From positions 1 to 64,000 of the forward strand of contig NZ_CP166097.1 in assembly GCF_041228105.1 (NCBI RefSeq): a stretch of DNA of 64,000 nt. The letters run 5' to 3'. A program made the position numbers and the translations under genes. Below the pieces are notes generated by a model, which did not search any database, was not told where the DNA came from, and saw nothing but the letters and a program-made list of their open reading frames with translations. Below are positions 1 through 64,000 of the stretch, piece after piece. The number at the start of each line of letters is the position of its first letter. Within the stretch, counting starts at the first letter, position 1. The stretch comes from Pectobacterium aroidearum (GTDB taxonomy: Bacteria > Pseudomonadota > Gammaproteobacteria > Enterobacterales > Enterobacteriaceae).

Positions 1-1398
1 GTGTCACTTTCGCTTTGGCAGCAGTGTCTTGCCCGTTTGCAGGATGAGTTACCTGCCACAGAATTCAGTATGTGGATACGCCCGTTGCAGGCGGAGCTGA
101 GTGATAACACTCTGGCGCTCTACGCCCCCAATCGTTTTGTGCTGGATTGGGTTCGTGATAAATACTTAAATAATATCAATGTCCTGCTGAATGATTTTTG
201 CGGGATGGATGCCCCTTTACTGCGTTTTGAGGTGGGCAGTAAACCGCTGGTTCAGGCCATCAGCCAGCCCGCGCAACCGCATCATAAGCAGGTCAGTGCT
301 GCGCCTCAGCAGCAGGTACGCTCAGCGCCAGTACGTCCAAGCTGGGATAACTCACCCGCGCAGGCGGAGCATACCTACCGTTCCAATGTGAACCCCAAAC
401 ATACGTTTGATAACTTCGTTGAGGGTAAATCGAACCAGTTAGCACGTGCGGCGGCGCGTCAGGTGGCTGATAATCCAGGTGGTGCTTATAACCCGCTGTT
501 TCTTTATGGTGGTACTGGCCTGGGTAAAACGCACCTGTTGCACGCAGTGGGGAATGGCATCATCGCCCGTAAACCCAACGCGAAGGTGGTCTATATGCAC
601 TCCGAGCGTTTCGTGCAGGATATGGTGAAAGCGTTGCAGAACAATGCGATTGAAGAATTCAAACGCTACTACCGTTCCGTTGATGCGCTGCTGATCGATG
701 ATATTCAATTCTTTGCTAATAAAGAGCGTTCTCAGGAAGAGTTCTTCCATACCTTCAACGCGCTGCTGGAAGGCAACCAGCAAATCATTCTGACGTCTGA
801 CCGCTACCCGAAAGAGATTAACGGCGTGGAAGATCGCCTGAAATCCCGCTTCGGCTGGGGGTTAACGGTCGCAATTGAACCGCCAGAGCTGGAAACCCGC
901 GTGGCGATTCTGATGAAAAAGGCAGATGAAAATGACATTCGCCTGCCTGGTGAAGTTGCGTTCTTTATTGCCAAGCGCTTGCGTTCTAACGTACGTGAGC
1001 TGGAAGGCGCACTGAACCGCGTCATCGCGAACGCCAATTTTACCGGCCGCTCCATCACCATCGATTTTGTGCGCGAGGCGCTGCGCGATTTGCTGGCGTT
1101 GCAGGAAAAACTGGTTACTATCGACAATATTCAAAAGACCGTGGCGGAATACTATAAAATCAAGGTAGCCGACCTGCTGTCTAAACGTCGTTCCCGCTCG
1201 GTGGCGCGTCCGCGCCAGATGGCGATGGCGTTGGCGAAAGAACTGACGAATCACAGCCTGCCGGAAATCGGCGATGCCTTTGGCGGGCGTGACCATACGA
1301 CGGTGTTGCATGCCTGCCGCAAGATTGAGCAGTTGCGTGAAGAAAGCCACGACATCAAAGAAGATTTTTCCAATTTAATCAGAACTCTATCGTCATAA
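1..1398 (+). CDS. dnaA: Chromosomal replication initiator DnaA
   Basis: Initiator ATPase that binds DnaA boxes at the origin, melts the DNA and loads the DnaB helicase. The 465-residue product has the four family domains: an N-terminal oligomerisation domain (about 1-85), a Gln/Pro-rich linker (about 88-130), the AAA+ core with Walker A GGTGLGKT at 170-177 and Walker B LLIDDIQ at 230-236, and a C-terminal DNA-binding domain with the signature [12 protein letters not shown]. Length matches the enterobacterial protein (about 467). The start is GTG at the first base of the window, as is usual for enterobacterial dnaA, so its promoter lies outside. dnaN follows after 4 bp and is presumably cotranscribed. 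Identification is secure. Confidence 0.98.
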
Positions 1399-1402
1399 CA
1401 CT

Positions 1403-2503
1403 ATGAAATTTATTGTTGAACGCGAACGTCTGTTAAAGCCATTACAACAGGTCAGCAGTCCGCTGGGCGGCCGACCGACTTTACCGATTCTGGGCAACCT
1501 GCTGATTCAGGTGACGGAAGATGCACTGTCGCTGACCGGTACCGATCTGGAAATGGAGATGGTGGCGAAAGTGGCGCTGACGCAGCCGCATGAGCCGGGT
1601 GCCACGACCGTCCCAGCCCGCAAGCTGTTTGATATTTGCCGGGGGCTGCCGGAAGGCGCGGAAATCACCATTATGCTGGATGGCGATCGCATGCTGGTGC
1701 GCTCTGGCCGCAGCCGTTTCTCGCTGTCTACGCTACCTGCGGCGGATTTCCCTAATCTGGACGACTGGCAGAGCGACGTTGAATTCTCGTTGCCGCAGGC
1801 GACGATGAAGCGTTTGATCGAAGCGACGCAATTTTCGATGGCGCATCAGGACGTTCGCTACTACCTCAACGGTATGCTGTTTGAAACCGAAGGCGAAGAG
1901 CTACGTACGGTCGCGACTGATGGTCACCGTCTGGCGGTCTGTTCCATGCCGGTTGGTCAATCTTTGCCATCACATTCGGTGATCGTACCGCGTAAAGGCG
2001 TGATGGAACTGGTGCGTCTGCTGGATGGCGGTGATACACCGTTGCAGTTGCAGATCGGCAGCAACAATATTCGCGCGCATGTCGGCGATTTTATCTTCAC
2101 GTCGAAGCTGGTCGATGGGCGTTTCCCTGATTATCGCCGCGTATTGCCGAAAAACCCGGATAAAACGCTGGAAGCCAGCTGCGATCTGCTCAAGCAGGCC
2201 TTCTCCCGTGCGGCGATTTTATCGAATGAAAAATTCCGCGGTGTACGTCTGCACCTGATTCAGAATCAGCTCAAAATTACTGCCAATAACCCGGAGCAGG
2301 AAGAAGCGGAAGAGATTCTGGATGTGCAGTACGACGGCACCGAGATGGAAATCGGCTTTAACGTCAGTTACGTACTGGATGTGCTGAACGCGCTGAAGTG
2401 CGAAGGTGTACGTTTGTTGCTGACCGATTCCGTTTCCAGCGTGCAGATCGAAGATAGCGCCAGCCGGGCGGCGGCCTATGTCGTTATGCCAATGCGGTTG
2501 TAG
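1403..2503 (+). CDS. dnaN: DNA polymerase III sliding clamp (beta subunit)
   Basis: Ring-shaped processivity clamp that tethers DNA polymerase III and other clamp-binding proteins to DNA. The 366-residue product has the family length and begins MKFIVERERLLKPLQQV, followed by the GGRPTLPILGNLL segment typical of the first of three clamp folds; the C-terminus VVMPMRL forms the last strand of the third. It starts 4 bp after dnaA stops, in the standard dnaA-dnaN-recF-gyrB order. The start ATG is chosen from the conserved N-terminus. Identification is secure. Confidence 0.98.
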   Translation: MKFIVERERLLKPLQQVSSPLGGRPTLPILGNLLIQVTEDALSLTGTDLEMEMVAKVALTQPHEPGATTVPARKLFDICRGLPEGAEITIMLDGDRMLVRSGRSRFSLSTLPAADFPNLDDWQSDVEFSLPQATMKRLIEATQFSMAHQDVRYYLNGMLFETEGEELRTVATDGHRLAVCSMPVGQSLPSHSVIVPRKGVMELVRLLDGGDTPLQLQIGSNNIRAHVGDFIFTSKLVDGRFPDYRRVLPKNPDKTLEASCDLLKQAFSRAAILSNEKFRGVRLHLIQNQLKITANNPEQEEAEEILDVQYDGTEMEIGFNVSYVLDVLNALKCEGVRLLLTDSVSSVQIEDSASRAAAYVVMPMRL

Positions 2504-2552
2504 AATTATCGGGCAAGTTTACTTGCCCTTTCATTATTAAGATAACTGCAAC

Positions 2553-3638
2553 ATGGCTCTCACTCGTCTTCTCATCAAAGATTTCCGCAATATCGAGGCG
2601 GCCGATCTGGCGCTGGTTCCCGGCTTTAATTTTTTAGTGGGTGCCAACGGCAGCGGTAAAACCAGCGTGCTGGAAGCGATTTATACGCTAGGACACGGGC
2701 GGGCGTTTCGTAGCATTCAGGCGGGGCGCGTCATTCGGCACGATCAGCCGGAATTTGTGCTTCACGGTCGTATTGACGGCACGGAAACAGAGCGTTCCGT
2801 TGGGCTAAGTAAAAACCGTCAGGGCGATAGCAAGGTGCGGATCGACGGCAGCGACGGGCACAAAGTCGCTGAACTGGCGCAACTGCTGCCGATACAGTTG
2901 ATCACCCCGGAAGGGTTTACCCTGCTCAACGGCGGTCCGAAATTTCGTCGCGCCTTTCTCGACTGGGGGTGTTTCCATAATGAACCTGGCTTTTTTGCAG
3001 CCTGGAGCAATATGAAACGCCTGCTGCGCCAGCGTAATGCTGCGCTGCGCCAAGTGAGTCACTATGGGCAACTGAGAGCCTGGGATCAGGAACTGGTGCC
3101 GCTGGCGGAACGTATCAGCGAATGGCGTGCGCAATACAGTGCGGCGATTGCCAATGATATCGCCACGACCTGTACGCAATTTCTGCCTGAATTTTCTCTC
3201 AGTTTCTCTTTCCAGCGCGGCTGGGATAAAGAAAGTGAGTATGCCGAACTGCTGGAACGGCAGTTCGAACGCGACCGTATGTTAGGTTATACGGCGCTGG
3301 GGCCGCATAAAGCCGACTTCCGCATCCGCGCCAGCGGCGTGGCAGTCGAGGATATGCTGTCCCGTGGCCAGCTCAAGCTGCTGATGTGCGCGCTGAGGCT
3401 GGCTCAGGGTGAATTTCTCACCCGTCAGAACGGACTGCGCTGTCTGTATCTGATCGATGATTTTGCTTCCGAACTGGATAGTACCCGCCGCCGTTTGTTA
3501 GCCGAACGGTTGAAAGCCACCCATGCACAGGTTTTTGTCAGCGCGGTCAGCGCCGAACAGATAGAGGACATGGTTGGTGAAAAGGGCAAGATGTTCCGCG
3601 TAGAACAGGGTAAAATAACGGTTCAATCACAGGACTAA
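2553..3638 (+). CDS. recF: DNA replication and repair ATPase RecF
   Basis: SMC-like ABC ATPase that helps RecO and RecR load RecA on gapped DNA at stalled forks. The 361-residue product carries Walker [10 protein letters not shown] at about 30-38, an ABC-type signature LSRGQLKLL near 270 and a Walker B/D-loop [13 protein letters not shown] near 297. Length equals the family norm. It lies 49 bp after dnaN and 18 bp before gyrB in the conserved replication block. Identification is secure. Confidence 0.97.
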
Positions 3639-6074
<2,436 letters not shown>

Positions 6075-6120
6075 TTTAGATAGATTCTGACCGTTGATAA
6101 GTCTTTCTGAGGAGTGAAAA

Positions 6121-6301
6121 CGGTGATAATGGAATAGAAGAGTAAAGCGTTTGCGCCATGGACAAAAGCGTCAGGAGCGCTTTTGAACGTCGTTTGCGAC
6201 GGCCCTGAAAGGGTGAATCTCAGGGATGAGATTCATATCTGCGCAATCCGAGCGCACAGGGATGTGTTTACAGCGTCTTTACGATCTATCCATTATCACC
6301 G
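6121..6301. repeat. MITE-like palindromic element with 12-bp terminal inverted repeats
   Basis: The 181-bp stretch between gyrB and its terminator is bounded by perfect 12-bp inverted repeats, CGGTGATAATGG at 6121-6132 and CCATTATCACCG at 6290-6301. Inside are further hairpins, such as AAAAGCG/CGCTTTT at 6164-6184 and GAATCTCA/TGAGATTC near 6213. No coding frame is evident. The nested design suggests a non-autonomous miniature element or a structured intergenic repeat. Seen directly; its copy number elsewhere cannot be judged from one window. Confidence 0.6.
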
Positions 6302-6325
6302 CCCGATCGGTTTATCAGCAACCTG

Positions 6326-6356
6326 AGCCAGCTCCCTGCGGAGCTGGCTTTTTTTA
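6326..6356 (+). terminator. Rho-independent terminator after gyrB
   Basis: Perfect 10-bp stem AGCCAGCTCC/GGAGCTGGCT with loop CTGC followed by a run of eight T. It lies downstream of gyrB and of the inverted-repeat element. Confidence 0.85.
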
Positions 6357-6469
6357 TGGCGAGCTTCCTGCCCGCCACCCTTTGGGCCGTCGTGAGCGAC
6401 GTTGAAAAACGTTCCCTACGTTTTTTTATGATGAATGTCCTGCTCGCCGTGACGTTGAAAAACGTTTTA
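6357..6469. repeat. Short intergenic repeat, two copies of a 16-bp motif
   Basis: The motif GACGTTGAAAAACGTT occurs at 6398-6413 and again at 6451-6466, with nearby CTGCCCGCC and GGGCCGTCG words. A related arrangement of the same words (CCTGCCCGCC, GGGCCGTCG, GACGTT) recurs between dppA and dppB near 59465-59505. This looks like a REP-type family of intergenic repeats. It may also act as the transcription end for the MFS gene on the minus strand. Confidence 0.5.
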
Positions 6470-7660
6470 TCAGGCTAATGCACGGCGTTTGGCGCTGCGC
6501 ATTTCCTGTAGCAGCGTGATGAAAGCGGTAATCAGCATAAAGATGACGGCAGACCAGAAAATAGCGTGAGGGTGGCCGTGATCCAGCAGCCAGCCGAACA
6601 GCACGGGTCCTGCAGCACCGCCGATGTTGAAGCCAGTAGAAACAATCCCAAAGACCCGTCCTTCCGCTCCCGGCGGTGAGGCAGCGCGTACCAGCATATC
6701 CCGGGAAGGGGCGATCATACCGGAGAGGAAACCTGCAGCAGCCAGCAACGGCACCAGGACGATAGTCGGTAAGGAATACATGGCAACAATACTGACGAGC
6801 ACGGCAGTCACGGCCAGCGCTGCTGTCGCTACCAGCCCGTGGCGTTTGGTTTTATCCGCCAGTGAACCGCCAGCCAGTACGCCAAAGGCACTGGCGAACA
6901 AGAACGCGGTAAGCGCCACGTTAGCCTGCGACAGCGACAAATCGTAGCCCGTGACTAACGCCGTCACGGAGAAATTCTGGATTGAACCCGTACTTAAATT
7001 CAGCAGCAGGAACAGAATCAGCAGCGCCAGAATCGGCAGCGTGAACACGGGCGCGCGCGATTTGCCCGGCTGGGTGCCTGTTGCCGCTGCAGGTTTCACT
7101 CGGCTAGGTTCATCGCGATCCGTCAGAAGCAGCGGTATCGTCAGTAAGCCGATGATGCCGGAAACGATGAAGGCGCTATTGATGCCGGAAAAGGCGGCGA
7201 TGGACAGCAAAATGCCGGGCGCAATGGCCGTGCCCAGAAAGCCGGAGAAGGTATGCACTGAGAACGCGCGGCCCATGCGTTTTTCATCAATCCCGCGCGA
7301 CAATAAGGCGTAATCCGCCGGGTGATAAACTGCGTTTGCCACGCCAGCCAGCCCCATCGCGGCAACCAACCAAACATAGCTGTCTGAGAAACCGAGCGAG
7401 AGAAAACAGAGGCTTCCGAGTGCTAAACCTGCGGTTAACGTACGGCGCGCGCCGATGCGATCCACCATAAAACCAATTGGCGTCTGCACACAGGCGGAGA
7501 CAATGTTGAATACGCTGAGTGCAAACCCGAGCTCGACAAAACTGATATCGCGCTGAGCTGACAGCAGTGGAATCAGTGCAGGCAGCACCATCATATGGAA
7601 GTGACTCACCAAATGCGCTGATGAGATTTGCGCCAGTAGCGGTAATTTTATGAATTTCAT
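6470..7660 (-). CDS. MFS transporter, probable drug or metabolite exporter
   Basis: Major facilitator superfamily secondary transporter of 396 residues with about 12 hydrophobic helices, located in the inner membrane. The loop 2-3 signature MVDRIGARRTLTAG and a second-half counterpart LADKTKRHGL are visible. The overall pattern resembles the Fsr (fosmidomycin resistance)-like group, but the substrate cannot be read from sequence. The open frame extends 23 codons further upstream; I place the start at MKFIKLPLL (7660) because the upstream part is Cys/Ser/His-rich, not membrane-like, and runs across the intergenic region. It is convergent with gyrB and divergent from the GFA gene. Confidence 0.8.
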   Translation of the reverse strand: MKFIKLPLLAQISSAHLVSHFHMMVLPALIPLLSAQRDISFVELGFALSVFNIVSACVQTPIGFMVDRIGARRTLTAGLALGSLCFLSLGFSDSYVWLVAAMGLAGVANAVYHPADYALLSRGIDEKRMGRAFSVHTFSGFLGTAIAPGILLSIAAFSGINSAFIVSGIIGLLTIPLLLTDRDEPSRVKPAAATGTQPGKSRAPVFTLPILALLILFLLLNLSTGSIQNFSVTALVTGYDLSLSQANVALTAFLFASAFGVLAGGSLADKTKRHGLVATAALAVTAVLVSIVAMYSLPTIVLVPLLAAAGFLSGMIAPSRDMLVRAASPPGAEGRVFGIVSTGFNIGGAAGPVLFGWLLDHGHPHAIFWSAVIFMLITAFITLLQEMRSAKRRALA

Positions 7661-7824
7661 ATTATCTTTGCAGCTTACGGGTCTGTAGATTTTATTATCG
7701 TGAGAGCTGGCGCAAGAACAGGGCGTCACTCCCTGGTAAATGGATCATAAGGTTAGCATATTACTTATATCATCGATGGCGAATATTGATACCCGCCTTG
7801 TCGGCAGATTAGGGAGAGAACGGC

Positions 7825-8193
7825 GTGACGATAAAATCATATTTGGGCGGATGTTTATGTGGTCAGATTCGGTTCAGGGCCTCGGGTGAACCGGGCAATC
7901 CACATGCCTGTTCCTGTACTTTTTGCCAGCAGCATTCCGGTGCGCCAACGCTGTTGTGGGTTGAGTTTCCCCGGTCGGCAGTTGAATGGATTGGTGAAGG
8001 CGGAGAACCCGCGCGCTATCGGTCGTCTGATTACTCCAGCCGGGCTTTTTGCCCGCACTGCGGCAGCACGCTGGGAGCGATTGATGATGAGCCAACCATT
8101 GCGCTGACGATTGGAAATTTTGATGAGAAAAACAGCCCGGAGCTGAAGCCAACGTCACATTCGTTCGAGGACTGCTGCCCGCGCTGGGAATAA
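7825..8193 (+). CDS. GFA/CENP-V family zinc-binding protein
   Basis: Small 122-residue protein of the GFA (glutathione-dependent formaldehyde-activating enzyme)/CENP-V fold. The zinc-ligand cysteines are visible: GGCLCGQIRF near 9-17, CSCTFC near 29-34 and FCPHCGSTLG near 75-84. Members are often annotated as S-(hydroxymethyl)glutathione synthases, but most have no proven activity. The start is GTG at 7825, preceded by the ribosome-binding site AGGGAGAG; no better ATG exists before the conserved Cys motif. It appears to be a single-gene unit divergent from the MFS gene. Confidence 0.85.
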   Translation: MTIKSYLGGCLCGQIRFRASGEPGNPHACSCTFCQQHSGAPTLLWVEFPRSAVEWIGEGGEPARYRSSDYSSRAFCPHCGSTLGAIDDEPTIALTIGNFDEKNSPELKPTSHSFEDCCPRWE

Positions 8194-8242
8194 TGCACAG
8201 GCCGTTGCCGGCCCGTGCAGGGGAGTTGGTGAAGAAGGGTAA

Positions 8243-10246
8243 TTACGAGAGCTTGAATACCAGCACCGTTTGCGCGAGCTGTCTGGCCTGTTCTTCCAGT
8301 GAAGCGGCAGCCGCTGTGGCTTCCTGCACCAGTGCGGCGTTCTGCTGGGTAACGCCGTCCATCTCGTGAACGGCCTGCGTCACCTGACTGATCCCGCGCG
8401 ATTGTTCATCCGATGCTGAGACGATCTCATCCATGATGTCTTTAACCGACGTGACAGCACGCAGCATGTCCTGCATGGTCTCGCCAGCGCTCTGAACCAG
8501 CGTGACGCCGCTGTCGACGCGGCTAGCGGATTCCGTTATCAAAGCGGTGATATCTTTTACGGCACTGGCGCTACGCTGCGCGAGGTTGCGCACCTCGTTG
8601 GCGACCACTGCAAAACCGCGCCCTTGTTCGCCCGCTCTGGCGGCTTCTACCGCCGCGTTGAGTGCCAGAATATTGGTCTGGAACGCGATGCCGTTAATGA
8701 TGCTGGTAATATCGGCAATTTTCTTCGAACTGTCGTCGATCTCACTCATAATGTGAACAACCTGACCGACTATCTTGTCACCTTTCTGAGCGATGTGGGC
8801 CGCGTTCTGCGCCAGCGTTGTGGCGTTATGGGCGTTATCCGCATTTTGTTTCACCGTCGCCGTAATCTGTTCCATGCTGGCGGCGGTTTCTTCCAGCGCC
8901 GCCGCTTGTTGCTCGGTACGGGAGGCCAGATCGGTGTTGCCTGCCGCAATTTCTGTTGCGCCGTGGCTGACGGATTCGCTGGTGCTAATCAACTGTTCGG
9001 CGATGTCTCGCAGCTGTGACTGCATAGCGTTCATAGCGTAAAAAATACTGCTATCGTCTTTTGGCTGCACAGGAATGGTCTGCGTTAAATCCCCCTGCGC
9101 GACGGACAGCGCGATCTGTGCAGCCTGAGCCGGTTCCCCACCGATAGGCCGAGCGACTTTGCGGTTAAAGATGATGCCTAGTACGCCAGAAACCACCACG
9201 ATACTCAGTACCATAAGCAGTAGCCCTATGTTGCGCTGCCGCACCGTTTCCGCCATCACCACATTAACGGGGGCGGACAGGCCGAGCATCCAGGGCGTAC
9301 CGGTATTGCCGATGGTGACTGGCACATACACGTTAAACGCTGGCGTGTTCAGCACGGCATTATCACGTTCAATCTGATAAGGCTGCCCTGTGGTGACATG
9401 CTCAAGCAGCGTCGGGTCGTTTTCAATTTTTTTGGTCACCCGGGCTTTTTCGGGGTGAGAGATGTAGGCACCGGAGTGCGACAGCAGCTGGGCGTAGCCC
9501 GTACCCTCATAGGGTTTGATGTTATTGGTGAGCTGTTGCAGCGTATCCAGCGAAAAATCCGCGGTGACGGAGCCGTAAAACTTATTGTTGATAATGATAG
9601 GCACGGCAATGGAGGTCAGCAGGACATCGACACCGTTGTAAGGGTAGCTATACGGTTCCAGAATCACTTCTTTCTGGAGTTTCTTCGGCAGCAGGTAGTA
9701 ATCGCCGCTGCCGGGCGTTTCATAATCCACCAGATTATGCAGAGCAACGTTGCCTGCGGTATCTCGGTCGACATAACGGACGAAGCGACCTTGCGGGTCC
9801 TGATCGGGCTGACCAGCGTACTCCCGATCTTTGCCGTCGAACGCATCAGGTTCCCATGCCAGCGACATCGAAAGGAAATCGGGGTGGCTCTTCAGCGCAT
9901 TCTTCAGCAGCGTTTCTGCGGTTTTCCGATCGGCATTGCCTGCTTCTTGCAGACTGACAACGCTCTGCACCAGATTGCGCGCCGCATGTAGCGCGACATC
10001 CAGCTTTTGCTGAATAAGGTAGCTGTTGGTATACGCTGTTTGCTCAAGATAATGCTGTGCGATGGTCTTTTGTTGCTGGCCGGATTGCCAGATCAACAGG
10101 CCGATAGTGAGAATAAAACCGAGTGCGATAGTGCTAACGCCCGCCAGGAGCATCAGCATCCGTGTGCTGAGTTTTCTTTTTGACGCGGTTGGTGAGGAGT
10201 GAATGGATGGATTGCTGTGGTTAACCGGTAACAGTGTTGTAGACAT
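8243..10246 (-). CDS. Methyl-accepting chemotaxis protein with periplasmic dCache-type sensor
   Basis: Inner-membrane chemoreceptor signalling to CheA/CheW. Of 667 residues: a basic N-terminus, a first transmembrane helix (about 35-55), a long periplasmic dCache-like ligand domain with aromatic/acidic patches ([34 protein letters not shown]), a second helix near 335-355, a HAMP region, and a signalling domain with the hairpin tip containing [21 protein letters not shown]. The ligand is unknown; dCache receptors often bind amino acids or organic acids. The open frame runs upstream to 10420, beyond the predicted transcription start, so the longest start is excluded. ATG at 10246 has AGGGGA at good spacing. 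No CheR/CheB-binding pentapeptide is seen at the C-terminus (VLVFKLS). Confidence 0.93.
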
Positions 10247-10378
10247 ATGCGTAATATCCCCTGGGATATAAGCGCCAATACCCGTCGATTTAGGGTATGT
10301 AGGTGCTTTTTTCATAAAAGAATCAATTGATTGTCTTCCTTTCTGTTTTATGGGCATTCCCTTCCGCGACTCACCCTT

Positions 10379-10400
10379 ATTTGTGATGTAAGTCACAAAT
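10379..10400. promoter_or_regulatory. CRP-like palindrome overlapping the chemoreceptor transcription start
   Basis: A 22-bp near-perfect palindrome containing TGTGA-N6-TCACA with A/T-rich arms, close to the CRP consensus. It starts 4 bp downstream of the sigma-28 -10 box and so covers the predicted start site. A bound protein there would be expected to block rather than activate this promoter. Seen in sequence; binding is inferred. Confidence 0.7.
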
Positions 10401-10403
10401 AAA

Positions 10404-10430
10404 TTATCGGCGGGAAACACTACCTCTTTA
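10404..10430 (-). promoter_or_regulatory. Sigma-28 (FliA) flagellar-class promoter for the chemoreceptor gene
   Basis: Read on the minus strand the site is TAAA (10430-10427), 15 bp, then GCCGATAA (10411-10404). This is an exact match to the enterobacterial FliA consensus in both boxes and spacing. It predicts transcription from about 10397, leaving a leader of roughly 150 nt, and ties the receptor to the motility regulon. Confidence 0.9.
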
Positions 10431-10530
10431 GGCTATTCACGAAAATGTCACAAATCGGCGCGGTCATAAACCGCATCAGTGTGATAGCGGATGAGATGTG
10501 AGGCATGACGCCTCATCGTGTGAACGAGGG

Positions 10531-11544
10531 TTAAGCGGCAGGGCCTCTGCTGACTGAATCTCGGATAATCAATTCGCCCTTGAAGTCAGGCGCAGGCTCG
10601 ACGGTTTCACCCTCCAGCCGGCACAGCAGTTTCTCAAGGGTATAGTTGATCATTTCGGCGACGGGTACGTGCACGGTAGTGAGCGGGGGATAGAACCATG
10701 AAGCCATCGGTAAATCGTCGAACCCCAGCAGCGAGACATCCTGCGGAATCGCAAGGCCGTGTTCGCGCAGCGCTTTTGCCGCGCCAATCGCCATGTCGTC
10801 ATTGCTGGCGACCAGTGCACTGAAAGTGGTCGACCGCTGAAGCAGGGTTTTTGCTGCCGAATAACCGCTGTCATGTGTCCAATCGCCAGGCGCAACCAGA
10901 CTGTCACTATAGGGAATCCCGTTTTCCTCCAGCGCCTGGCGGTAGCCCGCTAGTCGGCTCGTACCGGTGGGTGAATTCGGCGATCCGCAGATAAACGCGA
11001 TATCGCGATGATCCTGCGTAATCAGGTAATTGACGGCATCATGGCAGTGTTGCTGGTGGTCAGCACAGATACCGTTGTCACCGTGCCGATGCAGTGTGCG
11101 GTTGACGACCATAATCGGCTGTTCATGCTGTTCGATAATGCTTTCCAGCGCATCGATAGAAAGAAAGCGTGGATAGATAATGACGGCATCGCAGCGTAAA
11201 TCGAGCAGGAACTGGATCGCTTCCCGTTCTTCTTCCGCACTGTGTTTGCCATCCGCCATGATGAGCTGCCGCCCGTATTTTTCCGTCATCGTCGCCGTTT
11301 GGAACAGCAATTCGCTGAAATAGGGGCCGCTGTATAGCGTGTTGGTCACGACCAAGCCAATGATTTGCGATTTGCTTGTGGCGAGCTGGCGCGCCAGCAG
11401 GTTGGGCCGGTAGCCAATCTCTTCAATCGCCCGGAATACCCGATCCCGCGTGGTTTTACTGACGTAGTTATTCCCTGTCAGCACGCGTGATACGGTGGCT
11501 TTGGAGACACCGGCTTTTTTCGCTACATCAAGCATGGTTACCAT
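10531..11544 (-). CDS. ascG: LacI-family repressor, AscG-type
   Basis: Transcription factor of 337 residues with an N-terminal helix-turn-helix (TMLDVAKKAGVSKATVSRVL, 3-22), hinge region and periplasmic-binding-protein-like effector domain. The stretch VVTNTLYSGPYFSELLFQ and DGKHSAEEEREAIQFLLDLRCDAVIIYPRFLS strongly resemble E. coli AscG, repressor of the arbutin/salicin/cellobiose operon ascFB. It is divergent from the PTS operon that starts at 11759, which carries a LacI-type operator upstream. A role as sugar-responsive repressor of that operon is inferred from family and position. Confidence 0.85.
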   Translation of the reverse strand: MVTMLDVAKKAGVSKATVSRVLTGNNYVSKTTRDRVFRAIEEIGYRPNLLARQLATSKSQIIGLVVTNTLYSGPYFSELLFQTATMTEKYGRQLIMADGKHSAEEEREAIQFLLDLRCDAVIIYPRFLSIDALESIIEQHEQPIMVVNRTLHRHGDNGICADHQQHCHDAVNYLITQDHRDIAFICGSPNSPTGTSRLAGYRQALEENGIPYSDSLVAPGDWTHDSGYSAAKTLLQRSTTFSALVASNDDMAIGAAKALREHGLAIPQDVSLLGFDDLPMASWFYPPLTTVHVPVAEMINYTLEKLLCRLEGETVEPAPDFKGELIIRDSVSRGPAA

Positions 11545-11691
11545 CGTACTTTCCCGTTCTCCTTTTGCGCCGCTTTATGCCGTCATTATAGGGAAAAATC
11601 CTCCTTTTTTATCACCAATAACGCGTGTAGGGATAAAAATATTCCCCGATTGCGCTATTTATGATCGCCTTCAAAAAACAGTAAAAACAAT

Positions 11692-11707
11692 ATGAAACCG
11701 GTTGCAT
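11692..11707. promoter_or_regulatory. LacI-family operator upstream of the first beta-glucoside PTS operon
   Basis: Sixteen-bp imperfect palindrome ATGAAACCGGTTGCAT (14 of 16 positions symmetric) centred on the CCGG typical of LacI/GalR-family sites. It lies in the divergent region between the AscG-like gene and the IIB gene, 52 bp before the IIB start, so it could control both. Confidence 0.75.
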
Positions 11708-11758
11708 ATTATTTTTCGTCTTGCTTGAATAATAAAAAAACAGACGGTGAGGTGCAGT

Positions 11759-12064
11759 ATGAATAAGATTTTACTCTGTTGCGCAGCAGGAATGTCTACC
11801 AGCATGCTGGTACAGCGGATGGAAAAGGTCGCCGAGCAAAAGGCGATCGCTGTTGAGATAAAAGCCGTAGGTTTTGAAGAGTTTAGTGAACTGATTGATG
11901 AATATGACTGTTGCCTTTTGGGGCCGCAGATTAAGTATAAACTGTCTGAATTCAAAGTGATAGCTGACGAGAAAGAGAAGCCGATTGCGGTTATTAATAT
12001 GGTTGATTACGGCATGATGAATGGGGAAAAAGTCCTTAACGATGCCCTGGCGATGATCGCGTAA
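11759..12064 (+). CDS. PTS lactose/cellobiose-type enzyme IIB
   Basis: Cytoplasmic phosphocarrier of 101 residues in the PTS that imports and phosphorylates beta-glucosides. The N-terminal CAAGMSTSML loop carries the phosphorylatable cysteine (Cys8). It accepts phosphate from the IIA encoded two genes downstream and passes it to sugar bound by the IIC. The start ATG at 11759 follows GGTGAGG; an upstream in-frame codon at 11747 is rejected because it would overlap that ribosome-binding site. First gene of the operon IIB-IIC-IIA-GH1. Confidence 0.92.
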   Translation: MNKILLCCAAGMSTSMLVQRMEKVAEQKAIAVEIKAVGFEEFSELIDEYDCCLLGPQIKYKLSEFKVIADEKEKPIAVINMVDYGMMNGEKVLNDALAMIA

Positions 12065-12080
12065 TATAACGGGAGGAATA

Positions 12081-13394
12081 ATGAGTAAATTAACTGAGTC
12101 ATTATTCAGCGTTATCGAAAACCGTATTAGCCCAATCGCGGCGAAACTTTCCAGCCAGCGTCATGTTGTTGCCATTAAAGATGGGTTCATTGCGTCAATG
12201 CCCTTTTTAATTGTCGGCTCTTTTATGATGTTATTCGCTCATCCGCCTTTTAGCCCGAATAGTGAATGGGCTTTTGCGCAGTGGTGGCTGGGGATGGTGG
12301 AACGCCACGGCGAACAAATCATGATGCCCTACAATATGACGATGGGCATTATGGCGGTGTATATCACCAGCGCTATCGCCTATAACCTGGCACAGAGCTA
12401 TAAAATGAACGGTTTTATGGCCGCCAGCCTGGCGCTGATGTCGTTTATGGTCGTTGCAGCGCCGCAAATCGATAAAAGTCTGCCAGTTGGGTCGCTGGGT
12501 GGCGAGGGGATTTTTACCGCGATTATCGTGGCGATCTATTCGACGGAGCTGATGCATTTTTTGCAGAAGCACAATATTGGCATTCGCCTGCCAGAACAGG
12601 TACCGCCGAAAATCCGCCAGTCTTTCGATCTGCTCATCCCGATTCTTGCCATTTTCCTGACGCTGTTCCCGCTTAGCCTGTTCATGCAGAGCCAGTTCGG
12701 CATGCTGTTGCCGCAGGCGATCATGGCCGTCTTCGCGCCGATTATCTCGGCATCCGATTCGCTCCCTGCCATCTTGATCGCGGTGCTGCTCTGCCACCTG
12801 CTGTGGTTTGCCGGGATTCACGGTGCCGTTATCGTCGGCGGCATTTTGCAGGCGTTCTGGCTGACCAACTTAGGAATCAATCAGGAAGCGTTTAACGCGG
12901 GCGCACCGATCACCAAAATTTTCATTGAGCCCTTCTGGCAGTTCTTCATTACGGTGGGGGGATCGGGGGCGACCATGGGGCTGGTCTTTCTCTATCTGCG
13001 CAGCCGTTCTGCTCACCTGCGCTCCATCGGCAAGCTGGCCGTGGTGCCGAGCATGTTCAACATCAACGAACCGGTGATTTTTGGTTCACCCGTCGTGATG
13101 AACCCGCTGCTGTTCATCCCATTTATTACCGCGCCGCTGGTGAACGCCACCCTTGCCTATATCGCGTTAAAAACCGATTTGGTGCATCGCGTCATTTCGC
13201 TTGCGCCCTGGACAACGCCGGGCCCGATTGGCGCAGCCTGGTCTACGGGGTGGGACTGGCGTGCGGTGGTGCTGGTGGGGGTATTGATTGTCGTCTCATC
13301 CTTAATCTATTACCCCTTCTTCAAAATGTATGAACGTCAGTTGATCGAACAAGAAGTGGGCACAGCAGAGGAGGCAGTCAGTGATGCTCGATGA
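12081..13394 (+). CDS. PTS lactose/cellobiose-type enzyme IIC
   Basis: Inner-membrane sugar channel of 437 residues, family length, with about 10 hydrophobic segments. Conserved IIC features include KDGFIASMPFLIVGS near the N-terminus, the LLWFAGIHGAVIVGG segment in the middle and FNINEPVIFGSPVVMNP toward the end. It moves a beta-glucoside inward while IIB phosphorylates it. It starts 16 bp after IIB with GGGAGG upstream, and its 3' end overlaps the IIA start. Confidence 0.94.
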   Translation: MSKLTESLFSVIENRISPIAAKLSSQRHVVAIKDGFIASMPFLIVGSFMMLFAHPPFSPNSEWAFAQWWLGMVERHGEQIMMPYNMTMGIMAVYITSAIAYNLAQSYKMNGFMAASLALMSFMVVAAPQIDKSLPVGSLGGEGIFTAIIVAIYSTELMHFLQKHNIGIRLPEQVPPKIRQSFDLLIPILAIFLTLFPLSLFMQSQFGMLLPQAIMAVFAPIISASDSLPAILIAVLLCHLLWFAGIHGAVIVGGILQAFWLTNLGINQEAFNAGAPITKIFIEPFWQFFITVGGSGATMGLVFLYLRSRSAHLRSIGKLAVVPSMFNINEPVIFGSPVVMNPLLFIPFITAPLVNATLAYIALKTDLVHRVISLAPWTTPGPIGAAWSTGWDWRAVVLVGVLIVVSSLIYYPFFKMYERQLIEQEVGTAEEAVSDAR

Positions 13395-13710
13395 AACCAC
13401 GATAATGGAATTGATTATCTATGCGGGAGAGGCGCGCTCCAGCTCAATGGAGGCGCTGAGCGCCGCCAGAAAATATGACTGGGACAAGGCTGAAGAACTG
13501 CTGAACGCGGCTTCTGTGGCGGCGCGCAAAGCCCATCAAATCCAGACGGCTTTGATTGGTGCCGATGAGGGCAGCGGAAAAATCCCGGTCAATCTGATTC
13601 TGGTTCACGCGCAAGATCACCTGATGAACGCGATGCTATGCCGTGAACTGGTGGAGGAGCTGATTCAACTGCATCGGGAAATCTCCTCCCTGAAACAGCT
13701 TATAAATTAA
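13384..13710 (+). CDS. PTS lactose/cellobiose-type enzyme IIA
   Basis: All-helical trimeric phosphocarrier of 108 residues that receives phosphate from HPr and gives it to IIB. The motif LVHAQDHLMNAM (near 75-86) contains the phosphorylated histidine. The frame overlaps the end of IIC by 11 bp; GTG at 13381 immediately precedes ATG at 13384 and either could start, with GAGGAGG upstream. It is the only IIA of this class in the window, which matters because the second PTS operon at 37.6 kb has none. Confidence 0.92.
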   Translation: MLDETTIMELIIYAGEARSSSMEALSAARKYDWDKAEELLNAASVAARKAHQIQTALIGADEGSGKIPVNLILVHAQDHLMNAMLCRELVEELIQLHREISSLKQLIN

Positions 13711-13730
13711 TAATATGCAAACCTGAATAA

Positions 13731-15185
<1,455 letters not shown>

Positions 15186-15211
15186 CGGCGATTGCAGAAA
15201 ACGTTAGCCAC

Positions 15212-15239
15212 AAAGCCGTGCTTAACCGCACGGCTTTTT
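15212..15239 (+). terminator. Terminator of the first beta-glucoside PTS operon
   Basis: Stem AAAGCCGTGC/GCACGGCTTT with a short TTAACC loop followed by T-rich sequence, 27 bp after the GH1 stop. Confidence 0.85.
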
Positions 15240-15323
15240 CTTGTCGGTGTTAATCTCTTCCCCAAGATGAGCTCTTATACACAAAGAATGTAGTGTGTAA
15301 GCGGGGTTGCCGTTATCCCCAGC

Positions 15324-15465
15324 GTAAGAAATTATGCTGAGGAGGTAGCAGGCTTAGGATGAGCCGCATGGACGCGGCTCAAGCTTGCGCCACGTCAGGA
15401 GCGTGTCGCAAGCGTTCCGTTAAGCCTGATGCCGACGAAGGTATCGCGTAGCGACATAATTTAGC
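15324..15465. repeat. Nested imperfect palindrome, probable non-coding repeat element
   Basis: Outer arms AAATTATG and CATAATTT bound the unit. Inside lie an inner pair AGGCTTA (15350-15356) and TAAGCCT (15421-15427), a GAGCCGC/GCGGCTC hairpin and a CTTGCG/CGCAAG hairpin. No open frame is convincing. The multi-arm fold resembles structured intergenic repeats. It occupies the gap between the PTS operon and yidA. Confidence 0.55.
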
Positions 15466-15478
15466 GGGCAGCCGGGTT

Positions 15479-15508
15479 CATAGGGGGCTGGCGCTTGAGC
15501 CCCCTATG
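15479..15508. repeat. Strong perfect hairpin next to the palindromic element
   Basis: Perfect 11-bp stem CATAGGGGGCT/AGCCCCCTATG with an 8-nt loop GGCGCTTG, without a T-run. It lies next to the multi-arm repeat and may be part of the same element. The rest of 15509-15704 shows no gene. Confidence 0.6.
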
Positions 15509-15634
15509 TCGGGCGCGTGCTATAAAGTAGCATGAGAAGGATGGCATTGTGGCGCACGAAATGACTCCGCGTTTGCAGAGGTAGCCTTCAGAAAGATGGT
15601 TCGTTTTGTACTGTAATACGCCTGTCACCCTGCC

Positions 15635-15702
<68 letters not shown>

Positions 15703-15704
15703 CT

Positions 15705-16520
15705 ATGTCTGTAAAACTGATCGCTATTGATATGGACGGGACGTTGCTGACGCCCCAAAATCAAATTTCACCTGCGGTAAAAGCCGCGATTGCCGCCGCC
15801 AGAGAGAAAGGCGTGCAGGTCGTGCTGGCTACCGGTCGTCCTTACATCGGCGTTGAACGCTATTTGATGGAGCTGGATTTGCAGCAGGAAGGCTGTTACT
15901 GCATCACCAACAACGGTGCGCTGGTTCAGCGTACGGTCAACGGTGACTGTGTGGCGCAAACGGCGCTGAGCTTCGACGATTATCTCTATTTTGAAGCGCT
16001 GGCCTGCAAATTGGGCGTTCATTTCCACGCGTTGGACTTCAATTTCGTCTATACCGCCAATAAAGATATCAGCCCTTACACCATTCACGAATCCCACCTG
16101 ACCGGAATGCCGTTGAAGTATCGCGCGGTTGAGGAAATGGATCGCAGCCTGACGTTCCCGAAAGTGATGATGATTGATGAGCCAGAGATCTTGGATCGCG
16201 CCATCAGCCAGATTCCACCGGAAGCCTTTGAACGCTATACCATCATGAAGAGTGCCGAATACTATCTGGAAATTCTGGATAAGCGCGTCAACAAAGGTGA
16301 AGGCGTGAAGATGCTGGCAGAGCACCTCGGTATTCCACGCGAAAGCGTCATGACGCTAGGTGATCAGCAGAACGATCTGGCAATGATTCGCTATGCGGGT
16401 ATCGGCGTCGCGATGGGTAATGCCATCGACGAAGTGAAAGAAGCCAGCCAGTTTGTCACCAAAAGCAACACGGAAGACGGCGTCGCCTACGCGATCGAGA
16501 AATTTGTGCTGAATGCCTGA
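15705..16520 (+). CDS. yidA: HAD-superfamily sugar phosphatase YidA
   Basis: Cytoplasmic Cof-type HAD phosphatase of 271 residues. Motif I DMDGTLLT (9-16), motif II ATGRPY (near 42), motif III Lys and motif IV GDQQNDLAMI (near 220) are all present. E. coli YidA dephosphorylates several sugar phosphates. Length and N-terminus fit YidA. In E. coli it lies close to gyrB (gyrB-yidB-yidA); here it is separated from gyrB by an insert carrying transport, chemotaxis and PTS genes. Confidence 0.94.
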   Translation: MSVKLIAIDMDGTLLTPQNQISPAVKAAIAAAREKGVQVVLATGRPYIGVERYLMELDLQQEGCYCITNNGALVQRTVNGDCVAQTALSFDDYLYFEALACKLGVHFHALDFNFVYTANKDISPYTIHESHLTGMPLKYRAVEEMDRSLTFPKVMMIDEPEILDRAISQIPPEAFERYTIMKSAEYYLEILDKRVNKGEGVKMLAEHLGIPRESVMTLGDQQNDLAMIRYAGIGVAMGNAIDEVKEASQFVTKSNTEDGVAYAIEKFVLNA

Positions 16521-16540
16521 TTATTTACAGATAAAGCCGA

Positions 16541-16566
16541 ATAGCCATCAATGATGGCTATTTTTA
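16541..16566 (+). terminator. Terminator of yidA
   Basis: Stem ATAGCCATCA/TGATGGCTAT around a minimal loop, followed by TTTTTA, 20 bp after yidA stops. Confidence 0.85.
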
Positions 16567-16665
16567 TATAAGATAATAATCGTGATATTTATTTTATATA
16601 AATCTATTCCCTGATATTCATTATTCAATAAATACATTAATAAAAATAACGACTTTGACTGGAAA

Positions 16666-17562
16666 TTATTTTAATTCCAGACTATCCGCTATTTTTTCTT
16701 TCATTACCTGAGTGATGTGATTCACCACCTGGCTGCGGGGAATTTGTGGTGGGTAAACCGCGCAATACGCCATTTTTATATCAGGATTGAAAGGCTTAAC
16801 GATAACCGGGGAAGGGCTGTTCAGGGCGGTAATAAAATCCACCACGCCGATGCCGACGTTTCTTGACGCCAGTACGCAGCAGTTCGCCATCGAGGTTTCG
16901 ATGGGGTTATGCAAATAGATTTGTTCTTTTCTGGCGGAGATATCAATCTGCGCCCGCAGCGGCGTGGTTCTGCCGGGTAGAATGGCGCGCGTGCCAGTCA
17001 GATCGGCGAGTGTAATTTCATCCGCCGTGGCAAGCGGGTGACCCATCGCTAACACCGCGACAGCACTGGCGTCAGCCAGTGGTTCGGCCTCCAGGCCTTT
17101 AATGCCAGGCTGACCAAAAATAAAACCCACGTCATAGTGATTCTCAGCAATCGCGTCCGTAATACGGCTGCTGCTTTCGATATCCAGAAACAGGGAAAGA
17201 TCGGGGTATTTCTTGAGTAAGGTAGGGAGAACCTGGTCGGAACAAAGGAACGAGAGCGCCTGAACGGCGGCGATGCGCAGTACGCTGCCCTTGGCGTGGC
17301 GAATTTCATCGGCAATCAGCCCGATTTGATCCAATCCTAAATAAAGACGTTCGACTTCCCGGTACAGCTTCATCGCCTCGGCGCGTGGAATCAGGCCGCG
17401 TCCGTCTCTATCAAATAGCTTCAGATTCAGCGCGTCTTCGAAGTCTTTAATGAGCCTGCTGACCGCGGGCTGAGTGATATACATCATGTTGGCGGCAGCG
17501 GTGATGCCTCCGGTGAGGATGACTTTATGAAAGGCTTCAACCTGACGGGGATTGATACGCAT
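16666..17562 (-). CDS. LysR-family transcriptional regulator
   Basis: LysR-type regulator of 298 residues. The N-terminal winged helix-turn-helix is MRINPRQVEAFHKVILTGG followed by AANMMYITQPAVSRLIKDFE, and a periplasmic-binding-like effector domain follows. The frame extends 8 codons further upstream, but ATG at 17562 matches the family N-terminus and has AAGGTGA in front. It is divergent from the operon at 17705-26004, which it probably controls by the usual LysR arrangement; the inducer is unknown. The N-terminus resembles the NocR/OccR-like subgroup used in plant-compound catabolism, but that is a weak inference. Confidence 0.88.
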   Translation of the reverse strand: MRINPRQVEAFHKVILTGGITAAANMMYITQPAVSRLIKDFEDALNLKLFDRDGRGLIPRAEAMKLYREVERLYLGLDQIGLIADEIRHAKGSVLRIAAVQALSFLCSDQVLPTLLKKYPDLSLFLDIESSSRITDAIAENHYDVGFIFGQPGIKGLEAEPLADASAVAVLAMGHPLATADEITLADLTGTRAILPGRTTPLRAQIDISARKEQIYLHNPIETSMANCCVLASRNVGIGVVDFITALNSPSPVIVKPFNPDIKMAYCAVYPPQIPRSQVVNHITQVMKEKIADSLELK

Positions 17563-17704
17563 GCTCGTCACCTTAAAACATAACATTTAGTTATCAATTT
17601 AACACAAAATGCAATTTTTCATTATCCAATCTGGCGCATAGACTCACAATCATAAGATTTAATACACTTCATCAGTACTCAATCATGGAATAGAGGGTTA
17701 GTGA

Positions 17705-19255
17705 ATGAAGAAATCGACTCTGGCGTTATTGTTTACCGTTTTATTTTCATCTTCACCTTTGGTTTATAGCGCGGACCTGAATATCGGTTTGGCTTCCTCC
17801 ACCACATCAATGGATCCGCAGTTTTATGTGAGTGGAGCGAATAGCGCAATGGCGCGCAATATTTTTGACGGTTTGGTTGTACAGGATGAAAAACAGCAGA
17901 TTGCACCTGCCCTGGCAACCAGTTGGAAAGTGATTGACGACAAGACGTGGGAATTTGTATTGCGTCCTGGCGTTAAGTTTCACGACGGCAGTGATTTTAC
18001 GGCTAAAGATGTGATTGCCAGCATTAAGCGTGTTGCGCTGGCATCGAAAAACAGCCCTAGCTCTTACGCACCTTACGTCAGCGACATTGCTGAAGTAATA
18101 GAAGTTAATCCACTAACGGTGCGGATTAAGACAAAAGAGGCTTCGCCACTGCTGCTGAATAATTTAAGTCGGATTTCGATTTTACCGGCCCGACTTGAAA
18201 ACGTCCCGACGGAAACGTTGAATTCAGGAAAAGATGTGATTGGTACAGGGCCATTCAAATTTGTTTCCTGGGTGCCGGACGACCGGGTAGTCCTTAGTCG
18301 TAATGACGATTACTGGGGAGGAAAAGCAGAGTGGGACAACGTTACTGTCCGTGTATTTAAAAACAGTAGTGCACGTGTAGCAGCAGTATTATCCGGTGAT
18401 GTGGACATGATCGAAAACGTTCCAACAGCCGACAGCAGTAATATTGAAAAAAATCAGCAGTTAAAAACGATTTCAACACCAGGGAATCGTGTTATTTACC
18501 TTCACATGGACCAGCAGCGAGAGGAGTCACCGTTCGCCAAAGGTCCTGATGGTAAAAACCCATTACTAAAAAAAGAAGTACGCCAGGCGATGTCTTTAGC
18601 TATTAATCGTCAGGCAATCGTCGACCGTGTGATGGAGGGGCAGGCTGTTGTTGCCTCTCAGCTTGTACCGAAGGGGTACCCAGGCTATTCCGCTTCCATT
18701 CCTGCGCCGGTTTATAATCCGGAGAAAGCCAAACAGGAACTGGCGGCGGCGGGTTACCCCGACGGCTTCACGCTGACCTTCCACGCGTCGAACGATCGTT
18801 ATCCTAATGATTCTAAAATTGCTCAGGCCATTGGCCAAATGTTCACACGCGCCGGCATCAAAACCGAAGTCGTTACGATGCCCGGCAGTGTGTACTTCTC
18901 ACGTGCGTCTCGTCTCGAATTCAGTTTGATTATGGGCGGGGCCGCGATTGAAACCGGGGAAGCTTCTGGCGTATTGGGGCCATTGTTAGAAACCTTTGGC
19001 CCCAATGCAGGACAGGGTAATCGTGGTCGCTATTCCAACCCTGCCTTTGATAAAGCGCTAAGCGAAGCGCGTGTCACATTGGATGAAACTAAACGTGATG
19101 CGCTGCTGGCTGAAGCGATGAACATTGGCATGAACGATCTGGGTGTCATTCCGGTGATGTTCCTGTCCAACACCTGGGCGATGAAAAAGCAGTATACCTA
19201 TGTAGGCCGTTCCGATGCCTACACGCTGCCGTACTTCGTCCGTTCCGCAAAATAG
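17705..19255 (+). CDS. ABC transporter periplasmic substrate-binding protein, peptide/nickel family 5
   Basis: Secreted solute receptor of 516 residues for the ABC importer encoded downstream. It has a clear signal peptide (basic start, hydrophobic core, cleavage near VYSA-DL at about 22). The family 5 (DppA/OppA) fold is indicated by the early segment SMDPQFYVSGANSAMARNIFDGL, the FHDGSDFTAKDVIASIKR motif and GTGPFKF. Family members bind peptides, but also opines, nickel chelates and sugar-containing compounds. Linkage with nucleoside hydrolases suggests a nucleoside- or ribosyl-containing ligand. First gene of the operon, divergent from LysR. Confidence 0.9.
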   Translation: MKKSTLALLFTVLFSSSPLVYSADLNIGLASSTTSMDPQFYVSGANSAMARNIFDGLVVQDEKQQIAPALATSWKVIDDKTWEFVLRPGVKFHDGSDFTAKDVIASIKRVALASKNSPSSYAPYVSDIAEVIEVNPLTVRIKTKEASPLLLNNLSRISILPARLENVPTETLNSGKDVIGTGPFKFVSWVPDDRVVLSRNDDYWGGKAEWDNVTVRVFKNSSARVAAVLSGDVDMIENVPTADSSNIEKNQQLKTISTPGNRVIYLHMDQQREESPFAKGPDGKNPLLKKEVRQAMSLAINRQAIVDRVMEGQAVVASQLVPKGYPGYSASIPAPVYNPEKAKQELAAAGYPDGFTLTFHASNDRYPNDSKIAQAIGQMFTRAGIKTEVVTMPGSVYFSRASRLEFSLIMGGAAIETGEASGVLGPLLETFGPNAGQGNRGRYSNPAFDKALSEARVTLDETKRDALLAEAMNIGMNDLGVIPVMFLSNTWAMKKQYTYVGRSDAYTLPYFVRSAK

Positions 19256-19324
19256 TTACCTTTCAGTGATGACCCAAAAGGGGTGAGGTTTTCACCCCTT
19301 ATTACCTATAACAAGGAGAGCGGT

Positions 19325-20209
19325 GTGAATACGTTTAGCGGTGTTTTTCCCTATCTGGTGTCACCCGTCAGGCCCGATGGTCAGGTTGATAAGCCCGTTT
19401 TGGCGCAGCTCACTGAACATCTTATTCAATGCGGTGTGCATGGCGTCGTGCCGTTAGGCAGCACCGGTGAATTTGCCTATCTCTCTGCGGCTCAACGTCT
19501 GGATGTGGTCAAAACGGTAATCGAGACGACGGCTGGCCGTGTGCCGGTGATCGCTGGTGTCGCGTCGACAACGATTCAGGATGCCGTTGAGCAAACGAAA
19601 CGCTACGTCGAACTGGGCGCGGATGGCATTCTGGCTGTACTGGAAGCCTATTTCCCCCTGAAAGACGAGGGCGTCGAGCAGTATTTTCGCGCCATTGCCG
19701 AAGCCGCACAGGGTAAACCGGTGGTGCTCTATACCAACCCTCAGTTCCAGCGTTCCGATTTGAGTTTGCCCGTCATCGAGCGCCTGAGCCATGTCAGCAA
19801 TATCCGCTATATCAAAGACGCCTCGACCAATACCGGGCGCTTGCTTTCCATCATTGAACGTACCCGTGGCCGGATGGACGTGTTCTCCGCATCTGCCCAT
19901 ATTCCCGCCTGCGTCATGCTGATTGGCGGCGTGGGGTGGATGGCTGGCCCAGCTTGTATCGTTCCCAAACAGAGTATTGCTTTGTATGAAGCCGCCCGCG
20001 CGGGTGACTGGAACAAAGCAATGGAGCTTCAGCGCCCGCTATGGCGCATCAATGAAATCTTTGCCCGTTATTCCATTGCTGGCTGTATTAAAGCGGCGCT
20101 GCAATTGCAGGGGTTTGCGGTAGGCGATCCGTTGCCGCCTCAACTGCCGCTGGATGAAAAGGCACGTAAGGAGATCGCTGACGTTTTAGCGTCTGTCGAT
20201 TCCCTTTAA
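19325..20209 (+). CDS. Dihydrodipicolinate synthase (DapA)-family lyase/aldolase
   Basis: Class I aldolase-superfamily enzyme of 294 residues with a (beta/alpha)8 barrel. The [15 protein letters not shown] segment (carboxylate-binding GSTGE), the catalytic tyrosine in VVLYTNPQ and the Schiff-base lysine in IRYIKDAST are visible. It is probably not the biosynthetic DapA, because it sits in a catabolic transport operon; members of this family cleave or condense 2-keto acids (for example sialate, KDG or hydroxy-oxoglutarate). Start is GTG at 19325 with AAGGAG upstream; a longer frame from 19283 would begin inside the preceding intergenic region. Confidence 0.87.
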
Positions 20210-20311
20210 CACCAAATAGATTTGTTATTTTTCACGCTGTAGAGGTGTGAGGCTTTCTGCACCTTGAAGTTTGGCTGTACCTATTAAAAAGAGAAAAGGA
20301 ATCATCAAGGG

Positions 20312-21265
20312 ATGAGCGCGTTACCTATTATTATTGATTGTGATCCAGGGATAGATGACGCGATTGCGTTATTAAGTGCATTTGTGGCGCCAGAGTTGGA
20401 TATTCGCGGCATCTGCACGGTGTGCGGTAACCAACCGTTGGACAAGACGCTGCGTAATGCGCTGCAAATTGTTGAGCTGGGTCAGCGCACGGATATTCCT
20501 GTTTTCGCCGGTTGCCATCGACCGCTGCTGCGCGACCCTATTCATGGCCAGTTTCATGGTGAAAGCGGACTGGGCCAGACCGTGCTGCCTGCGCCGCAAA
20601 AACAGGCCGAAGCGCAGCATGCGGTGAGTTTTATTATTGCGCAGTGCAAGCAGGCGATCGCTGATGGCACCCCGATTACGCTCTGTACGTTAGGGCCGCT
20701 AACCAACGTGGCAATGGCGCTGCGTATGGCGCCTGAGATTGCTGACGGTATTGCGCGCATTGTGATGATGGGCGGCGCCTACCGCGAAGCAGGCAACCGC
20801 AGCCTGACGTCTGAATTCAATATGATCGCCGATCCACAGGCGGCGAAGGTGGTGTTTGATTCGTCAATCGCCCTTGTCGCGCTACCGCTGGATGTCACGC
20901 ATCAGGTGATTTTGACGCCGGAATTAGTTGCACGTTTTATCGCGCTATCCGGACGGATTTCCGCGCCGTTGGGTGAAATGATGGCGTTTTGGGATCGTAA
21001 TGACATCCGTCGCTATGGTTCACGCGGCGGTCCGCTACACGATCCGTTGGTCATCGCTTGGGTGCTGGCACCGCACTGCTTCACGACGGAAAAAGCCAGC
21101 GTTTACATTGAGCAGGAAAGCGAGCTGTGCATGGGGCAGACCGTTGCCGACTGGTACGGAAAAACTGACCGTCAGCCGAATGTGGATGTGGTGACGGGGG
21201 TTGATGCCAAACAGGTTGTCGAGCTGTTTGCTGACCTATTGAGCCGCTATGGAGAGGGTGTCTGA
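20312..21265 (+). CDS. Inosine-uridine-type nucleoside hydrolase, first paralogue
   Basis: Nucleoside N-ribohydrolase family protein of 317 residues that splits ribonucleosides into ribose and base. The calcium-binding N-terminal motif IIIDCDPGIDDAIAL (7-21) and the family segment TLGPLTNVAMALR are present, and the C-terminal catalytic region shows GGPLHDPLVIAW, whose His-Asp pair completes the site. It starts about 100 bp after the DapA-family gene with AAGGG upstream. It is followed by a second, clearly different paralogue, so the two may act on different nucleosides or anomers. Confidence 0.92.
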   Translation: MSALPIIIDCDPGIDDAIALLSAFVAPELDIRGICTVCGNQPLDKTLRNALQIVELGQRTDIPVFAGCHRPLLRDPIHGQFHGESGLGQTVLPAPQKQAEAQHAVSFIIAQCKQAIADGTPITLCTLGPLTNVAMALRMAPEIADGIARIVMMGGAYREAGNRSLTSEFNMIADPQAAKVVFDSSIALVALPLDVTHQVILTPELVARFIALSGRISAPLGEMMAFWDRNDIRRYGSRGGPLHDPLVIAWVLAPHCFTTEKASVYIEQESELCMGQTVADWYGKTDRQPNVDVVTGVDAKQVVELFADLLSRYGEGV

Positions 21266-21266
21266 C

Positions 21267-22274
21267 ATGGTTCAAGAACGCATTATTATTGATACCGATC
21301 CCGGCGTTGACGATGCGATAGCCATCTGGCTGGCGTTGGCTTCGCCCGAGCTGGATGTCCTGGGGATTACCGTTGTGGCAGGCAATGTGCCGCTTGCCGC
21401 CACGCTATCGAATGCGTGCAACGTGGTGGGTGTGACGGGCAGAACCGATGTGCCCATTTTTGCGGGGGCGTCTCGTCCACTGATCCGCGATCAGGTTTTC
21501 GGTAAATACGCTCATATCGGCAAATTTTCTGCTGATTGGGTGCCGGAGAGCACGCTGTCGCCGGAACAGGAACACGCCGTTGATTTTCTGGTGCGGGTGA
21601 CGCGTCAGGCGGCGGCCGACAATAATCCCATCACCATTTGCGCACTTGGCCCACTGACGAATCTGGCATTGGCGCTGTGCTTCCACCCTGATGTCGCGCG
21701 CGGCATCAAACAGGTTGTGTCCATGAGCTGCGCCTTTACCGCAATGGGAAATCGCGTACCGTGGGCGGACTTTAACGTCTATGCCGATCCTCATGCGGCG
21801 GAAATCGTGTTTTCTTCCGGTGTACCCATTGTCATCATGCCGTTGGATATGACCTTTCAGGCGCTGATTCAGACGGAACAGGTTGATGACATCGAGCGTA
21901 GCGGCGGTGCGCCGGGTAAGGCGATGGCAGCACTGCTGCGTATGTTTGACCGTAGCGAAGTGGATCGCTTTGGCCGTGAAGGTGGACCGATTCATGATGC
22001 GACCGTCATTGCGTGGTTGCTGAAACCGGAGTTATTCAAATCAAAACGCGCGCGCATCGGAGTAGAAGTTGCCGGTAGAACGGCGGGTTACGCGTTTGCC
22101 GATTTTTATCACAAACTGGGTGAACCAGAGAATGCGCTGGTCATGCGGGAAATCGACGAGCAAGGGTTTCTCGGGCTGATTGCCGAGCGCCTGCGCCGCT
22201 ATGGCTCTGAAGAAATAGAGGGTTCTGAAAAGAAAGATAGCTCCGAAGCAATAAACGGTTCCGGGGGGCGCTAA
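21267..22274 (+). CDS. Inosine-uridine-type nucleoside hydrolase, second paralogue
   Basis: Second nucleoside hydrolase, 335 residues. Motif IIIDTDPGVDDAIAIW, the segment ALGPLTNLALAL and the terminal GGPIHDATVIAW are conserved. Similarity to the upstream paralogue is obvious but partial, so it is an old duplication. Start ATG at 21267 has GGAGAGGG upstream and lies 1 bp after the previous stop. The last 25 residues are a Ser/Glu/Lys/Gly-rich tail (GSEEIEGSEKKDSSEAINGSG) outside the family fold. The stop overlaps the start of the permease gene (TAATG), indicating translational coupling. Confidence 0.92.
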   Translation: MVQERIIIDTDPGVDDAIAIWLALASPELDVLGITVVAGNVPLAATLSNACNVVGVTGRTDVPIFAGASRPLIRDQVFGKYAHIGKFSADWVPESTLSPEQEHAVDFLVRVTRQAAADNNPITICALGPLTNLALALCFHPDVARGIKQVVSMSCAFTAMGNRVPWADFNVYADPHAAEIVFSSGVPIVIMPLDMTFQALIQTEQVDDIERSGGAPGKAMAALLRMFDRSEVDRFGREGGPIHDATVIAWLLKPELFKSKRARIGVEVAGRTAGYAFADFYHKLGEPENALVMREIDEQGFLGLIAERLRRYGSEEIEGSEKKDSSEAINGSGGR

Positions 22275-23251
22275 TGATAGCCTACCTGCTGAGCCGAATC
22301 GGACAAACGCTGCTGACGCTGGCTGTTATGTCGGTGCTGGTGTTTGTGGGTGTTTATCTGGTCGGTAATCCGGTCGATATGTTGTTGGGCGCGACGGCCA
22401 CGCCAGCGGAACGGCTGGCGGTGATTCAGTCCTTCGGCCTGGATAAGCCGGTCTGGGAACAGTATGGGTTGTTTGTCTGGAACGCCTTTCAGGGCGACAT
22501 GGGCAACTCTTTCATCTTTAATCAACCCGCGCTGACGCTGATTTTTCAACGCATGCCCGCCACGCTCGAACTGGCGATGGTGGCGTTTGTGATGGCGCTG
22601 ATTGTCGGCATTCCGTTGGGGATTTACGCGGGTCTGAAGCCGGACAGCGCGGTATCCAAATCCATCATGACCTTCTCCATCCTCGGTTTTAGCCTGCCCA
22701 CGTTCTGGATCGGGTTGGTGATGATCATGCTGTTCAGTGTGAAGCTGGGCTGGCTGCCGTCATCAGGCCGGGGCGATGTCCATGAGCTGTTCGGCATCCC
22801 GTTTAGCTTTCTGACCCGCGATGGCCTTGAACATCTTCTCCTGCCTGCGTTTAACCTCGCGCTGTTTAAAATCTCGCTGGTTATCCGCCTGATGCGTGCG
22901 GGCGTGATGGAGTGTCTGCAACAGGATTATGTGCAGTTTGCTCGCGCGAAAGGGCTGTCGGAAACCCGAATCGTACTGGTACATGTGCTGCGCAACACGC
23001 TGATTCCGTTGATTACCGTGCTAGGTCTGGAACTCGGCTCGCTGATCGCGTTTGCGGTGGTGACGGAAACCATTTATGCCTGGCCGGGCATGGGCAAGCT
23101 GATTATCGACTCGATCGCCGTGCTCGACCGTCCGGTTATTCTGGCTTATCTGATGATTACCGTCGTGATGTTCAGCGTGATTAACCTGCTGGTCGATTTG
23201 CTGTATGTGCTGGTCGATCCACGCGTGCGGCTGGGAGGAGACAAGGGATGA
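22274..23251 (+). CDS. ABC transporter permease, DppB/OppB-like
   Basis: Inner-membrane permease of 325 residues with about six helices. N-terminal MIAYLLSRIGQTLLTLAVMS and the EAA-loop region FARAKGLSETRIVLVHVLRNTLIPLITVLG are characteristic of the peptide/nickel-type permease B. It pairs with the next gene to form the channel. It overlaps the preceding hydrolase stop by 1 bp and the next permease start by 4 bp (ATGA). Confidence 0.93.
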   Translation: MIAYLLSRIGQTLLTLAVMSVLVFVGVYLVGNPVDMLLGATATPAERLAVIQSFGLDKPVWEQYGLFVWNAFQGDMGNSFIFNQPALTLIFQRMPATLELAMVAFVMALIVGIPLGIYAGLKPDSAVSKSIMTFSILGFSLPTFWIGLVMIMLFSVKLGWLPSSGRGDVHELFGIPFSFLTRDGLEHLLLPAFNLALFKISLVIRLMRAGVMECLQQDYVQFARAKGLSETRIVLVHVLRNTLIPLITVLGLELGSLIAFAVVTETIYAWPGMGKLIIDSIAVLDRPVILAYLMITVVMFSVINLLVDLLYVLVDPRVRLGGDKG

Positions 23252-24156
23252 CAGGGAATACCATACACCAGCCCGCCGCCGTGCAAAAAGCCGTACATCC
23301 GGTGATGCGCGTGGTGATGGCGCTGATCAACGATCGGTTGGCGCTGTTTGGGCTGATCATGCTGGCGATTTTCGTGCTGCTGGCGCTGCTTGCCCCGCTG
23401 CTGTCGCCGCAGAACCCTTACGATCTGATGCAGCTCGATATTATGGATGGCCGACTTGTACCGGGTTCCTCCAGTATGTCGGGCATGACGTATTGGCTGG
23501 GAACGGACGATCAGGGGCGCGACCTGTTCAGTGCCATTCTGTACGGCACCCGCATCAGCCTGATGGTGGGATTCACCAGCGCGGTGTTTGCGCTGCTGAT
23601 TGGCGCTTCTCTTGGTCTGATCAGCGCTTACGTTGGCGGAAAAACGGATGCGACAATCATGCGCATCGTTGATATCCAGCTCAGTTTCCCGCCCATCCTG
23701 ATTGCGCTGATCCTGTTGGCGGTGCTGGGCCAGGGGGTCGATAAGATCATTATGGCGCTGGTGGTGACCCAGTGGGCTTACTACGCGCGGACGATTCGCG
23801 GTTCGGCACTGGTGGAACGTCGCCGCAGCTACGTGGACGCGGCGCGCAGCATGGCACTGTCCAACCGCCGCATCCTGTTTCGCCATATTTTACCCAACTG
23901 TCTGGCACCGCTGATCGTGGTGGCAACGATGCGCATCGCCTACGCCATCATGCTGGAAGCCACGCTCTCGTTTCTGGGGATCGGGCTGCCTGTGACGGAG
24001 CCGTCGCTGGGGCTGTTGATCTCGAATGGTTTTGAATACCTGATGTCGGGCGACTATTGGATCAGCTTCTTTCCGGGGCTGACACTGTTGCTGCTGATTG
24101 TGGCGATCAATCTGGTCGGGGATGCGCTGCGCGACATCCTCAACCCACGGAACTAA
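23248..24156 (+). CDS. ABC transporter permease, DppC/OppC-like
   Basis: Second inner-membrane permease, 302 residues. It shows the N-terminal OppC-type helix, the LGTDDQGRDLFSAILYGTRISLMVG motif and the EAA loop ([29 protein letters not shown]). These are hallmarks of the peptide/nickel permease C. The start overlaps the previous gene by 4 bp. The ATP-binding subunit follows after 39 bp. Confidence 0.93.
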   Translation: MTGNTIHQPAAVQKAVHPVMRVVMALINDRLALFGLIMLAIFVLLALLAPLLSPQNPYDLMQLDIMDGRLVPGSSSMSGMTYWLGTDDQGRDLFSAILYGTRISLMVGFTSAVFALLIGASLGLISAYVGGKTDATIMRIVDIQLSFPPILIALILLAVLGQGVDKIIMALVVTQWAYYARTIRGSALVERRRSYVDAARSMALSNRRILFRHILPNCLAPLIVVATMRIAYAIMLEATLSFLGIGLPVTEPSLGLLISNGFEYLMSGDYWISFFPGLTLLLLIVAINLVGDALRDILNPRN

Positions 24157-24195
24157 GCCGTGGGAACGCCCATGGGAATAAGGGGTAATGAACAC

Positions 24196-26004
24196 ATGAC
24201 AGCGCCGATTATGTCTGTTTCGCATCTGACCACCGCCTTTCAGGTGAACGGCGAGTGGATGAACGTGGTGCGGGATTTATCCTTCACGATTGGCGAGAAA
24301 GAGACGGTCGCCGTAGTGGGGGAATCCGGTTCAGGGAAAAGCGTGATGGCGAAATCCATCATGCGCTTGCTGCCACCCGGTCAAAGCCGGATTGAAGGGC
24401 AGATTCATTTTGGCGACACCGAACTGCTGTCGCTCCCCAGTAAAGCGATGCAGGATGTGCGCGGCAACCGTATCGGCATGATTTTCCAGGAGCCGATGAC
24501 CAGCCTGAATCCGGTCTTGCCGATTGGCTACCAGATTACGGAAGTGCTGCGTCGCCATCGCGGCATGGGGAAAGCCGAAGCGCGTGCCGAAGCGGTACGA
24601 CTGCTGGAAAAAGTACGCATTCCGGCGGCCAAATCACGGTTGAACGAATACCCACAGAGCTTCTCTGGCGGGATGCGCCAGCGTGTGGTGATTGCAATTG
24701 CGCTGGCTTGCCACCCGAAGCTGTTGATTGCCGACGAGCCGACGACGGCGCTGGACGTCACGATTCAGGCGCAAATTCTGACGTTGATAAAAACCCTTCA
24801 GGAAGAAGAAGGGATGTCGGTGCTGTTTATCACCCACGATATGGGCGTGGTGGCGGAAGTGTCTGACCGCACGCTGGTGATGTATCAGGGGGAAATGGTA
24901 GAAAATGCCGTCACGCGAGAGATCTTTCATCATCCGCAACAGCCCTACACCCGTATGCTGCTATCCGCGGTGCCCAAACTCGGCTCGATGTCCGGCAGCG
25001 CATGGCCCCAGCGTTTTCCGCTGATCGATCTCAAAACGGGTGAACGCCAGCTGGTGCCGGACGCGGTGAATACCGTGTCCGGCGAGGAACCGGTGCTGAC
25101 GGTAAAAAATCTGGTCACCCGATTTGATATCCGATCAGGATTTTTCCGTCGGCTGTCCGGGCGGGTTCATGCGGTGGAAAATGTCTCGTTCGATCTCTGG
25201 CCGGGCGAAACGCTCGCGCTGGTCGGCGAATCGGGCTGCGGTAAATCTACCACCGGTCGGTCGATTATTCGTCTCAACGACGCCGTCAGCGGCGACATCC
25301 AGCTTCTGGGCAAAAATATCCTGACGGCGGATAAGCGTGAGCTGACCGAGTCGCGGCGGCAGATTCAAATGGTGTTTCAGGATCCGTATGAAAGCCTGAA
25401 TCCGCGTATGCGGATAGGGGAAGCTATCGCCGAGCCGATGCTGTTGCACGGTCTGGCGACCCGACAGAATGTGAGTGCGCGAGTGAGCGAGCTGCTGGAA
25501 CAGGTGGGATTATCCGGCGATATGGCTTCGCGTTTCCCACACCAATTCTCCGGCGGGCAGCGGCAGCGAGTGTGTATTGCGCGTGCGCTGGCGCTGGAGC
25601 CGAAAGTGATTATTGCCGATGAATCAGTGTCGGCGCTGGATGTGTCCGTCAAGGCGCAGGTGATCAACCTGATGCTGGATCTCCAGCAGAAGCTGGGGCT
25701 GTCATTCCTGTTTATCTCGCACGATATGGCCGTTGTCGAGCGTATCAGCCACCGCGTGGCGGTGATGTATCTCGGCGAAATTGTGGAGATCGGGCCACGA
25801 GCGGCGATCTTCGACAATCCACAGCATGATTACACCCGACGTCTGATTTCTGCGGTACCCGTGCCTGACCCGGATACTCGTCCGGTGCGTAATATCACCA
25901 ATGATGAACTGCGCAGTCCGGTACGCGCCCCTGATTTCCATCCTCCGGTACGCCGCTATAAGCAAGTCGGGGAGGGACATTTTGTTCTTGAAACGGTAGC
26001 GTAA
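24196..26004 (+). CDS. ABC transporter ATP-binding protein with two fused ATPase domains
   Basis: Cytoplasmic ATPase of 602 residues that fuses the DppD- and DppF-like subunits into one chain. Domain 1 has Walker [10 protein letters not shown], signature SGGMRQRV and Walker [13 protein letters not shown]; domain 2 has [17 protein letters not shown] and VIIADESVSALD. Such fusions (GsiA-like) are a known variant of the family. Start ATG at 24196 is preferred because AGGGG stands upstream and the homologous N-terminus is short; the frame opens at 24160. Last gene of the LysR-linked operon, ending just before a strong terminator. Confidence 0.94.
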   Translation: MTAPIMSVSHLTTAFQVNGEWMNVVRDLSFTIGEKETVAVVGESGSGKSVMAKSIMRLLPPGQSRIEGQIHFGDTELLSLPSKAMQDVRGNRIGMIFQEPMTSLNPVLPIGYQITEVLRRHRGMGKAEARAEAVRLLEKVRIPAAKSRLNEYPQSFSGGMRQRVVIAIALACHPKLLIADEPTTALDVTIQAQILTLIKTLQEEEGMSVLFITHDMGVVAEVSDRTLVMYQGEMVENAVTREIFHHPQQPYTRMLLSAVPKLGSMSGSAWPQRFPLIDLKTGERQLVPDAVNTVSGEEPVLTVKNLVTRFDIRSGFFRRLSGRVHAVENVSFDLWPGETLALVGESGCGKSTTGRSIIRLNDAVSGDIQLLGKNILTADKRELTESRRQIQMVFQDPYESLNPRMRIGEAIAEPMLLHGLATRQNVSARVSELLEQVGLSGDMASRFPHQFSGGQRQRVCIARALALEPKVIIADESVSALDVSVKAQVINLMLDLQQKLGLSFLFISHDMAVVERISHRVAVMYLGEIVEIGPRAAIFDNPQHDYTRRLISAVPVPDPDTRPVRNITNDELRSPVRAPDFHPPVRRYKQVGEGHFVLETVA

Positions 26005-26016
26005 TGCTGAATGTAA

Positions 26017-26058
26017 AAACGGACTTTCCTCTTTAGTGAGGAAAGTCCGTTTAATTTT
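26017..26058. terminator. Bidirectional terminator between the ABC operon and the DUF1471 gene
   Basis: Perfect 15-bp stem AAACGGACTTTCCTC/GAGGAAAGTCCGTTT with loop TTTAGT, followed by T-rich sequence on both sides. It serves two convergent genes. A second copy lies at 31239-31280. Confidence 0.9.
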
Positions 26059-26079
26059 TTGATTGTTTATCGGCAACCA

Positions 26080-26337
26080 TTATTTGTAGATAACGGCGAC
26101 GCCGCGCAGTTGATTATCACCTGTTGCAGACGTGATAGTGAAGGCGCTGGCACCGGCTTTTTCTGCTTTCTGAGCCAACTGTGCTTGCAGTGAATCCAGG
26201 CTACGGGCGGTAGCGCTAACTACGCCAAATTTTTCCAGACCTTGTGCCTGTTGTGAGGACACCTGCTCGGCAGCGAAAGCACCGAAAGACAGGGTAGAAA
26301 GTACGACAGCAGCGGCGAAGAATTTTACGTTTTTCAT
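26080..26337 (-). CDS. DUF1471 (YhcN/BhsA-like) small periplasmic protein, copy 1
   Basis: Protein of 85 residues with a signal peptide (MKNVKFFAAAVVLSTLSFGAFA, cleavage near AFA-AE) and a DUF1471 domain with the conserved VSATARSLDSLQAQLAQKAEKAGASAFTITSATG and a C-terminal LRGVAVIYK. E. coli relatives (BhsA, McbA, YhcN, YdgH) are induced by stress and affect biofilm or acid/peroxide tolerance; the molecular role is unknown. Start ATG at 26337 matches the family. It lies between the ABC operon and ssuB. A near-identical copy is at 31302 and a diverged one at 40796. Confidence 0.9.
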   Translation of the reverse strand: MKNVKFFAAAVVLSTLSFGAFAAEQVSSQQAQGLEKFGVVSATARSLDSLQAQLAQKAEKAGASAFTITSATGDNQLRGVAVIYK

Positions 26338-26509
26338 GTGATATATCCTGTTCAATGTTGTTTGGAGTGAAAGGGCATTTCCTTTCGATGAAGAGGATAT
26401 TACGCCGATGCAGACAGAAGGAAAAACGGAGTGTTTTGAGAATATCTGTCAATATTTTTGATGTTAAATCTGGCGATAAGATGCACAGTCTCGATCGCCA
26501 GAAGGAAGG

Positions 26510-27310
26510 TTATATTGCCGCCTGCTGGGGCAGAGGAGATGAAGCAGGAGCCAGCACGCGTTCCAGCACGCGGGCTTCCAGTTCCGCCAGCTTTGCCGAT
26601 CCACGACGCCGCGGCCGGGGTAAATCGACTGTAATATCCAGCCCCACGCGTCCTTCTTCAATCAGAATCACCCTGTCAGCCAGCGCAATGGCTTCGGAGA
26701 CATCGTGCGTCACCAGCAGTACGGTGAAGCCATGTTGGAGCCACAGATTTTCGATCAGGCTTTGCATCTCGATGCGGGTTAAGGCATCCAGCGCACCGAG
26801 CGGTTCATCCAACAGCAGCAGACGCGGATGGTGAATGAGCGCGCGTGCCAGCGCGACGCGCTGTTTTTGACCGCCGGACAGCGCCGCTGGCCAGTCGTTG
26901 GCGCGATCTGCCAGCCCAACGGAGGCCAGCGCCTCCTGCGCTTTCTCACGCCAGTTGCCGCGCAGTCCCAGCCCGACATTATCGATCACCTTTTTCCACG
27001 GCAGCAGACGCGCTTCCTGAAACATCAGCCGCGTGTCGTCTTTCGCACTACTGAGCGGTGCGGTGCCGGTCAACAGTTCTCCGCTGCTGGTGGCTTCCAG
27101 CCCCGCAAGCAGACGCAGCAGGGTGCTCTTGCCGCAGCCGCTGCGGCCGACAATGGCAACAAACTGCCCGGAAGGAATACGCAACTGCACGTCATTCAGC
27201 ACGGTGCGGTGGCCGTAATGCTTGGTAATGGCATCCAGCGCCAGCGGCGTCCCCTTGGTGAGCGGCGACGGCGAATGTGCGCGTGTTGCAGAATCGGTAA
27301 AAGCGGTCAT
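26510..27310 (-). CDS. ssuB: Aliphatic sulfonate ABC transporter ATP-binding protein SsuB
   Basis: Cytoplasmic ATPase of the alkanesulfonate importer, 266 residues. Walker [10 protein letters not shown], signature LSGGQKQRV, Walker [13 protein letters not shown] and the switch histidine in LLVTHD are all present. The N-terminal extension before the first strand ([13 protein letters not shown]) is typical of SsuB. Start at 27310 overlaps the ssuC stop in an ATGA arrangement; the longer frame would lie inside ssuC. It is the last gene of ssuADCB, which has the E. coli order but lacks ssuE here. Confidence 0.95.
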
Positions 27311-28101
27311 GATGCGTCCCCCGATGAGGTTTGATAAGCCGGATTCCAGCGCAGCCATATGCGCTCCAGCCCTTGAGCGCTGATATCGGCCAGTTTTCCG
27401 AGCAGGGCGTAAAGGATGATGGCGACCACCACCACGTCCGTTTGCAAAAACTCACGGGCGTTCATGGCGAGATAGCCGATGCCGGAGTTGGCAGAAATGG
27501 TTTCCGCGACGATGAGCGTCAGCCACATAAAGCCCAGTGCGAAGCGGATACCGACCATGATGGACGGCAGTGCGCCGGGCAGCACCACCTGATAAAACAG
27601 GCTCAGACCGGACAGCCCGTAGCTGCGTGCCATTTCCAGCAGGCCGCGATCGATGTTTTTAATGCCGTGATAAGTGTTGAGATAAACCGGGAACAGTGTA
27701 CCCAGCGCTACCAGAAAGATCTTGGCCGCCTCATCAATCCCAAACCACAGAATCACCAGCGGAATCAGCGCCAGATGTGGAACGTTGCGGATCATCTGCA
27801 CCGAGCTGTCCAGCAGGCGTTCGCCCCAGCGCGACAGCCCGGTGATAAAGCCGAGCGTCAATCCGATAGTACCGCCGATAGCAAACCCAATCAGGGCGCG
27901 CCAGCCGCTGATCGCCAGATGTTGCCACAGTTCGCCGCTGTAGATGAGCGACCAGCCTGCGGTGATCACCGAGCTGGGCGCAGGCAGAATCCGGTTGGAT
28001 AGCCAGCCGAACTCGACGGCGACCTGCCACGCGACCAACAGCGTCACGGGGAGCAGGAAAGGTGCCAACCGCTGTGCCAGGGAAGAGAGCGTTCTTGCCA
28101 T
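27307..28101 (-). CDS. ssuC: Aliphatic sulfonate ABC transporter permease SsuC
   Basis: Inner-membrane permease of 262 residues with about six helices. The EAA loop ([33 protein letters not shown]) is characteristic of the SsuC/TauC family. Start ATG at 28101 has GAGGAA in front and is close to the ssuD stop (10 bp apart). Works with SsuB and SsuA to import alkanesulfonates during sulfate limitation. Confidence 0.95.
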
Positions 28102-28111
28102 GATCGGTTCC

Positions 28112-29254
28112 TCAGCTTTGCGAGACTTTGCGCGGCACATAGCGGTTTGCCACCACTTCTCCCGCATTGTTCACCGCATGCAGCGGCGTGGGCTGTTGCG
28201 CCAGATCGAGGTGCGGGAACAACAATTCACCCACGCGGTATGCCTCTTCCAGATGCGGATAGCCGGACAAGATAAAGGTATCAATCCCGAGATCTGCGTA
28301 TTCCTGAATGCGTTCGGCAACCGTCGGGCCATCGCCAACCAGTGCTGTGCCTGCGCCGCCGCGTACCAGACCGATGCCAGCCCACAGATTGGGGCTAATC
28401 TCCAGCTTGTCCTTTTTGCCGCCGTGCAGGGCGGCCATGCGCTGCTGGCCGACGGAATCGAAACGCGCCAGCGCCGCCTGTGCGTCGGCGATGGTTTTTT
28501 CATCCAGATGGGAAATCAGCCGATCGGCGGCCTGCCAGGCTTCTTCGGTGGTTTCCCGCACGATGACGTGCAGGCGAATACCGAAGCGAACCTCACGCCC
28601 CTGCGCGGCCGCTTTGGCACGGACCTCCGCCAGCTTTTCTTTAACTTGCTCAGGTGGCTCACCCCACGTCAGGTAGAGATCGACCTGCTCTGCCGCCAGA
28701 TTCTGCGCAGCCTCGGAAGATCCGCCAAAGTAGAGCGGCGGGCGCGGCTGCTGCACGGGCGGATAAAGCAGTTTGGCGTCTTTGACCTGAATATGTTTGC
28801 CTGCGAAATCGACGGTTTCGCCTTCCAGCAGCCTGCGCCAGATATGGGTGAATTCCGCCGAGGCTTCGTAGCGTTCTTCATGACTGAGGAATAGCCCTTC
28901 GGCGGCCAATTCTTCCGGGTCACCGCCGGTCACCAGATTGAACAGCGCTCGACCGTTGGACAGCCTGTCCAGCGTCGCGGCCTGACGTGCGGCGATGGTG
29001 GGGGAAATCACGCCGGGGCGAAGGGCAACGAGAAATTTTAGCCGCTGTGTCACCGGAATGAGCGATGCCGCAACCAGCCAGGAATCTTCGCAGGAGCGGC
29101 CCGTCGGCAACAGGACGCCGCCAAACCCTTGCCGCTCGGCGGCTTGAGCCACCTGTTGCAGATAGCTGTAGTCAACATGACGTGCGCCCTCGGTGCTACC
29201 AAGATAGCGACCGTCTCCGTGGGTGGGCAGAAACCAGAATACGTTAAGACTCAT
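28112..29254 (-). CDS. ssuD: FMNH2-dependent alkanesulfonate monooxygenase SsuD
   Basis: Two-component flavin monooxygenase that releases sulfite from alkanesulfonates, using FMNH2 supplied by a reductase. The 380 residues match the family (381 in E. coli). N-terminus [19 protein letters not shown] and the bacterial luciferase-like barrel segments ([35 protein letters not shown]) are diagnostic. Ribosome-binding site AAGGAG precedes the start. The partner reductase gene ssuE, first in the E. coli operon, is not in this window, so reduced flavin must come from elsewhere. Confidence 0.97.
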
Positions 29255-29312
29255 GGTGTGAACTCCTTAAACAGTCTTGTTTGAGGTAAACAAAAGAGGG
29301 GCGATAGGCGGA

Positions 29313-30335
29313 TTAGTTCGCCTTGGGACGCCAGACGCGCTCTGCGATATTGACCTTCACCGGTACCAGACGGTTTTCATAAAACAGGTCGGCCGTGGAT
29401 TGCTGTGCCTTGATCGTGGCGGCATCCAGCGGTTCTATGGTGGTCGGCGGGCGATGGTCGAGCGCCGTTTCAATCACTTTTTCCGGCAGTCCTACCGCGT
29501 TTGCCAACAGAGTGACGCTTTGCGCCCGGTCGCTGATCGTTAAGGCATCGGCCTTGGTCAGCTCGTCCAGTACCTGGCGAATAAAGGTGCCGTGCGCCTC
29601 GGCATAAGGACGACCAGCCAGATAGAAGGAACCGGTTTTCTCCAGCCCGCTGCTATCGACCAGCACGCGAACGCCGCCTTCCAGCAGCGCGGCGGAATAG
29701 TAGGGATCCCAGATTGCCCATGCATCGACGTTGCCTTGCTGGAAGGCCGCGCGCGCATCAGCGGGAGTCAGGTAGGTCGGTTTGATATCGGTGAATTTCA
29801 GTCCGTCACGTTGCAGCGCCCGCAGCAGCGTATTATGTGCGCTGGAGCCTTTCTGGAAGGCGACTTTGCGACCTTTTAAATCAGCAACGGTTTTCACTGG
29901 GCTGTCTTCCCGCACCAGAATCACTTCGGCTTGAGGCTTCGGCGGCTCCACGCCGACATACAGCAGGTCTGCGCCAGCAGCCTGCGCAAAAATCGGCGGG
30001 ATATCGCCAGTGCCACCCAGATCGATGCTGCCAACGTTGAGCGCTTCCAGCATCTGCGGACCGGCGGGGAACTCAATCCAGCTGATTTTGGTGTTTGGGA
30101 ACTGCTTTTCCAGCAACAGGTGTGATTTTGCCAGCACCAGACTGATCGAGCCTTTCTGATAACCGATGCGTAACTGCGTGGGTACGCTGTCTTGTGCATA
30201 AGCCGTGGACATGAACAGCACTGCGCTGGCAACCAGAAGCGTAGGGATCCGGCGTAGCTGCGTCGCTACGTTTTTCCATAATGGCGTGCGTTTCTCACGT
30301 ATTTCCGTGACCGATTTTTTCATCATCAATGACAT
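29313..30335 (-). CDS. ssuA: Aliphatic sulfonate-binding periplasmic protein SsuA
   Basis: Solute receptor of the sulfonate importer, 340 residues, family SBP_bac_3/NMT1-like. After a basic N-terminal stretch a signal peptide ends near STAYA-QDS (about 48). The mature part begins LRIGYQKGSISLVLAKS and includes EFPAGPQMLEALNVGSIDLGGTGDIPPIFAQAAG, typical of SsuA. Start MSLMMKKS at 30335 has GGGAGAGG upstream and is chosen over the longer frame to 30437. First gene of ssuADCB. Its first bases are duplicated at 35289-35347. Confidence 0.94.
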   Translation of the reverse strand: MSLMMKKSVTEIREKRTPLWKNVATQLRRIPTLLVASAVLFMSTAYAQDSVPTQLRIGYQKGSISLVLAKSHLLLEKQFPNTKISWIEFPAGPQMLEALNVGSIDLGGTGDIPPIFAQAAGADLLYVGVEPPKPQAEVILVREDSPVKTVADLKGRKVAFQKGSSAHNTLLRALQRDGLKFTDIKPTYLTPADARAAFQQGNVDAWAIWDPYYSAALLEGGVRVLVDSSGLEKTGSFYLAGRPYAEAHGTFIRQVLDELTKADALTISDRAQSVTLLANAVGLPEKVIETALDHRPPTTIEPLDAATIKAQQSTADLFYENRLVPVKVNIAERVWRPKAN

Positions 30336-30979
30336 GCCTATGACCTCTCCCTTATAACGAAAAATTAAAATGCAGCGAGAAAATGCAACATCAGGTGATA
30401 AACATAACAGGGGGGAAGTGGGCTTTTTAAATCTCAATTTGTCGTTTTTATAGCCAAAAGTAGAAAATGCCTGAAATCAGCACACTAAGATCCTATCCCA
30501 ATAGGATTTTATTGATTCCACTTTGTCTTCGATGGGAGGAGTTCCACTGCTCTATCCAAAGCACGTCTGTGTCAACAAGCGAGCAGTAGATCGGCGGCTG
30601 GCGATAAGTAATGCGTGCTGCCTGAGACTCAGTTCCGTCACAGAGACGCGTGCCCAAATCTGATTTTTCAACGAAGCCTCACAGACATTGAAAAGTCGTT
30701 ATCAGCCAGTTTGTTTATTTGGTATAACAACTTTCCATCTTGTCACGCCTTTACCACGTTGTGACGAATCGCTGAGGGCAGTATGTGGCTTTAACAGATT
30801 CATCCCAGGACAAAGCGCCTCGGCAGGAACACTCTGACTCTGGGCGGATTTCAGGGCTGGCGCTGCTGGTTGCCAGCGCTTTTTTTATGGAGTTTCTTGA
30901 TGGAACGGTGATTGCCACGGCTCTGCCAGATATGGCAAAGGCGTTTGGCGTCACGGCGATAGACCTTAATATTGGTATC
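30277..30979. repeat. Duplicated block B, copy 1 (ssuA 5' end, intergenic region, MFS start)
   Basis: About 703 bp repeated almost identically at 35289-35991, at a constant offset of 5012. It contains the first 59 bp of ssuA, the whole ssuA-MFS intergenic region (including a 7-bp-stem hairpin ATCCTAT/ATAGGAT at 30490-30507) and the first 65 codons of the MFS gene. No gene was seen in 30336-30784. Confidence 0.95.
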
Positions 30980-31199
30980 CGGTTCGATGGTGCTGGCCGT
31001 GTTTGCAGGCAATTTGGCGATGAAGCCTGCGACCACGCCGCTAATTCGCTACTTTGGTTTCCGCAAGCTACTAATCAGTAATGGTATTGCCTGCGTATTG
31101 ACGCTGCTGCTGTGCGCGCTGCTCTATATTGCCGGCGTAGCGTTGGTTGGTGCACTGTCCTACATCGTACTGGTGGGCGAAGTGAAGCGTGTAGGGTAA
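30785..31199 (+). pseudogene. Broken DHA2-type MFS gene, mosaic remnant
   Basis: The first 65 codons are identical in reading to the intact MFS gene at 35797. The sequence then jumps at 30979 to the equivalent of 36737, a 746-bp deletion that shifts the frame. It continues with MFS sequence to 31124 (equivalent to 36882) and then switches to unrelated DNA. That DNA encodes, in the original MFS frame, a hydrophobic tail YIAGVALVGALSYIVLVGEV and a stop at 31199, probably the C-terminus of some other permease (NCS1-like is a guess). Two lesions make a functional product very unlikely. Confidence 0.9.
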
Positions 31200-31238
31200 T
31201 TCATCTGGGTGTTTAAGGCTTGGGCGAAAGCCATAAAA

Positions 31239-31280
31239 AAACGGACTTTCCTCTTTAGTGAGGAAAGTCCGTTTAATTTT
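31239..31280. terminator. Bidirectional terminator, copy 2
   Basis: Same 15-bp stem and TTTAGT loop as at 26017-26058, carried along in the duplicated block. Confidence 0.88.
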
Positions 31281-31301
31281 TTGATTGTTTATCGGCAGCC
31301 A

Positions 31302-31559
31302 TTATTTGTAGATAACGGCGACGCCGCGCAGTTGATTATCACCTGTTGCAGACGTGATAGTGAAGGCGCTGGCACCGGCTTTTTCTGCTTTCTGAGCCAA
31401 CTGTGCCTGCAGTGAATCCAGGCTACGGGCGGTAGCGCTAACTACGCCAACTTTTTCCAGACCTTGTGCCTGTTGTGAGGACACCTGCTCGGCAGCGAAA
31501 GCACCGAAAGACAGGGTAGAAAGTACGACAGCAGCGGCGAAGAATTTTACGTTTTTCAT
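31302..31559 (-). CDS. DUF1471 (YhcN/BhsA-like) small periplasmic protein, copy 2
   Basis: Protein of 85 residues, differing from the copy at 26080 by a single visible residue (EKVGV instead of EKFGV). The Val version matches the third paralogue at 40796 and is probably ancestral. Signal peptide and DUF1471 domain are as in copy 1, and the upstream region is also duplicated for over 160 bp, so it probably keeps the same promoter. It sits directly left of the AT-rich island with the HD-HSP90-like gene. Confidence 0.9.
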   Translation of the reverse strand: MKNVKFFAAAVVLSTLSFGAFAAEQVSSQQAQGLEKVGVVSATARSLDSLQAQLAQKAEKAGASAFTITSATGDNQLRGVAVIYK

Positions 31560-31725
31560 GTGATATATCCTGTTCAATGTTGTTTGGAGTGAAAGGGCAT
31601 TTCCTTTCGATGAAGAGGATATTACGCCGATGCAGATAGAAGGAAAAACGGAGTGTTTTGAGAATATCTGTCAATATTTTTGATGTTAAATCTGGCGATA
31701 AGATGCACAGTCTCGATCGCCAGAA

Positions 31726-32260
31726 TACAGTTGGTTTGACTTCTAACGTTTCTTTATTGCTCTTTTGGCTTTTAGGCTAGGGGTGGTTGAAAGTGTCTCT
31801 AAATGTCGATATTCTTAATTTTTACAGTTGTGAAAGTGAAGACATAGAAAGATTTTTCTTATACGGCATGGCAATTATCTCAGCGAGATACATGCCCTGA
31901 TGAATTTTAATATACTTTTTAATAAATGATTTTATTAAAATTTATTCCAATACTTAGTGTGTCTTAAAGTAATGGATGACAAAATTATGATTATATTCTC
32001 AAAATTAAAAACATGTTCTATTTTCTATAGAATAGATTGAAGACTTGTGTATCATACATAGATTTAGTGTCCTTGCGTATAAATGAGGCCAGAGCAATTT
32101 TTTGCGTGAATATATAAAAGGCACACATGTTCCTAATTTATTATACAGGTTGGCAGAACTTATTAAAATATCAGAGTGTTATTTTTATTCTATGGAATGT
32201 TATTTTCAAAAATCTTTCCAATATAAAATTGTCTATTTTTGTTATGAAAGTTAAGGAATA
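31726..32260. other. AT-rich non-coding left flank of the island
   Basis: Base composition falls abruptly at 31726. No open frame of note and no tRNA is seen on either strand. Several TATAAT-like words (for example TATACT near 31913) could serve as a promoter for the 929-codon gene, but none stands out. The region ends with AAGGA, the ribosome-binding site of that gene. Confidence 0.6.
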
Positions 32261-35050
32261 ATGATGCGAATTGAACAAAGACTTAAAAAACTAGCGGATG
32301 AAAATCCTAATTACTCTCTTTTGTGGGCTCAATGGGAGTTTGATAAAAAACTTCTTTCTAGAGCATTAAATACAATTTCTCGGGATTTTCCACACTATAG
32401 TCTTCATGATGCTTCCCATTCATCGACTATCATTACCCAGATTGAAAAGGTTATATCCTCAAATATAGAGAATTTATCGGCTACTGATTGTTGGCTATTA
32501 CTTGAGTCTTGTTATTGGCATGATGCAGGAATGATTATTACAAGTGAGGAAAAAAAAGGATTATTAGCAAGTGCTTCTTTTTTAAATTACTTAAAAGATC
32601 TGTCAGAAACAAACCATGAGCTTTCCACTCATGCCCAATTAATCTTACAAAGTAAAGAAGAAAATGATATAGTCAAAGCTCTTAATATATCTAATTCATT
32701 GACATTTGTGATTGCTGACTATTTTCGTAGTATACATGCTGAACGTTCAGGGTTAAATGTCAACGATCCTACAAGAATAAATGTTTTTTCCCCAAGAACA
32801 TCTTTGATCCCACAGCGACTTTTTAATTTTGTTGCCCAAATAACACAATGTCATGGAAGAAATAGAGAGTCGATCTTAGGTTTAGCTAAATATAATGATG
32901 GGATGGATGCTGAAGATTATGCACATCCGCGATATGTAGCTGCTTTATTGAGGGTTGGGGATCTTTTAGATATTGATGATGGTCGTTTTTGTCCAACATT
33001 ATTACATAATATCGGAGATGTCCCTCAATCATCACTTGATCATCAAGAAAAACATGCATCAATAAGGCATTTATTGATTAATAGTGAGGTCATAGAGATA
33101 AGGGCAGAATGTGAGGGGTATGGTGCATACCATGCTCAACAAAGTTGGTTCAACTATATTCAGGACGAATTTGATTATCAAAAGAGGATATGGAATGAGA
33201 TTGTTCCTGATAGCAACTATAGAGCTCTTCCAACTATAGGGTTACTTTCTTGTGAAATAAAAGGTTATATTGCAATTGATGGAAAAGTTCCTAAATTAAC
33301 ATTAGATTCTCAAAGAGTATATAGTTATATTACAGGAGCTCAGATTTATAGCGAACGATATCCTTTTGTTAGAGAGATTATTCAAAATTCTATAGATGCG
33401 ACTTATTACAAAGTGTGGGAGGATTTAATCTTTGATAATAATGAATATGAAAATAATGGTAATGAAATACGAGAGATATTTAATGATAAACTTATTGGTT
33501 ATAGTATTGATGTTTCTCTCCATGAACAAGATCTAGATGATGTAACCCTGAACTCTTTTAAGGTTCGAGATTATGGTACGGGGATGAATCTTAAAGATAT
33601 TAAGAAAATATTAGTTGTCGGTTCAGAATCTACAGACTCGAGAAAAAAACTAAATCAGACTATGCCTGATTGGGCAAAGCCTTCTGGCTATTTTGGTATT
33701 GGGCTGCAAAGTGTATTTAAACTTTGTAGTAAGGTAGTTATTAAAACAAGGATGGTAGAAAACCCTTGTTATGAAATTACTGTGATCAATGATTCTTCTT
33801 CTAAATTTTATAATATTGCTATAAGAGAGATTGATGATGTAAGATTTAAAGGTACTGAAATTACAGCTATATTTACCGAGAAAAAATCTGATGCGTTTAG
33901 TAATGTCGATATGTCATATAAAATACTACGACAAGGTTTTGATCCCTTAGCAGATACAGAGGTGAGTCTTTTTCGTAAATATTTGATGAATACTTTATCA
34001 GACGATTTTGACTGTAGTAATGTAGTCGTAAGATTTGAAGATAAGGCTTTTTTTAATGATGTAAGTAAAAAGAAATTCAATAGTGGAAAAGACAATAATA
34101 TAAATATTACAGATTATGACATGGGTGTGGATATTAGTGTGGCTATAGATATTGAATCTGATGGTTATTCTTCTATTGATTATAAGTATAAAGGTGTGGA
34201 GTTTGATTTGCCAAAACCCATTATGGGTTTATATGGTGAGATAAATATATTCAAATATGATGCAGGATATTGGCTTACTATTGACAGAAAGAAAGGGAGA
34301 ACCGATCGGGAACCTGAATTGTATCTCCTTAAAAAGGAGATAATTGAAAAACATTCAGACTATTTAAGAAAAAACACAGTGGATAAAAACCAGGCTGATT
34401 TTTTAATTTATGCCTATACTGGAAATTCAGTTTCTGACAACTGGAGAGATTTTGAAATAAAAAATATAAAAGTTAGCGATTATCTTGAAGGTCGTAGTGA
34501 GTTATTATCTATAATGGATCGATATCCGTACCGTAACAATACAAACCTTGTTAGCATAGATTCACTGCAGATGAACCTCTTGGCTGAAATTTCACGGCGA
34601 CAAAAAGTAAGTATAGACGTTGATTTTAGCAGTTCAACTAGAAATAAAAAAATGAATAAAAATGTAGGGCAAATATATAATTTTAAGTTTCGCAATGATA
34701 AAAAATCTAATTTTAAAGCTAATTATGGTTTGATAAAAAACGAACTTTCTTTGGATAGAATGTATGCTTGGGGACGACAAAGTATCCCTTGTTATTCTGA
34801 TGATTACTTAGATGTTTCTATTTCAAAGGACATGCTTCCTAATGGTATATATTCATCTTCTTCATTAAATCGATGGGTAAGTAGTCATTTATTTTCTCCT
34901 AAATTTTCTCCAAAGGAGGATAAAATAGATGTTGAGAAGGAACTTGATGTTTTATATATGTATTATAAAAAGCTTTCTCTTCTCAAGGTAGATGAAGATG
35001 AATTCAAACGAAAATATCTGGAAGTCTGGCGTGATTTAGATTTTATTTAG
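32261..35050 (+). CDS. HD-domain / HSP90-like (GHKL) ATPase fusion, predicted defence or conflict protein
   Basis: Large protein of 929 residues, unlike its neighbours in base composition (roughly one third G+C by eye). Numbering from the first Met: the N-terminal half has an HD-hydrolase pattern with YSLHDASHS (47-54), CYWHDAGM (84-91, His87-Asp88) and LLRVGDLLDIDD (229-240) as metal ligands. The second part has a GHKL/HSP90 ATP site: N-box REIIQNSIDAT (371-381), Asp box VRDYGTGMN (435-443) and glycine lid SGYFGIGLQSVF (475-486), then a GTEI motif (531-534). The C-terminal 350 residues are unrecognised. HD plus HSP90-like ATPase combinations are known from predicted bacterial immunity systems; nucleotide or phosphate-ester hydrolysis triggered by infection is inference. 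Two ATGs are in tandem; 32264 has better spacing to AAGGA. Appears to stand alone. Confidence 0.85.
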   Translation: MMRIEQRLKKLADENPNYSLLWAQWEFDKKLLSRALNTISRDFPHYSLHDASHSSTIITQIEKVISSNIENLSATDCWLLLESCYWHDAGMIITSEEKKGLLASASFLNYLKDLSETNHELSTHAQLILQSKEENDIVKALNISNSLTFVIADYFRSIHAERSGLNVNDPTRINVFSPRTSLIPQRLFNFVAQITQCHGRNRESILGLAKYNDGMDAEDYAHPRYVAALLRVGDLLDIDDGRFCPTLLHNIGDVPQSSLDHQEKHASIRHLLINSEVIEIRAECEGYGAYHAQQSWFNYIQDEFDYQKRIWNEIVPDSNYRALPTIGLLSCEIKGYIAIDGKVPKLTLDSQRVYSYITGAQIYSERYPFVREIIQNSIDATYYKVWEDLIFDNNEYENNGNEIREIFNDKLIGYSIDVSLHEQDLDDVTLNSFKVRDYGTGMNLKDIKKILVVGSESTDSRKKLNQTMPDWAKPSGYFGIGLQSVFKLCSKVVIKTRMVENPCYEITVINDSSSKFYNIAIREIDDVRFKGTEITAIFTEKKSDAFSNVDMSYKILRQGFDPLADTEVSLFRKYLMNTLSDDFDCSNVVVRFEDKAFFNDVSKKKFNSGKDNNINITDYDMGVDISVAIDIESDGYSSIDYKYKGVEFDLPKPIMGLYGEINIFKYDAGYWLTIDRKKGRTDREPELYLLKKEIIEKHSDYLRKNTVDKNQADFLIYAYTGNSVSDNWRDFEIKNIKVSDYLEGRSELLSIMDRYPYRNNTNLVSIDSLQMNLLAEISRRQKVSIDVDFSSSTRNKKMNKNVGQIYNFKFRNDKKSNFKANYGLIKNELSLDRMYAWGRQSIPCYSDDYLDVSISKDMLPNGIYSSSSLNRWVSSHLFSPKFSPKEDKIDVEKELDVLYMYYKKLSLLKVDEDEFKRKYLEVWRDLDFI

Positions 35051-35191
35051 TGATAAAGAAAAGTTATTTATATCTTTTTTATTATCAGTCTAAAACTGAA
35101 TTTTGACGGTTTTGTTGTTTATTACAAAGCCTCATTACATATTGTTATTCTTGGGTTTTACATATAAGAACTGGCAGAAAAATACTTTGTC

Positions 35192-35347
35192 ATAGAAGGA
35201 ACCGGTTTTCTCCAATCTTCAGCATCGTTTAGGGTCTGGGCGGATACGAGCAGCAGGGCGCCGGCGTAGCCGCGCTGTCAGGTTGCTCCATAATGGCGTG
35301 CGTTTCTCACGTATTTCCGTGACCGATTTTTTCATCATCAATGACAT
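35192..35347 (-). pseudogene. ssuA: Remnants of a second ssuA copy
   Basis: Two pieces of ssuA remain. An exact 23-bp match to the ssuA interior (29622-29644) lies at 35192-35214. Then, after a degraded stretch still recognisable around CCGGCGTAGC, the exact 5' end of ssuA lies at 35289-35347, including its start codon (35347) and ribosome-binding site. The frame opens as MSLMMKKSVTEIREKRTPLW but then diverges and stops. This shows that a second ssu operon once stood here. Confidence 0.88.
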
Positions 35348-35991
35348 GCCTATGACCTCTCCCTTATAACGAAAAATTAAAATGCAGCGAGAAAATGCAA
35401 CATCAGGTAATAAACATAACAGGGGGGCGGTGGGCTTTTTAAATCTCAATTTGTCGTTTTTATAGCCAAAAGTAGAAAATGCCTGAAATCAGCACACTAA
35501 GATCCTATCCCAATAGGATTTTATTGATTCCATTTTGTCTTCGATGGGAGGAGTTCCACTGCCCTATCCAAAGCACGTCTGTGTCAACAAGCGAGGAGTA
35601 GATCGGCGGCTGGCGATAAGCAATGCGTGCTGCCTGAGACTCAGTTCCGTCACAGAGACGCGTGCCCAAATCTGATTTTTCAACGAAGCCTCACAGACAT
35701 TAAAAAGTCGTTATCAGCCAGTTTGTTTATTTGGTATAACAACTTTCCATCTTGTCACGCCTTTACCACGTCGTGACGAATCGCTGAGGGCAGTATGTGG
35801 CTTTAACAGATTCATCCCAGGACAAAGCGCCTCGGCAGGAACACTCTGACTCTGGGCGGATTTCAGGGCTGGCGCTGCTGGTTGCCAGCGCTTTTTTTAT
35901 GGAGTTTCTTGATGGAACGGTGATTGCCACGGCTCTGCCAGATATGGCAAAGGCGTTTGGCGTCACGGCGATAGACCTTAATATTGGTATC
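35289..35991. repeat. Duplicated block B, copy 2
   Basis: Second copy of the 703-bp block at 30277-30979. Here the MFS gene continues uninterrupted. The intergenic part 35348-35796 holds no gene, only the hairpin ATCCTAT/ATAGGAT near 35502-35519. Confidence 0.95.
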
Positions 35992-37242
35992 AGCGCTTAT
36001 TTATTAACTCTGGCAGTGTTGATCCCGGCTAATGGATGGGTTGCGGAGCGCTTTGGTGCGCGGAATGTATTTACCCTGGCGCTGTGCATTTTCACGCTCT
36101 CATCCCTATTATGCGGCCTGAGTCATAACGTCACTGAGTTTGTTCTGATGCGTATCCTCCAGGGGGTCGGTGGTGCCATGATGGTTCCGGTAGGACGTCT
36201 GGTCGTTCTGCGTACCACCCCGAAGGATCAGTTGATTAAGGCGATCGCAACGCTAACCTGGCCCGCGCTGGTGGCACCGATCATTGGGCCACCGCTGGGC
36301 GGATTCATTACCACCTACGCCAGCTGGCACTGGATTTTCTTTCTCAATGTCCCCCTTGGGCTTATCGCCATCGTGCTGTCATTGCGGATGATGCCTAACC
36401 AGTCAGCGAACGAGAGTAAGCCGTTTGATTTCCCTGGGTTTGTCGCTACAGGCGTAACAATGTTGTGTCTGGTCGTAGGGCTGGAAATGCTCAGCCAGCA
36501 AAATGTCAGCCTGACCGGAGCCGCGGTCACTATTGCGATTGGCCTTGCCACGTTGGTGTGGAGTGTCCGTCATCTTTTGACCTGTAAAACGCCGCTGATT
36601 GGCCTATCTTCGCTTTCGGTGCCTTCATTTCGCATCAGCATGCGTGGGGGATTTATTCTTCGTGCGACGATCAGCTCCGCGCCCTTTATGTTGCCACTGA
36701 TGTTTCAGGTTGGCTTCGGGATGAACGCGTTTGAAGCCGGTTCGATGGTGCTGGCTGTGTTTGCAGGCAATTTGGCGATGAAGCCTGCGACCACGCCGCT
36801 AATTCGCTACTTTGGTTTCCGCAAGCTACTAATCAGTAATGGTATTGCCTGCGTATTGACGCTGCTGCTGTGCGCGCTGCTCACTCCAGACTCACCGCAT
36901 CTGATAACGCTGACGCTGCTGTTCCTCGGCGGGCTGAGCCGTTCCATGCAGTTTACCGGCATCAGTTCGCTGGCGTTCGCTGAAGTTCCGTCGCAAGAGA
37001 TGAGCTCAGCCAATACGCTGTTCAGTACCTCACTCCAGCTCGCCAGCGGCTTGGGGGTAACAATGGGGGCGCTAAGCATACGCTTGGGCAACATCCTCAG
37101 CGATGAACTGGGTTATACAGCCGTGCCTGGCATGGGGTTTCGCCTGGGATTTGTGGTCATTGCGATTATTACCGCCTTCGGCGTGTATGATATGACGCGA
37201 CTCGCACCAAATGCGGGTATCAACGTCTCGCAGAAAAAATAG
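35797..37242 (+). CDS. MFS multidrug-type exporter, DHA2 family
   Basis: Inner-membrane proton antiporter of 481 residues, the length expected for a 14-helix DHA2 (EmrB/HsrA-like) transporter. N-terminal ASAFFMEFLDGTVIATALPDMA, the motif A NGWVAERFGARNVFTLA and motif C-like GPPLGGFITTYASWHWIFFLNVPLG are clear. Similar in pattern to E. coli HsrA (YieO). The substrate is unknown. Start is GTG at 35797 with GAGGG upstream; an overlapping ATG at 35795 is in another frame that stops at once. This is the intact partner of the broken copy at 30785. Confidence 0.9.
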   Translation: MALTDSSQDKAPRQEHSDSGRISGLALLVASAFFMEFLDGTVIATALPDMAKAFGVTAIDLNIGISAYLLTLAVLIPANGWVAERFGARNVFTLALCIFTLSSLLCGLSHNVTEFVLMRILQGVGGAMMVPVGRLVVLRTTPKDQLIKAIATLTWPALVAPIIGPPLGGFITTYASWHWIFFLNVPLGLIAIVLSLRMMPNQSANESKPFDFPGFVATGVTMLCLVVGLEMLSQQNVSLTGAAVTIAIGLATLVWSVRHLLTCKTPLIGLSSLSVPSFRISMRGGFILRATISSAPFMLPLMFQVGFGMNAFEAGSMVLAVFAGNLAMKPATTPLIRYFGFRKLLISNGIACVLTLLLCALLTPDSPHLITLTLLFLGGLSRSMQFTGISSLAFAEVPSQEMSSANTLFSTSLQLASGLGVTMGALSIRLGNILSDELGYTAVPGMGFRLGFVVIAIITAFGVYDMTRLAPNAGINVSQKK

Positions 37243-37447
37243 AGTAGCGTCAGCCAACGGATTGCTTTGTCATTACCTATTAAATGACAACGCCTATCCG
37301 GGATAGATTCTTAGCGTAATAAGCGTAGCAACAGCGCGTTTTCCCCCTCCTTCATGTCTGAAACACGTTTTCCATGACCTGCCTCACATTGTTTCCGGCA
37401 ATGTCTATCATTTCGTGAACCTATTCTCATATCTTGTTTTTTTTAAT

Positions 37448-37461
37448 GGAAAACGGTTTCC
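37448..37461. promoter_or_regulatory. LacI-family operator upstream of the second beta-glucoside PTS operon
   Basis: Imperfect palindrome GGAAAACGGTTTCC (12 of 14 positions symmetric), 118 bp before the IIB start. No LacI-type gene is adjacent, so a regulator encoded elsewhere, possibly the AscG-like protein at 10.5 kb, may bind it. The rest of 37243-37578 is AT-rich with no gene. Confidence 0.65.
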
Positions 37462-37578
37462 GTTGTGTTTCCATAGAGGTGTTTCCAATGGACGTGTTTA
37501 TTCACGATGCTTTTATTGATGCTGTTTTTTTATTCATAACGCTTTTTATTCATAACGTATGACGACGGGGTACTGAAA

Positions 37579-37902
37579 ATGAAAAGGATCATGCTTTGTT
37601 GTTCCGCTGGGATGTCTACCAGCCTTTTAGTGAAAAAGATGAAGGAGGCGGCCAGCACTCGTGGTCTGGACGTTGATATTGCCGCCTACGCTGCCCATGA
37701 ATTTGATGAGCAGGTCGGGAAGTATGACGTTGTGCTGCTGGGGCCACAGGTGAAATATATGCTGGCGTCCTTTCAGGAGAAAGCCGAGGGAAAAGGCGTG
37801 CCCGTGGCAGCGATAGATATGATGGATTACGGTATGCAGCGCGGTGACAACGTGCTGGATTTCGCCTTTTCACTGATCGAAAAATCAGGACAACCGCTAT
37901 GA
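37579..37902 (+). CDS. PTS lactose/cellobiose-type enzyme IIB, second operon
   Basis: Phosphocarrier of 107 residues with the active loop CSAGMSTSLL (Cys8). It resembles the IIB at 11759 in length and order of motifs (LGPQVKYML) but is clearly diverged, so the two operons are old paralogues. Its stop overlaps the IIC start by 4 bp (ATGA). Confidence 0.92.
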   Translation: MKRIMLCCSAGMSTSLLVKKMKEAASTRGLDVDIAAYAAHEFDEQVGKYDVVLLGPQVKYMLASFQEKAEGKGVPVAAIDMMDYGMQRGDNVLDFAFSLIEKSGQPL

Positions 37903-39221
37903 GTGGCCTCTATCAGTCGATGGTTAATATCATCGAGCAAAAAATTACCCCGCTGGCGGGTGTGGTGGGACAGCAGCGCCACATCATCGCGATTCGTGAT
38001 GGTTTTATCGCCGCGCTGCCTTTTATGATCATCGGTTCGTTTATGCTGGTGTTCATCTTCCCGCCGTTCGCGCCGGATACCACGCTGGGGTTCGCCCGCG
38101 CGTGGCTCGATTTCTCCGTTGCCTACCGTGAACAGCTGATGCTGCCGTACTACCTCAGTATGGGGGTCATGACCTTCTTTATCTCGGTGGGGATAGGAGC
38201 CAGCCTGGGCAAGCACTACAAGTTGGACCCCATCATGACCGGCCTGCTGGCGCTGATGGCATTCTTGCTGGTGGCCGCGCCTTATCACGACAAGCAAATT
38301 TCTACCCAGTACTTCTCCGGCGAGGGGATTTTTACCGCGATCCTGACGTCAATTTATGCGGGTGAGGTGTATGCCTGGCTGAAGAAACGCAATATCACGA
38401 TTCGTCTGCCGAAAGAGGTGCCGACCGGCGTGGCGCGTTCGTTTGAAATCCTCATCCCTGTGCTGGTCATCGTCGCGACGCTGCATCCGTTTAACCTGTT
38501 CATCCAGTCCGCGACCGGCATGATTATCCCCGAAGCGATTATGCATCTGCTGGCACCGCTGATTTCGGCGTCGGATTCACTGCCTGCGATTCTGATTTCG
38601 GTGTTTATCTGCCAGATTCTGTGGTTTGCCGGGATTCACGGTGCGCTGATCGTCACCGGGATTATGAACCCGTTCTGGATGACCAACCTGGCGCTGAACC
38701 AGGCCGCGCTCTCGGCTGGTGCGCCGTTGCCGCATATTTATTTGCAGGGCTTCTGGGATCACTACCTGCTGATCGGCGGGGTCGGTTCCACACTGCCGCT
38801 GGCATTTTTGCTGCTGCGTAGCCGTGCCGTCCATCTGCGAACGATTGGCCGCATGGGCGTGGTGCCGAGCTTTTTCAATATCAACGAACCAATTCTGTTT
38901 GGTGCACCGATCATCATGAACCCGCTGCTGTTCCTGCCGTTTATTTTCGTGCCGATGGTTAATGCCGTCATTGCCTATACGGCGACGAAGCTCGGCTGGA
39001 TCGCACAGGTGGTTTCCCTGACACCGTGGACGACGCCGGCACCAATTGGCGCATCATGGGCGGCGAACTGGGCGTTCAGCCCGGTGATCATGTGTCTGCT
39101 CTGCATGGTGATGTCGGCCGCGATGTATTACCCGTTCCTGAAAGTCTATGAGCGCACGCTACTTAAACAGGAGCAGGAGAAACAACAGCAGGCCGCAGGC
39201 GAAGCCAGCGCCAGCGCATAA
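37899..39221 (+). CDS. PTS lactose/cellobiose-type enzyme IIC, second operon
   Basis: Inner-membrane sugar channel of 440 residues with the family segments RDGFIAALPFMIIGS, LWFAGIHGALIVTG and FNINEPILFGAPIIMNP. It is parallel in structure to the IIC at 12081. A Gln/Glu/Ala-rich C-terminal tail (QEQEKQQQAAGEASASA) follows the last helix. It is followed directly by a GH1 gene, with no IIA between. Confidence 0.94.
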   Translation: MSGLYQSMVNIIEQKITPLAGVVGQQRHIIAIRDGFIAALPFMIIGSFMLVFIFPPFAPDTTLGFARAWLDFSVAYREQLMLPYYLSMGVMTFFISVGIGASLGKHYKLDPIMTGLLALMAFLLVAAPYHDKQISTQYFSGEGIFTAILTSIYAGEVYAWLKKRNITIRLPKEVPTGVARSFEILIPVLVIVATLHPFNLFIQSATGMIIPEAIMHLLAPLISASDSLPAILISVFICQILWFAGIHGALIVTGIMNPFWMTNLALNQAALSAGAPLPHIYLQGFWDHYLLIGGVGSTLPLAFLLLRSRAVHLRTIGRMGVVPSFFNINEPILFGAPIIMNPLLFLPFIFVPMVNAVIAYTATKLGWIAQVVSLTPWTTPAPIGASWAANWAFSPVIMCLLCMVMSAAMYYPFLKVYERTLLKQEQEKQQQAAGEASASA

Positions 39222-39246
39222 ATACGAGTGAAGTAGAGAGGAACGT

Positions 39247-40659
39247 ATGCACGATCATCTTCAGAAGGATTTTCGCTTTCCTGCGAATTTTTGGTGGGGC
39301 AGCGCCAGTTCGGCCCCGCAAACGGAAGGCGAAAGCCTTAATTATGGTAAAAGCGCCACCGTGTGGGACGAATGGTTTGCCACGCAGCCCGGTCGTTTTC
39401 ACCAGCAGGTTGGGCCGGCGGATACCTCCACGTTTTATCAGCACTGGCGTGAAGACATTGCGCTGCTGAAGACGTTGAATCACAACACGTTCCGCACGTC
39501 GATCTCGTGGGCGCGACTGATTCCCGATGGCGTCGGGGAACCGAATCCGCAGGCGGTGGCGTTTTATAATCAGGTCATTGATGAAATGCTGGCGCAGGGC
39601 ATCACGCCGTTTATCAACCTGTTCCATTTTGATATGCCGATGGTGATGCAGCGGCTGGGCGGCTGGGAAAATCGGGCGGTGGTGGTGGCCTATGCGGGCT
39701 ACGCGGCGACCTGCTTCCGTCTGTTTGGCGATAGGGTAAAACACTGGTTTACGTTCAATGAGCCAGTGGTGCCGGTGGAAGGCGGGTATCTGTATGATTT
39801 CCACTACCCGAACGTCGTGGATTTCAAGCGAGCTGCGACGGTGGCGTATCACACCATGCTGGCGCATTCGCTGGCGGTGAAAGCCTATCGTGAACAGTCT
39901 CAGGGCGGGGAAATTGGCATCATCCTCAATCTGACGCCTTCCTATCCACGTTCCCAGCATCCGGCTGATGTTAAAGCAGCCAACATTGCCGATCTGATGT
40001 TTAACCGCAGCTTCCTCGATCCCGCTTTGAGGGGCGAGTACCCACAGGAACTGGTCGATCTGCTGCAGCGATACGGCCAACTACCGAGCTGCCAGCCAGA
40101 CGATCGTGCGCTGCTGGCCGATGGGGTTGTCGATCTGCTGGGGATTAACTACTACCAGCCGCGCCGTATTCAGTGTCGCGACAGTCTGGTCAATCCTGAT
40201 AGCCCGTTTATGCCCGAGTGGTTCTTTTCCAGCTATGAGATGCCGGGACGAAAAATGAATCCCTATCGCGGTTGGGAAATTTATGAACCGGGTATTTATG
40301 ACATTCTGACCAATCTGCGGGTGAATTACGGCAATCCGCGCTGCTTTATTTCGGAAAACGGCATGGGGGTGGAGAACGAGCAGCGTTTCGACGCCAACGG
40401 CCAGATTCAGGATGATTACCGCATCGATTTTGTCCGTGAACATCTGAAGTATGTCCACAAAGGCATCGCGGAAGGCAGCAACTGTCTCGGCTACCATATG
40501 TGGACGTTTATCGATAACTGGTCGTGGTCGAACGCCTACAAGAATCGCTATGGCTTTGTGCAGCTTGATCTGGCAACGCAGAAGCGCACGGTGAAGAAAA
40601 GCGGAGAATGGTTCGCGACTATAGCGGCTGAGAATGGTTTTCAAGACGTAACGTCGTAA
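39247..40659 (+). CDS. 6-phospho-beta-glucosidase, glycoside hydrolase family 1, second operon
   Basis: Cytoplasmic GH1 enzyme of 470 residues. Acid/base Glu172 lies in TFNEPV and nucleophile Glu370 in SENGMG. The MWTFIDNWSWSNAYKNRYGFVQLD segment and the PTS context point to phospho-beta-glucosides. It differs considerably from the GH1 at 13743, suggesting another aglycone or linkage preference. AGAGAGGAA precedes the start. Last gene of the second operon. Confidence 0.93.
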   Translation: MHDHLQKDFRFPANFWWGSASSAPQTEGESLNYGKSATVWDEWFATQPGRFHQQVGPADTSTFYQHWREDIALLKTLNHNTFRTSISWARLIPDGVGEPNPQAVAFYNQVIDEMLAQGITPFINLFHFDMPMVMQRLGGWENRAVVVAYAGYAATCFRLFGDRVKHWFTFNEPVVPVEGGYLYDFHYPNVVDFKRAATVAYHTMLAHSLAVKAYREQSQGGEIGIILNLTPSYPRSQHPADVKAANIADLMFNRSFLDPALRGEYPQELVDLLQRYGQLPSCQPDDRALLADGVVDLLGINYYQPRRIQCRDSLVNPDSPFMPEWFFSSYEMPGRKMNPYRGWEIYEPGIYDILTNLRVNYGNPRCFISENGMGVENEQRFDANGQIQDDYRIDFVREHLKYVHKGIAEGSNCLGYHMWTFIDNWSWSNAYKNRYGFVQLDLATQKRTVKKSGEWFATIAAENGFQDVTS

Positions 40660-40692
40660 GTTTTTATTCACGTCGCTTGCGACGGCCCGTCA

Positions 40693-40730
40693 TAAAAAAA
40701 CCGGCTTGCCCTGATGAGGAGGCAAGCCGG
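40693..40730 (-). terminator. Terminator of the third DUF1471 gene
   Basis: Stem CCGGCTTGCC/GGCAAGCCGG; on the minus strand it is followed by a run of seven T. It lies downstream of the minus-strand DUF1471 gene and may also slow transcription from the convergent GH1 gene. Confidence 0.85.
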
Positions 40731-40795
40731 AAAGAGGGTAATACGTGATGCTTACAGGATAGCTAACTGGGATAGAAACTCAGGGTAAACAATGA

Positions 40796-41053
40796 TTAGT
40801 TGAAGATTACCGCAGAGCCACGCAGCTGATCGTTACCGGTCGCAGACGTGATGGTATAAGCTTTAGCGCCTGCTTTTTCTGCTTTCGCTGCGAGCTGAGC
40901 CTGTAGTGAGCTTAGGTCTTGAGCGGTAGCGGTAACGACGCCCACTTTTTCCAGGTTCTGTGTCTGTGAAGGCGCAACATATTCAGCGGCAGAAGCACCG
41001 AAAGTCATGGTAGCGAGAACAACAGCAGCGGCGATGGTTTTTACGTTTTTCAT
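40796..41053 (-). CDS. DUF1471 (YhcN/BhsA-like) small periplasmic protein, third paralogue
   Basis: Protein of 85 residues with signal peptide (MKNVKTIAAAVVLATMTFGASA) and DUF1471 domain, ending LRGSAVIFN. It aligns along its whole length with the copies at 26080 and 31302 but is much more diverged (for example the segment AEYVAPSQTQNLEK), so it predates their duplication. Probable stress-induced periplasmic protein. The upstream region 41054-41265 is AT-rich and contains no gene. Confidence 0.9.
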   Translation of the reverse strand: MKNVKTIAAAVVLATMTFGASAAEYVAPSQTQNLEKVGVVTATAQDLSSLQAQLAAKAEKAGAKAYTITSATGNDQLRGSAVIFN

Positions 41054-41265
41054 GATGTCTTATCCTTTTCTGATTTGATAGGTGAAAGGGGGCTGCCCTT
41101 TCGATATGAAGAATGTTACGCCGATGCTAATAAATTAAAAAACGGATGTTATTGAGGTAGTCTTTCTATTTTTTTGAATGACATTTATTAATGTTTTTTG
41201 TTTTTTTTAAATTAAAAACAATAGGTTATACATAAAACTGAAATTTATTTACAAAAAATTGACTG

Positions 41266-42570
41266 ATGTTGAATAAGTGGGGTGATGTCTTGTTTGTTGA
41301 GGTTCAACTAACGTTTAATGCTGCTGGTCATCAACTTACCAACATTAATTGCTGGTCATGCGATGGGAATTGGCTGGTTTATGACATAAGACCCTATGGA
41401 TCTTCATTCACAGGGCTGACAATTGAGCGAGTACACCTGACAAGCCGGGAAACCGAGGTGATTTATCGGGCGAGAGCGGGCGCACATGTGGGCGTAGTGA
41501 CCTGTAGCCCGCAGGAGCCGCTACGCTATGTCTTTATCCACGGGCCGGAAAATCCAGACGGCGAGTGGCAGTATGATTTTCACCATCGCCGTGGAACGAT
41601 AGTGGCGGATTGCCTGCGCGATGAAGCCATCACGCTCGATGCCTTCTCCATTACGTCGCCTTATCAGGCCGGTGCGCTGCGCGGTGGTACGCACGTTCAC
41701 GTCTTCAGCCCGGATGCCAGCCGCCTGAGCTTTACCTATAACGACCATGTGCTGCATGAGCGCGATTCGGCATTGAACTTGCGCAATGTCGGCGTAGCCG
41801 TGCCGCTACAGGCCGTCACCGTTGAGAAACGCCATCCGCGTGAATATGACGGCAGCCACTATTGTGTGTTGGTCAGCCAAACGACGCCGCAGCCACAGCC
41901 CGGCAGCGATGAAATCAACCGTGCCTATGAAGAGGGCTGGGTGGGAACGGTGGGCTATATCCGACAGGACGGTTCGCGGCAGCGTTGGGCGCTGGCGTTC
42001 ATCGGCGATACGCGTGCGGCGGACGGGACAACGGTGCCGGAGATCTTTATCGTCGATTTGCCGGACACGCTGGAGGATTACGCCAAAGAGGGGGATGCGC
42101 CTCTGGCAGGAACGGCAACCTCAATGCCTGCACCGCCAGCGGGTGTGCAGCAACGGCGTTTAACCTTTACGCATTCGCGCCGTTACCCTGGCCTGGTCAA
42201 TCAGCCGCGTCACTGGCTGCGAGCTTCGCCCGACGGTAGCGAGATTGCTTTCCTGATGCGCGATGAGGCGGGTGTGGTTCAGCTGTGGACGATTTCCCCG
42301 AATGGCGGTGAGCCAAGGCAGGTAACGCATACGGAACACGGTGTACAGTCTGCCTTTAACTGGCATCCGGATGGGCGTTCTCTGGCGTTTGTGTGTGACA
42401 ACAGCATCATGCTGTGTGAGGTGAAAAGCGGTGAACTCGTTCGGCTGACGGCGCGGACGGACAGCGCCCCGAGTGCGGATGCCGTGGTTTTTTCCCCTGA
42501 TGGGAAACACATTGCGTATATGCGGGAGATTGGCGGCTTTAATCAGCTTTTTGTTGTGACGAGCGCCTAA
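41266..42570 (+). CDS. yidR: DUF3748 protein YidR (beta-propeller-like)
   Basis: Protein of 434 residues of the DUF3748/YidR family; function unknown. TolB/WD-like propeller repeats are visible: SPDASRLSFTYNDHV, SPDGSEIAFLMRDEAG, HPDGRSLAFVCDN and SPDGKHIAYMRE. The conserved IHGPENPDGEWQYDFHHRRG and PQPGSDEINRAYEEGWVG segments match E. coli YidR. No signal peptide is evident. The first 12 residues are not conserved, so the true start may be internal. In E. coli it also lies next to yidQ-ibpAB. Confidence 0.9.
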   Translation: MLNKWGDVLFVEVQLTFNAAGHQLTNINCWSCDGNWLVYDIRPYGSSFTGLTIERVHLTSRETEVIYRARAGAHVGVVTCSPQEPLRYVFIHGPENPDGEWQYDFHHRRGTIVADCLRDEAITLDAFSITSPYQAGALRGGTHVHVFSPDASRLSFTYNDHVLHERDSALNLRNVGVAVPLQAVTVEKRHPREYDGSHYCVLVSQTTPQPQPGSDEINRAYEEGWVGTVGYIRQDGSRQRWALAFIGDTRAADGTTVPEIFIVDLPDTLEDYAKEGDAPLAGTATSMPAPPAGVQQRRLTFTHSRRYPGLVNQPRHWLRASPDGSEIAFLMRDEAGVVQLWTISPNGGEPRQVTHTEHGVQSAFNWHPDGRSLAFVCDNSIMLCEVKSGELVRLTARTDSAPSADAVVFSPDGKHIAYMREIGGFNQLFVVTSA

Positions 42571-42605
42571 CCCGTACGAACTGACTCATGCTACATGCAG
42601 CGTTA

Positions 42606-43016
42606 TCACAGTTGGTTATGTGGCATGGTGTTGTTATGGGGCATCATGTCGTTGTGAGGCATAGTGTCGTTGTGAGGCATAGTGGCAAGCTGTGAGCTGG
42701 CTGTCTGGTTTTGCTCTTCGCTGTGCGAAATGCGTTCGCGCGTCGACAGTTTGTTCTTATCGCTGCCCGAGCGATAGTAGTCGTAGGGCAGCAGCACCGT
42801 ATCGGCAACCGCTGAGAACGGCAGGTCGATCACCACCAGCGGCATCATGGCCCAACTCGTGTCGTCGTCACGCAGCATATCCATGCTGGCGCGCGTGCCG
42901 GAATAGTATCCTTGATCGCTTCCGGTATGCGTCATGACGCTAGAACAACCGCTGGTTGCCACCGCGCCGCTACCGGTAATAATGAAAGAGAACAATGCGC
43001 TTTTCAGTAAGGTCAT
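42606..43016 (-). CDS. yidQ: DUF1375 lipoprotein YidQ with C-terminal hexapeptide repeats
   Basis: Probable lipoprotein of 136 residues. The signal region ends in SGC (Cys24) followed by SSVMTHTGSDQGYYSGTRASMDML, and the DUF1375 core VIDLPFSAVADTVLLPYDYYR is clear. The C-terminus after about residue 112 consists of four MPHNxx repeats rich in His and Met that are not part of the family domain. It lies between yidR and ibpA on the opposite strand, as in E. coli. The repeats are encoded by an 18-bp tandem array, so their number may vary between strains. Confidence 0.85.
   Translation of the reverse strand: MTLLKSALFSFIITGSGAVATSGCSSVMTHTGSDQGYYSGTRASMDMLRDDDTSWAMMPLVVIDLPFSAVADTVLLPYDYYRSGSDKNKLSTRERISHSEEQNQTASSQLATMPHNDTMPHNDMMPHNNTMPHNQL
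42615..42680. repeat. 18-bp tandem repeat in the 3' end of yidQ
   Basis: Four 12-bp cores (GTTATGTGGCAT, GTTATGGGGCAT, GTTGTGAGGCAT twice) are spaced exactly 18 bp apart. Each codes for MPHN on the minus strand, with two variable residues between. Confidence 0.9.
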
Positions 43017-43258
43017 ATTACCTGTCCATTAATAACCTGCTGCCAGAGCGGGTCAAGAGCCTAATATCGGTCACTTAAGTCCGTTGTTAGGGGAAACGGA
43101 GGTTCCCGCAGGGACGCCTCACCCCTGTGATCGTCCCGTGTATCTCGATGCTTAAACGATCGGCACTAGGCCAAAACCTGCCTATCTTGAGTGTATGTGA
43201 TAACGCTCGAAGTGTGAGTGAATATTGCATGAAACGTAGTGATTTTTCTTTTTTGCCT

Positions 43259-43286
43259 CTTGAAAGTCTGAGGAGGGTCACCATAT
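43259..43286 (+). promoter_or_regulatory. Sigma-32 heat-shock promoter of ibpAB
   Basis: The -35 box CTTGAAA (43259-43265) is an exact consensus match and is followed after 13 bp by CACCATAT (43279-43286), one base off CCCCATNT. Transcription would start near 43293, about 108 nt before ibpA. Confidence 0.85.
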
Positions 43287-43292
43287 TGATAA

Positions 43293-43400
43293 TAAGCCGG
43301 AAGAAAACGATACGCCGTCAGGGTATCCGTTCCGGCTGTGAGCCTGTCCTTATAGGAAGGCAAAGAATAAATCCTCGCTGCATGTTTAGGAGGCTGTTTT
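43293..43400 (+). promoter_or_regulatory. ROSE-type RNA thermometer in the ibpA leader
   Basis: The leader can form a long stem from AGCCGGAA and TTCCGGCT, then a smaller hairpin (GCCT/AGGC) and a final hairpin in which TCCTCGCT (43372-43379) faces the ribosome-binding site AGGAGG (43388-43393). The element UCGCU opposite the Shine-Dalgarno fits the ROSE U(U/C)GCU motif known from E. coli ibpA. It should open at high temperature. Confidence 0.8.
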
Positions 43401-43814
43401 ATGCGTAACCCCGATTTTTCCCCACTGTACCGTTCCGCTATTGGTTTCGATCGTCTGTTCAATCTGTTAGAAACCGGCCAGACCCAGAGCAACGGCGGCT
43501 ATCCTCCCTACAACGTCGAGCTGGTTGACGAGAACCAATACCGCATCGCGATTGCCGTAGCCGGCTTCGCCGAGCAGGAACTGGACATCACAGCGCACGA
43601 CAACCTATTGATTGTAAAAGGCGCCCACGCCGGTGAGCAGGTTGCCCGCAACTACCTGTATCAGGGTATTGCCGAGCGTAACTTCGAGCGTAAATTCCAG
43701 CTGGCCGAACATATTCAGGTAAAAGGCGCCAATCTGGAAAACGGGCTGCTGTACATCGATCTTGAACGTATTGTGCCGGAAGCGATGAAACCGCGCCGGA
43801 TTGAAATCAAGTAA
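43401..43814 (+). CDS. ibpA: Small heat-shock protein IbpA
   Basis: Holdase chaperone of the alpha-crystallin (Hsp20) family, 137 residues, equal to E. coli IbpA. N-terminus [20 protein letters not shown] and the crystallin segment [22 protein letters not shown] are diagnostic; the C-terminus ends in RRIEIK with the IxI-type motif. It binds aggregating proteins and hands them to DnaK-ClpB. Preceded by a sigma-32 promoter and thermometer-like leader; ibpB follows in the same operon. Confidence 0.96.
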
Positions 43815-43829
43815 ATCAATATCAAAGTA

Positions 43830-43969
43830 ATGGTGCATTGCCTGAAACGGCAATGCCGTGAATGAACACATCGTCTGCCGCTTGGGGACGACGCCAGCTA
43901 TTGAATGTGGCTGGCATAAGGTACGCCCGAACGGGCATCTTAATCTCGCTTCTTAGAAGGAGTCATATC
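43830..43969 (+). promoter_or_regulatory. Possible second RNA thermometer before ibpB
   Basis: The ibpA-ibpB spacer is 155 bp and highly structured. The word TCGCT (43946-43950) with TTCTT lies just before AGAAGGAG, the ibpB ribosome-binding site, and can pair with it (CTTCTTAGAAG). This repeats the ROSE-like layout of the ibpA leader. An upstream hairpin (CCCGAACGGG) is also visible. Confidence 0.6.
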
Positions 43970-44419
43970 ATGCGTAACTACGACTTATCACCTTTACTGC
44001 GTCAGTGGATCGGTTTCGACAAATTAGCCAGCTCAATGCAAGGCAGCCAGGAACCGATTGATTTTCCTCCGTATAATATCGAGAAGAAAGACGACAATCA
44101 CTACCGCATCACGCTCGCGCTGGCGGGATTCCGACAGAGCGATCTGGATATCGAAGTAGAAGGCCCTCGCCTGACCGTGAAAGGTAGCCCGGCACCGACC
44201 GAGAAAGCCGTGGAATATCTGCATCAGGGGCTGGTGTTTAAGCCTTTCACGCTGAGCTTTACGCTGGCCGAGCATCTGCATGTGTCCGATGCACACTTTG
44301 AAAATGGCCTGCTGCATATCGACCTGGTGCGTGACGTGCCGGAAGCCTTGCAGCCGCAGCGCATCGCCATCGGCGGTGGACGCCCGGCATTGAACCAGCA
44401 GCCTGCTGAAGATGCGTAA
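43970..44419 (+). CDS. ibpB: Small heat-shock protein IbpB
   Basis: Partner chaperone of IbpA, 149 residues. N-terminus [20 protein letters not shown] and [22 protein letters not shown] match IbpB, and the crystallin domain and the C-terminal IAIGG (IxI motif) are present. Start ATG at 43970 follows AGAAGGAG; the frame extends 36 codons upstream through the structured spacer and is not used. The C-terminal tail [12 protein letters not shown] is longer than in some relatives. Confidence 0.95.
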
Positions 44420-44454
44420 TAACGCGACATCCGCGTTATTAACCTGATGATTTC

Positions 44455-44486
44455 CCGCGCCCGTCTCATTACGGGCGCGGTTTTGT
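44455..44486 (+). terminator. Terminator of the ibpAB operon
   Basis: Perfect stem CCGCGCCCGT/ACGGGCGCGG with loop CTCATT followed by TTTTGTG, 35 bp after ibpB. Confidence 0.85.
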
Positions 44487-44596
44487 GTTGCCCGCCACGT
44501 TTCCTTCCCCGGCATTCTGCCAGAATCAAAATAGACTCGTAATAGAGTGAACGGCAGTGACATTTCCCAATAAAAACGTCCGCAAAGGATACGGGT

Positions 44597-46255
44597 ATGA
44601 GTGATATCGCACTTACCGTGAGTATGCTGGCGCTGGTTGCGGTTCTGGGGTTATGGATCGGCAACTGGCGGATTTATGGCGTCGGTTTAGGGATTGGCGG
44701 GGTCCTGTTCGGTGGGATCATCGTCGGGCATGTTGCCCATCAGTACCAGATTCAACTGAATGATGACATGTTGCACGTCATTCAGGAGTTCGGACTGATT
44801 CTGTTTGTCTATACCATTGGCATTCAGGTCGGGCCGGGCTTCTTTTCCTCTTTGCGCGTATCTGGCCTGCGCCTCAATGCATTCGCCTTGCTGACAGTGT
44901 TTCTCGGCTGCGTGGTGACTGTCCTGCTGCATAAGCTGCTTAATATCCCGTTGCCCATTATCCTCGGTATTTTTTCCGGTGCGGTGACCAATACCCCGTC
45001 GCTGGGCGCGGGTCAGCAGATTCTGACCGATCTCGGTTCGAGCGCGGCATTGGTTAACCAGATGGGGACGGGCTACGCGATGGCGTATCCGCTCGGGATC
45101 TGCGGCATTTTACTGGTGATGTGGCTGATGCGCGTGCTGTTTCGCGTCGCGGTGGAGAACGAAGCTAAGCAGTTTGAGGTCAGTAACGGCCAGCACCATG
45201 AGCAGTTGCACACCATGAATGTGTCGGTGACGAATACCAATCTGCAAGGGCTGGCGATTCAGGATGTGCCAATTCTGAACCGCGACACCATCGTCTGCTC
45301 CCGTTTAAAACGCGGCGATGAGCTAATGGTGCCGTCGCCGCAGACGCTCATCCAACTGGGCGACTATCTGCATCTGGTTGGCGCGAAAAACGATCTTGAG
45401 CAGGCGCGGCTGGTTATTGGTCATGAAGTGGAGACATCGCTCTCGACGCGCGGTACGGATCTGCACGTTGAGCGCGTCGTGGTGACGAATGAGAAGGTGC
45501 TGGGACGCAAGATTCGCGAACTCAATCTGAAGCAAAACTACGATGTTGTGATTTCACGCCTGAATCGTGCAGGCGTTGAGCTGGTCGCCAGCAACCAGGC
45601 CAGCCTGCAATTTGGCGACATTCTGAATCTGGTCGGGCGGAAAACGGCGATCGATGCCGTTGCGGATATCGTGGGGAACGCGCAGCAAAAACTCCAGCAG
45701 GTACAGATGCTGCCCGTTTTTATCGGCATTGGGCTGGGTGTGTTGCTGGGTTCTGTCCCGCTGATGATTCCCGGTTTTCCCGTCGCGCTGCGGCTCGGTC
45801 TGGCGGGCGGGCCGTTGGTGGTGGCGCTGGTTCTGGGACGCATTGGCGGTATCGGTAAACTGCACTGGTTTATGCCGCCCAGTGCGAATCTGGCGCTGCG
45901 TGAACTCGGTATTGTGCTGTTCTTGTCGGTGGTAGGGCTGAAATCCGGCGGTGATTTCATTGATACGTTATTGAACGGCGACGGCGTGTGGTGGATTGGT
46001 TACGGTGCGCTGATTACCATTGTGCCACTGCTGCTGGTCGGCATACTGGCGCGAACGCTGGGCAAGATGAACTATTTAACGCTGTGCGGCATGTTGGCGG
46101 GTTCCATGACCGATCCGCCTGCGTTGGCGTTTGCCAATGGGTTACACCCAACCAGCGGTGCGGCGGCGCTGTCTTATGCGACGGTTTATCCACTGGCGAT
46201 GTTTCTACGTATTATGTCGCCGCAGTTGTTAGCCGTACTTTTCCTTACCCTCTAA
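44597..46255 (+). CDS. yidE: Putative AspT/YidE-family transporter with RCK-C domains
   Basis: Inner-membrane protein of 552 residues with two blocks of about five helices flanking two cytosolic TrkA-C (RCK-C) domains (about 190-370, with [21 protein letters not shown] and [21 protein letters not shown]). This is the architecture of the aspartate:alanine antiporter superfamily; substrate unknown. The N-terminus [22 protein letters not shown] and length match E. coli YidE, which also follows ibpAB. Helix-hairpin motifs [14 protein letters not shown] and [13 protein letters not shown] are present in the two halves. Confidence 0.94.
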
Positions 46256-46839
46256 ATGTTATCAGCTGGATAAAAAATAATATTTTCTTGCTGGATCGTG
46301 GCTATTTAATTTCTTTATTTATGAAGAGGGGAATACCTGAGTAAATAAATAAGGAATGGATAACTAGCTGTCTGGGAAAGAATTATATTACCACTATTGG
46401 GTATAAGGTTTTTTTATCACATCCTCGTCGTTAACTTCGTTAATTTTATGTTCCATAAATGTCAATTATTATTGAATTTAAACGGTTTTTTATCGGGAAA
46501 TTAAAACCATGACAGTTTCTTAAATAAATTAATGAACCCCTTTAGTAACTAAAGTTACGCTATTTTGCCGGCGCATTATAATACTATCTCTTCATTAATC
46601 ACTTGATTTGATCAGACGAGAGAAGCACCCTGAACCCTTGTTTTCTCGTCTTTTTTTCCGCAGATGATTCCTGTTGCGTTGTTTTCAGCAGGGTGACGAA
46701 GGAAGAATAACGAAATACCCACTCCTCCGCACTGGACATCCGTCGTGAATATCTCCTGAATAATTCGAGAGCTGCACAAACTCGGCTCGAAGTACGACGG
46801 GGAATACAGAATTCCGTTTTAATGAAGAGTGGTGTTCTT
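46256..46839. other. AT-rich intergenic region before the carboxylate transporter
   Basis: No plausible coding frame or RNA gene was recognised in these 584 bp. The sequence is AT-rich and probably holds the promoter and binding site of the CitA/CitB-type regulator encoded at 48.4-50.8 kb. Confidence 0.5.
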
Positions 46840-48252
46840 ATGTCTGCGAATAACAGCAGGTTTATAAAGCTTCTAATTATCCTTTGTATTGCCGGTGGCT
46901 TATGGTTATTGCCGGTTCCTGATGGGGTTAAACCCGATGCCTGGCATCTGATGGCGATTTTCATTGCCACCGTTGTCGGTCTGATTCTCTCTCCTTACCC
47001 GCTTGGCGCGATGGCGATGTTCAGCCTGACCTCGGTCGCCATATTAGGGTTATTGTCCATTAAAGATGTGCTGGCGGGCTTTAGCGATCCCACCATTTGG
47101 ATGATCGCCTGCGCCTTCTTTATCTCGCGCGGCTTTATCAAAACCGGTTTCGGTCGGCGTATCGGTCTGCTGTTCATCAGCAAACTGGGGAATAGCTCGC
47201 TCGGTCTGGCGTATGGTCTGGTCTTTACCGACCTGCTGTTTGCTCCAGCCATGCCTTCCACGTCTGCACGCTGCGGCGGGATTATCACGCCGCTGTTCCG
47301 GTCGATTGCCGAAGCCTATGATTCCACGCCGGAAAAAGGTACACAGCGCCGCATTGGTGCGTTCCTGGTGCAGTCTATTTTCCAATGTAACGCCGTGACC
47401 TCCGCGATGTTCATGACCTCCATGGCGGGTAACCCGATGGTGGCGAAGCTGGCTTCCCAGTTTGGTATTCACATCAGTTGGACGGACTGGGCGTTGGCGA
47501 CATTGCTGCCGGGCTTCCTGTCGTTGGCGCTGATTCCTTATCTGATCTACCGCTTTTATCCGCCTGAATTGAAGAAAACCTCGGAAATGCGCGCCATCGC
47601 CGTCGAAAGACTGCGTGAAATGGGCAAAATGACCCGCGATGAGTGGGTGGTACTGGGCGTGTTCCTGGGGCTGGTGACCTTCTGGGTGCTGGGCTCCACA
47701 CTGAATATCGATGCGACCCTGACCGCACTGGCTGGCCTGAGCGTGCTGTTGCTCAGCCGTGCTCTGAGCTGGGATGATGTGGTGGGTGAGAAAGAAGCCT
47801 GGCACACCGTGGTGTGGTTTGCTGTGCTGATGACGCTGGCGGGTCAGCTTAACAAAATGGGTCTGATTGCCTGGCTGGGTGGTCTGGCTGGCAGCGCGGT
47901 GAGTGGCATGCACTGGCTGCCGATGCTGGGTCTGCTGCTGTTGGTTTACTACTACAGCCACTATCTGATGGCGAGTGCGATTGCCCATATCAGCGCCATG
48001 TATGCGATTTTCGTCTCTATCGCGTTGGCTGCCGGTGCGCCACCGATGCTGACCGTGCTGGTGTTCGGTATCTTCAGTAACCTGTTTATGTCCACGACGC
48101 ACTACTCCAGCGGCCCGGCTCCGATTCTGTTCGGTACAGGCTACATGCCGCTGGGAACCTGGTGGAAGATCGGTTTCTCCATCAGCCTGGTCATCATCCC
48201 TATCTGGCTGGGTGTTGGTAGCATGTGGTGGAAAGTGCTCGGCTTCTGGTAA
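46840..48252 (+). CDS. DASS-family anion transporter (CitT/TtdT-like)
   Basis: Divalent anion:sodium symporter family protein of 470 residues with about 12 helices, imports or exchanges di/tricarboxylates such as citrate, tartrate or succinate. The SNS-like and family segments VFTDLLFAPAMPSTSARCGGII and TTHYSSGPAPILFGTGYMPLGTWWKIG are conserved with E. coli CitT and TtdT. Two in-frame ATGs exist, 46822 and 46840; I prefer MSANNSRF because the extra six residues have no upstream ribosome-binding site, but this is uncertain. Followed by a two-component system that probably controls it. Confidence 0.9.
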   Translation: MSANNSRFIKLLIILCIAGGLWLLPVPDGVKPDAWHLMAIFIATVVGLILSPYPLGAMAMFSLTSVAILGLLSIKDVLAGFSDPTIWMIACAFFISRGFIKTGFGRRIGLLFISKLGNSSLGLAYGLVFTDLLFAPAMPSTSARCGGIITPLFRSIAEAYDSTPEKGTQRRIGAFLVQSIFQCNAVTSAMFMTSMAGNPMVAKLASQFGIHISWTDWALATLLPGFLSLALIPYLIYRFYPPELKKTSEMRAIAVERLREMGKMTRDEWVVLGVFLGLVTFWVLGSTLNIDATLTALAGLSVLLLSRALSWDDVVGEKEAWHTVVWFAVLMTLAGQLNKMGLIAWLGGLAGSAVSGMHWLPMLGLLLLVYYYSHYLMASAIAHISAMYAIFVSIALAAGAPPMLTVLVFGIFSNLFMSTTHYSSGPAPILFGTGYMPLGTWWKIGFSISLVIIPIWLGVGSMWWKVLGFW

Positions 48253-48442
48253 ACGCAGGTACTGCTGGCTTTCCTGATGCGGGACATGCCTGAGGCGAAA
48301 AATGTACCGCAACACGTTAAGCTTGATTCCTTTCTTCACGCCTACGCCCTGTCCCTGTGACGGGGCGTATGCATCACGACACGCGAAACGCGACGAAACA
48401 GTATAAGATAACGGTGTGATGATGTTTGTTTCGGAGAGTGAC

Positions 48443-50071
48443 ATGGGCAAGAAAAAGGCACCGCTAAAGCTGGGAACATCGGTGTTTCTGATGGTGTCAG
48501 TTGTGCTTGGCGCGGTGTTGCTGGTGGTCTATTCCTTGCTGTTTTTTCGCATTAATCAGCTATCAGAAGATCATCTGCGAGAAAAAGCCTTTGCCATTGC
48601 TCGCACATTTGCCGCCTCTCCCGTCGTTATTGATGAACTTAAAGGCATTGGCCGACCTGAGGAAGTGCAGATTGCGGCGGAGACGATTCGCCAGCGCAAT
48701 CAACTGCTTTTCGTCACGGTGACTGACATGGATACGGTGCGCCATAGCCATCCTGAACCGGAAAGAATTGGCGAGCATTTTGCCGGTCGGGATATCTACC
48801 CGGCGCTGCTGGGTATGGAAAATACCGCCATTAATCGGGGAACGCTCGATCCTGCGCTGCGGGTCTTTACGCCGGTTTTCGACAGCAACCATAAGCAGGT
48901 TGGCGTGGTCGCGCTGGGGATTGCCTTAACCAGCGTGCAGAAGGTGATTAGCGATAACCGCTGGATGATCCCCTGGACGCTGCTGGCTGGGGCGCTGGTC
49001 GGCTGGCTCGGCACGTTGATTTTGGTGAAGGTGCTCAAGCGCATTATGCTGGGATTCGAGCCGTTTGAGATCTCGAATCTGTTTGAACAGCGCAACGCGA
49101 TGCTCAAACACATCAAAGAAGGCGTTATCGCGGTCGACCAGAATGGGCGAATTACGGTAATTAATGATGAGGCGCGACGGCTGTTCCGGCAGAATAAGCC
49201 GCAGGGCAGCGAAACGCCGTCGTCGAAGCCTGCCGAGCGCGTCAGTGAGCAGTGGCTGGAACATCTGCACCTGAAACAGGTGCTCGAGAGCGGCACACCA
49301 CGGCGCGATGAAGAGATTAACTTTAACGGCCACCTGCTGCTGACCAACACCGTTCCGGTTTTTGTGAAGGGCGATATTATCGGTGCGATTGCGACATTCC
49401 GTGATAAAACGGAAATCAGCCAACTGCTGCAACGGTTGAGTGGGATGTCGTACTATGCGGATGCGCTACGGGCGCAGTCGCACGAGTTTATGAACAAGCT
49501 GCACGTCATTCTGGGGATGCTGCACTTAAAGTATTACTCGCAGCTGGAAGATTATATCCTGAAGACGGCCAATAATTATCAGGCGGAAATTGGTTCAATT
49601 ATTCGTAAAGTGAAATCGCCAGTGATTGCCGGCTTCCTGTTGGGTAAAATCAACCGCGCGCGCGATCTCGGCATTACGCTCTCCATCAGTGAGGAGAGTC
49701 TGCTGCCAGATACCGATGATGTCGATGCCACCAATGAATTGATTACCGTATTGGGTAATCTGATTGAGAATGCGATGGACGCGATTGATGGGCAGGAAAA
49801 CTGCGAAATCAGCGTGAGTTTCCATCATCAGAATGGCCGCCTTCACTGTACCGTGGGGGATGACGGTCCCGGCATTTCGCCGGAGAGTCAGGCGCGCATT
49901 TATGAACAGGGATTCTCTACCAAAGGCAGCGGGCGCGGTATTGGCCTGTTCCTGACCAAACAGAGTCTGGAGAAGATTGGCGGCACTATCGAGTTTGAAT
50001 CAGAACCTGAGGTGTACACCCAGTTTTTCGTTACTATTCCTTATCAAGCAAGGCTGTTTGACCATGATTAA
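48443..50071 (+). CDS. CitA/DcuS-family sensor histidine kinase
   Basis: Membrane sensor kinase of 542 residues. Two transmembrane helices (about 15-37 and 172-195) flank a periplasmic sCache-type domain with VTVTDMDTVRHSHPEPERIGE, the citrate/C4-dicarboxylate site of this family. A cytosolic PAS domain follows, then the phospho-acceptor motif RAQSHEFMNKLH (His347) and a HATPase domain with N-box ELITVLGNLIENAMDAI and GRGIGLFLTKQSLE. Start ATG at 48443 has GGAGAG upstream. It overlaps the response regulator by 8 bp. Likely senses citrate or a related acid and regulates the DASS gene just upstream. Confidence 0.93.
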   Translation: MGKKKAPLKLGTSVFLMVSVVLGAVLLVVYSLLFFRINQLSEDHLREKAFAIARTFAASPVVIDELKGIGRPEEVQIAAETIRQRNQLLFVTVTDMDTVRHSHPEPERIGEHFAGRDIYPALLGMENTAINRGTLDPALRVFTPVFDSNHKQVGVVALGIALTSVQKVISDNRWMIPWTLLAGALVGWLGTLILVKVLKRIMLGFEPFEISNLFEQRNAMLKHIKEGVIAVDQNGRITVINDEARRLFRQNKPQGSETPSSKPAERVSEQWLEHLHLKQVLESGTPRRDEEINFNGHLLLTNTVPVFVKGDIIGAIATFRDKTEISQLLQRLSGMSYYADALRAQSHEFMNKLHVILGMLHLKYYSQLEDYILKTANNYQAEIGSIIRKVKSPVIAGFLLGKINRARDLGITLSISEESLLPDTDDVDATNELITVLGNLIENAMDAIDGQENCEISVSFHHQNGRLHCTVGDDGPGISPESQARIYEQGFSTKGSGRGIGLFLTKQSLEKIGGTIEFESEPEVYTQFFVTIPYQARLFDHD

Positions 50072-50786
50072 TGTACTGATTGTTGATGACGATGCCATGG
50101 TTGCAGAGCTTAACAAATCTTATCTGAACCAGGTTTCTGGATTTAGCTGCTATGCGACCGTCCCTACGTTGCAGCAGGCGCGAAACCTGCTGATGCAACC
50201 TGACTCGGAAATCGATTTGGTACTGCTGGACATTTACATGCAGCAGGATAATGGACTGGATCTGCTGCCGACTATCCGTGAATTCAGTGAAAAGACGGAC
50301 GTCATCATCATCTCTTCTGCCAGTGATGTGTATACCATCAAAAAAGCGCTGCACTATGGCGTTGTTGACTACCTGATTAAGCCTTTCCAGTTCTCGCGTT
50401 TCGAGCAGGCACTGACCGCCTATCGCGAAGAGGCGAACTTGTTCAAGCACCGTGATTTTGTTGGGCAATCGGATATTGATAACCTGATTCGCCGCACCAG
50501 TAGTAGCACGGTCAGCGAACGTAAAAAATTGCCGAAAGGGCTGACCAGCCTGACGCTGCGTACCGTCTGCGAGTGGATTGAAGGCAATCAGGGCATTGAG
50601 TTCTCTACCGAAATGCTGGCGAATGCGATTGGCATTTCCCGCGTATCCTGCCGTAAATACCTGATCTATCTGTCTGACACTGGCATCCTGACCACCAACA
50701 TCCTGTACGGCTCGACCGGTCGACCGGTTTATCTGTATCGCCTGTTGCCGGAAAAACAGGACTCGCTGCGCCAGTACTGTGAATAA
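50064..50786 (+). CDS. CitB/DcuR-family response regulator
   Basis: Response regulator of 240 residues. Receiver domain begins MINVLIVDDDAMVAEL with acceptor Asp56 in LVLLDIYM; Lys near 105 lies in VDYLIKPFQ. The C-terminal helix-turn-helix (GIEFSTEMLANAIGISRVSCRKYLIYL) is of the CitB/DcuR type. Start ATG at 50064 overlaps the end of the kinase gene. The partner kinase is immediately upstream. Confidence 0.94.
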   Translation: MINVLIVDDDAMVAELNKSYLNQVSGFSCYATVPTLQQARNLLMQPDSEIDLVLLDIYMQQDNGLDLLPTIREFSEKTDVIIISSASDVYTIKKALHYGVVDYLIKPFQFSRFEQALTAYREEANLFKHRDFVGQSDIDNLIRRTSSSTVSERKKLPKGLTSLTLRTVCEWIEGNQGIEFSTEMLANAIGISRVSCRKYLIYLSDTGILTTNILYGSTGRPVYLYRLLPEKQDSLRQYCE

Positions 50787-50831
50787 ATCGTTGTAAATAG
50801 CTAGCGGTGAATGAGGCTGGCAGAAATGAAA

Positions 50832-50857
50832 ACGAGGCGGGAGCGATCCCGCCTCGT
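50832..50857. repeat. GC-rich hairpin, copy 1 of 3 around the toxin-immunity genes
   Basis: Perfect 11-bp stem ACGAGGCGGGA/TCCCGCCTCGT with GCGA loop. Identical hairpins occur at 52108-52133 and 53378-53403. No clear T-run follows. It may terminate the upstream gene, and it marks the borders of the tandem duplication. Confidence 0.85.
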
Positions 50858-50902
50858 GCTATATACAATTCAGTGATGATGAAACCACATGGAGCCGGTT
50901 GA

Positions 50903-51808
50903 GTGGAACACGATAAATTTATGCAATATGGCCGTGGGTTAGGGTTGTGGCGTAACCCACGGGAAAATATTAAGCCCGAACCAATAAATTACTTCAGTGA
51001 TGACCCGATTTATCTCACGTCCTCAAAAGGAGAATGGGTTAATCAAATTCAAGAGTGCAAGAAAGAAAATAACCCGTTAGAAAACGGTGTGTTTATTTGG
51101 ACAGAAATTAAGGGTACAGGTCACGCCTTTGTCTCTGTACATGAGGGTAATAATGCTTCTGTTTTTACCTATGGCCGCTTTGGTAGACGGTCTGGTGTTG
51201 TCGGGGCTGTCGGTGATGGCATCTTAAACTTTTTGCAGTTTGAAGATGCCAGAACATATTACCGAGAAGAGCTGTACAAGATGGAGGCGAAGGCATTCGT
51301 CATTACGGATGCAGATCCTACGATTGCAAGGCTGTATTTTGAAAAATTGTGGCATTCAGGAGGAAAGGCAAAAGAAACTCCATCTATGAGGGAGAGTACC
51401 AAAAGAAATGGCCACACAATTGATCAATATGATGTTACTGGCGTGAACTGTACAACCCATGCAACAAAAGGCGTGAAGATTGCGGGATCACAGATATTTG
51501 AGGGAGGATATACAATTAACTCTCAGATACGGATTAATTACGAAGAAGATTTTGCCGTGCCGGTATCGCTACAGCGGTATTTAGAACGAAAAAGCGCTGA
51601 ATCATCGATGCTTGTTGTTGATATGACCAGTGAGTTTAGAAAGCAGTATCCGAATACTGATAACTACACACCGATAAGTGAAAAAAACCTTGAGATGGTT
51701 GTAAATAGAGGCGCTTCTGAAATTGTCTCTGGTGTTGGCAGGGTGTCGCCTTATTCTGGTGGTACTATCGGTGGCGTATTAGACGGGATGCATGATGTTA
51801 ACAAGTAA
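50903..51808 (+). CDS. Putative permuted papain-like (NlpC/P60, LRAT-type) effector, copy 1
   Basis: Protein of 301 residues, not recognised by name. A histidine in GTGHAFVSVHEG (His74) precedes a cysteine in GVNCTTHATKG (Cys183). This His-then-Cys order with NC motif is that of circularly permuted NlpC/P60 enzymes (LRAT, YiiX), which act as acyltransferases, lipases or peptidases. No signal peptide is present. A small two-helix membrane protein overlaps its 3' end by 17 bp and may be the immunity factor, suggesting a type VI or similar antibacterial toxin; no vgrG, PAAR or hcp gene is near. Start is GTG at 50903 with GGAG upstream. Less G+C-rich than its neighbours. Confidence 0.7.
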   Translation: MEHDKFMQYGRGLGLWRNPRENIKPEPINYFSDDPIYLTSSKGEWVNQIQECKKENNPLENGVFIWTEIKGTGHAFVSVHEGNNASVFTYGRFGRRSGVVGAVGDGILNFLQFEDARTYYREELYKMEAKAFVITDADPTIARLYFEKLWHSGGKAKETPSMRESTKRNGHTIDQYDVTGVNCTTHATKGVKIAGSQIFEGGYTINSQIRINYEEDFAVPVSLQRYLERKSAESSMLVVDMTSEFRKQYPNTDNYTPISEKNLEMVVNRGASEIVSGVGRVSPYSGGTIGGVLDGMHDVNK

Positions 51809-52061
51809 GTGCAAGGCATTTATTCGATGGGTCAGTATTGCCCTTGTCTCTCTATTTTATTATCTACTGATAGGGGGGGTTGGTGCGATTTCCTTTGATA
51901 AGGATATTATGTATTTTTCAGAAAAAACGATATCTGTTGAATATCACAGGGCTAGCCTGGAGATTATGCAGGAACATACTAATGCGGTGTATTTAGCTGC
52001 GTTCATAGCTTTCCCCATCTGCGTGGCCCTGATTCTGATCATTTTCAAGAAGGTTAGATAG
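51795..52061 (+). CDS. Small two-helix membrane protein, putative immunity protein 1
   Basis: Protein of 88 residues with a first transmembrane helix (about 10-33), a middle segment of about 33 residues (FDKDIMYFSEKTISVEYHRA) and a second helix (about 66-85) ending IIFKKVR. The basic ends suggest that the middle faces the periplasm. It overlaps the end of the effector gene by 14 bp; ATGs at 51792 and 51795 are in tandem. Role as immunity protein is inferred from overlap, size and parallel divergence with the effector copy. Confidence 0.65.
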   Translation: MLTSKCKAFIRWVSIALVSLFYYLLIGGVGAISFDKDIMYFSEKTISVEYHRASLEIMQEHTNAVYLAAFIAFPICVALILIIFKKVR

Positions 52062-52107
52062 TGGTGGTAAGCAAACGGAATTGAGTGTCATGTGTGGAAT
52101 GAGACAA

Positions 52108-52133
52108 ACGAGGCGGGAGCGATCCCGCCTCGT
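52108..52133. repeat. GC-rich hairpin, copy 2 of 3
   Basis: Same stem and loop as at 50832-50857, 46 bp after the first immunity gene and 45 bp before the second effector gene. Confidence 0.85.
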
Positions 52134-52178
52134 GCTATATACAATTCAGTGATGATGAAACCACATGGAGCCGGTTGA

Positions 52179-53072
52179 GTGGAACACGATAAATTTATGC
52201 AATATGGCCGTGGGTTAGGGTTGTGGCGTAACCCACGGGAAAATATTAAGCCCGAACCAATAAATTACTTCAGTGATGACCCGATTTATCTCACGTCCTC
52301 AAAAGGAGAATGGGTTAATCAAATTCAAGAGTGCAAGAAAGAAAATAACCCGTTAGAAAACGGAGTGTTTATTTGGACAGAAATTAAGGGCACAGGTCAC
52401 ACCTTTGTCTCTGTACATGAGGGTAATAATGCTTCTGTTTTTACCTATGGCCGCTTTGGTAGACGGTCTGGTGTTGCCGGGGCAGTCGGTGATGGCATCT
52501 TAAATTTTTTGCAGTTTGAAGATGCCAGAACATATTACCGAGAAGAGCTGTACCAAACAGAAGCTAAGGTTTTTCTCATTACAGATGCGAATCCTGCGAT
52601 TGCTCGATTGTACTTTGAAAAGCTATGGCGTTCAGGGGGCAAAGTGAAAGAAACCATCAAGATGGGAGAAAGCACTAAAAGAAACGGTCGTACAGTCGAT
52701 CAATATGATGTGACAGGCGTGAACTGTACAACCCATGCGACAAAAGGCGTGAAGATTGCGGGATCACAGATATTTGAGGGAGGATATACAATTAACTCTC
52801 AGATACGGATTAATTACGAAGAAGATTTTGCCGTGCCGGTATCGCTACAGCGGTATTTAGAACGAAAAAGCGCTGAATCATCGATGCTTGTTGTTGATAT
52901 GACCAGTGAGTTTAGAAAGCAGTACCCGAATACTGATAACTACACACCGATAAGCGAAGATACCGCTTTAAGAGTCGTGTCCGAGGTGGTTTCTGGTATA
53001 GGTAAAATTTCACCTTATTCTGGTGGTACTGTCGGTGGGTTATTAGAAGGGATGCATGATGTTAACAAGTAA
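52179..53072 (+). CDS. Putative permuted papain-like (NlpC/P60, LRAT-type) effector, copy 2
   Basis: Protein of 297 residues, paralogue of the protein at 50903. Catalytic-type histidine (GTGHTFVSVHEG, His74) and cysteine (GVNCTTHATKG) are retained. Differences cluster in about 125-175 (for example LYQTEAKVFLITDANPAIA) and in the C-terminal tail (ISEDTALRVVSEVVSGIGKIS), while the rest is almost unchanged. Same GTG start and ribosome-binding site as copy 1. It is followed by its own, strongly diverged membrane protein, overlapping by 17 bp. Confidence 0.7.
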   Translation: MEHDKFMQYGRGLGLWRNPRENIKPEPINYFSDDPIYLTSSKGEWVNQIQECKKENNPLENGVFIWTEIKGTGHTFVSVHEGNNASVFTYGRFGRRSGVAGAVGDGILNFLQFEDARTYYREELYQTEAKVFLITDANPAIARLYFEKLWRSGGKVKETIKMGESTKRNGRTVDQYDVTGVNCTTHATKGVKIAGSQIFEGGYTINSQIRINYEEDFAVPVSLQRYLERKSAESSMLVVDMTSEFRKQYPNTDNYTPISEDTALRVVSEVVSGIGKISPYSGGTVGGLLEGMHDVNK

Positions 53073-53331
53073 GTGCAAGACTTTTATTCGATGGTTCAGT
53101 ATTTGCTTTGTCTCTTTTTTTTATTTGATAAGCATTGCTCTTTTTTCTTTTGGACATGTTCAAGATAAGGAAAGAATGGTTTTTTTATCTGATAAAACAG
53201 TGCCAGTTGAATACCATTTTGCGATATTAGCTGATATGCGAGAATCTATGGATTCCATGTATTCAGCCGTATTAATTGGTTTCCCCATCTGCGTGGCTCT
53301 AATTCTGATCATTTTCAAGAAGGTTAGATAG
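53059..53331 (+). CDS. Small two-helix membrane protein, putative immunity protein 2
   Basis: Protein of 90 residues with the same plan as that at 51795: two transmembrane helices and a soluble middle. The first 12 residues and the last 16 (FPICVALILIIFKKVR) are the same as in copy 1, while the helix-1 region and middle (HVQDKERMVFLSDKTVPVEYHF) have diverged. Such concentrated divergence is expected if the middle recognises the cognate effector. Function inferred. Confidence 0.65.
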   Translation: MLTSKCKTFIRWFSICFVSFFYLISIALFSFGHVQDKERMVFLSDKTVPVEYHFAILADMRESMDSMYSAVLIGFPICVALILIIFKKVR

Positions 53332-53377
53332 TGGTGGTAAGCAAACGGAATTGAGTGTCATGTGTGGAATGAGATAA

Positions 53378-53403
53378 ACGAGGCGGGAGCGATCCCGCCT
53401 CGT
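53378..53403. repeat. GC-rich hairpin, copy 3 of 3
   Basis: Third copy of the 11-bp stem with GCGA loop, between the second immunity gene and the convergent MoaF-like gene, where it could act in both directions as a terminator. Confidence 0.85.
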
Positions 53404-53435
53404 GCTATTTGTACTGATACTAAAACGGTAAACGC

Positions 53436-53840
53436 TTACTTGATCTCGATCAGCGTGCCCTGACGGCGAGAAATGGAGCCATCCGGTAACACGATGTTGG
53501 TATAAGAGACACCGTTTTTGAAGTCGTCGACGTGAACCACGTGTTGTCCTGCACGGCGTGACCAGTAGATCATATACACCCCATCACCGACCTTCGTGGT
53601 TGTGATTGCAACATCTGCCTTGTTTTTTCCATCGGGAGACGTGAACGTCATTTCAGAGGGTGATTTGAAATCCAGACGGAATTTCTGATCGCCGAAATCG
53701 ACGTTATAGGACTTGCCGGTAGCGATGAATTCCGACGCGGTTGCCAGCGGAACGGCATGAGGATCGGTTTGTTGCGCTGAAACCGTTGCGCTAGTGACCA
53801 GCAGACCGCTCAGCAATAAAACAGAAAGTGCTTTTTTCAT
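53436..53840 (-). CDS. Secreted MoaF-like small beta-barrel protein
   Basis: Protein of 134 residues with a signal peptide (MKKALSVLLLSGLLVTSATVSA, cleavage before QQT). The mature part is rich in beta-strand patterns (SYNVDFGDQKFRLDFKSPSEMTFTSPDG, YMIYWSRRAGQHVVHVDDF) like the MoaF-related calycin proteins. Probably periplasmic; ligand unknown. It lies 37 bp downstream of the flavodoxin-like gene on the same strand and is likely cotranscribed with it. Family assignment is tentative. Confidence 0.65.
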   Translation of the reverse strand: MKKALSVLLLSGLLVTSATVSAQQTDPHAVPLATASEFIATGKSYNVDFGDQKFRLDFKSPSEMTFTSPDGKNKADVAITTTKVGDGVYMIYWSRRAGQHVVHVDDFKNGVSYTNIVLPDGSISRRQGTLIEIK

Positions 53841-53877
53841 GTTTGGTGACGCCTTTGGTTAGGGTTAGTGTTCGTAA

Positions 53878-54432
53878 TTAGTCTTTGAAGCGGCGTGTAA
53901 TGTCTGCAACACGCTTGCCGTAGTGTCTTGCGGTATCCAGATCGCCGGAGGGGATCGCCTCTGCGCCTGCATCCGATGGGGATTGCGCAAGAAGGCCGAC
54001 GGAGCCACCGAGGTTGTTGACATCATTCCGCGTCGCGGCAAGGGTATTTGATGGTGCAAGCCCCAGACTTACCCAAATTCCGCCATGCTGAGACGCCAGG
54101 GTTTGCAGGTAAATCAACGTAACTTGCTTATCGCCGTTCAGGCTGGCGCTATTGGTAAAGCCGCCAAAAATTTTGTCCTGCCATGCGCGCGTAAACCACG
54201 CTTTGGAAGTCGCGTCGGCAAATTTTTTGAATTGCCAGGGAACGGAACCCATGTAAGTTGGCGCTCCGAAAATAATGGCATCTGCCGCATTCAGCGTTTC
54301 CCATCCCTGTTCATCGACATGGCCATCGTCATCAATCGCAACGAGTACCGCATCAGCGCCTTCGGCAACGTCTTCCGCGATACGCCGGGTATGCCCGTAT
54401 CCAGAGAAGTAAACAACGGCAACGTTCGTCAT
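53878..54432 (-). CDS. Flavodoxin-family NAD(P)H:FMN-type oxidoreductase
   Basis: Cytoplasmic flavoprotein of 184 residues, WrbA/flavodoxin-like. The phosphate-binding loop VYFSGYGHTRRIAEDVAEGA and the flavin-loop segments IIFGAPTYMGSVPWQFKKF and GGFTNSASLNGDKQ are typical. Probably reduces quinones or other electrophiles. AAGGAAA precedes the start. It is divergent from the HxlR regulator at 54537, a common pairing for redox-responsive HxlR proteins. Confidence 0.88.
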   Translation of the reverse strand: MTNVAVVYFSGYGHTRRIAEDVAEGADAVLVAIDDDGHVDEQGWETLNAADAIIFGAPTYMGSVPWQFKKFADATSKAWFTRAWQDKIFGGFTNSASLNGDKQVTLIYLQTLASQHGGIWVSLGLAPSNTLAATRNDVNNLGGSVGLLAQSPSDAGAEAIPSGDLDTARHYGKRVADITRRFKD

Positions 54433-54536
54433 GGTGTTTCCTTATTCAGGTTAGGAGTTAACGGCAATAAGGTATATATTAGAAACCAACATAACAAGAA
54501 GTTACCTTTAATCTACTAAGTTTACTCGGGTATACC

Positions 54537-54935
54537 ATGACCAAAAATTCAGCGACTGAGAGAAAGGAAACTGAGGCAGGTGAGCAGCGTTATAACGTTT
54601 ATTTACAAGGCTGTCCGGCGAGAATGGTGCTTGAACGTTTGGCGGATAAATGGGCGTTGCTGATAGTCGGTTTGCTGAGAACAGGGCCGCTGAGATTTAA
54701 CCAACTGCGGCGGGAAATTGAAGGGGTATCGCAGAAAGCGCTGAGCCAAACGCTGAAGAAACTGGAGCGGGACGGTCTGCTTTCCCGAAAGGCATTCCCG
54801 ACGGTGCCAGTTACGGTGGAATATGCGCTGACCCCGTTGGGTAAAACGTTATCGGAAGCCGTTGAACCGCTGGCCAGGTGGGCCGAGAAAAATATCGAAG
54901 ACGTTTTATTGGCGCAGTCGCACTATGATCAATAA
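54537..54935 (+). CDS. HxlR-family transcriptional regulator
   Basis: Winged-helix regulator of 132 residues. The HxlR signature GCPARMVLERLADKWALLIVGLL and RFNQLRREIEGVSQKALSQTLKKLERDGLLSR are clear. The cysteine before the first helix is at the position that senses electrophiles or oxidants in YodB/HypR-type members. It is divergent from the flavodoxin-like gene; the 104-bp spacer contains GGTATA (54471-54476) and TATACC (54531-54536) words in inverted orientation, which may be part of an operator. Inferred to repress the flavodoxin-MoaF-like unit. Confidence 0.9.
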   Translation: MTKNSATERKETEAGEQRYNVYLQGCPARMVLERLADKWALLIVGLLRTGPLRFNQLRREIEGVSQKALSQTLKKLERDGLLSRKAFPTVPVTVEYALTPLGKTLSEAVEPLARWAEKNIEDVLLAQSHYDQ

Positions 54936-54960
54936 GGTTTCCCCCTGATTGGGGGAAACC
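54936..54960. terminator. Terminator-like hairpin between convergent HxlR and 2HCT genes
   Basis: Perfect 10-bp stem GGTTTCCCCC/GGGGGAAACC with loop TGATT, between the HxlR stop and the stop of the transporter on the other strand. The T-run is weak on both sides. Confidence 0.7.
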
Positions 54961-54972
54961 GTGATACTGAGG

Positions 54973-56316
54973 TTAAGCAAACCAGCCCAGCAGCAGCGTT
55001 GCGGCGATGACGGTAGACGCACCGCCGATACGGGTGGCGATCTGTGCGAACGGCATCAGAGACATGCGGTTAGAGGCGGACAGAATCGCGACGTCGCCTG
55101 TACCACCCAGCCCACTGTGGCATGTGGTCACGATAGAAGCCTCAATCGGGTACATGTTCAGGTAAGGCGCAATCAGGAAGCTCACCAGCGCCATAGACAG
55201 CACCACAGAACCGCAGACGATGACGTAGCCGACAGAGAAGACCGCGACGACGCTCTCCAGTGGGATATACAGCATGCCAAGCCCGATCATCAGCGGCCAG
55301 ACCAGAGAGCTGGAAACGAATTTGTAAACGCTGTGCGCGCCGGTTTCCATAATGGCAGGAATAACGCGTCCGTATTTACAGAACACGGCGATCAGAATCA
55401 TCAACACCGGGCCAGGGATATGTACCAGTTTTTCAAACAGGCCACCGACGATGAAGAAGGCGCAAATCATCAGCAATCCGCCGCCCATCAGATGAAAATC
55501 GACCGGTTTTGGTGCTTCGTTGACGGCAAACATCGCGTTGTCTTCATCGCTGCGAACCAGACGGCCTTCGCCATTCAGATCCTTGCGGCGCATACCCAGA
55601 CGAGACAGCACGCCGGCACACAGAATCGCGAAGATGTTACCGACGACGGCAGCAGGCGCTAACTGAGCCACATACACATCTGGGGTTTGTCCCAGAATGG
55701 CAGAGTAGGCGAGAGATAATGGCAGGATGCCTTCACCAATCCCGCCGCCGATGATTGGCACGATAATGAAGAAGAAGGTGTGATAGAAGCTGTAGCCGCA
55801 CAGTTTACCAACCAGCAAACCGGTTGCCAGTGCTGTTGCCGTGCCGATGACCAACGGGACGAACATGCGCACCATCCCCTGAATCAGGATCTTACGGTTC
55901 ATGCCCAAGATACTGCCGACCACCAGACAGGCGATGACGAAATACAGGAAGTTCGCCTCTTTCATCAACAGGTGTACAGTTTTCATGGTGTTGTCATTGA
56001 ATAGATCAAAATACACCATCACGGAAGGCACCATCAGGCACAGAATCGCCGGGCCACCGATGTCTTTGAACACGGGAATGTTGCTGCCAATGTGCGCCAG
56101 TAAAAATCCCATGGTCATGATGACGGCGAAACCGCCAATCATGTTTTTAGGCAAATATCCCTCGTAGGCGGCGATAGCGACAATGGCGGCAATCGCCATA
56201 AAAAGCGCAACGGGAACGGAGCCGACTTTCTTTTTAAAAAAGCCGCCGATAAACGATTCTTGTGTTTCCAGAGCGAGATTGTTCTCACATAGAATATCAG
56301 TTTCAATTTTTTTCAT
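54973..56316 (-). CDS. 2-hydroxycarboxylate transporter family (CitS/MaeN-like) symporter
   Basis: Inner-membrane sodium or proton symporter for citrate and/or malate, 447 residues with about 11-12 helices. The two re-entrant GGxG motifs are visible: IIGGGIGEGILPLSLAYS and TCHSGLGGTGDVAILSASNRMSLMPFAQIATRIGGA. The N-terminal cytosolic part before GGFFKKKVGSVPVALFMA fits CitS. Start ATG at 56316 has AGGGTGA upstream; a GTG nine bases earlier lies inside that site. Fermentation genes such as citrate lyase are not adjacent. A second carboxylate transporter with a CitA-type system is 5 kb away. Confidence 0.93.
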   Translation of the reverse strand: MKKIETDILCENNLALETQESFIGGFFKKKVGSVPVALFMAIAAIVAIAAYEGYLPKNMIGGFAVIMTMGFLLAHIGSNIPVFKDIGGPAILCLMVPSVMVYFDLFNDNTMKTVHLLMKEANFLYFVIACLVVGSILGMNRKILIQGMVRMFVPLVIGTATALATGLLVGKLCGYSFYHTFFFIIVPIIGGGIGEGILPLSLAYSAILGQTPDVYVAQLAPAAVVGNIFAILCAGVLSRLGMRRKDLNGEGRLVRSDEDNAMFAVNEAPKPVDFHLMGGGLLMICAFFIVGGLFEKLVHIPGPVLMILIAVFCKYGRVIPAIMETGAHSVYKFVSSSLVWPLMIGLGMLYIPLESVVAVFSVGYVIVCGSVVLSMALVSFLIAPYLNMYPIEASIVTTCHSGLGGTGDVAILSASNRMSLMPFAQIATRIGGASTVIAATLLLGWFA

Positions 56317-57747
56317 TATATTCACCCTGCTAGGACAGTTGGTACAGAAAGAAATTACATGCCTGCCGCGTAATGTCTCTGCGATATTGATAGTGCATCG
56401 TTATCGACGTAGCTGATTGACGTTTTGCTCATCGATATCGGTATGTTTATCGAACGTCGCTAATGCCAATGGCGGCGGGATGTTTATTATCAGAAAGCAG
56501 AAAAATACGTTTTTTTGTTTTTTATCAATTAGTAACAAAATGGTAAGGAATGATGGATGTTATTTAACAATGAATCACTTCTGAGGGTAATCTAGCATGA
56601 TGAAATGTTAAAAATAATACGTTAATTACGTATTTGTGAACTTATCAGCAACTCCACTTTAAATAACTTACGTCATTTTTTTGTAATTAAAATAAATTAT
56701 TGAGCGCATTGGAGGGAGATTAAAGGAGGGGAGTGAGGTAACTCACAGAATGAAAATACCACTTTATGGGAATAAGTAAATAGCCTACTTTTATTTTAGT
56801 GAAAATATTTATTTAATTAAAATAGCCAGTTAATCATTGAGTAATATCATTTTCTCGCAGGGATATGTTTCTGACGAAAACGTAACCACTTTGCTCCCTC
56901 CTCGCCCACGGTAACAGCATCTAGCCTTATGATGAAACCCGTAGAGAAACACGATTTAGCACGCCCTTTGACCCATTGATGTTAGGGACAGCAAAGTTCT
57001 TTTATGTAGCGTAGATAGTCATTTATCTGCTTATGGTGACGGGGTAAATATCAGAATTTCTTATTATCCGTCAGGATTTTCACCTGCTGTTAACGTTTTT
57101 AACAAAAAATAGTGCTCAAATCTTGGACATGTAAGACCAGATGACTATAGTTTTTTTAATGGTGATAATTTCTTTATGTCCGCAATGTATCGGTTTTTAT
57201 CGCTGTTTTTTCAGAAAAAAGCAAAACATCTACCTTTTGTAAGGTGATGAGCTTGTATTTTCTCTTTTAAGAAAATGTAAGGAAATTTTGTAAATCCTTA
57301 CTGCTTATATTGACGTCACCGCCATCTGTTGAGAAATTGAGGGCGTCATAGGGATATAAGGAGGAAAGCAGCGGCTTGTCTGAATGATTCTACGTCTTCA
57401 TCCAGCATCCGTGAGCGGGTTGTGGCGCGTCGAGGTATAGGTTGTAGTTATTATGACTATATCTAACAGTGTGCGACTATCGGTTGTGGTAATCACCATT
57501 CCTCTCCCCATTATTTTGATTTTGCCTTCGGGCGACAGGGTACAGACCGCAGCACATAAAAATACAGGTCTGGCCAACCATACCCAATTCATTTCGAGAT
57601 GCAGGACAGGACATCAGCGTTGTTAACATCTGTGTTTTTAGCAATCACGCTTTTAACGATTGTGTTTTTAACAACAGTATTAACGCGTATGCAGCTTGGA
57701 TTCGGGCGGGTATAGCACACAACATCATCCACAATGGAGCATAAGTA
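56317..57747. other. 1.4-kb gene-free region upstream of dppA
   Basis: No convincing coding frame was found on either strand. The left half is AT-rich and probably contains the promoter of the 2HCT gene; the right part would contain the dppA promoter and leader. The only sizeable frame (57398-57592, minus) has no family features and low-complexity threonine runs. No tRNA was seen. It could hide a small RNA or be the scar of a lost gene. Confidence 0.6.
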
Positions 57748-59355
57748 ATGGAAAAGTCCCTGGTTAAGTCAAGGGTGTTGAAGTTCGGTCTTGGCTTGCT
57801 CGCCATGTCCGTCGCTGCAGGCGTTCAGGCAAAAACGCTGGTTTACTGCTCAGAAGGCTCCCCGGAAGGTTTTAACCCACAGCTGTTCACATCTGGTACG
57901 ACGTTTGATGCCAGCTCTATTCCTATTTATAACCGTCTGGTGGAATTTAAAGACGGCACCACGGACACCGGTCCTGGGCTGGCTGAAAAATGGGATATTA
58001 GCGAAGACGGCAAAACCTATACCTTCCATCTGCGCAAAGGCGTGAAATGGCAGGACAGCAAGGATTTCAAACCTTCCCGTGAATTCAATGCCGATGACGT
58101 GATTTTCTCCTTCATGCGTCAGCAGGATGCCAACCATCCGTACCACAAAGTGTCTGGCGGCAGCTACGAATACTATCAGGGTATGGGCATGCCAGAGCTG
58201 GTCAGCAAAATCGAAAAAGTTGACGACTACACGGTCCGCTTTGTGCTGAACCGCCCTGAAGCGCCGTTCCTGGCAAACCTGGCGATGGACTTCGCTTCCA
58301 TCCTGTCAGCGGAATACGCGGATCAGATGCTGAAAGCCGGTACACCGGAGAAAATTGACCTGAACCCAATCGGTACGGGCCCGTTCCAGCTACAGCAGTA
58401 CCAGAAAGATTCCCGCATTCTGTACAAAGCTTTTGAAGGCTATTGGGGCAGCAAGCCGGGCGTTGACCGTCTGGTCTTCTCCATCACGCCAGATGCTTCC
58501 GTGCGTTACGCCAAGCTGCAAAAAGATGAATGCCAGATCATGCCGTATCCAAATCCGGCCGATCTCGCGAAGATGAAAGAAGATAAGAACATCACGTTGA
58601 TGGAACAGCCTGGCCTGAACGTTGGCTATCTGGCTTACAACGTTGAGAAAAAACCGCTGGATAACGTCAAGATTCGCCAGGCGCTGAACTATGCGGTTAA
58701 CAAGACTGCCATTATCGAAGCGGTCTATCAGGGAGCCGGCCAGGCCGCAACTAACCTGATCCCGCCGACCATGTGGGGCTACAACAACGACGTTAAAGAC
58801 TACAGCTACGATCCTGAGAAAGCGAAAGCGCTGCTGAAAGACGCGGGTATGGCTGACGGTTTCTCTATCGACCTGTGGGCAATGCCGGTACAGCGTCCGT
58901 ATAACCCGAACGCGCGTCGTATGGCGGAAATGATTCAGTCCGACTGGGCGAAAGTTGGCGTGAAAGCCAAGATCGTCACCTACGAGTGGGGCGAGTATCT
59001 GAAGCGTGCGAAAGACGGCGAGCACCAGACCGTGCTGATGGGCTGGACAGGCGACAATGGGGATCCAGATAACTTCTTCGCGACCCTGTTCAGCTGCGAT
59101 GCGGCTAAAAATGGTTCCAACTACTCCAAGTGGTGCTACAAGCCGTTTGAAGACTTGATCCAACCGGCGCGCGCCGTTTCCGATCACGAAAAACGTATTG
59201 AACTGTACAAGCAGGCGCAGGTTGTGATGCACGATCAGGCTCCGGCGCTGATTGTCGCGCACTCTACCGTGTACGAACCTGTACGTAAAAACGTGAAAGG
59301 TTATGTGGTTCAGCCGCGTGGTGTGCATAGCTTCAACAACGTGACGTTGGATTAA
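57748..59355 (+). CDS. dppA: Dipeptide-binding periplasmic protein DppA
   Basis: Solute receptor of the dipeptide/tripeptide and haem-precursor ABC importer, 535 residues as in E. coli. Signal peptide with cleavage at VQA-KTLVYCSEGSPEGFNPQ; the mature start and the segments NPIGTGPFQLQQYQKDSR and MGWTGDNGDPDNFFATLFSC are nearly invariant in enterobacterial DppA. The start ATG follows GGAG. It is separated from dppB by 233 bp with several hairpins, which is usual for the highly expressed binding-protein gene. Confidence 0.97.
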   Translation: MEKSLVKSRVLKFGLGLLAMSVAAGVQAKTLVYCSEGSPEGFNPQLFTSGTTFDASSIPIYNRLVEFKDGTTDTGPGLAEKWDISEDGKTYTFHLRKGVKWQDSKDFKPSREFNADDVIFSFMRQQDANHPYHKVSGGSYEYYQGMGMPELVSKIEKVDDYTVRFVLNRPEAPFLANLAMDFASILSAEYADQMLKAGTPEKIDLNPIGTGPFQLQQYQKDSRILYKAFEGYWGSKPGVDRLVFSITPDASVRYAKLQKDECQIMPYPNPADLAKMKEDKNITLMEQPGLNVGYLAYNVEKKPLDNVKIRQALNYAVNKTAIIEAVYQGAGQAATNLIPPTMWGYNNDVKDYSYDPEKAKALLKDAGMADGFSIDLWAMPVQRPYNPNARRMAEMIQSDWAKVGVKAKIVTYEWGEYLKRAKDGEHQTVLMGWTGDNGDPDNFFATLFSCDAAKNGSNYSKWCYKPFEDLIQPARAVSDHEKRIELYKQAQVVMHDQAPALIVAHSTVYEPVRKNVKGYVVQPRGVHSFNNVTLD

Positions 59356-59384
59356 GTCAGCCGCTCGATTTTCACGGACACTAA

Positions 59385-59434
59385 AAACCCCGACCTTGCG
59401 GTTCCTCTTCAGAGGAGCCGTGGAGGCGGGGTTT
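59385..59434 (+). terminator. Hairpin after dppA, possible attenuator
   Basis: Stem AAACCCCG/CGGGGTTT with an inner CTCTTC/GAGGAG arm. It lies 30 bp after dppA and could stabilise its mRNA or end part of transcription before dppB. Confidence 0.7.
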
Positions 59435-59454
59435 CTTGCCCGTTAAAGTCTTAT

Positions 59455-59524
59455 GGCGGGCTTCCCTGCCCGCCACACAGCGGGCCGTCGCACACGACGT
59501 TAAAATCGCATCTGGCGATTTTTT
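59455..59524 (+). repeat. Repeat-type hairpins and T-run before dppB
   Basis: GGCGGGC/GCCCGCC hairpin at 59455-59474, the GGGCCGTCG and GACGTT words also found near 6390, and then a stem AAATCGC/GCGATTT (59503-59521) followed by T. The last is terminator-like. It fits partial termination between dppA and dppBCDF. Confidence 0.65.
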
Positions 59525-59588
59525 ATCTGTGAGCAATGATAAGCCTGATGGCCAATGAGCCAACGGGCATGAATAGAGAGTTCGGGAT

Positions 59589-60608
59589 ATGTTGCAGTTC
59601 ATACTCCGGCGTTTGGGGCTTGTTATCCCAACGTTTATTGGTATCACCCTGTTGACCTTCGCATTCGTGCACATGATTCCGGGCGACCCGGTGATGATCA
59701 TGGCGGGGGAACGCGGTATTTCCGCCGAGCGCCATGCGCAATTGCTGGCTGAAATGGGGCTGGACAAGCCGCTTTGGCAGCAATACATCCACTATATTGG
59801 TGGTGTGTTGCAGGGCGATCTGGGGATTTCCCTTAAGAGCCGCATCCCCGTGTGGGAAGAATTTGTGCCTCGCTTTAAGGCGACGCTGGAACTGGGTATC
59901 TGCGCGATGTTGTTTGCTATCGCGGTTGGGATCCCGGTTGGTGTGCTGGCTGCGGTTAAACGCGGCTCTATCTTCGATCATACGTCTGTTGGCCTGGCGC
60001 TGACGGGTTACTCCATGCCTATCTTCTGGTGGGGCATGATGCTGATCATGCTGGTTTCCGTCCAGCTCAACCTGACGCCCGTTTCGGGGCGCATTAGCGA
60101 CACGATTTTCCTCGATGACAGCATGCCGCTGACTGGCTTTATGCTGATCGATACCCTGTTCTGGGGTGAGAAAGGCGACTTTATCGACGCGGTTGAACAC
60201 ATGATTCTGCCTGCCATCGTGCTGGGTACCATTCCACTGGCGGTGATTGTGCGTATGACGCGCTCCGCGATGCTGGAAGTGCTGGGCGAGGATTACATTC
60301 GTACCGCCCGCGCCAAAGGGTTGAGTCGCCTGCGTGTGATTGTGGTGCACGCGTTACGTAATGCGATGTTGCCGGTCGTGACGGTGATTGGCCTGCAGGT
60401 CGGCACCATGTTGGCTGGAGCGATCCTGACGGAAACCATTTTCTCCTGGCCGGGACTGGGACGGTGGTTGATCGATGCGTTGCAGCGTCGTGACTATCCG
60501 GTAGTTCAGGGCGGCGTGTTGCTGGTAGCAACCATGATCATTCTGGTTAACCTGCTGGTGGATGTGCTCTACGGTGTGGTTAACCCACGCATCCGTCACA
60601 AGAAATAA
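59589..60608 (+). CDS. dppB: Dipeptide ABC transporter permease DppB
   Basis: Inner-membrane permease of 339 residues, same length as E. coli DppB. N-terminus MLQFILRRLGLVIPTFIGITLLTFAFVHMIPGDP and the EAA loop (RTARAKGLSRLRVIVVHALRNAMLPVVTVIG) are diagnostic. First gene of the dppBCDF part, starting after the hairpin region; dppC follows after 13 bp. Confidence 0.97.
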   Translation: MLQFILRRLGLVIPTFIGITLLTFAFVHMIPGDPVMIMAGERGISAERHAQLLAEMGLDKPLWQQYIHYIGGVLQGDLGISLKSRIPVWEEFVPRFKATLELGICAMLFAIAVGIPVGVLAAVKRGSIFDHTSVGLALTGYSMPIFWWGMMLIMLVSVQLNLTPVSGRISDTIFLDDSMPLTGFMLIDTLFWGEKGDFIDAVEHMILPAIVLGTIPLAVIVRMTRSAMLEVLGEDYIRTARAKGLSRLRVIVVHALRNAMLPVVTVIGLQVGTMLAGAILTETIFSWPGLGRWLIDALQRRDYPVVQGGVLLVATMIILVNLLVDVLYGVVNPRIRHKK

Positions 60609-60621
60609 GGGGAAGGCTAAG

Positions 60622-61524
60622 ATGACACAAGTCACTGAACCTGTTGTAAATAGCGCTCCGAAGCCGATGACCCCGCTACAGGAATTCTGGCACTATTTTA
60701 AACGTAACAAAGGGGCGGTCGTTGGCATGGTGTATGTCGTGCTGATGCTGGTGATCGCCATTGGCGCCAACGTACTGGCACCACATGCGCCCGCTGAGCA
60801 GTTCCGCGATGCGCTGCTGCGTCCGCCAGTCTGGCAAGAGGGCGGAAGCTGGCAGTTTATTCTGGGAACGGACGATGTTGGGCGCGATGTCCTGTCCCGT
60901 CTGATGTATGGCGCACGCTTGTCGCTGCTGGTCGGCTGTCTGGTAGTGGCGCTGTCGCTGGTGCTGGGCGTGATCTTTGGGCTGCTGGCTGGGTATTTCG
61001 GCGGTGTGGTTGATGCGCTCATCATGCGTATCGTCGATATCATGCTGGCGCTGCCAAGCCTGCTGCTGGCGCTGGTGCTGGTGGCTGTCTTCGGGCCTTC
61101 GATTGTGAACGCCTCGCTGGCGCTGACCTTCGTAGCATTACCGCACTACGTTCGTTTGACCCGTGCGGCGGTGCTGGTGGAGGTTAACCGCGATTACGTC
61201 ACGGCTTCACGCGTGGCGGGAGCCGGTTCGGCGCGCCAGATGTTCGTCAACATTCTTCCTAACTGTCTGGCGCCGCTGATTGTGCAGGCGTCTCTCGGTT
61301 TTTCTAACGCCATTCTTGATATGGCTGCTTTGGGTTTCCTCGGTATGGGCGCACAGCCGCCAACGCCAGAATGGGGCACCATGCTGTCGGACGTTTTGCA
61401 GTTTGCGCAAAGCGCCTGGTGGGTGGTGACGTTCCCCGGTCTGGCAATCTTACTGACGGTATTGGCGTTTAACCTGATGGGGGACGGCTTGCGTGATGCT
61501 CTCGACCCCAAACTCAAGCAGTAA
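60622..61524 (+). CDS. dppC: Dipeptide ABC transporter permease DppC
   Basis: Inner-membrane permease of 300 residues, as in E. coli. It shows [25 protein letters not shown] and the EAA loop [29 protein letters not shown]. Start ATG at 60622 follows GGGGAAGG; the longer frame from 60562 lies within dppB. dppD follows after 13 bp. Confidence 0.97.
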
Positions 61525-61537
61525 CAGAGGTAGAGAG

Positions 61538-62518
61538 ATGGCGTTGCTCAATGTAGATAAACTGTCGGTTCACTTTGGTGACGAGGATCTGCCGTTTCGG
61601 GCGGTCGATCGCATCAGTTATCAGGTGGAAGAAGGGCAGGTGGTCGGTATCGTCGGGGAATCCGGCTCCGGTAAATCTGTCAGCTCGCTGGCGATAATGG
61701 GGCTGATTGACTATCCCGGCAAAGTGATGGCCGACAAGCTGGAATTTAACCAGCGCGATTTAAAGAAAATTTCCGAGAAAGAACGGCGTAATCTGGTGGG
61801 CTCTGAGGTCGCGATGATCTTCCAGGACCCGATGACCAGCCTGAACCCGTGCTACACCGTGGGTTACCAGATCATGGAAGCCATCAAGGTGCATCAGGGT
61901 GGTAACCGCAAAACCCGTCGTCAGCGGGCGATTGACCTGCTGACGCTGGTCGGGATTCCCGATCCGGCTTCGCGTCTCGATGTGTATCCGCATCAGCTTT
62001 CCGGCGGGATGAGCCAGCGCGTGATGATTGCGATGGCGATTGCCTGTCGGCCGAAGCTGCTGATTGCCGATGAGCCAACGACGGCGTTGGACGTGACCAT
62101 TCAGGCGCAGATCATTGAACTGCTGCTAGAACTGCAACAGCGCGAGAACATGGCGCTGATCCTGATTACGCACGATTTGGCGCTGGTGGCCGAAGCGGCA
62201 CACCACATCATCGTGATGTATGCCGGTCAGGTGGTGGAATCGGGCAAAGCGGCGGATATTTTCAGCGCGCCGCGTCATCCGTATACCCAGGCATTACTGC
62301 GTGCGCTGCCGGAGTTCGCGGCGGACAAATCCCGACTGGCATCGCTGCCGGGCGTGGTGCCGGGCAAATACGATCGCCCGAACGGCTGTCTGTTAAACCC
62401 ACGCTGCCCCTATGCGCAGGACCGTTGCCGTCAGGAAGAACCTGCACTGCGCGATATTCCTGGTCGTCAGGTGAAATGTCATACACCGCTGGATGATGCG
62501 GGGAGACCGACCCTATGA
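61538..62518 (+). CDS. dppD: Dipeptide ABC transporter ATP-binding protein DppD
   Basis: Cytoplasmic ATPase of 326 residues. Walker [10 protein letters not shown], signature LSGGMSQRV, Walker [13 protein letters not shown] and the C-terminal oligopeptide-transporter extension with the Cys cluster ([19 protein letters not shown]), which in relatives binds an iron-sulfur cluster. Start at 61538 follows AGAGGTAGAG. The stop overlaps the dppF start by 4 bp. Confidence 0.97.
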
Positions 62519-63525
62519 GTGAACTGAACGCCACATCGCAGCCGTATTTACTGCATGCGATTGATTTGAAAAAACACTACCCGGTGAAGAAAGGCTTTTT
62601 CGCACCGGAGCGGATGGTGAAAGCGCTGGACGGCGTTTCCTTTACGTTGGAGCGCGGTAAAACGCTGGCGGTGGTGGGAGAGTCTGGCTGTGGGAAATCT
62701 ACGCTGGGCCGTCTGCTGACGATGATCGAAACCCCGTCTGACGGCGAGCTGTACTATCAGGGGCAGGATCTGCTGAAGCCCGATCCTGAAGCGCAGAAAC
62801 TGCGTCGACAGAAGATCCAGATCGTGTTCCAGAATCCTTACGGATCGCTGAACCCACGTAAGAAAGTCGGACAGATCCTCGAAGAACCGCTGCTGATCAA
62901 CACTGAACTGTCAAAAGCCGAACGCCGTGAAAAAGCGCTGGCGATGATGGCGAAAGTCGGGCTGAAAACGGAACATTATGACCGCTATCCGCATATGTTC
63001 TCTGGCGGCCAGCGTCAGCGTATCGCTATCGCTCGTGGGCTGATGTTGGACCCGGATGTGGTGATTGCCGATGAACCAGTTTCGGCGCTGGATGTGTCGG
63101 TACGCGCGCAGGTGCTGAACCTGATGATGGATTTGCAGCAGGACTTGGGGCTGTCTTACGTCTTCATCTCGCACGATCTATCCGTCGTCGAACATATCGC
63201 TGATGAAGTGATGGTGATGTATTTGGGTCGCTGTGTCGAGAAGGGCAGTAAAGAGGCCATTTTCAATAACCCGCGTCACCCTTATACACAGGCGTTATTG
63301 TCCGCGACGCCGCGTCTGAACCCGGATTTACGCCGCGAGCGCATCAAGCTGACTGGTGAGTTGCCCAGCCCGCTGAATCCACCGCCGGGCTGCGCGTTCA
63401 ACGCCCGCTGTCAGCGCTGCTTCAGCACCTGCACACAGTTCCAGCCGCAGTTGAAAACCTACGGCGAACAGCAGGTTGCCTGCTTCGCTGTCGATCAGGA
63501 CGAACAAGGCATCGCCGTCGCCTAG
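62515..63525 (+). CDS. dppF: Dipeptide ABC transporter ATP-binding protein DppF
   Basis: Second ATPase of the dipeptide importer, 336 residues. Walker [10 protein letters not shown], signature FSGGQRQRI, Walker [13 protein letters not shown] and C-terminal Cys motif [14 protein letters not shown]. It overlaps dppD by 4 bp (ATGA). Last gene of the operon, followed 15 bp later by a terminator hairpin. Confidence 0.97.
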
Positions 63526-63540
63526 TTTGCCTTCGATGTT

Positions 63541-63580
63541 CCCACGCTGCTTTGCCGGGGCGTGGGGCTTTTGGTGTTTT
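63541..63580 (+). terminator. Terminator of the dpp operon
   Basis: Stem CCCACGC/GCGTGGG with an inner loop, followed by GCTTTTGGTGTTTTT. It lies 15 bp after dppF. Confidence 0.75.
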
Positions 63581-63711
63581 TGCCCAACACTCCTTCCGCT
63601 ATCAACCTTAAAGGCCGTTGGCTGGAAGAGTCGGGTTTTATGACGGGGATGCCTATCGCCATTACTGTTGAGCGCGGGAGACTGGTGATTGAGACCGAGA
63701 TTAATCTCTGA
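63574..63711 (+). pseudogene. SymE-like toxin fragment
   Basis: A short frame encodes about 45 residues ending INLKGRWLEESGFMTGMPIA followed by ITVERGRLVIETEINL and a stop at 63711. This matches the core of the SymE family (LKGxWLExAGFxTG..V.V..G.LVI), SOS-linked endoribonuclease toxins with an AbrB-like fold. The N-terminal third of the family (the basic region with YxxRYP) is missing: the frame upstream runs into the dpp terminator. Only a weak GTG at 63574 could start it. It is most likely the remnant of a symE-type gene. Confidence 0.65.
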
Positions 63712-63748
63712 CGCCACATATCAAGGAATAAACAGCAGATAAAATAAA

Positions 63749-63778
63749 GCCGGAAGGATCGTTGGGATCGCTTCCGGC
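63749..63778 (-). terminator. Terminator hairpin between the SymE fragment and the right-edge gene
   Basis: Stem GCCGGAAG/CTTCCGGC extended by GATC/GATC. On the minus strand it is followed by TTTATTTTA, so it best serves the minus-strand gene at the right edge. Confidence 0.7.
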
Positions 63779-63788
63779 CTCTTAAAAT

Positions 63789-64000
63789 TTATAATGGATA
63801 GTCATCGACTTTATTTATATCAACAAAACTCTCTAATTTCACACCGTATTCTGATAGTTTTTTTATAAGTTCATCTACTGAATCAAGGTAAGTATAATTC
63901 CCGACTCTATCGTAAGATGGATCTAGCTCATTTTCTATATCTTCCGCTAGAAAATGAGAAACTCTGAGTTTAAATTTAGCGTCAAATTCATTGCATAAAT
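63789..64000 (-). CDS. C-terminal part of an unknown AT-rich gene, running off the right edge
   Basis: An uninterrupted minus-strand frame enters from beyond 64000 and stops at 63789. The visible 70 residues (…LCNEFDAKFKLRVSHFLAED, then IENELDPSYDRVGNYTYLDS and …KKLSEYGVKLESFVDINKVDDYPL) are acidic and resemble no family I can name. Acidic, AT-rich genes of this type next to toxin remnants are often immunity or antitoxin genes, but that is speculation. Confidence 0.6.
   Translation of the reverse strand, partial: LCNEFDAKFKLRVSHFLAEDIENELDPSYDRVGNYTYLDSVDELIKKLSEYGVKLESFVDINKVDDYPL

Follow-up and report, generated by a model that had tools for sequence, protein, structure and literature searches.

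An HD-CE/Hsp90-like fusion gene in an acquired insert of Pectobacterium aroidearum, a candidate single-protein phage defence

In an assembled sequence of the plant pathogen Pectobacterium aroidearum (contig NZ_CP166097.1, positions 1 to 64,000; this 64,000-nucleotide stretch is referred to here as the window) lies a long, AT-rich gene whose product joins an HD-type hydrolase to an Hsp90-like ATPase. The original prediction, made from the letters alone, proposed a one-gene defence system with HD as effector and the ATPase as sensor or switch. We asked what this protein is made of, how it reached its present position, and whether its relatives point to a role against phages.

Results

A single intact gene

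Re-reading of the sequence confirmed a single open frame of 929 codons on the forward strand (32261..35050), and a hand count placed AAGGA at 32253-32257, directly upstream of the ATG. The product is an HD-CE/Hsp90-like fusion, and the same protein is present in P. aroidearum L6 at 100% identity after rounding. Another record, G004, also carries the protein at 100% after rounding; G004 and L6 are probably one record. The bit scores, 2103 against 2111, show that the match falls short of complete identity. A pseudogene was ruled out by the open frame in the window and in L6, and a chance occurrence of the HD and GHKL boxes by the Pfam E-values and the residue invariance given below.

The N-terminal HD-CE domain

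Residues 43-305 (32387..33175, forward strand) gave a clear match to the Pfam family HD-CE (PF24391; E 1.2e-46, 160 bits against a cut-off of 27) that spans positions 1-262 of the 263-position profile. The H...HD...D ligand pattern of the HD superfamily is present. The residues H49-D50-H53, H87-D88 and D234 were found where they had been placed from the letters; H49, H53, H87, D88, H159, H198 and D234 are invariant in 31/31 aligned proteins, and D50 is kept in 27. The profile search and structure prediction suggested with the original prediction returned an HD-CE match and an HD fold for this part (model pLDDT 86.9). The best structural matches of the HD model are spread over more than one HD branch and include Ppx/GppA as well as cyclic-nucleotide phosphodiesterases; with Foldseek on its own no HD protein matched at E 0.001, and its low-probability rows include zinc transporters. 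The system had been called undescribed. Because HD-CE is an existing Pfam family, with a related family iHD-CE, that word applies to the function and not to the domain; the Pfam entry gives a domain name without a function.

HD-CE domains also occur in other architectures, with an nSTAND NTPase or with WD40 repeats (Pfam on relatives). The iHD-CE (PF24401) proteins L086 and L088 also carry wHTH-HSP90_Na-assoc; when they were checked by pattern, no HDxxH-type motif turned up, whereas the window protein keeps all ligands. By eye their N-terminus looked like an Mrr-like REase, a reading that had no Pfam support and was not used.

An Hsp90-type N-terminal plus middle module

The GHKL boxes likewise lie where they were first placed (E372/N376/D379, D437-G439-G441 and G479/G481), within a domain of about residues 346-545 (33296..33895, forward strand) that matches Pfam HATPase_c_3 (E 1.3e-6, 29 bits, cut-off 25) and Hsp90 profiles with E-values down to 6.2e-13. 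The key ATP-site residues are invariant in 31/31 proteins and G439 is kept in 29 of them. Structure prediction gave an Hsp90-type N-terminal fold, and residues 346-745 of the model aligned with the N-terminal and middle domains of Hsp90 at 12-20% identity in the alignments listed. The complete ATP site that had been proposed is therefore present, but the ATPase part has the joint fold of an Hsp90 N-terminal and middle domain and is not a bare GHKL domain. This also changes the account of residues 560-929, which had been described as an unrecognised C-terminal third: about residues 560-742 (33938..34486, forward strand) form an Hsp90-type middle domain by structural alignment, with R676 in the motif LTIDRKK kept in 29/31 proteins, and about residues 743-929 (34487..35047, forward strand) indeed have no recognised fold. 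This last region is the least conserved, lies mostly below pLDDT 50 in the model, and contains no recognised Hsp90 C-terminal dimerisation domain. The window protein differs from Hsp90, HtpG and TRAP1 in its low identity, in having no recognised dimer domain and in the HD domain in front. An ordinary HtpG was excluded by that HD domain and by scores far under the NCBIfam equivalog cut-offs (35.4 of 371 bits and 36.4 of 455 bits).

Across six proteins including the window's (15 pairs), mean identity fell from 59.4% in the HD domain to 41.6% in Hsp90-N, 29.8% in Hsp90-M and 22.5% in the C-terminus, a gradient that would suit an effector held constant and a sensor that varies. Both active sites are invariant in 31/31 proteins, and therefore both predicted activities appear to be kept together. 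Not in the alignment are L076 and L004, which run into contig ends; L077 and L106, whose frames are broken or short; L110, which comes from the phage that also gave L079; L001, L002 and L003, which duplicate the window; L159 and L166, whose contigs are shorter than 4 kb; and L172, plasmid hits H4, H5, H8 and H9, and phage hit H6. Set aside as other architectures were L081-L085, L087 and L105, which have HD-CE without an Hsp90 part in frame, and the iHD-CE proteins L086 and L088.

What the HD domain might act on

Some HD domains are nucleases, and there are GHKL clamps, MutL among them, that work on DNA. The protein might accordingly defend the cell with a Cas3-like DNase or RNase that the clamp loads on nucleic acid, a reading that we regard as possible but rather unlikely. 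It fits poorly with the Ppx/GppA and phosphodiesterase structural matches and with the H-D-x-x-H ... H-D pattern, which resembles that of cyclic-nucleotide phosphodiesterases. On its side is VcSduA, a GHKL-type Shedu protein of Vibrio cholerae in which a GHKL ATPase is fused to a nuclease and phages are stopped (PMC12137116). There too, as proposed here, a single protein is described whose GHKL ATPase probably governs a hydrolase that acts against phage, but the VcSduA effector is a C-terminal DUF4263 nuclease, whereas the window protein has an N-terminal HD domain and an Hsp90-like ATPase with a middle domain. A Pfam scan of the window protein at E up to 1 returned HD-CE and HATPase_c_3 only, with neither DUF4263 (Shedu) nor a nucleic-acid-binding domain.

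An HD-superfamily effector directed against phage is likewise at work in the anti-phage dNTPases, Clover CloA among them; CloA is under the control of nucleotides and of a nucleotidyltransferase partner, with no mention of an Hsp90 module in the text consulted (PMC12265719). The HD part of L163 matches the PADLOC profile of the defence reverse transcriptase UG24 (positions 692-910, E 1.3e-16), so an HD similar to that of L163 seems to be used in that system. UG24 has a reverse transcriptase; the window protein has none and does not match the UG24 profile. Among the literature matches listed, drawn from text outside subscription papers and supplements, we recognised no paper on an HD-CE/Hsp90 fusion. 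Term look-ups did not find it in the searchable text of PMC3710099, PMC11090510, PMC8195603, PMC13092281, PMC10853773 and PMC10907252, and the nearest mention in the DefensePredictor text so reached was the word HATPase in one legend.

An acquired insert in a duplicated locus

The gene has 32.0% GC and a GC3 of 22%, against 49-56% GC and a GC3 of 49-73% in six backbone genes, which bears out the AT-rich composition first reported. It lies in an insert of 31.4% GC (31731..35254) that occupies one copy of a duplicated locus. A segment with a small, presumably DUF1471-like gene (26015..26503) recurs at 99.2% identity as the upstream edge of the insert (31237..31725). By eye, the end of an ssu-like operon and the start of an MFS transporter gene make up the first copy of a 737-bp direct repeat (30243..30979); its second copy, 97.4% identical, forms the downstream edge (35255..35991) and is followed by the complete MFS gene (35797-37242). 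An internal MFS fragment left by rearrangement (30979..31124) is 99.3% identical to 36737-36882. These three repeat identities confirm the duplicated locus. The ssu-like operon fills its first copy (about 26.5-30.2 kb) and the HD gene the second, in line with the claim that the gene stands in place of a metabolic operon. In genome G024 the locus is single and without the insert. Horizontal acquisition of the gene is supported.

Relatives are rare, patchy and in part carried on mobile elements

Family breadth was drawn from sampled genomes, viral contigs, plasmids and phages. The gene was present in 2/25 Pectobacterium genomes, the window's own included, and 14/394 genomes sampled across the order exceeded the HD-CE cut-off, 11 of them with at least 145 bits. 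Relatives were carried by 12 viral contigs; five plasmid records had a match, one spanning at least 80% of the length; and among the phages a single unannotated record of 7 kb matched (27.9% identity over 54%). E. coli genomes had no DNA match to the window island or to three relatives, and viral-contig scans with L102 or L015 as sole query gave no confirmed relative. In PHROGs, neither the window protein nor L108 nor two membrane partners (see below) had a match, and L111 matched a topoisomerase profile at 1.6e-5 across its ATPase part. The gene upstream in L107 is HNH_2 according to Pfam.

A host chaperone-like or stress protein with no part in phage defence would account for the Hsp90 N-terminal and middle domains and for window neighbours that look metabolic. 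The patchy distribution, the carriage of relatives on mobile elements and a score of 35 out of 371 bits for HtpG make such a protein very improbable.

Defence genes surround some relatives

A PADLOC scan of ten window-gene neighbours found no defence gene. Eight had no match, and the other two are ABC-transporter ATPases that matched mainly general ATPase models. The window protein itself matched 0 PADLOC families (2023 library) at E up to 1, and no phage genes were seen around it by eye. By these measures the window copy is neither in a defence island nor in a prophage.

Some relatives are placed differently. In 3 of the 12 viral contigs (L108, L110 and L111, from clades A and B) it is flanked by the Phage_GPA and Phage_portal genes of P2-like phages, a position described as an anti-phage hotspot (Rousset 2022; Vassallo 2022). 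Within about 1-5 kb of relatives we found GajA/GajB (Gabija) at L014, PtuA/PtuB (Septu) and a ThsB TIR at L073, AbiD at L015, AbiEii at L016, a restriction-modification pair (HaeIII-type enzyme and C5 methylase) at L163, and a TIR protein on a Zymomonas plasmid.

The neighbourhood survey proposed with the original prediction covered 13 loci (L073, L074, L075, L077, L078, L080, L102, L103, L104, L106, L014, L015 and L016), without L076, L079, L004 and all viral contigs. Up to 11 frames per locus, of at least 120 aa and within 8 kb, were taken from longest-open-frame calls, which in genomes of high GC include spurious ones. Of 17 control regions drawn, 16 were used, since one overlapped another; 125 of 150 control frames were drawn, and one 1908-residue frame was left out. 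Specific PADLOC matches occurred at 5/13 loci and 0/16 controls (Fisher p 0.011), with a cut of E < 1e-17, and with mad3 and mad8 (which also match the window's ABC-transporter ATPases) set aside, fixed after the tables were known. The 5/13 is a minimum, because the tallies stop at 25 of 241 families and 9/125 neighbours were scanned singly; it includes L102, counted solely via an ATPase (LmuB, 2.6e-18), and a PDC-S04 match at L106 beyond the 8-kb limit was not counted. The chromosomal loci alone gave 2/10 against 0/16 (p 0.14). Several relatives (L080, L160 and L162) look by eye like islets on their own, which also speaks against a defence role. The enrichment is modest, and the proposed link to defence holds for relatives but not for the window gene's own surroundings. 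Because some relatives occupy a prophage defence position or lie near defence genes on plasmids, the window protein is probably antiviral.

Carriage on phages and plasmids and a phosphodiesterase-like HD fold could also suit a weapon against the host, with HD destroying a cyclic nucleotide immune signal on behalf of the mobile element. We think this improbable. The chromosomal relatives L080, L160 and L162 resemble lone islets and, like the window copy, have no mobile element around them by eye; the P2 position is a place known for defence; and such a role would hardly call for an ATP-gated enzyme of 900 aa.

A membrane protein beside some relatives

In 6/37 HD-CE loci examined, an unnamed membrane protein is encoded on the opposite strand beside the HD-Hsp90 gene. 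The expected one-gene form thus holds for the window but not for these six, which fall in three clades and have the two genes 34-333 bp apart. Searches of viral contigs and the 394 genomes with the membrane protein alone hit HD-Hsp90 loci only, and one of the six was found in this way. No such partner was found in the window genome. A tblastn search of plasmids and phages also found none; it was insensitive, since the L014 homologue lies on a plasmid. The close pairing and the exclusive search results would suit a membrane protein that is the true effector, with HD-Hsp90 as its sensor or regulator and the window copy incomplete or differently wired. We give this little credence, given the rarity of the partner, its absence from the window genome and the strict invariance of the HD site.

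Discussion

We put at a little better than even the chances that the window gene came by horizontal transfer and encodes a one-protein system, probably directed against phage, in which an Hsp90 clamp switches an HD effector. The computed basis is the domain order, the model folds, the invariant active sites, the mobility, the defence-rich surroundings of some relatives and the membrane partner; the defence function, gating, substrate and sensing of the window protein we infer. By analogy, the system is likely akin to known GHKL-gated effectors. In the model that we favour, the Hsp90-like N-terminal plus middle module would be an ATP-driven clamp that acts as the switch, the variable C-terminal part, with the middle domain, would offer the likely sensor surface, and the conserved HD-CE domain would be the effector, acting on nucleotides or nucleic acid as a metal-dependent phosphohydrolase or phosphodiesterase. 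At rest the clamp would keep HD off. An infection cue acting on the clamp or the C-terminus would alter the ATP cycle, and HD would be released or assembled; breakdown of its substrate would then stop phage growth, probably at a cost to the cell. The membrane protein of some relatives may have a regulatory part or act as an additional effector.

For the wider set of relatives we consider it an even bet that they form a bacterial immune protein family built on the Hsp90 clamp, in which the N-terminal plus middle module gates a conserved HD effector and a fast-changing C-terminus senses infection. Such a family would comprise at least three clades, travel on prophages and plasmids as well as sit in chromosomal islets, and include a two-gene form completed by the opposite-strand membrane protein. 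Hsp90 is a folding machine and a helper of immune receptors in plants and animals. If the proposal is true, the Hsp90 clamp would have a use not described for it before, as itself the switch of a hydrolase, and the family would offer a compact and testable model: each of the two active sites lends itself to clear point mutations, prophage copies occur naturally in a known hotspot, and a membrane protein is at hand as candidate partner.

The HD-Hsp90 gene and its locus

The window covers the first 64 kb of a genome of 5.28 Mb that lies on a single contig. The HD-Hsp90 gene (32261-35050, forward strand) is one uninterrupted open frame of 929 codons, with an AAGGA stretch immediately upstream of its ATG. 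Its GC content is 32.0% and its GC3 is 22%, compared with 49-56% and 49-73%, respectively, for six backbone genes. Comparison of the window with itself revealed a duplicated locus. The first copy contains a small gene segment (26015-26503), an ssu-like operon, a 737-bp repeat (30243-30979) and a 146-bp MFS gene fragment. The second copy carries the small segment (31237-31725, 99.2%), the HD-Hsp90 gene, the repeat (35255-35991, 97.4%) and a complete MFS gene. The ssu and MFS labels were assigned by eye, and the small gene is a putative DUF1471 gene. The lone 146-bp piece of the MFS gene (30979-31124) is a scar of the duplication. In a relative from the same genus (G024), the locus is present in single-copy form and without the insert. 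Since the operon occupies copy 1 and the HD-Hsp90 gene copy 2, the original prediction was right that the gene stands in place of a metabolic operon. We infer that gene and operon were once alternative contents of one site and that recombination between the flanks brought both into a single genome.

The window protein was found at 100% identity after rounding in G004, a genome listed as the same species, and in P. aroidearum L6, which are probably one record. Eight of the ten scanned neighbors of the window gene had no match among the models of PADLOC, a defence-gene profile library; the other two are ABC-transporter ATPases, and their matches were chiefly to mad3 and mad8, which are general ATPase models.

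Domains and conservation

Pfam places HD-CE at residues 43-305 of the window protein (E 1.2e-46) and HATPase_c_3 at residues 370-513 (E 1.3e-6), and HtpG-type models of NCBIfam match weakly inside residues 360-547, far under their cut-offs. A profile built from seven sequences, the window protein among them, matched Hsp90 N-domain structures with E down to 6.2e-13. PADLOC returned zero matches to the window protein at E up to 1. Among 31 HD-Hsp90 proteins including that of the window, the HD residues H49, H53, H87, D88, R156, H159, H198, R231, D234 and R242 are invariant, as are E372, N376, D379, D437, G441, G454, G479 and G481 of the ATP site; D50 (27/31), D239 (28/31) and G439 (29/31) are less strictly kept. 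Mean identity, calculated over the 15 pairs formed by the window protein and five close relatives, falls along the protein from 59.4% in the HD domain through 41.6% (Hsp90-N) and 29.8% (Hsp90-M) to 22.5% in the C-terminal region. Such a gradient would be expected of a constant effector joined to a changing sensor, without being proof of it.

In Pfam scans, HD-CE also appeared with WD40 repeats (L084) and with an nSTAND NTPase domain that scored slightly above its cut-off (L085, which has weak TPR matches as well), and the related form iHD-CE occurs together with wHTH-HSP90_Na-assoc (L086 and L088). By eye, the N-terminus encoded by the two iHD-CE genes (L086 8331-11717 and L088 7297-11079) resembles Mrr, a likeness that Pfam does not support. 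The HD part of the L163 protein matched the profile of the defence reverse transcriptase UG24. Such shuffling among partner domains is typical of the effectors of conflict systems.

Distribution of HD-Hsp90 relatives

True HD-Hsp90 relatives are rare and patchy. With the window's own genome counted in every tally, the gene was found in 2 of 25 genomes of the genus. Within the family, 10 of 295 genomes gave a match at E 0.001, full-length in three; in the other seven the match spans just part of the ATPase region (E 6e-4 to 9e-4). HD-CE exceeded the Pfam cut-off in 14/394 genomes of the order (11 of them at ≥145 bits), 5/369 of the class and 17/398 of the phylum, one of the last needing neighboring pieces in its frame. 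The phylum and class scans together yielded 13 HD-CE matches at ≥140 bits. An Hsp90-type N-box shares the HD-CE frame in 11 of the 12 matches checked (the exception is L081), as it does in the window protein, and 34 of the 37 HD-CE loci examined satisfy a strict pattern that requires both the N-box and the G-box. The tree, built from 31 proteins, resolved into group A, which includes the window protein, group B and group C (L164 and L165), with L102, L104 and L161a branching basal to group A.

Relatives in prophages and near defence genes

Twelve viral contigs (L107-L117 and L168) carry an HD-Hsp90 relative, and in three of these (L108, L110 and L111) the gene lies between the Phage_GPA and Phage_portal genes. 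By eye, the L110 phage is that of locus L079 in genome G188. The copies at this P2-like site fall into group A (L108, L079/L110) and group B (L111). The site has been described as an anti-phage hotspot (Rousset 2022, PMC9122126; Vassallo 2022, PMC9519451); the terms Hsp90, HATPase and HD domain are absent from the main texts of these two papers.

PADLOC matches at about 1-5 kb from the gene include GajA (9.5e-103) and GajB (5.6e-39) on a Pantoea plasmid (L014), PtuA (1.4e-124), PtuB (5.8e-29) and a ThsB-type TIR (4.2e-179) at L073, AbiD (6e-37) at L015 and AbiEii (2.4e-109) at L016. A Zymomonas plasmid copy adjoins a TIR protein. The L163 cluster (8502-15896) combines HD-Hsp90 with a HaeIII-type endonuclease and a C5 methylase. 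By eye, this cluster also holds an ATPase-like protein with hydrophobic stretches and adjoins phage tail-like genes. At L102, four genes follow one another on the same strand (8138-15170), possibly as a single operon: a gene that looks SIR2-like by eye, a small gene, one for an SMC-like ATPase and, downstream of these, HD-Hsp90. On the L107 prophage contig, the end of an HNH_2 gene (6769-7710) overlaps the longest HD-Hsp90 frame, and its product is a possible partner. Two distinct HD-CE genes lie 2.7 kb apart at L161 (5715-14722), downstream of genes that appear Tn7-like by eye; one belongs to group A and the other, with a weak HATPase match, is basal to it.

Overall, 125 neighbor proteins from 13 loci matched 241 PADLOC families, compared with 13 families for 124 proteins from 16 random regions. 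Because many of the 241 families are near-copies of the PtuA and GajA models, loci are the better unit. Counted per locus, at least 5/13 had a specific PADLOC match versus 0/16 control regions (p 0.011; tallied by hand, with the cut picked afterwards). Three of the five positive loci are on plasmids, for which the chromosomal controls are unmatched, and chromosomal loci alone gave 2/10 versus 0/16 (p 0.14). The neighbor statistics are therefore modest, and the place in P2-like prophages is the stronger argument for a link to defence.

A membrane protein adjoining HD-Hsp90

At L115 (12667-13182), L161 (11195-11749), L164 (5379-5867) and L165 (8690-9163), the HD-Hsp90 gene adjoins the gene of an unnamed membrane protein that is about 160-185 residues long, has three hydrophobic stretches and carries the motif E-R-[YF]-K-x-I; the L161 protein differs in that one of its three stretches is N-terminal and that it lacks the last one. 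When the four were combined into a profile, a fifth member was retrieved at the Pantoea plasmid locus (L014 14786-15244, E 4.4e-13). In all five cases the membrane gene is 34-239 bp from HD-Hsp90 and on the opposite strand. When the membrane protein alone was used to scan viral contigs, it recovered two loci: the already known L115 contig and the new L168 (8001-8486), which encodes HD-Hsp90 at a distance of 333 bp, also on the opposite strand. The protein is present at 6 of the 37 HD-CE loci examined, spread over all three tree groups. Across the order it occurs in 3 of 394 genomes, each time at an HD-CE locus; these three genomes had supplied rows of the model, so the informative point is its absence elsewhere. 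Against Pfam, the protein stayed below every family cut-off; its weak matches were CD20-like, CGLD27-like and Voltage_CLC. PADLOC gave no match to the two of these proteins searched there, and PHROGs none to the two searched there. A search of the window genome for the membrane protein was negative. It is a candidate second component of the HD-Hsp90 system.

Proposed mechanism and standing

In the mechanism that we propose, an Hsp90-type clamp would gate the putative HD hydrolase during infection. Among tested systems, the nearest analogue is VcSduA, which unites a GHKL ATPase and a nuclease within one protein; its authors suggest control of the nuclease by the ATPase (PMC12137116). Judging from the neighbors of the HD fold, nucleotides or cyclic nucleotides may be the likeliest substrates of HD-Hsp90, and nucleic acid is also possible. 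The HD-Hsp90 gene is real, acquired, well built and out of the ordinary. Since its HD domain already has a name (HD-CE) and GHKL-gated defence enzymes are already known, HD-Hsp90 is a variant with a putative function and not a new kind of system.
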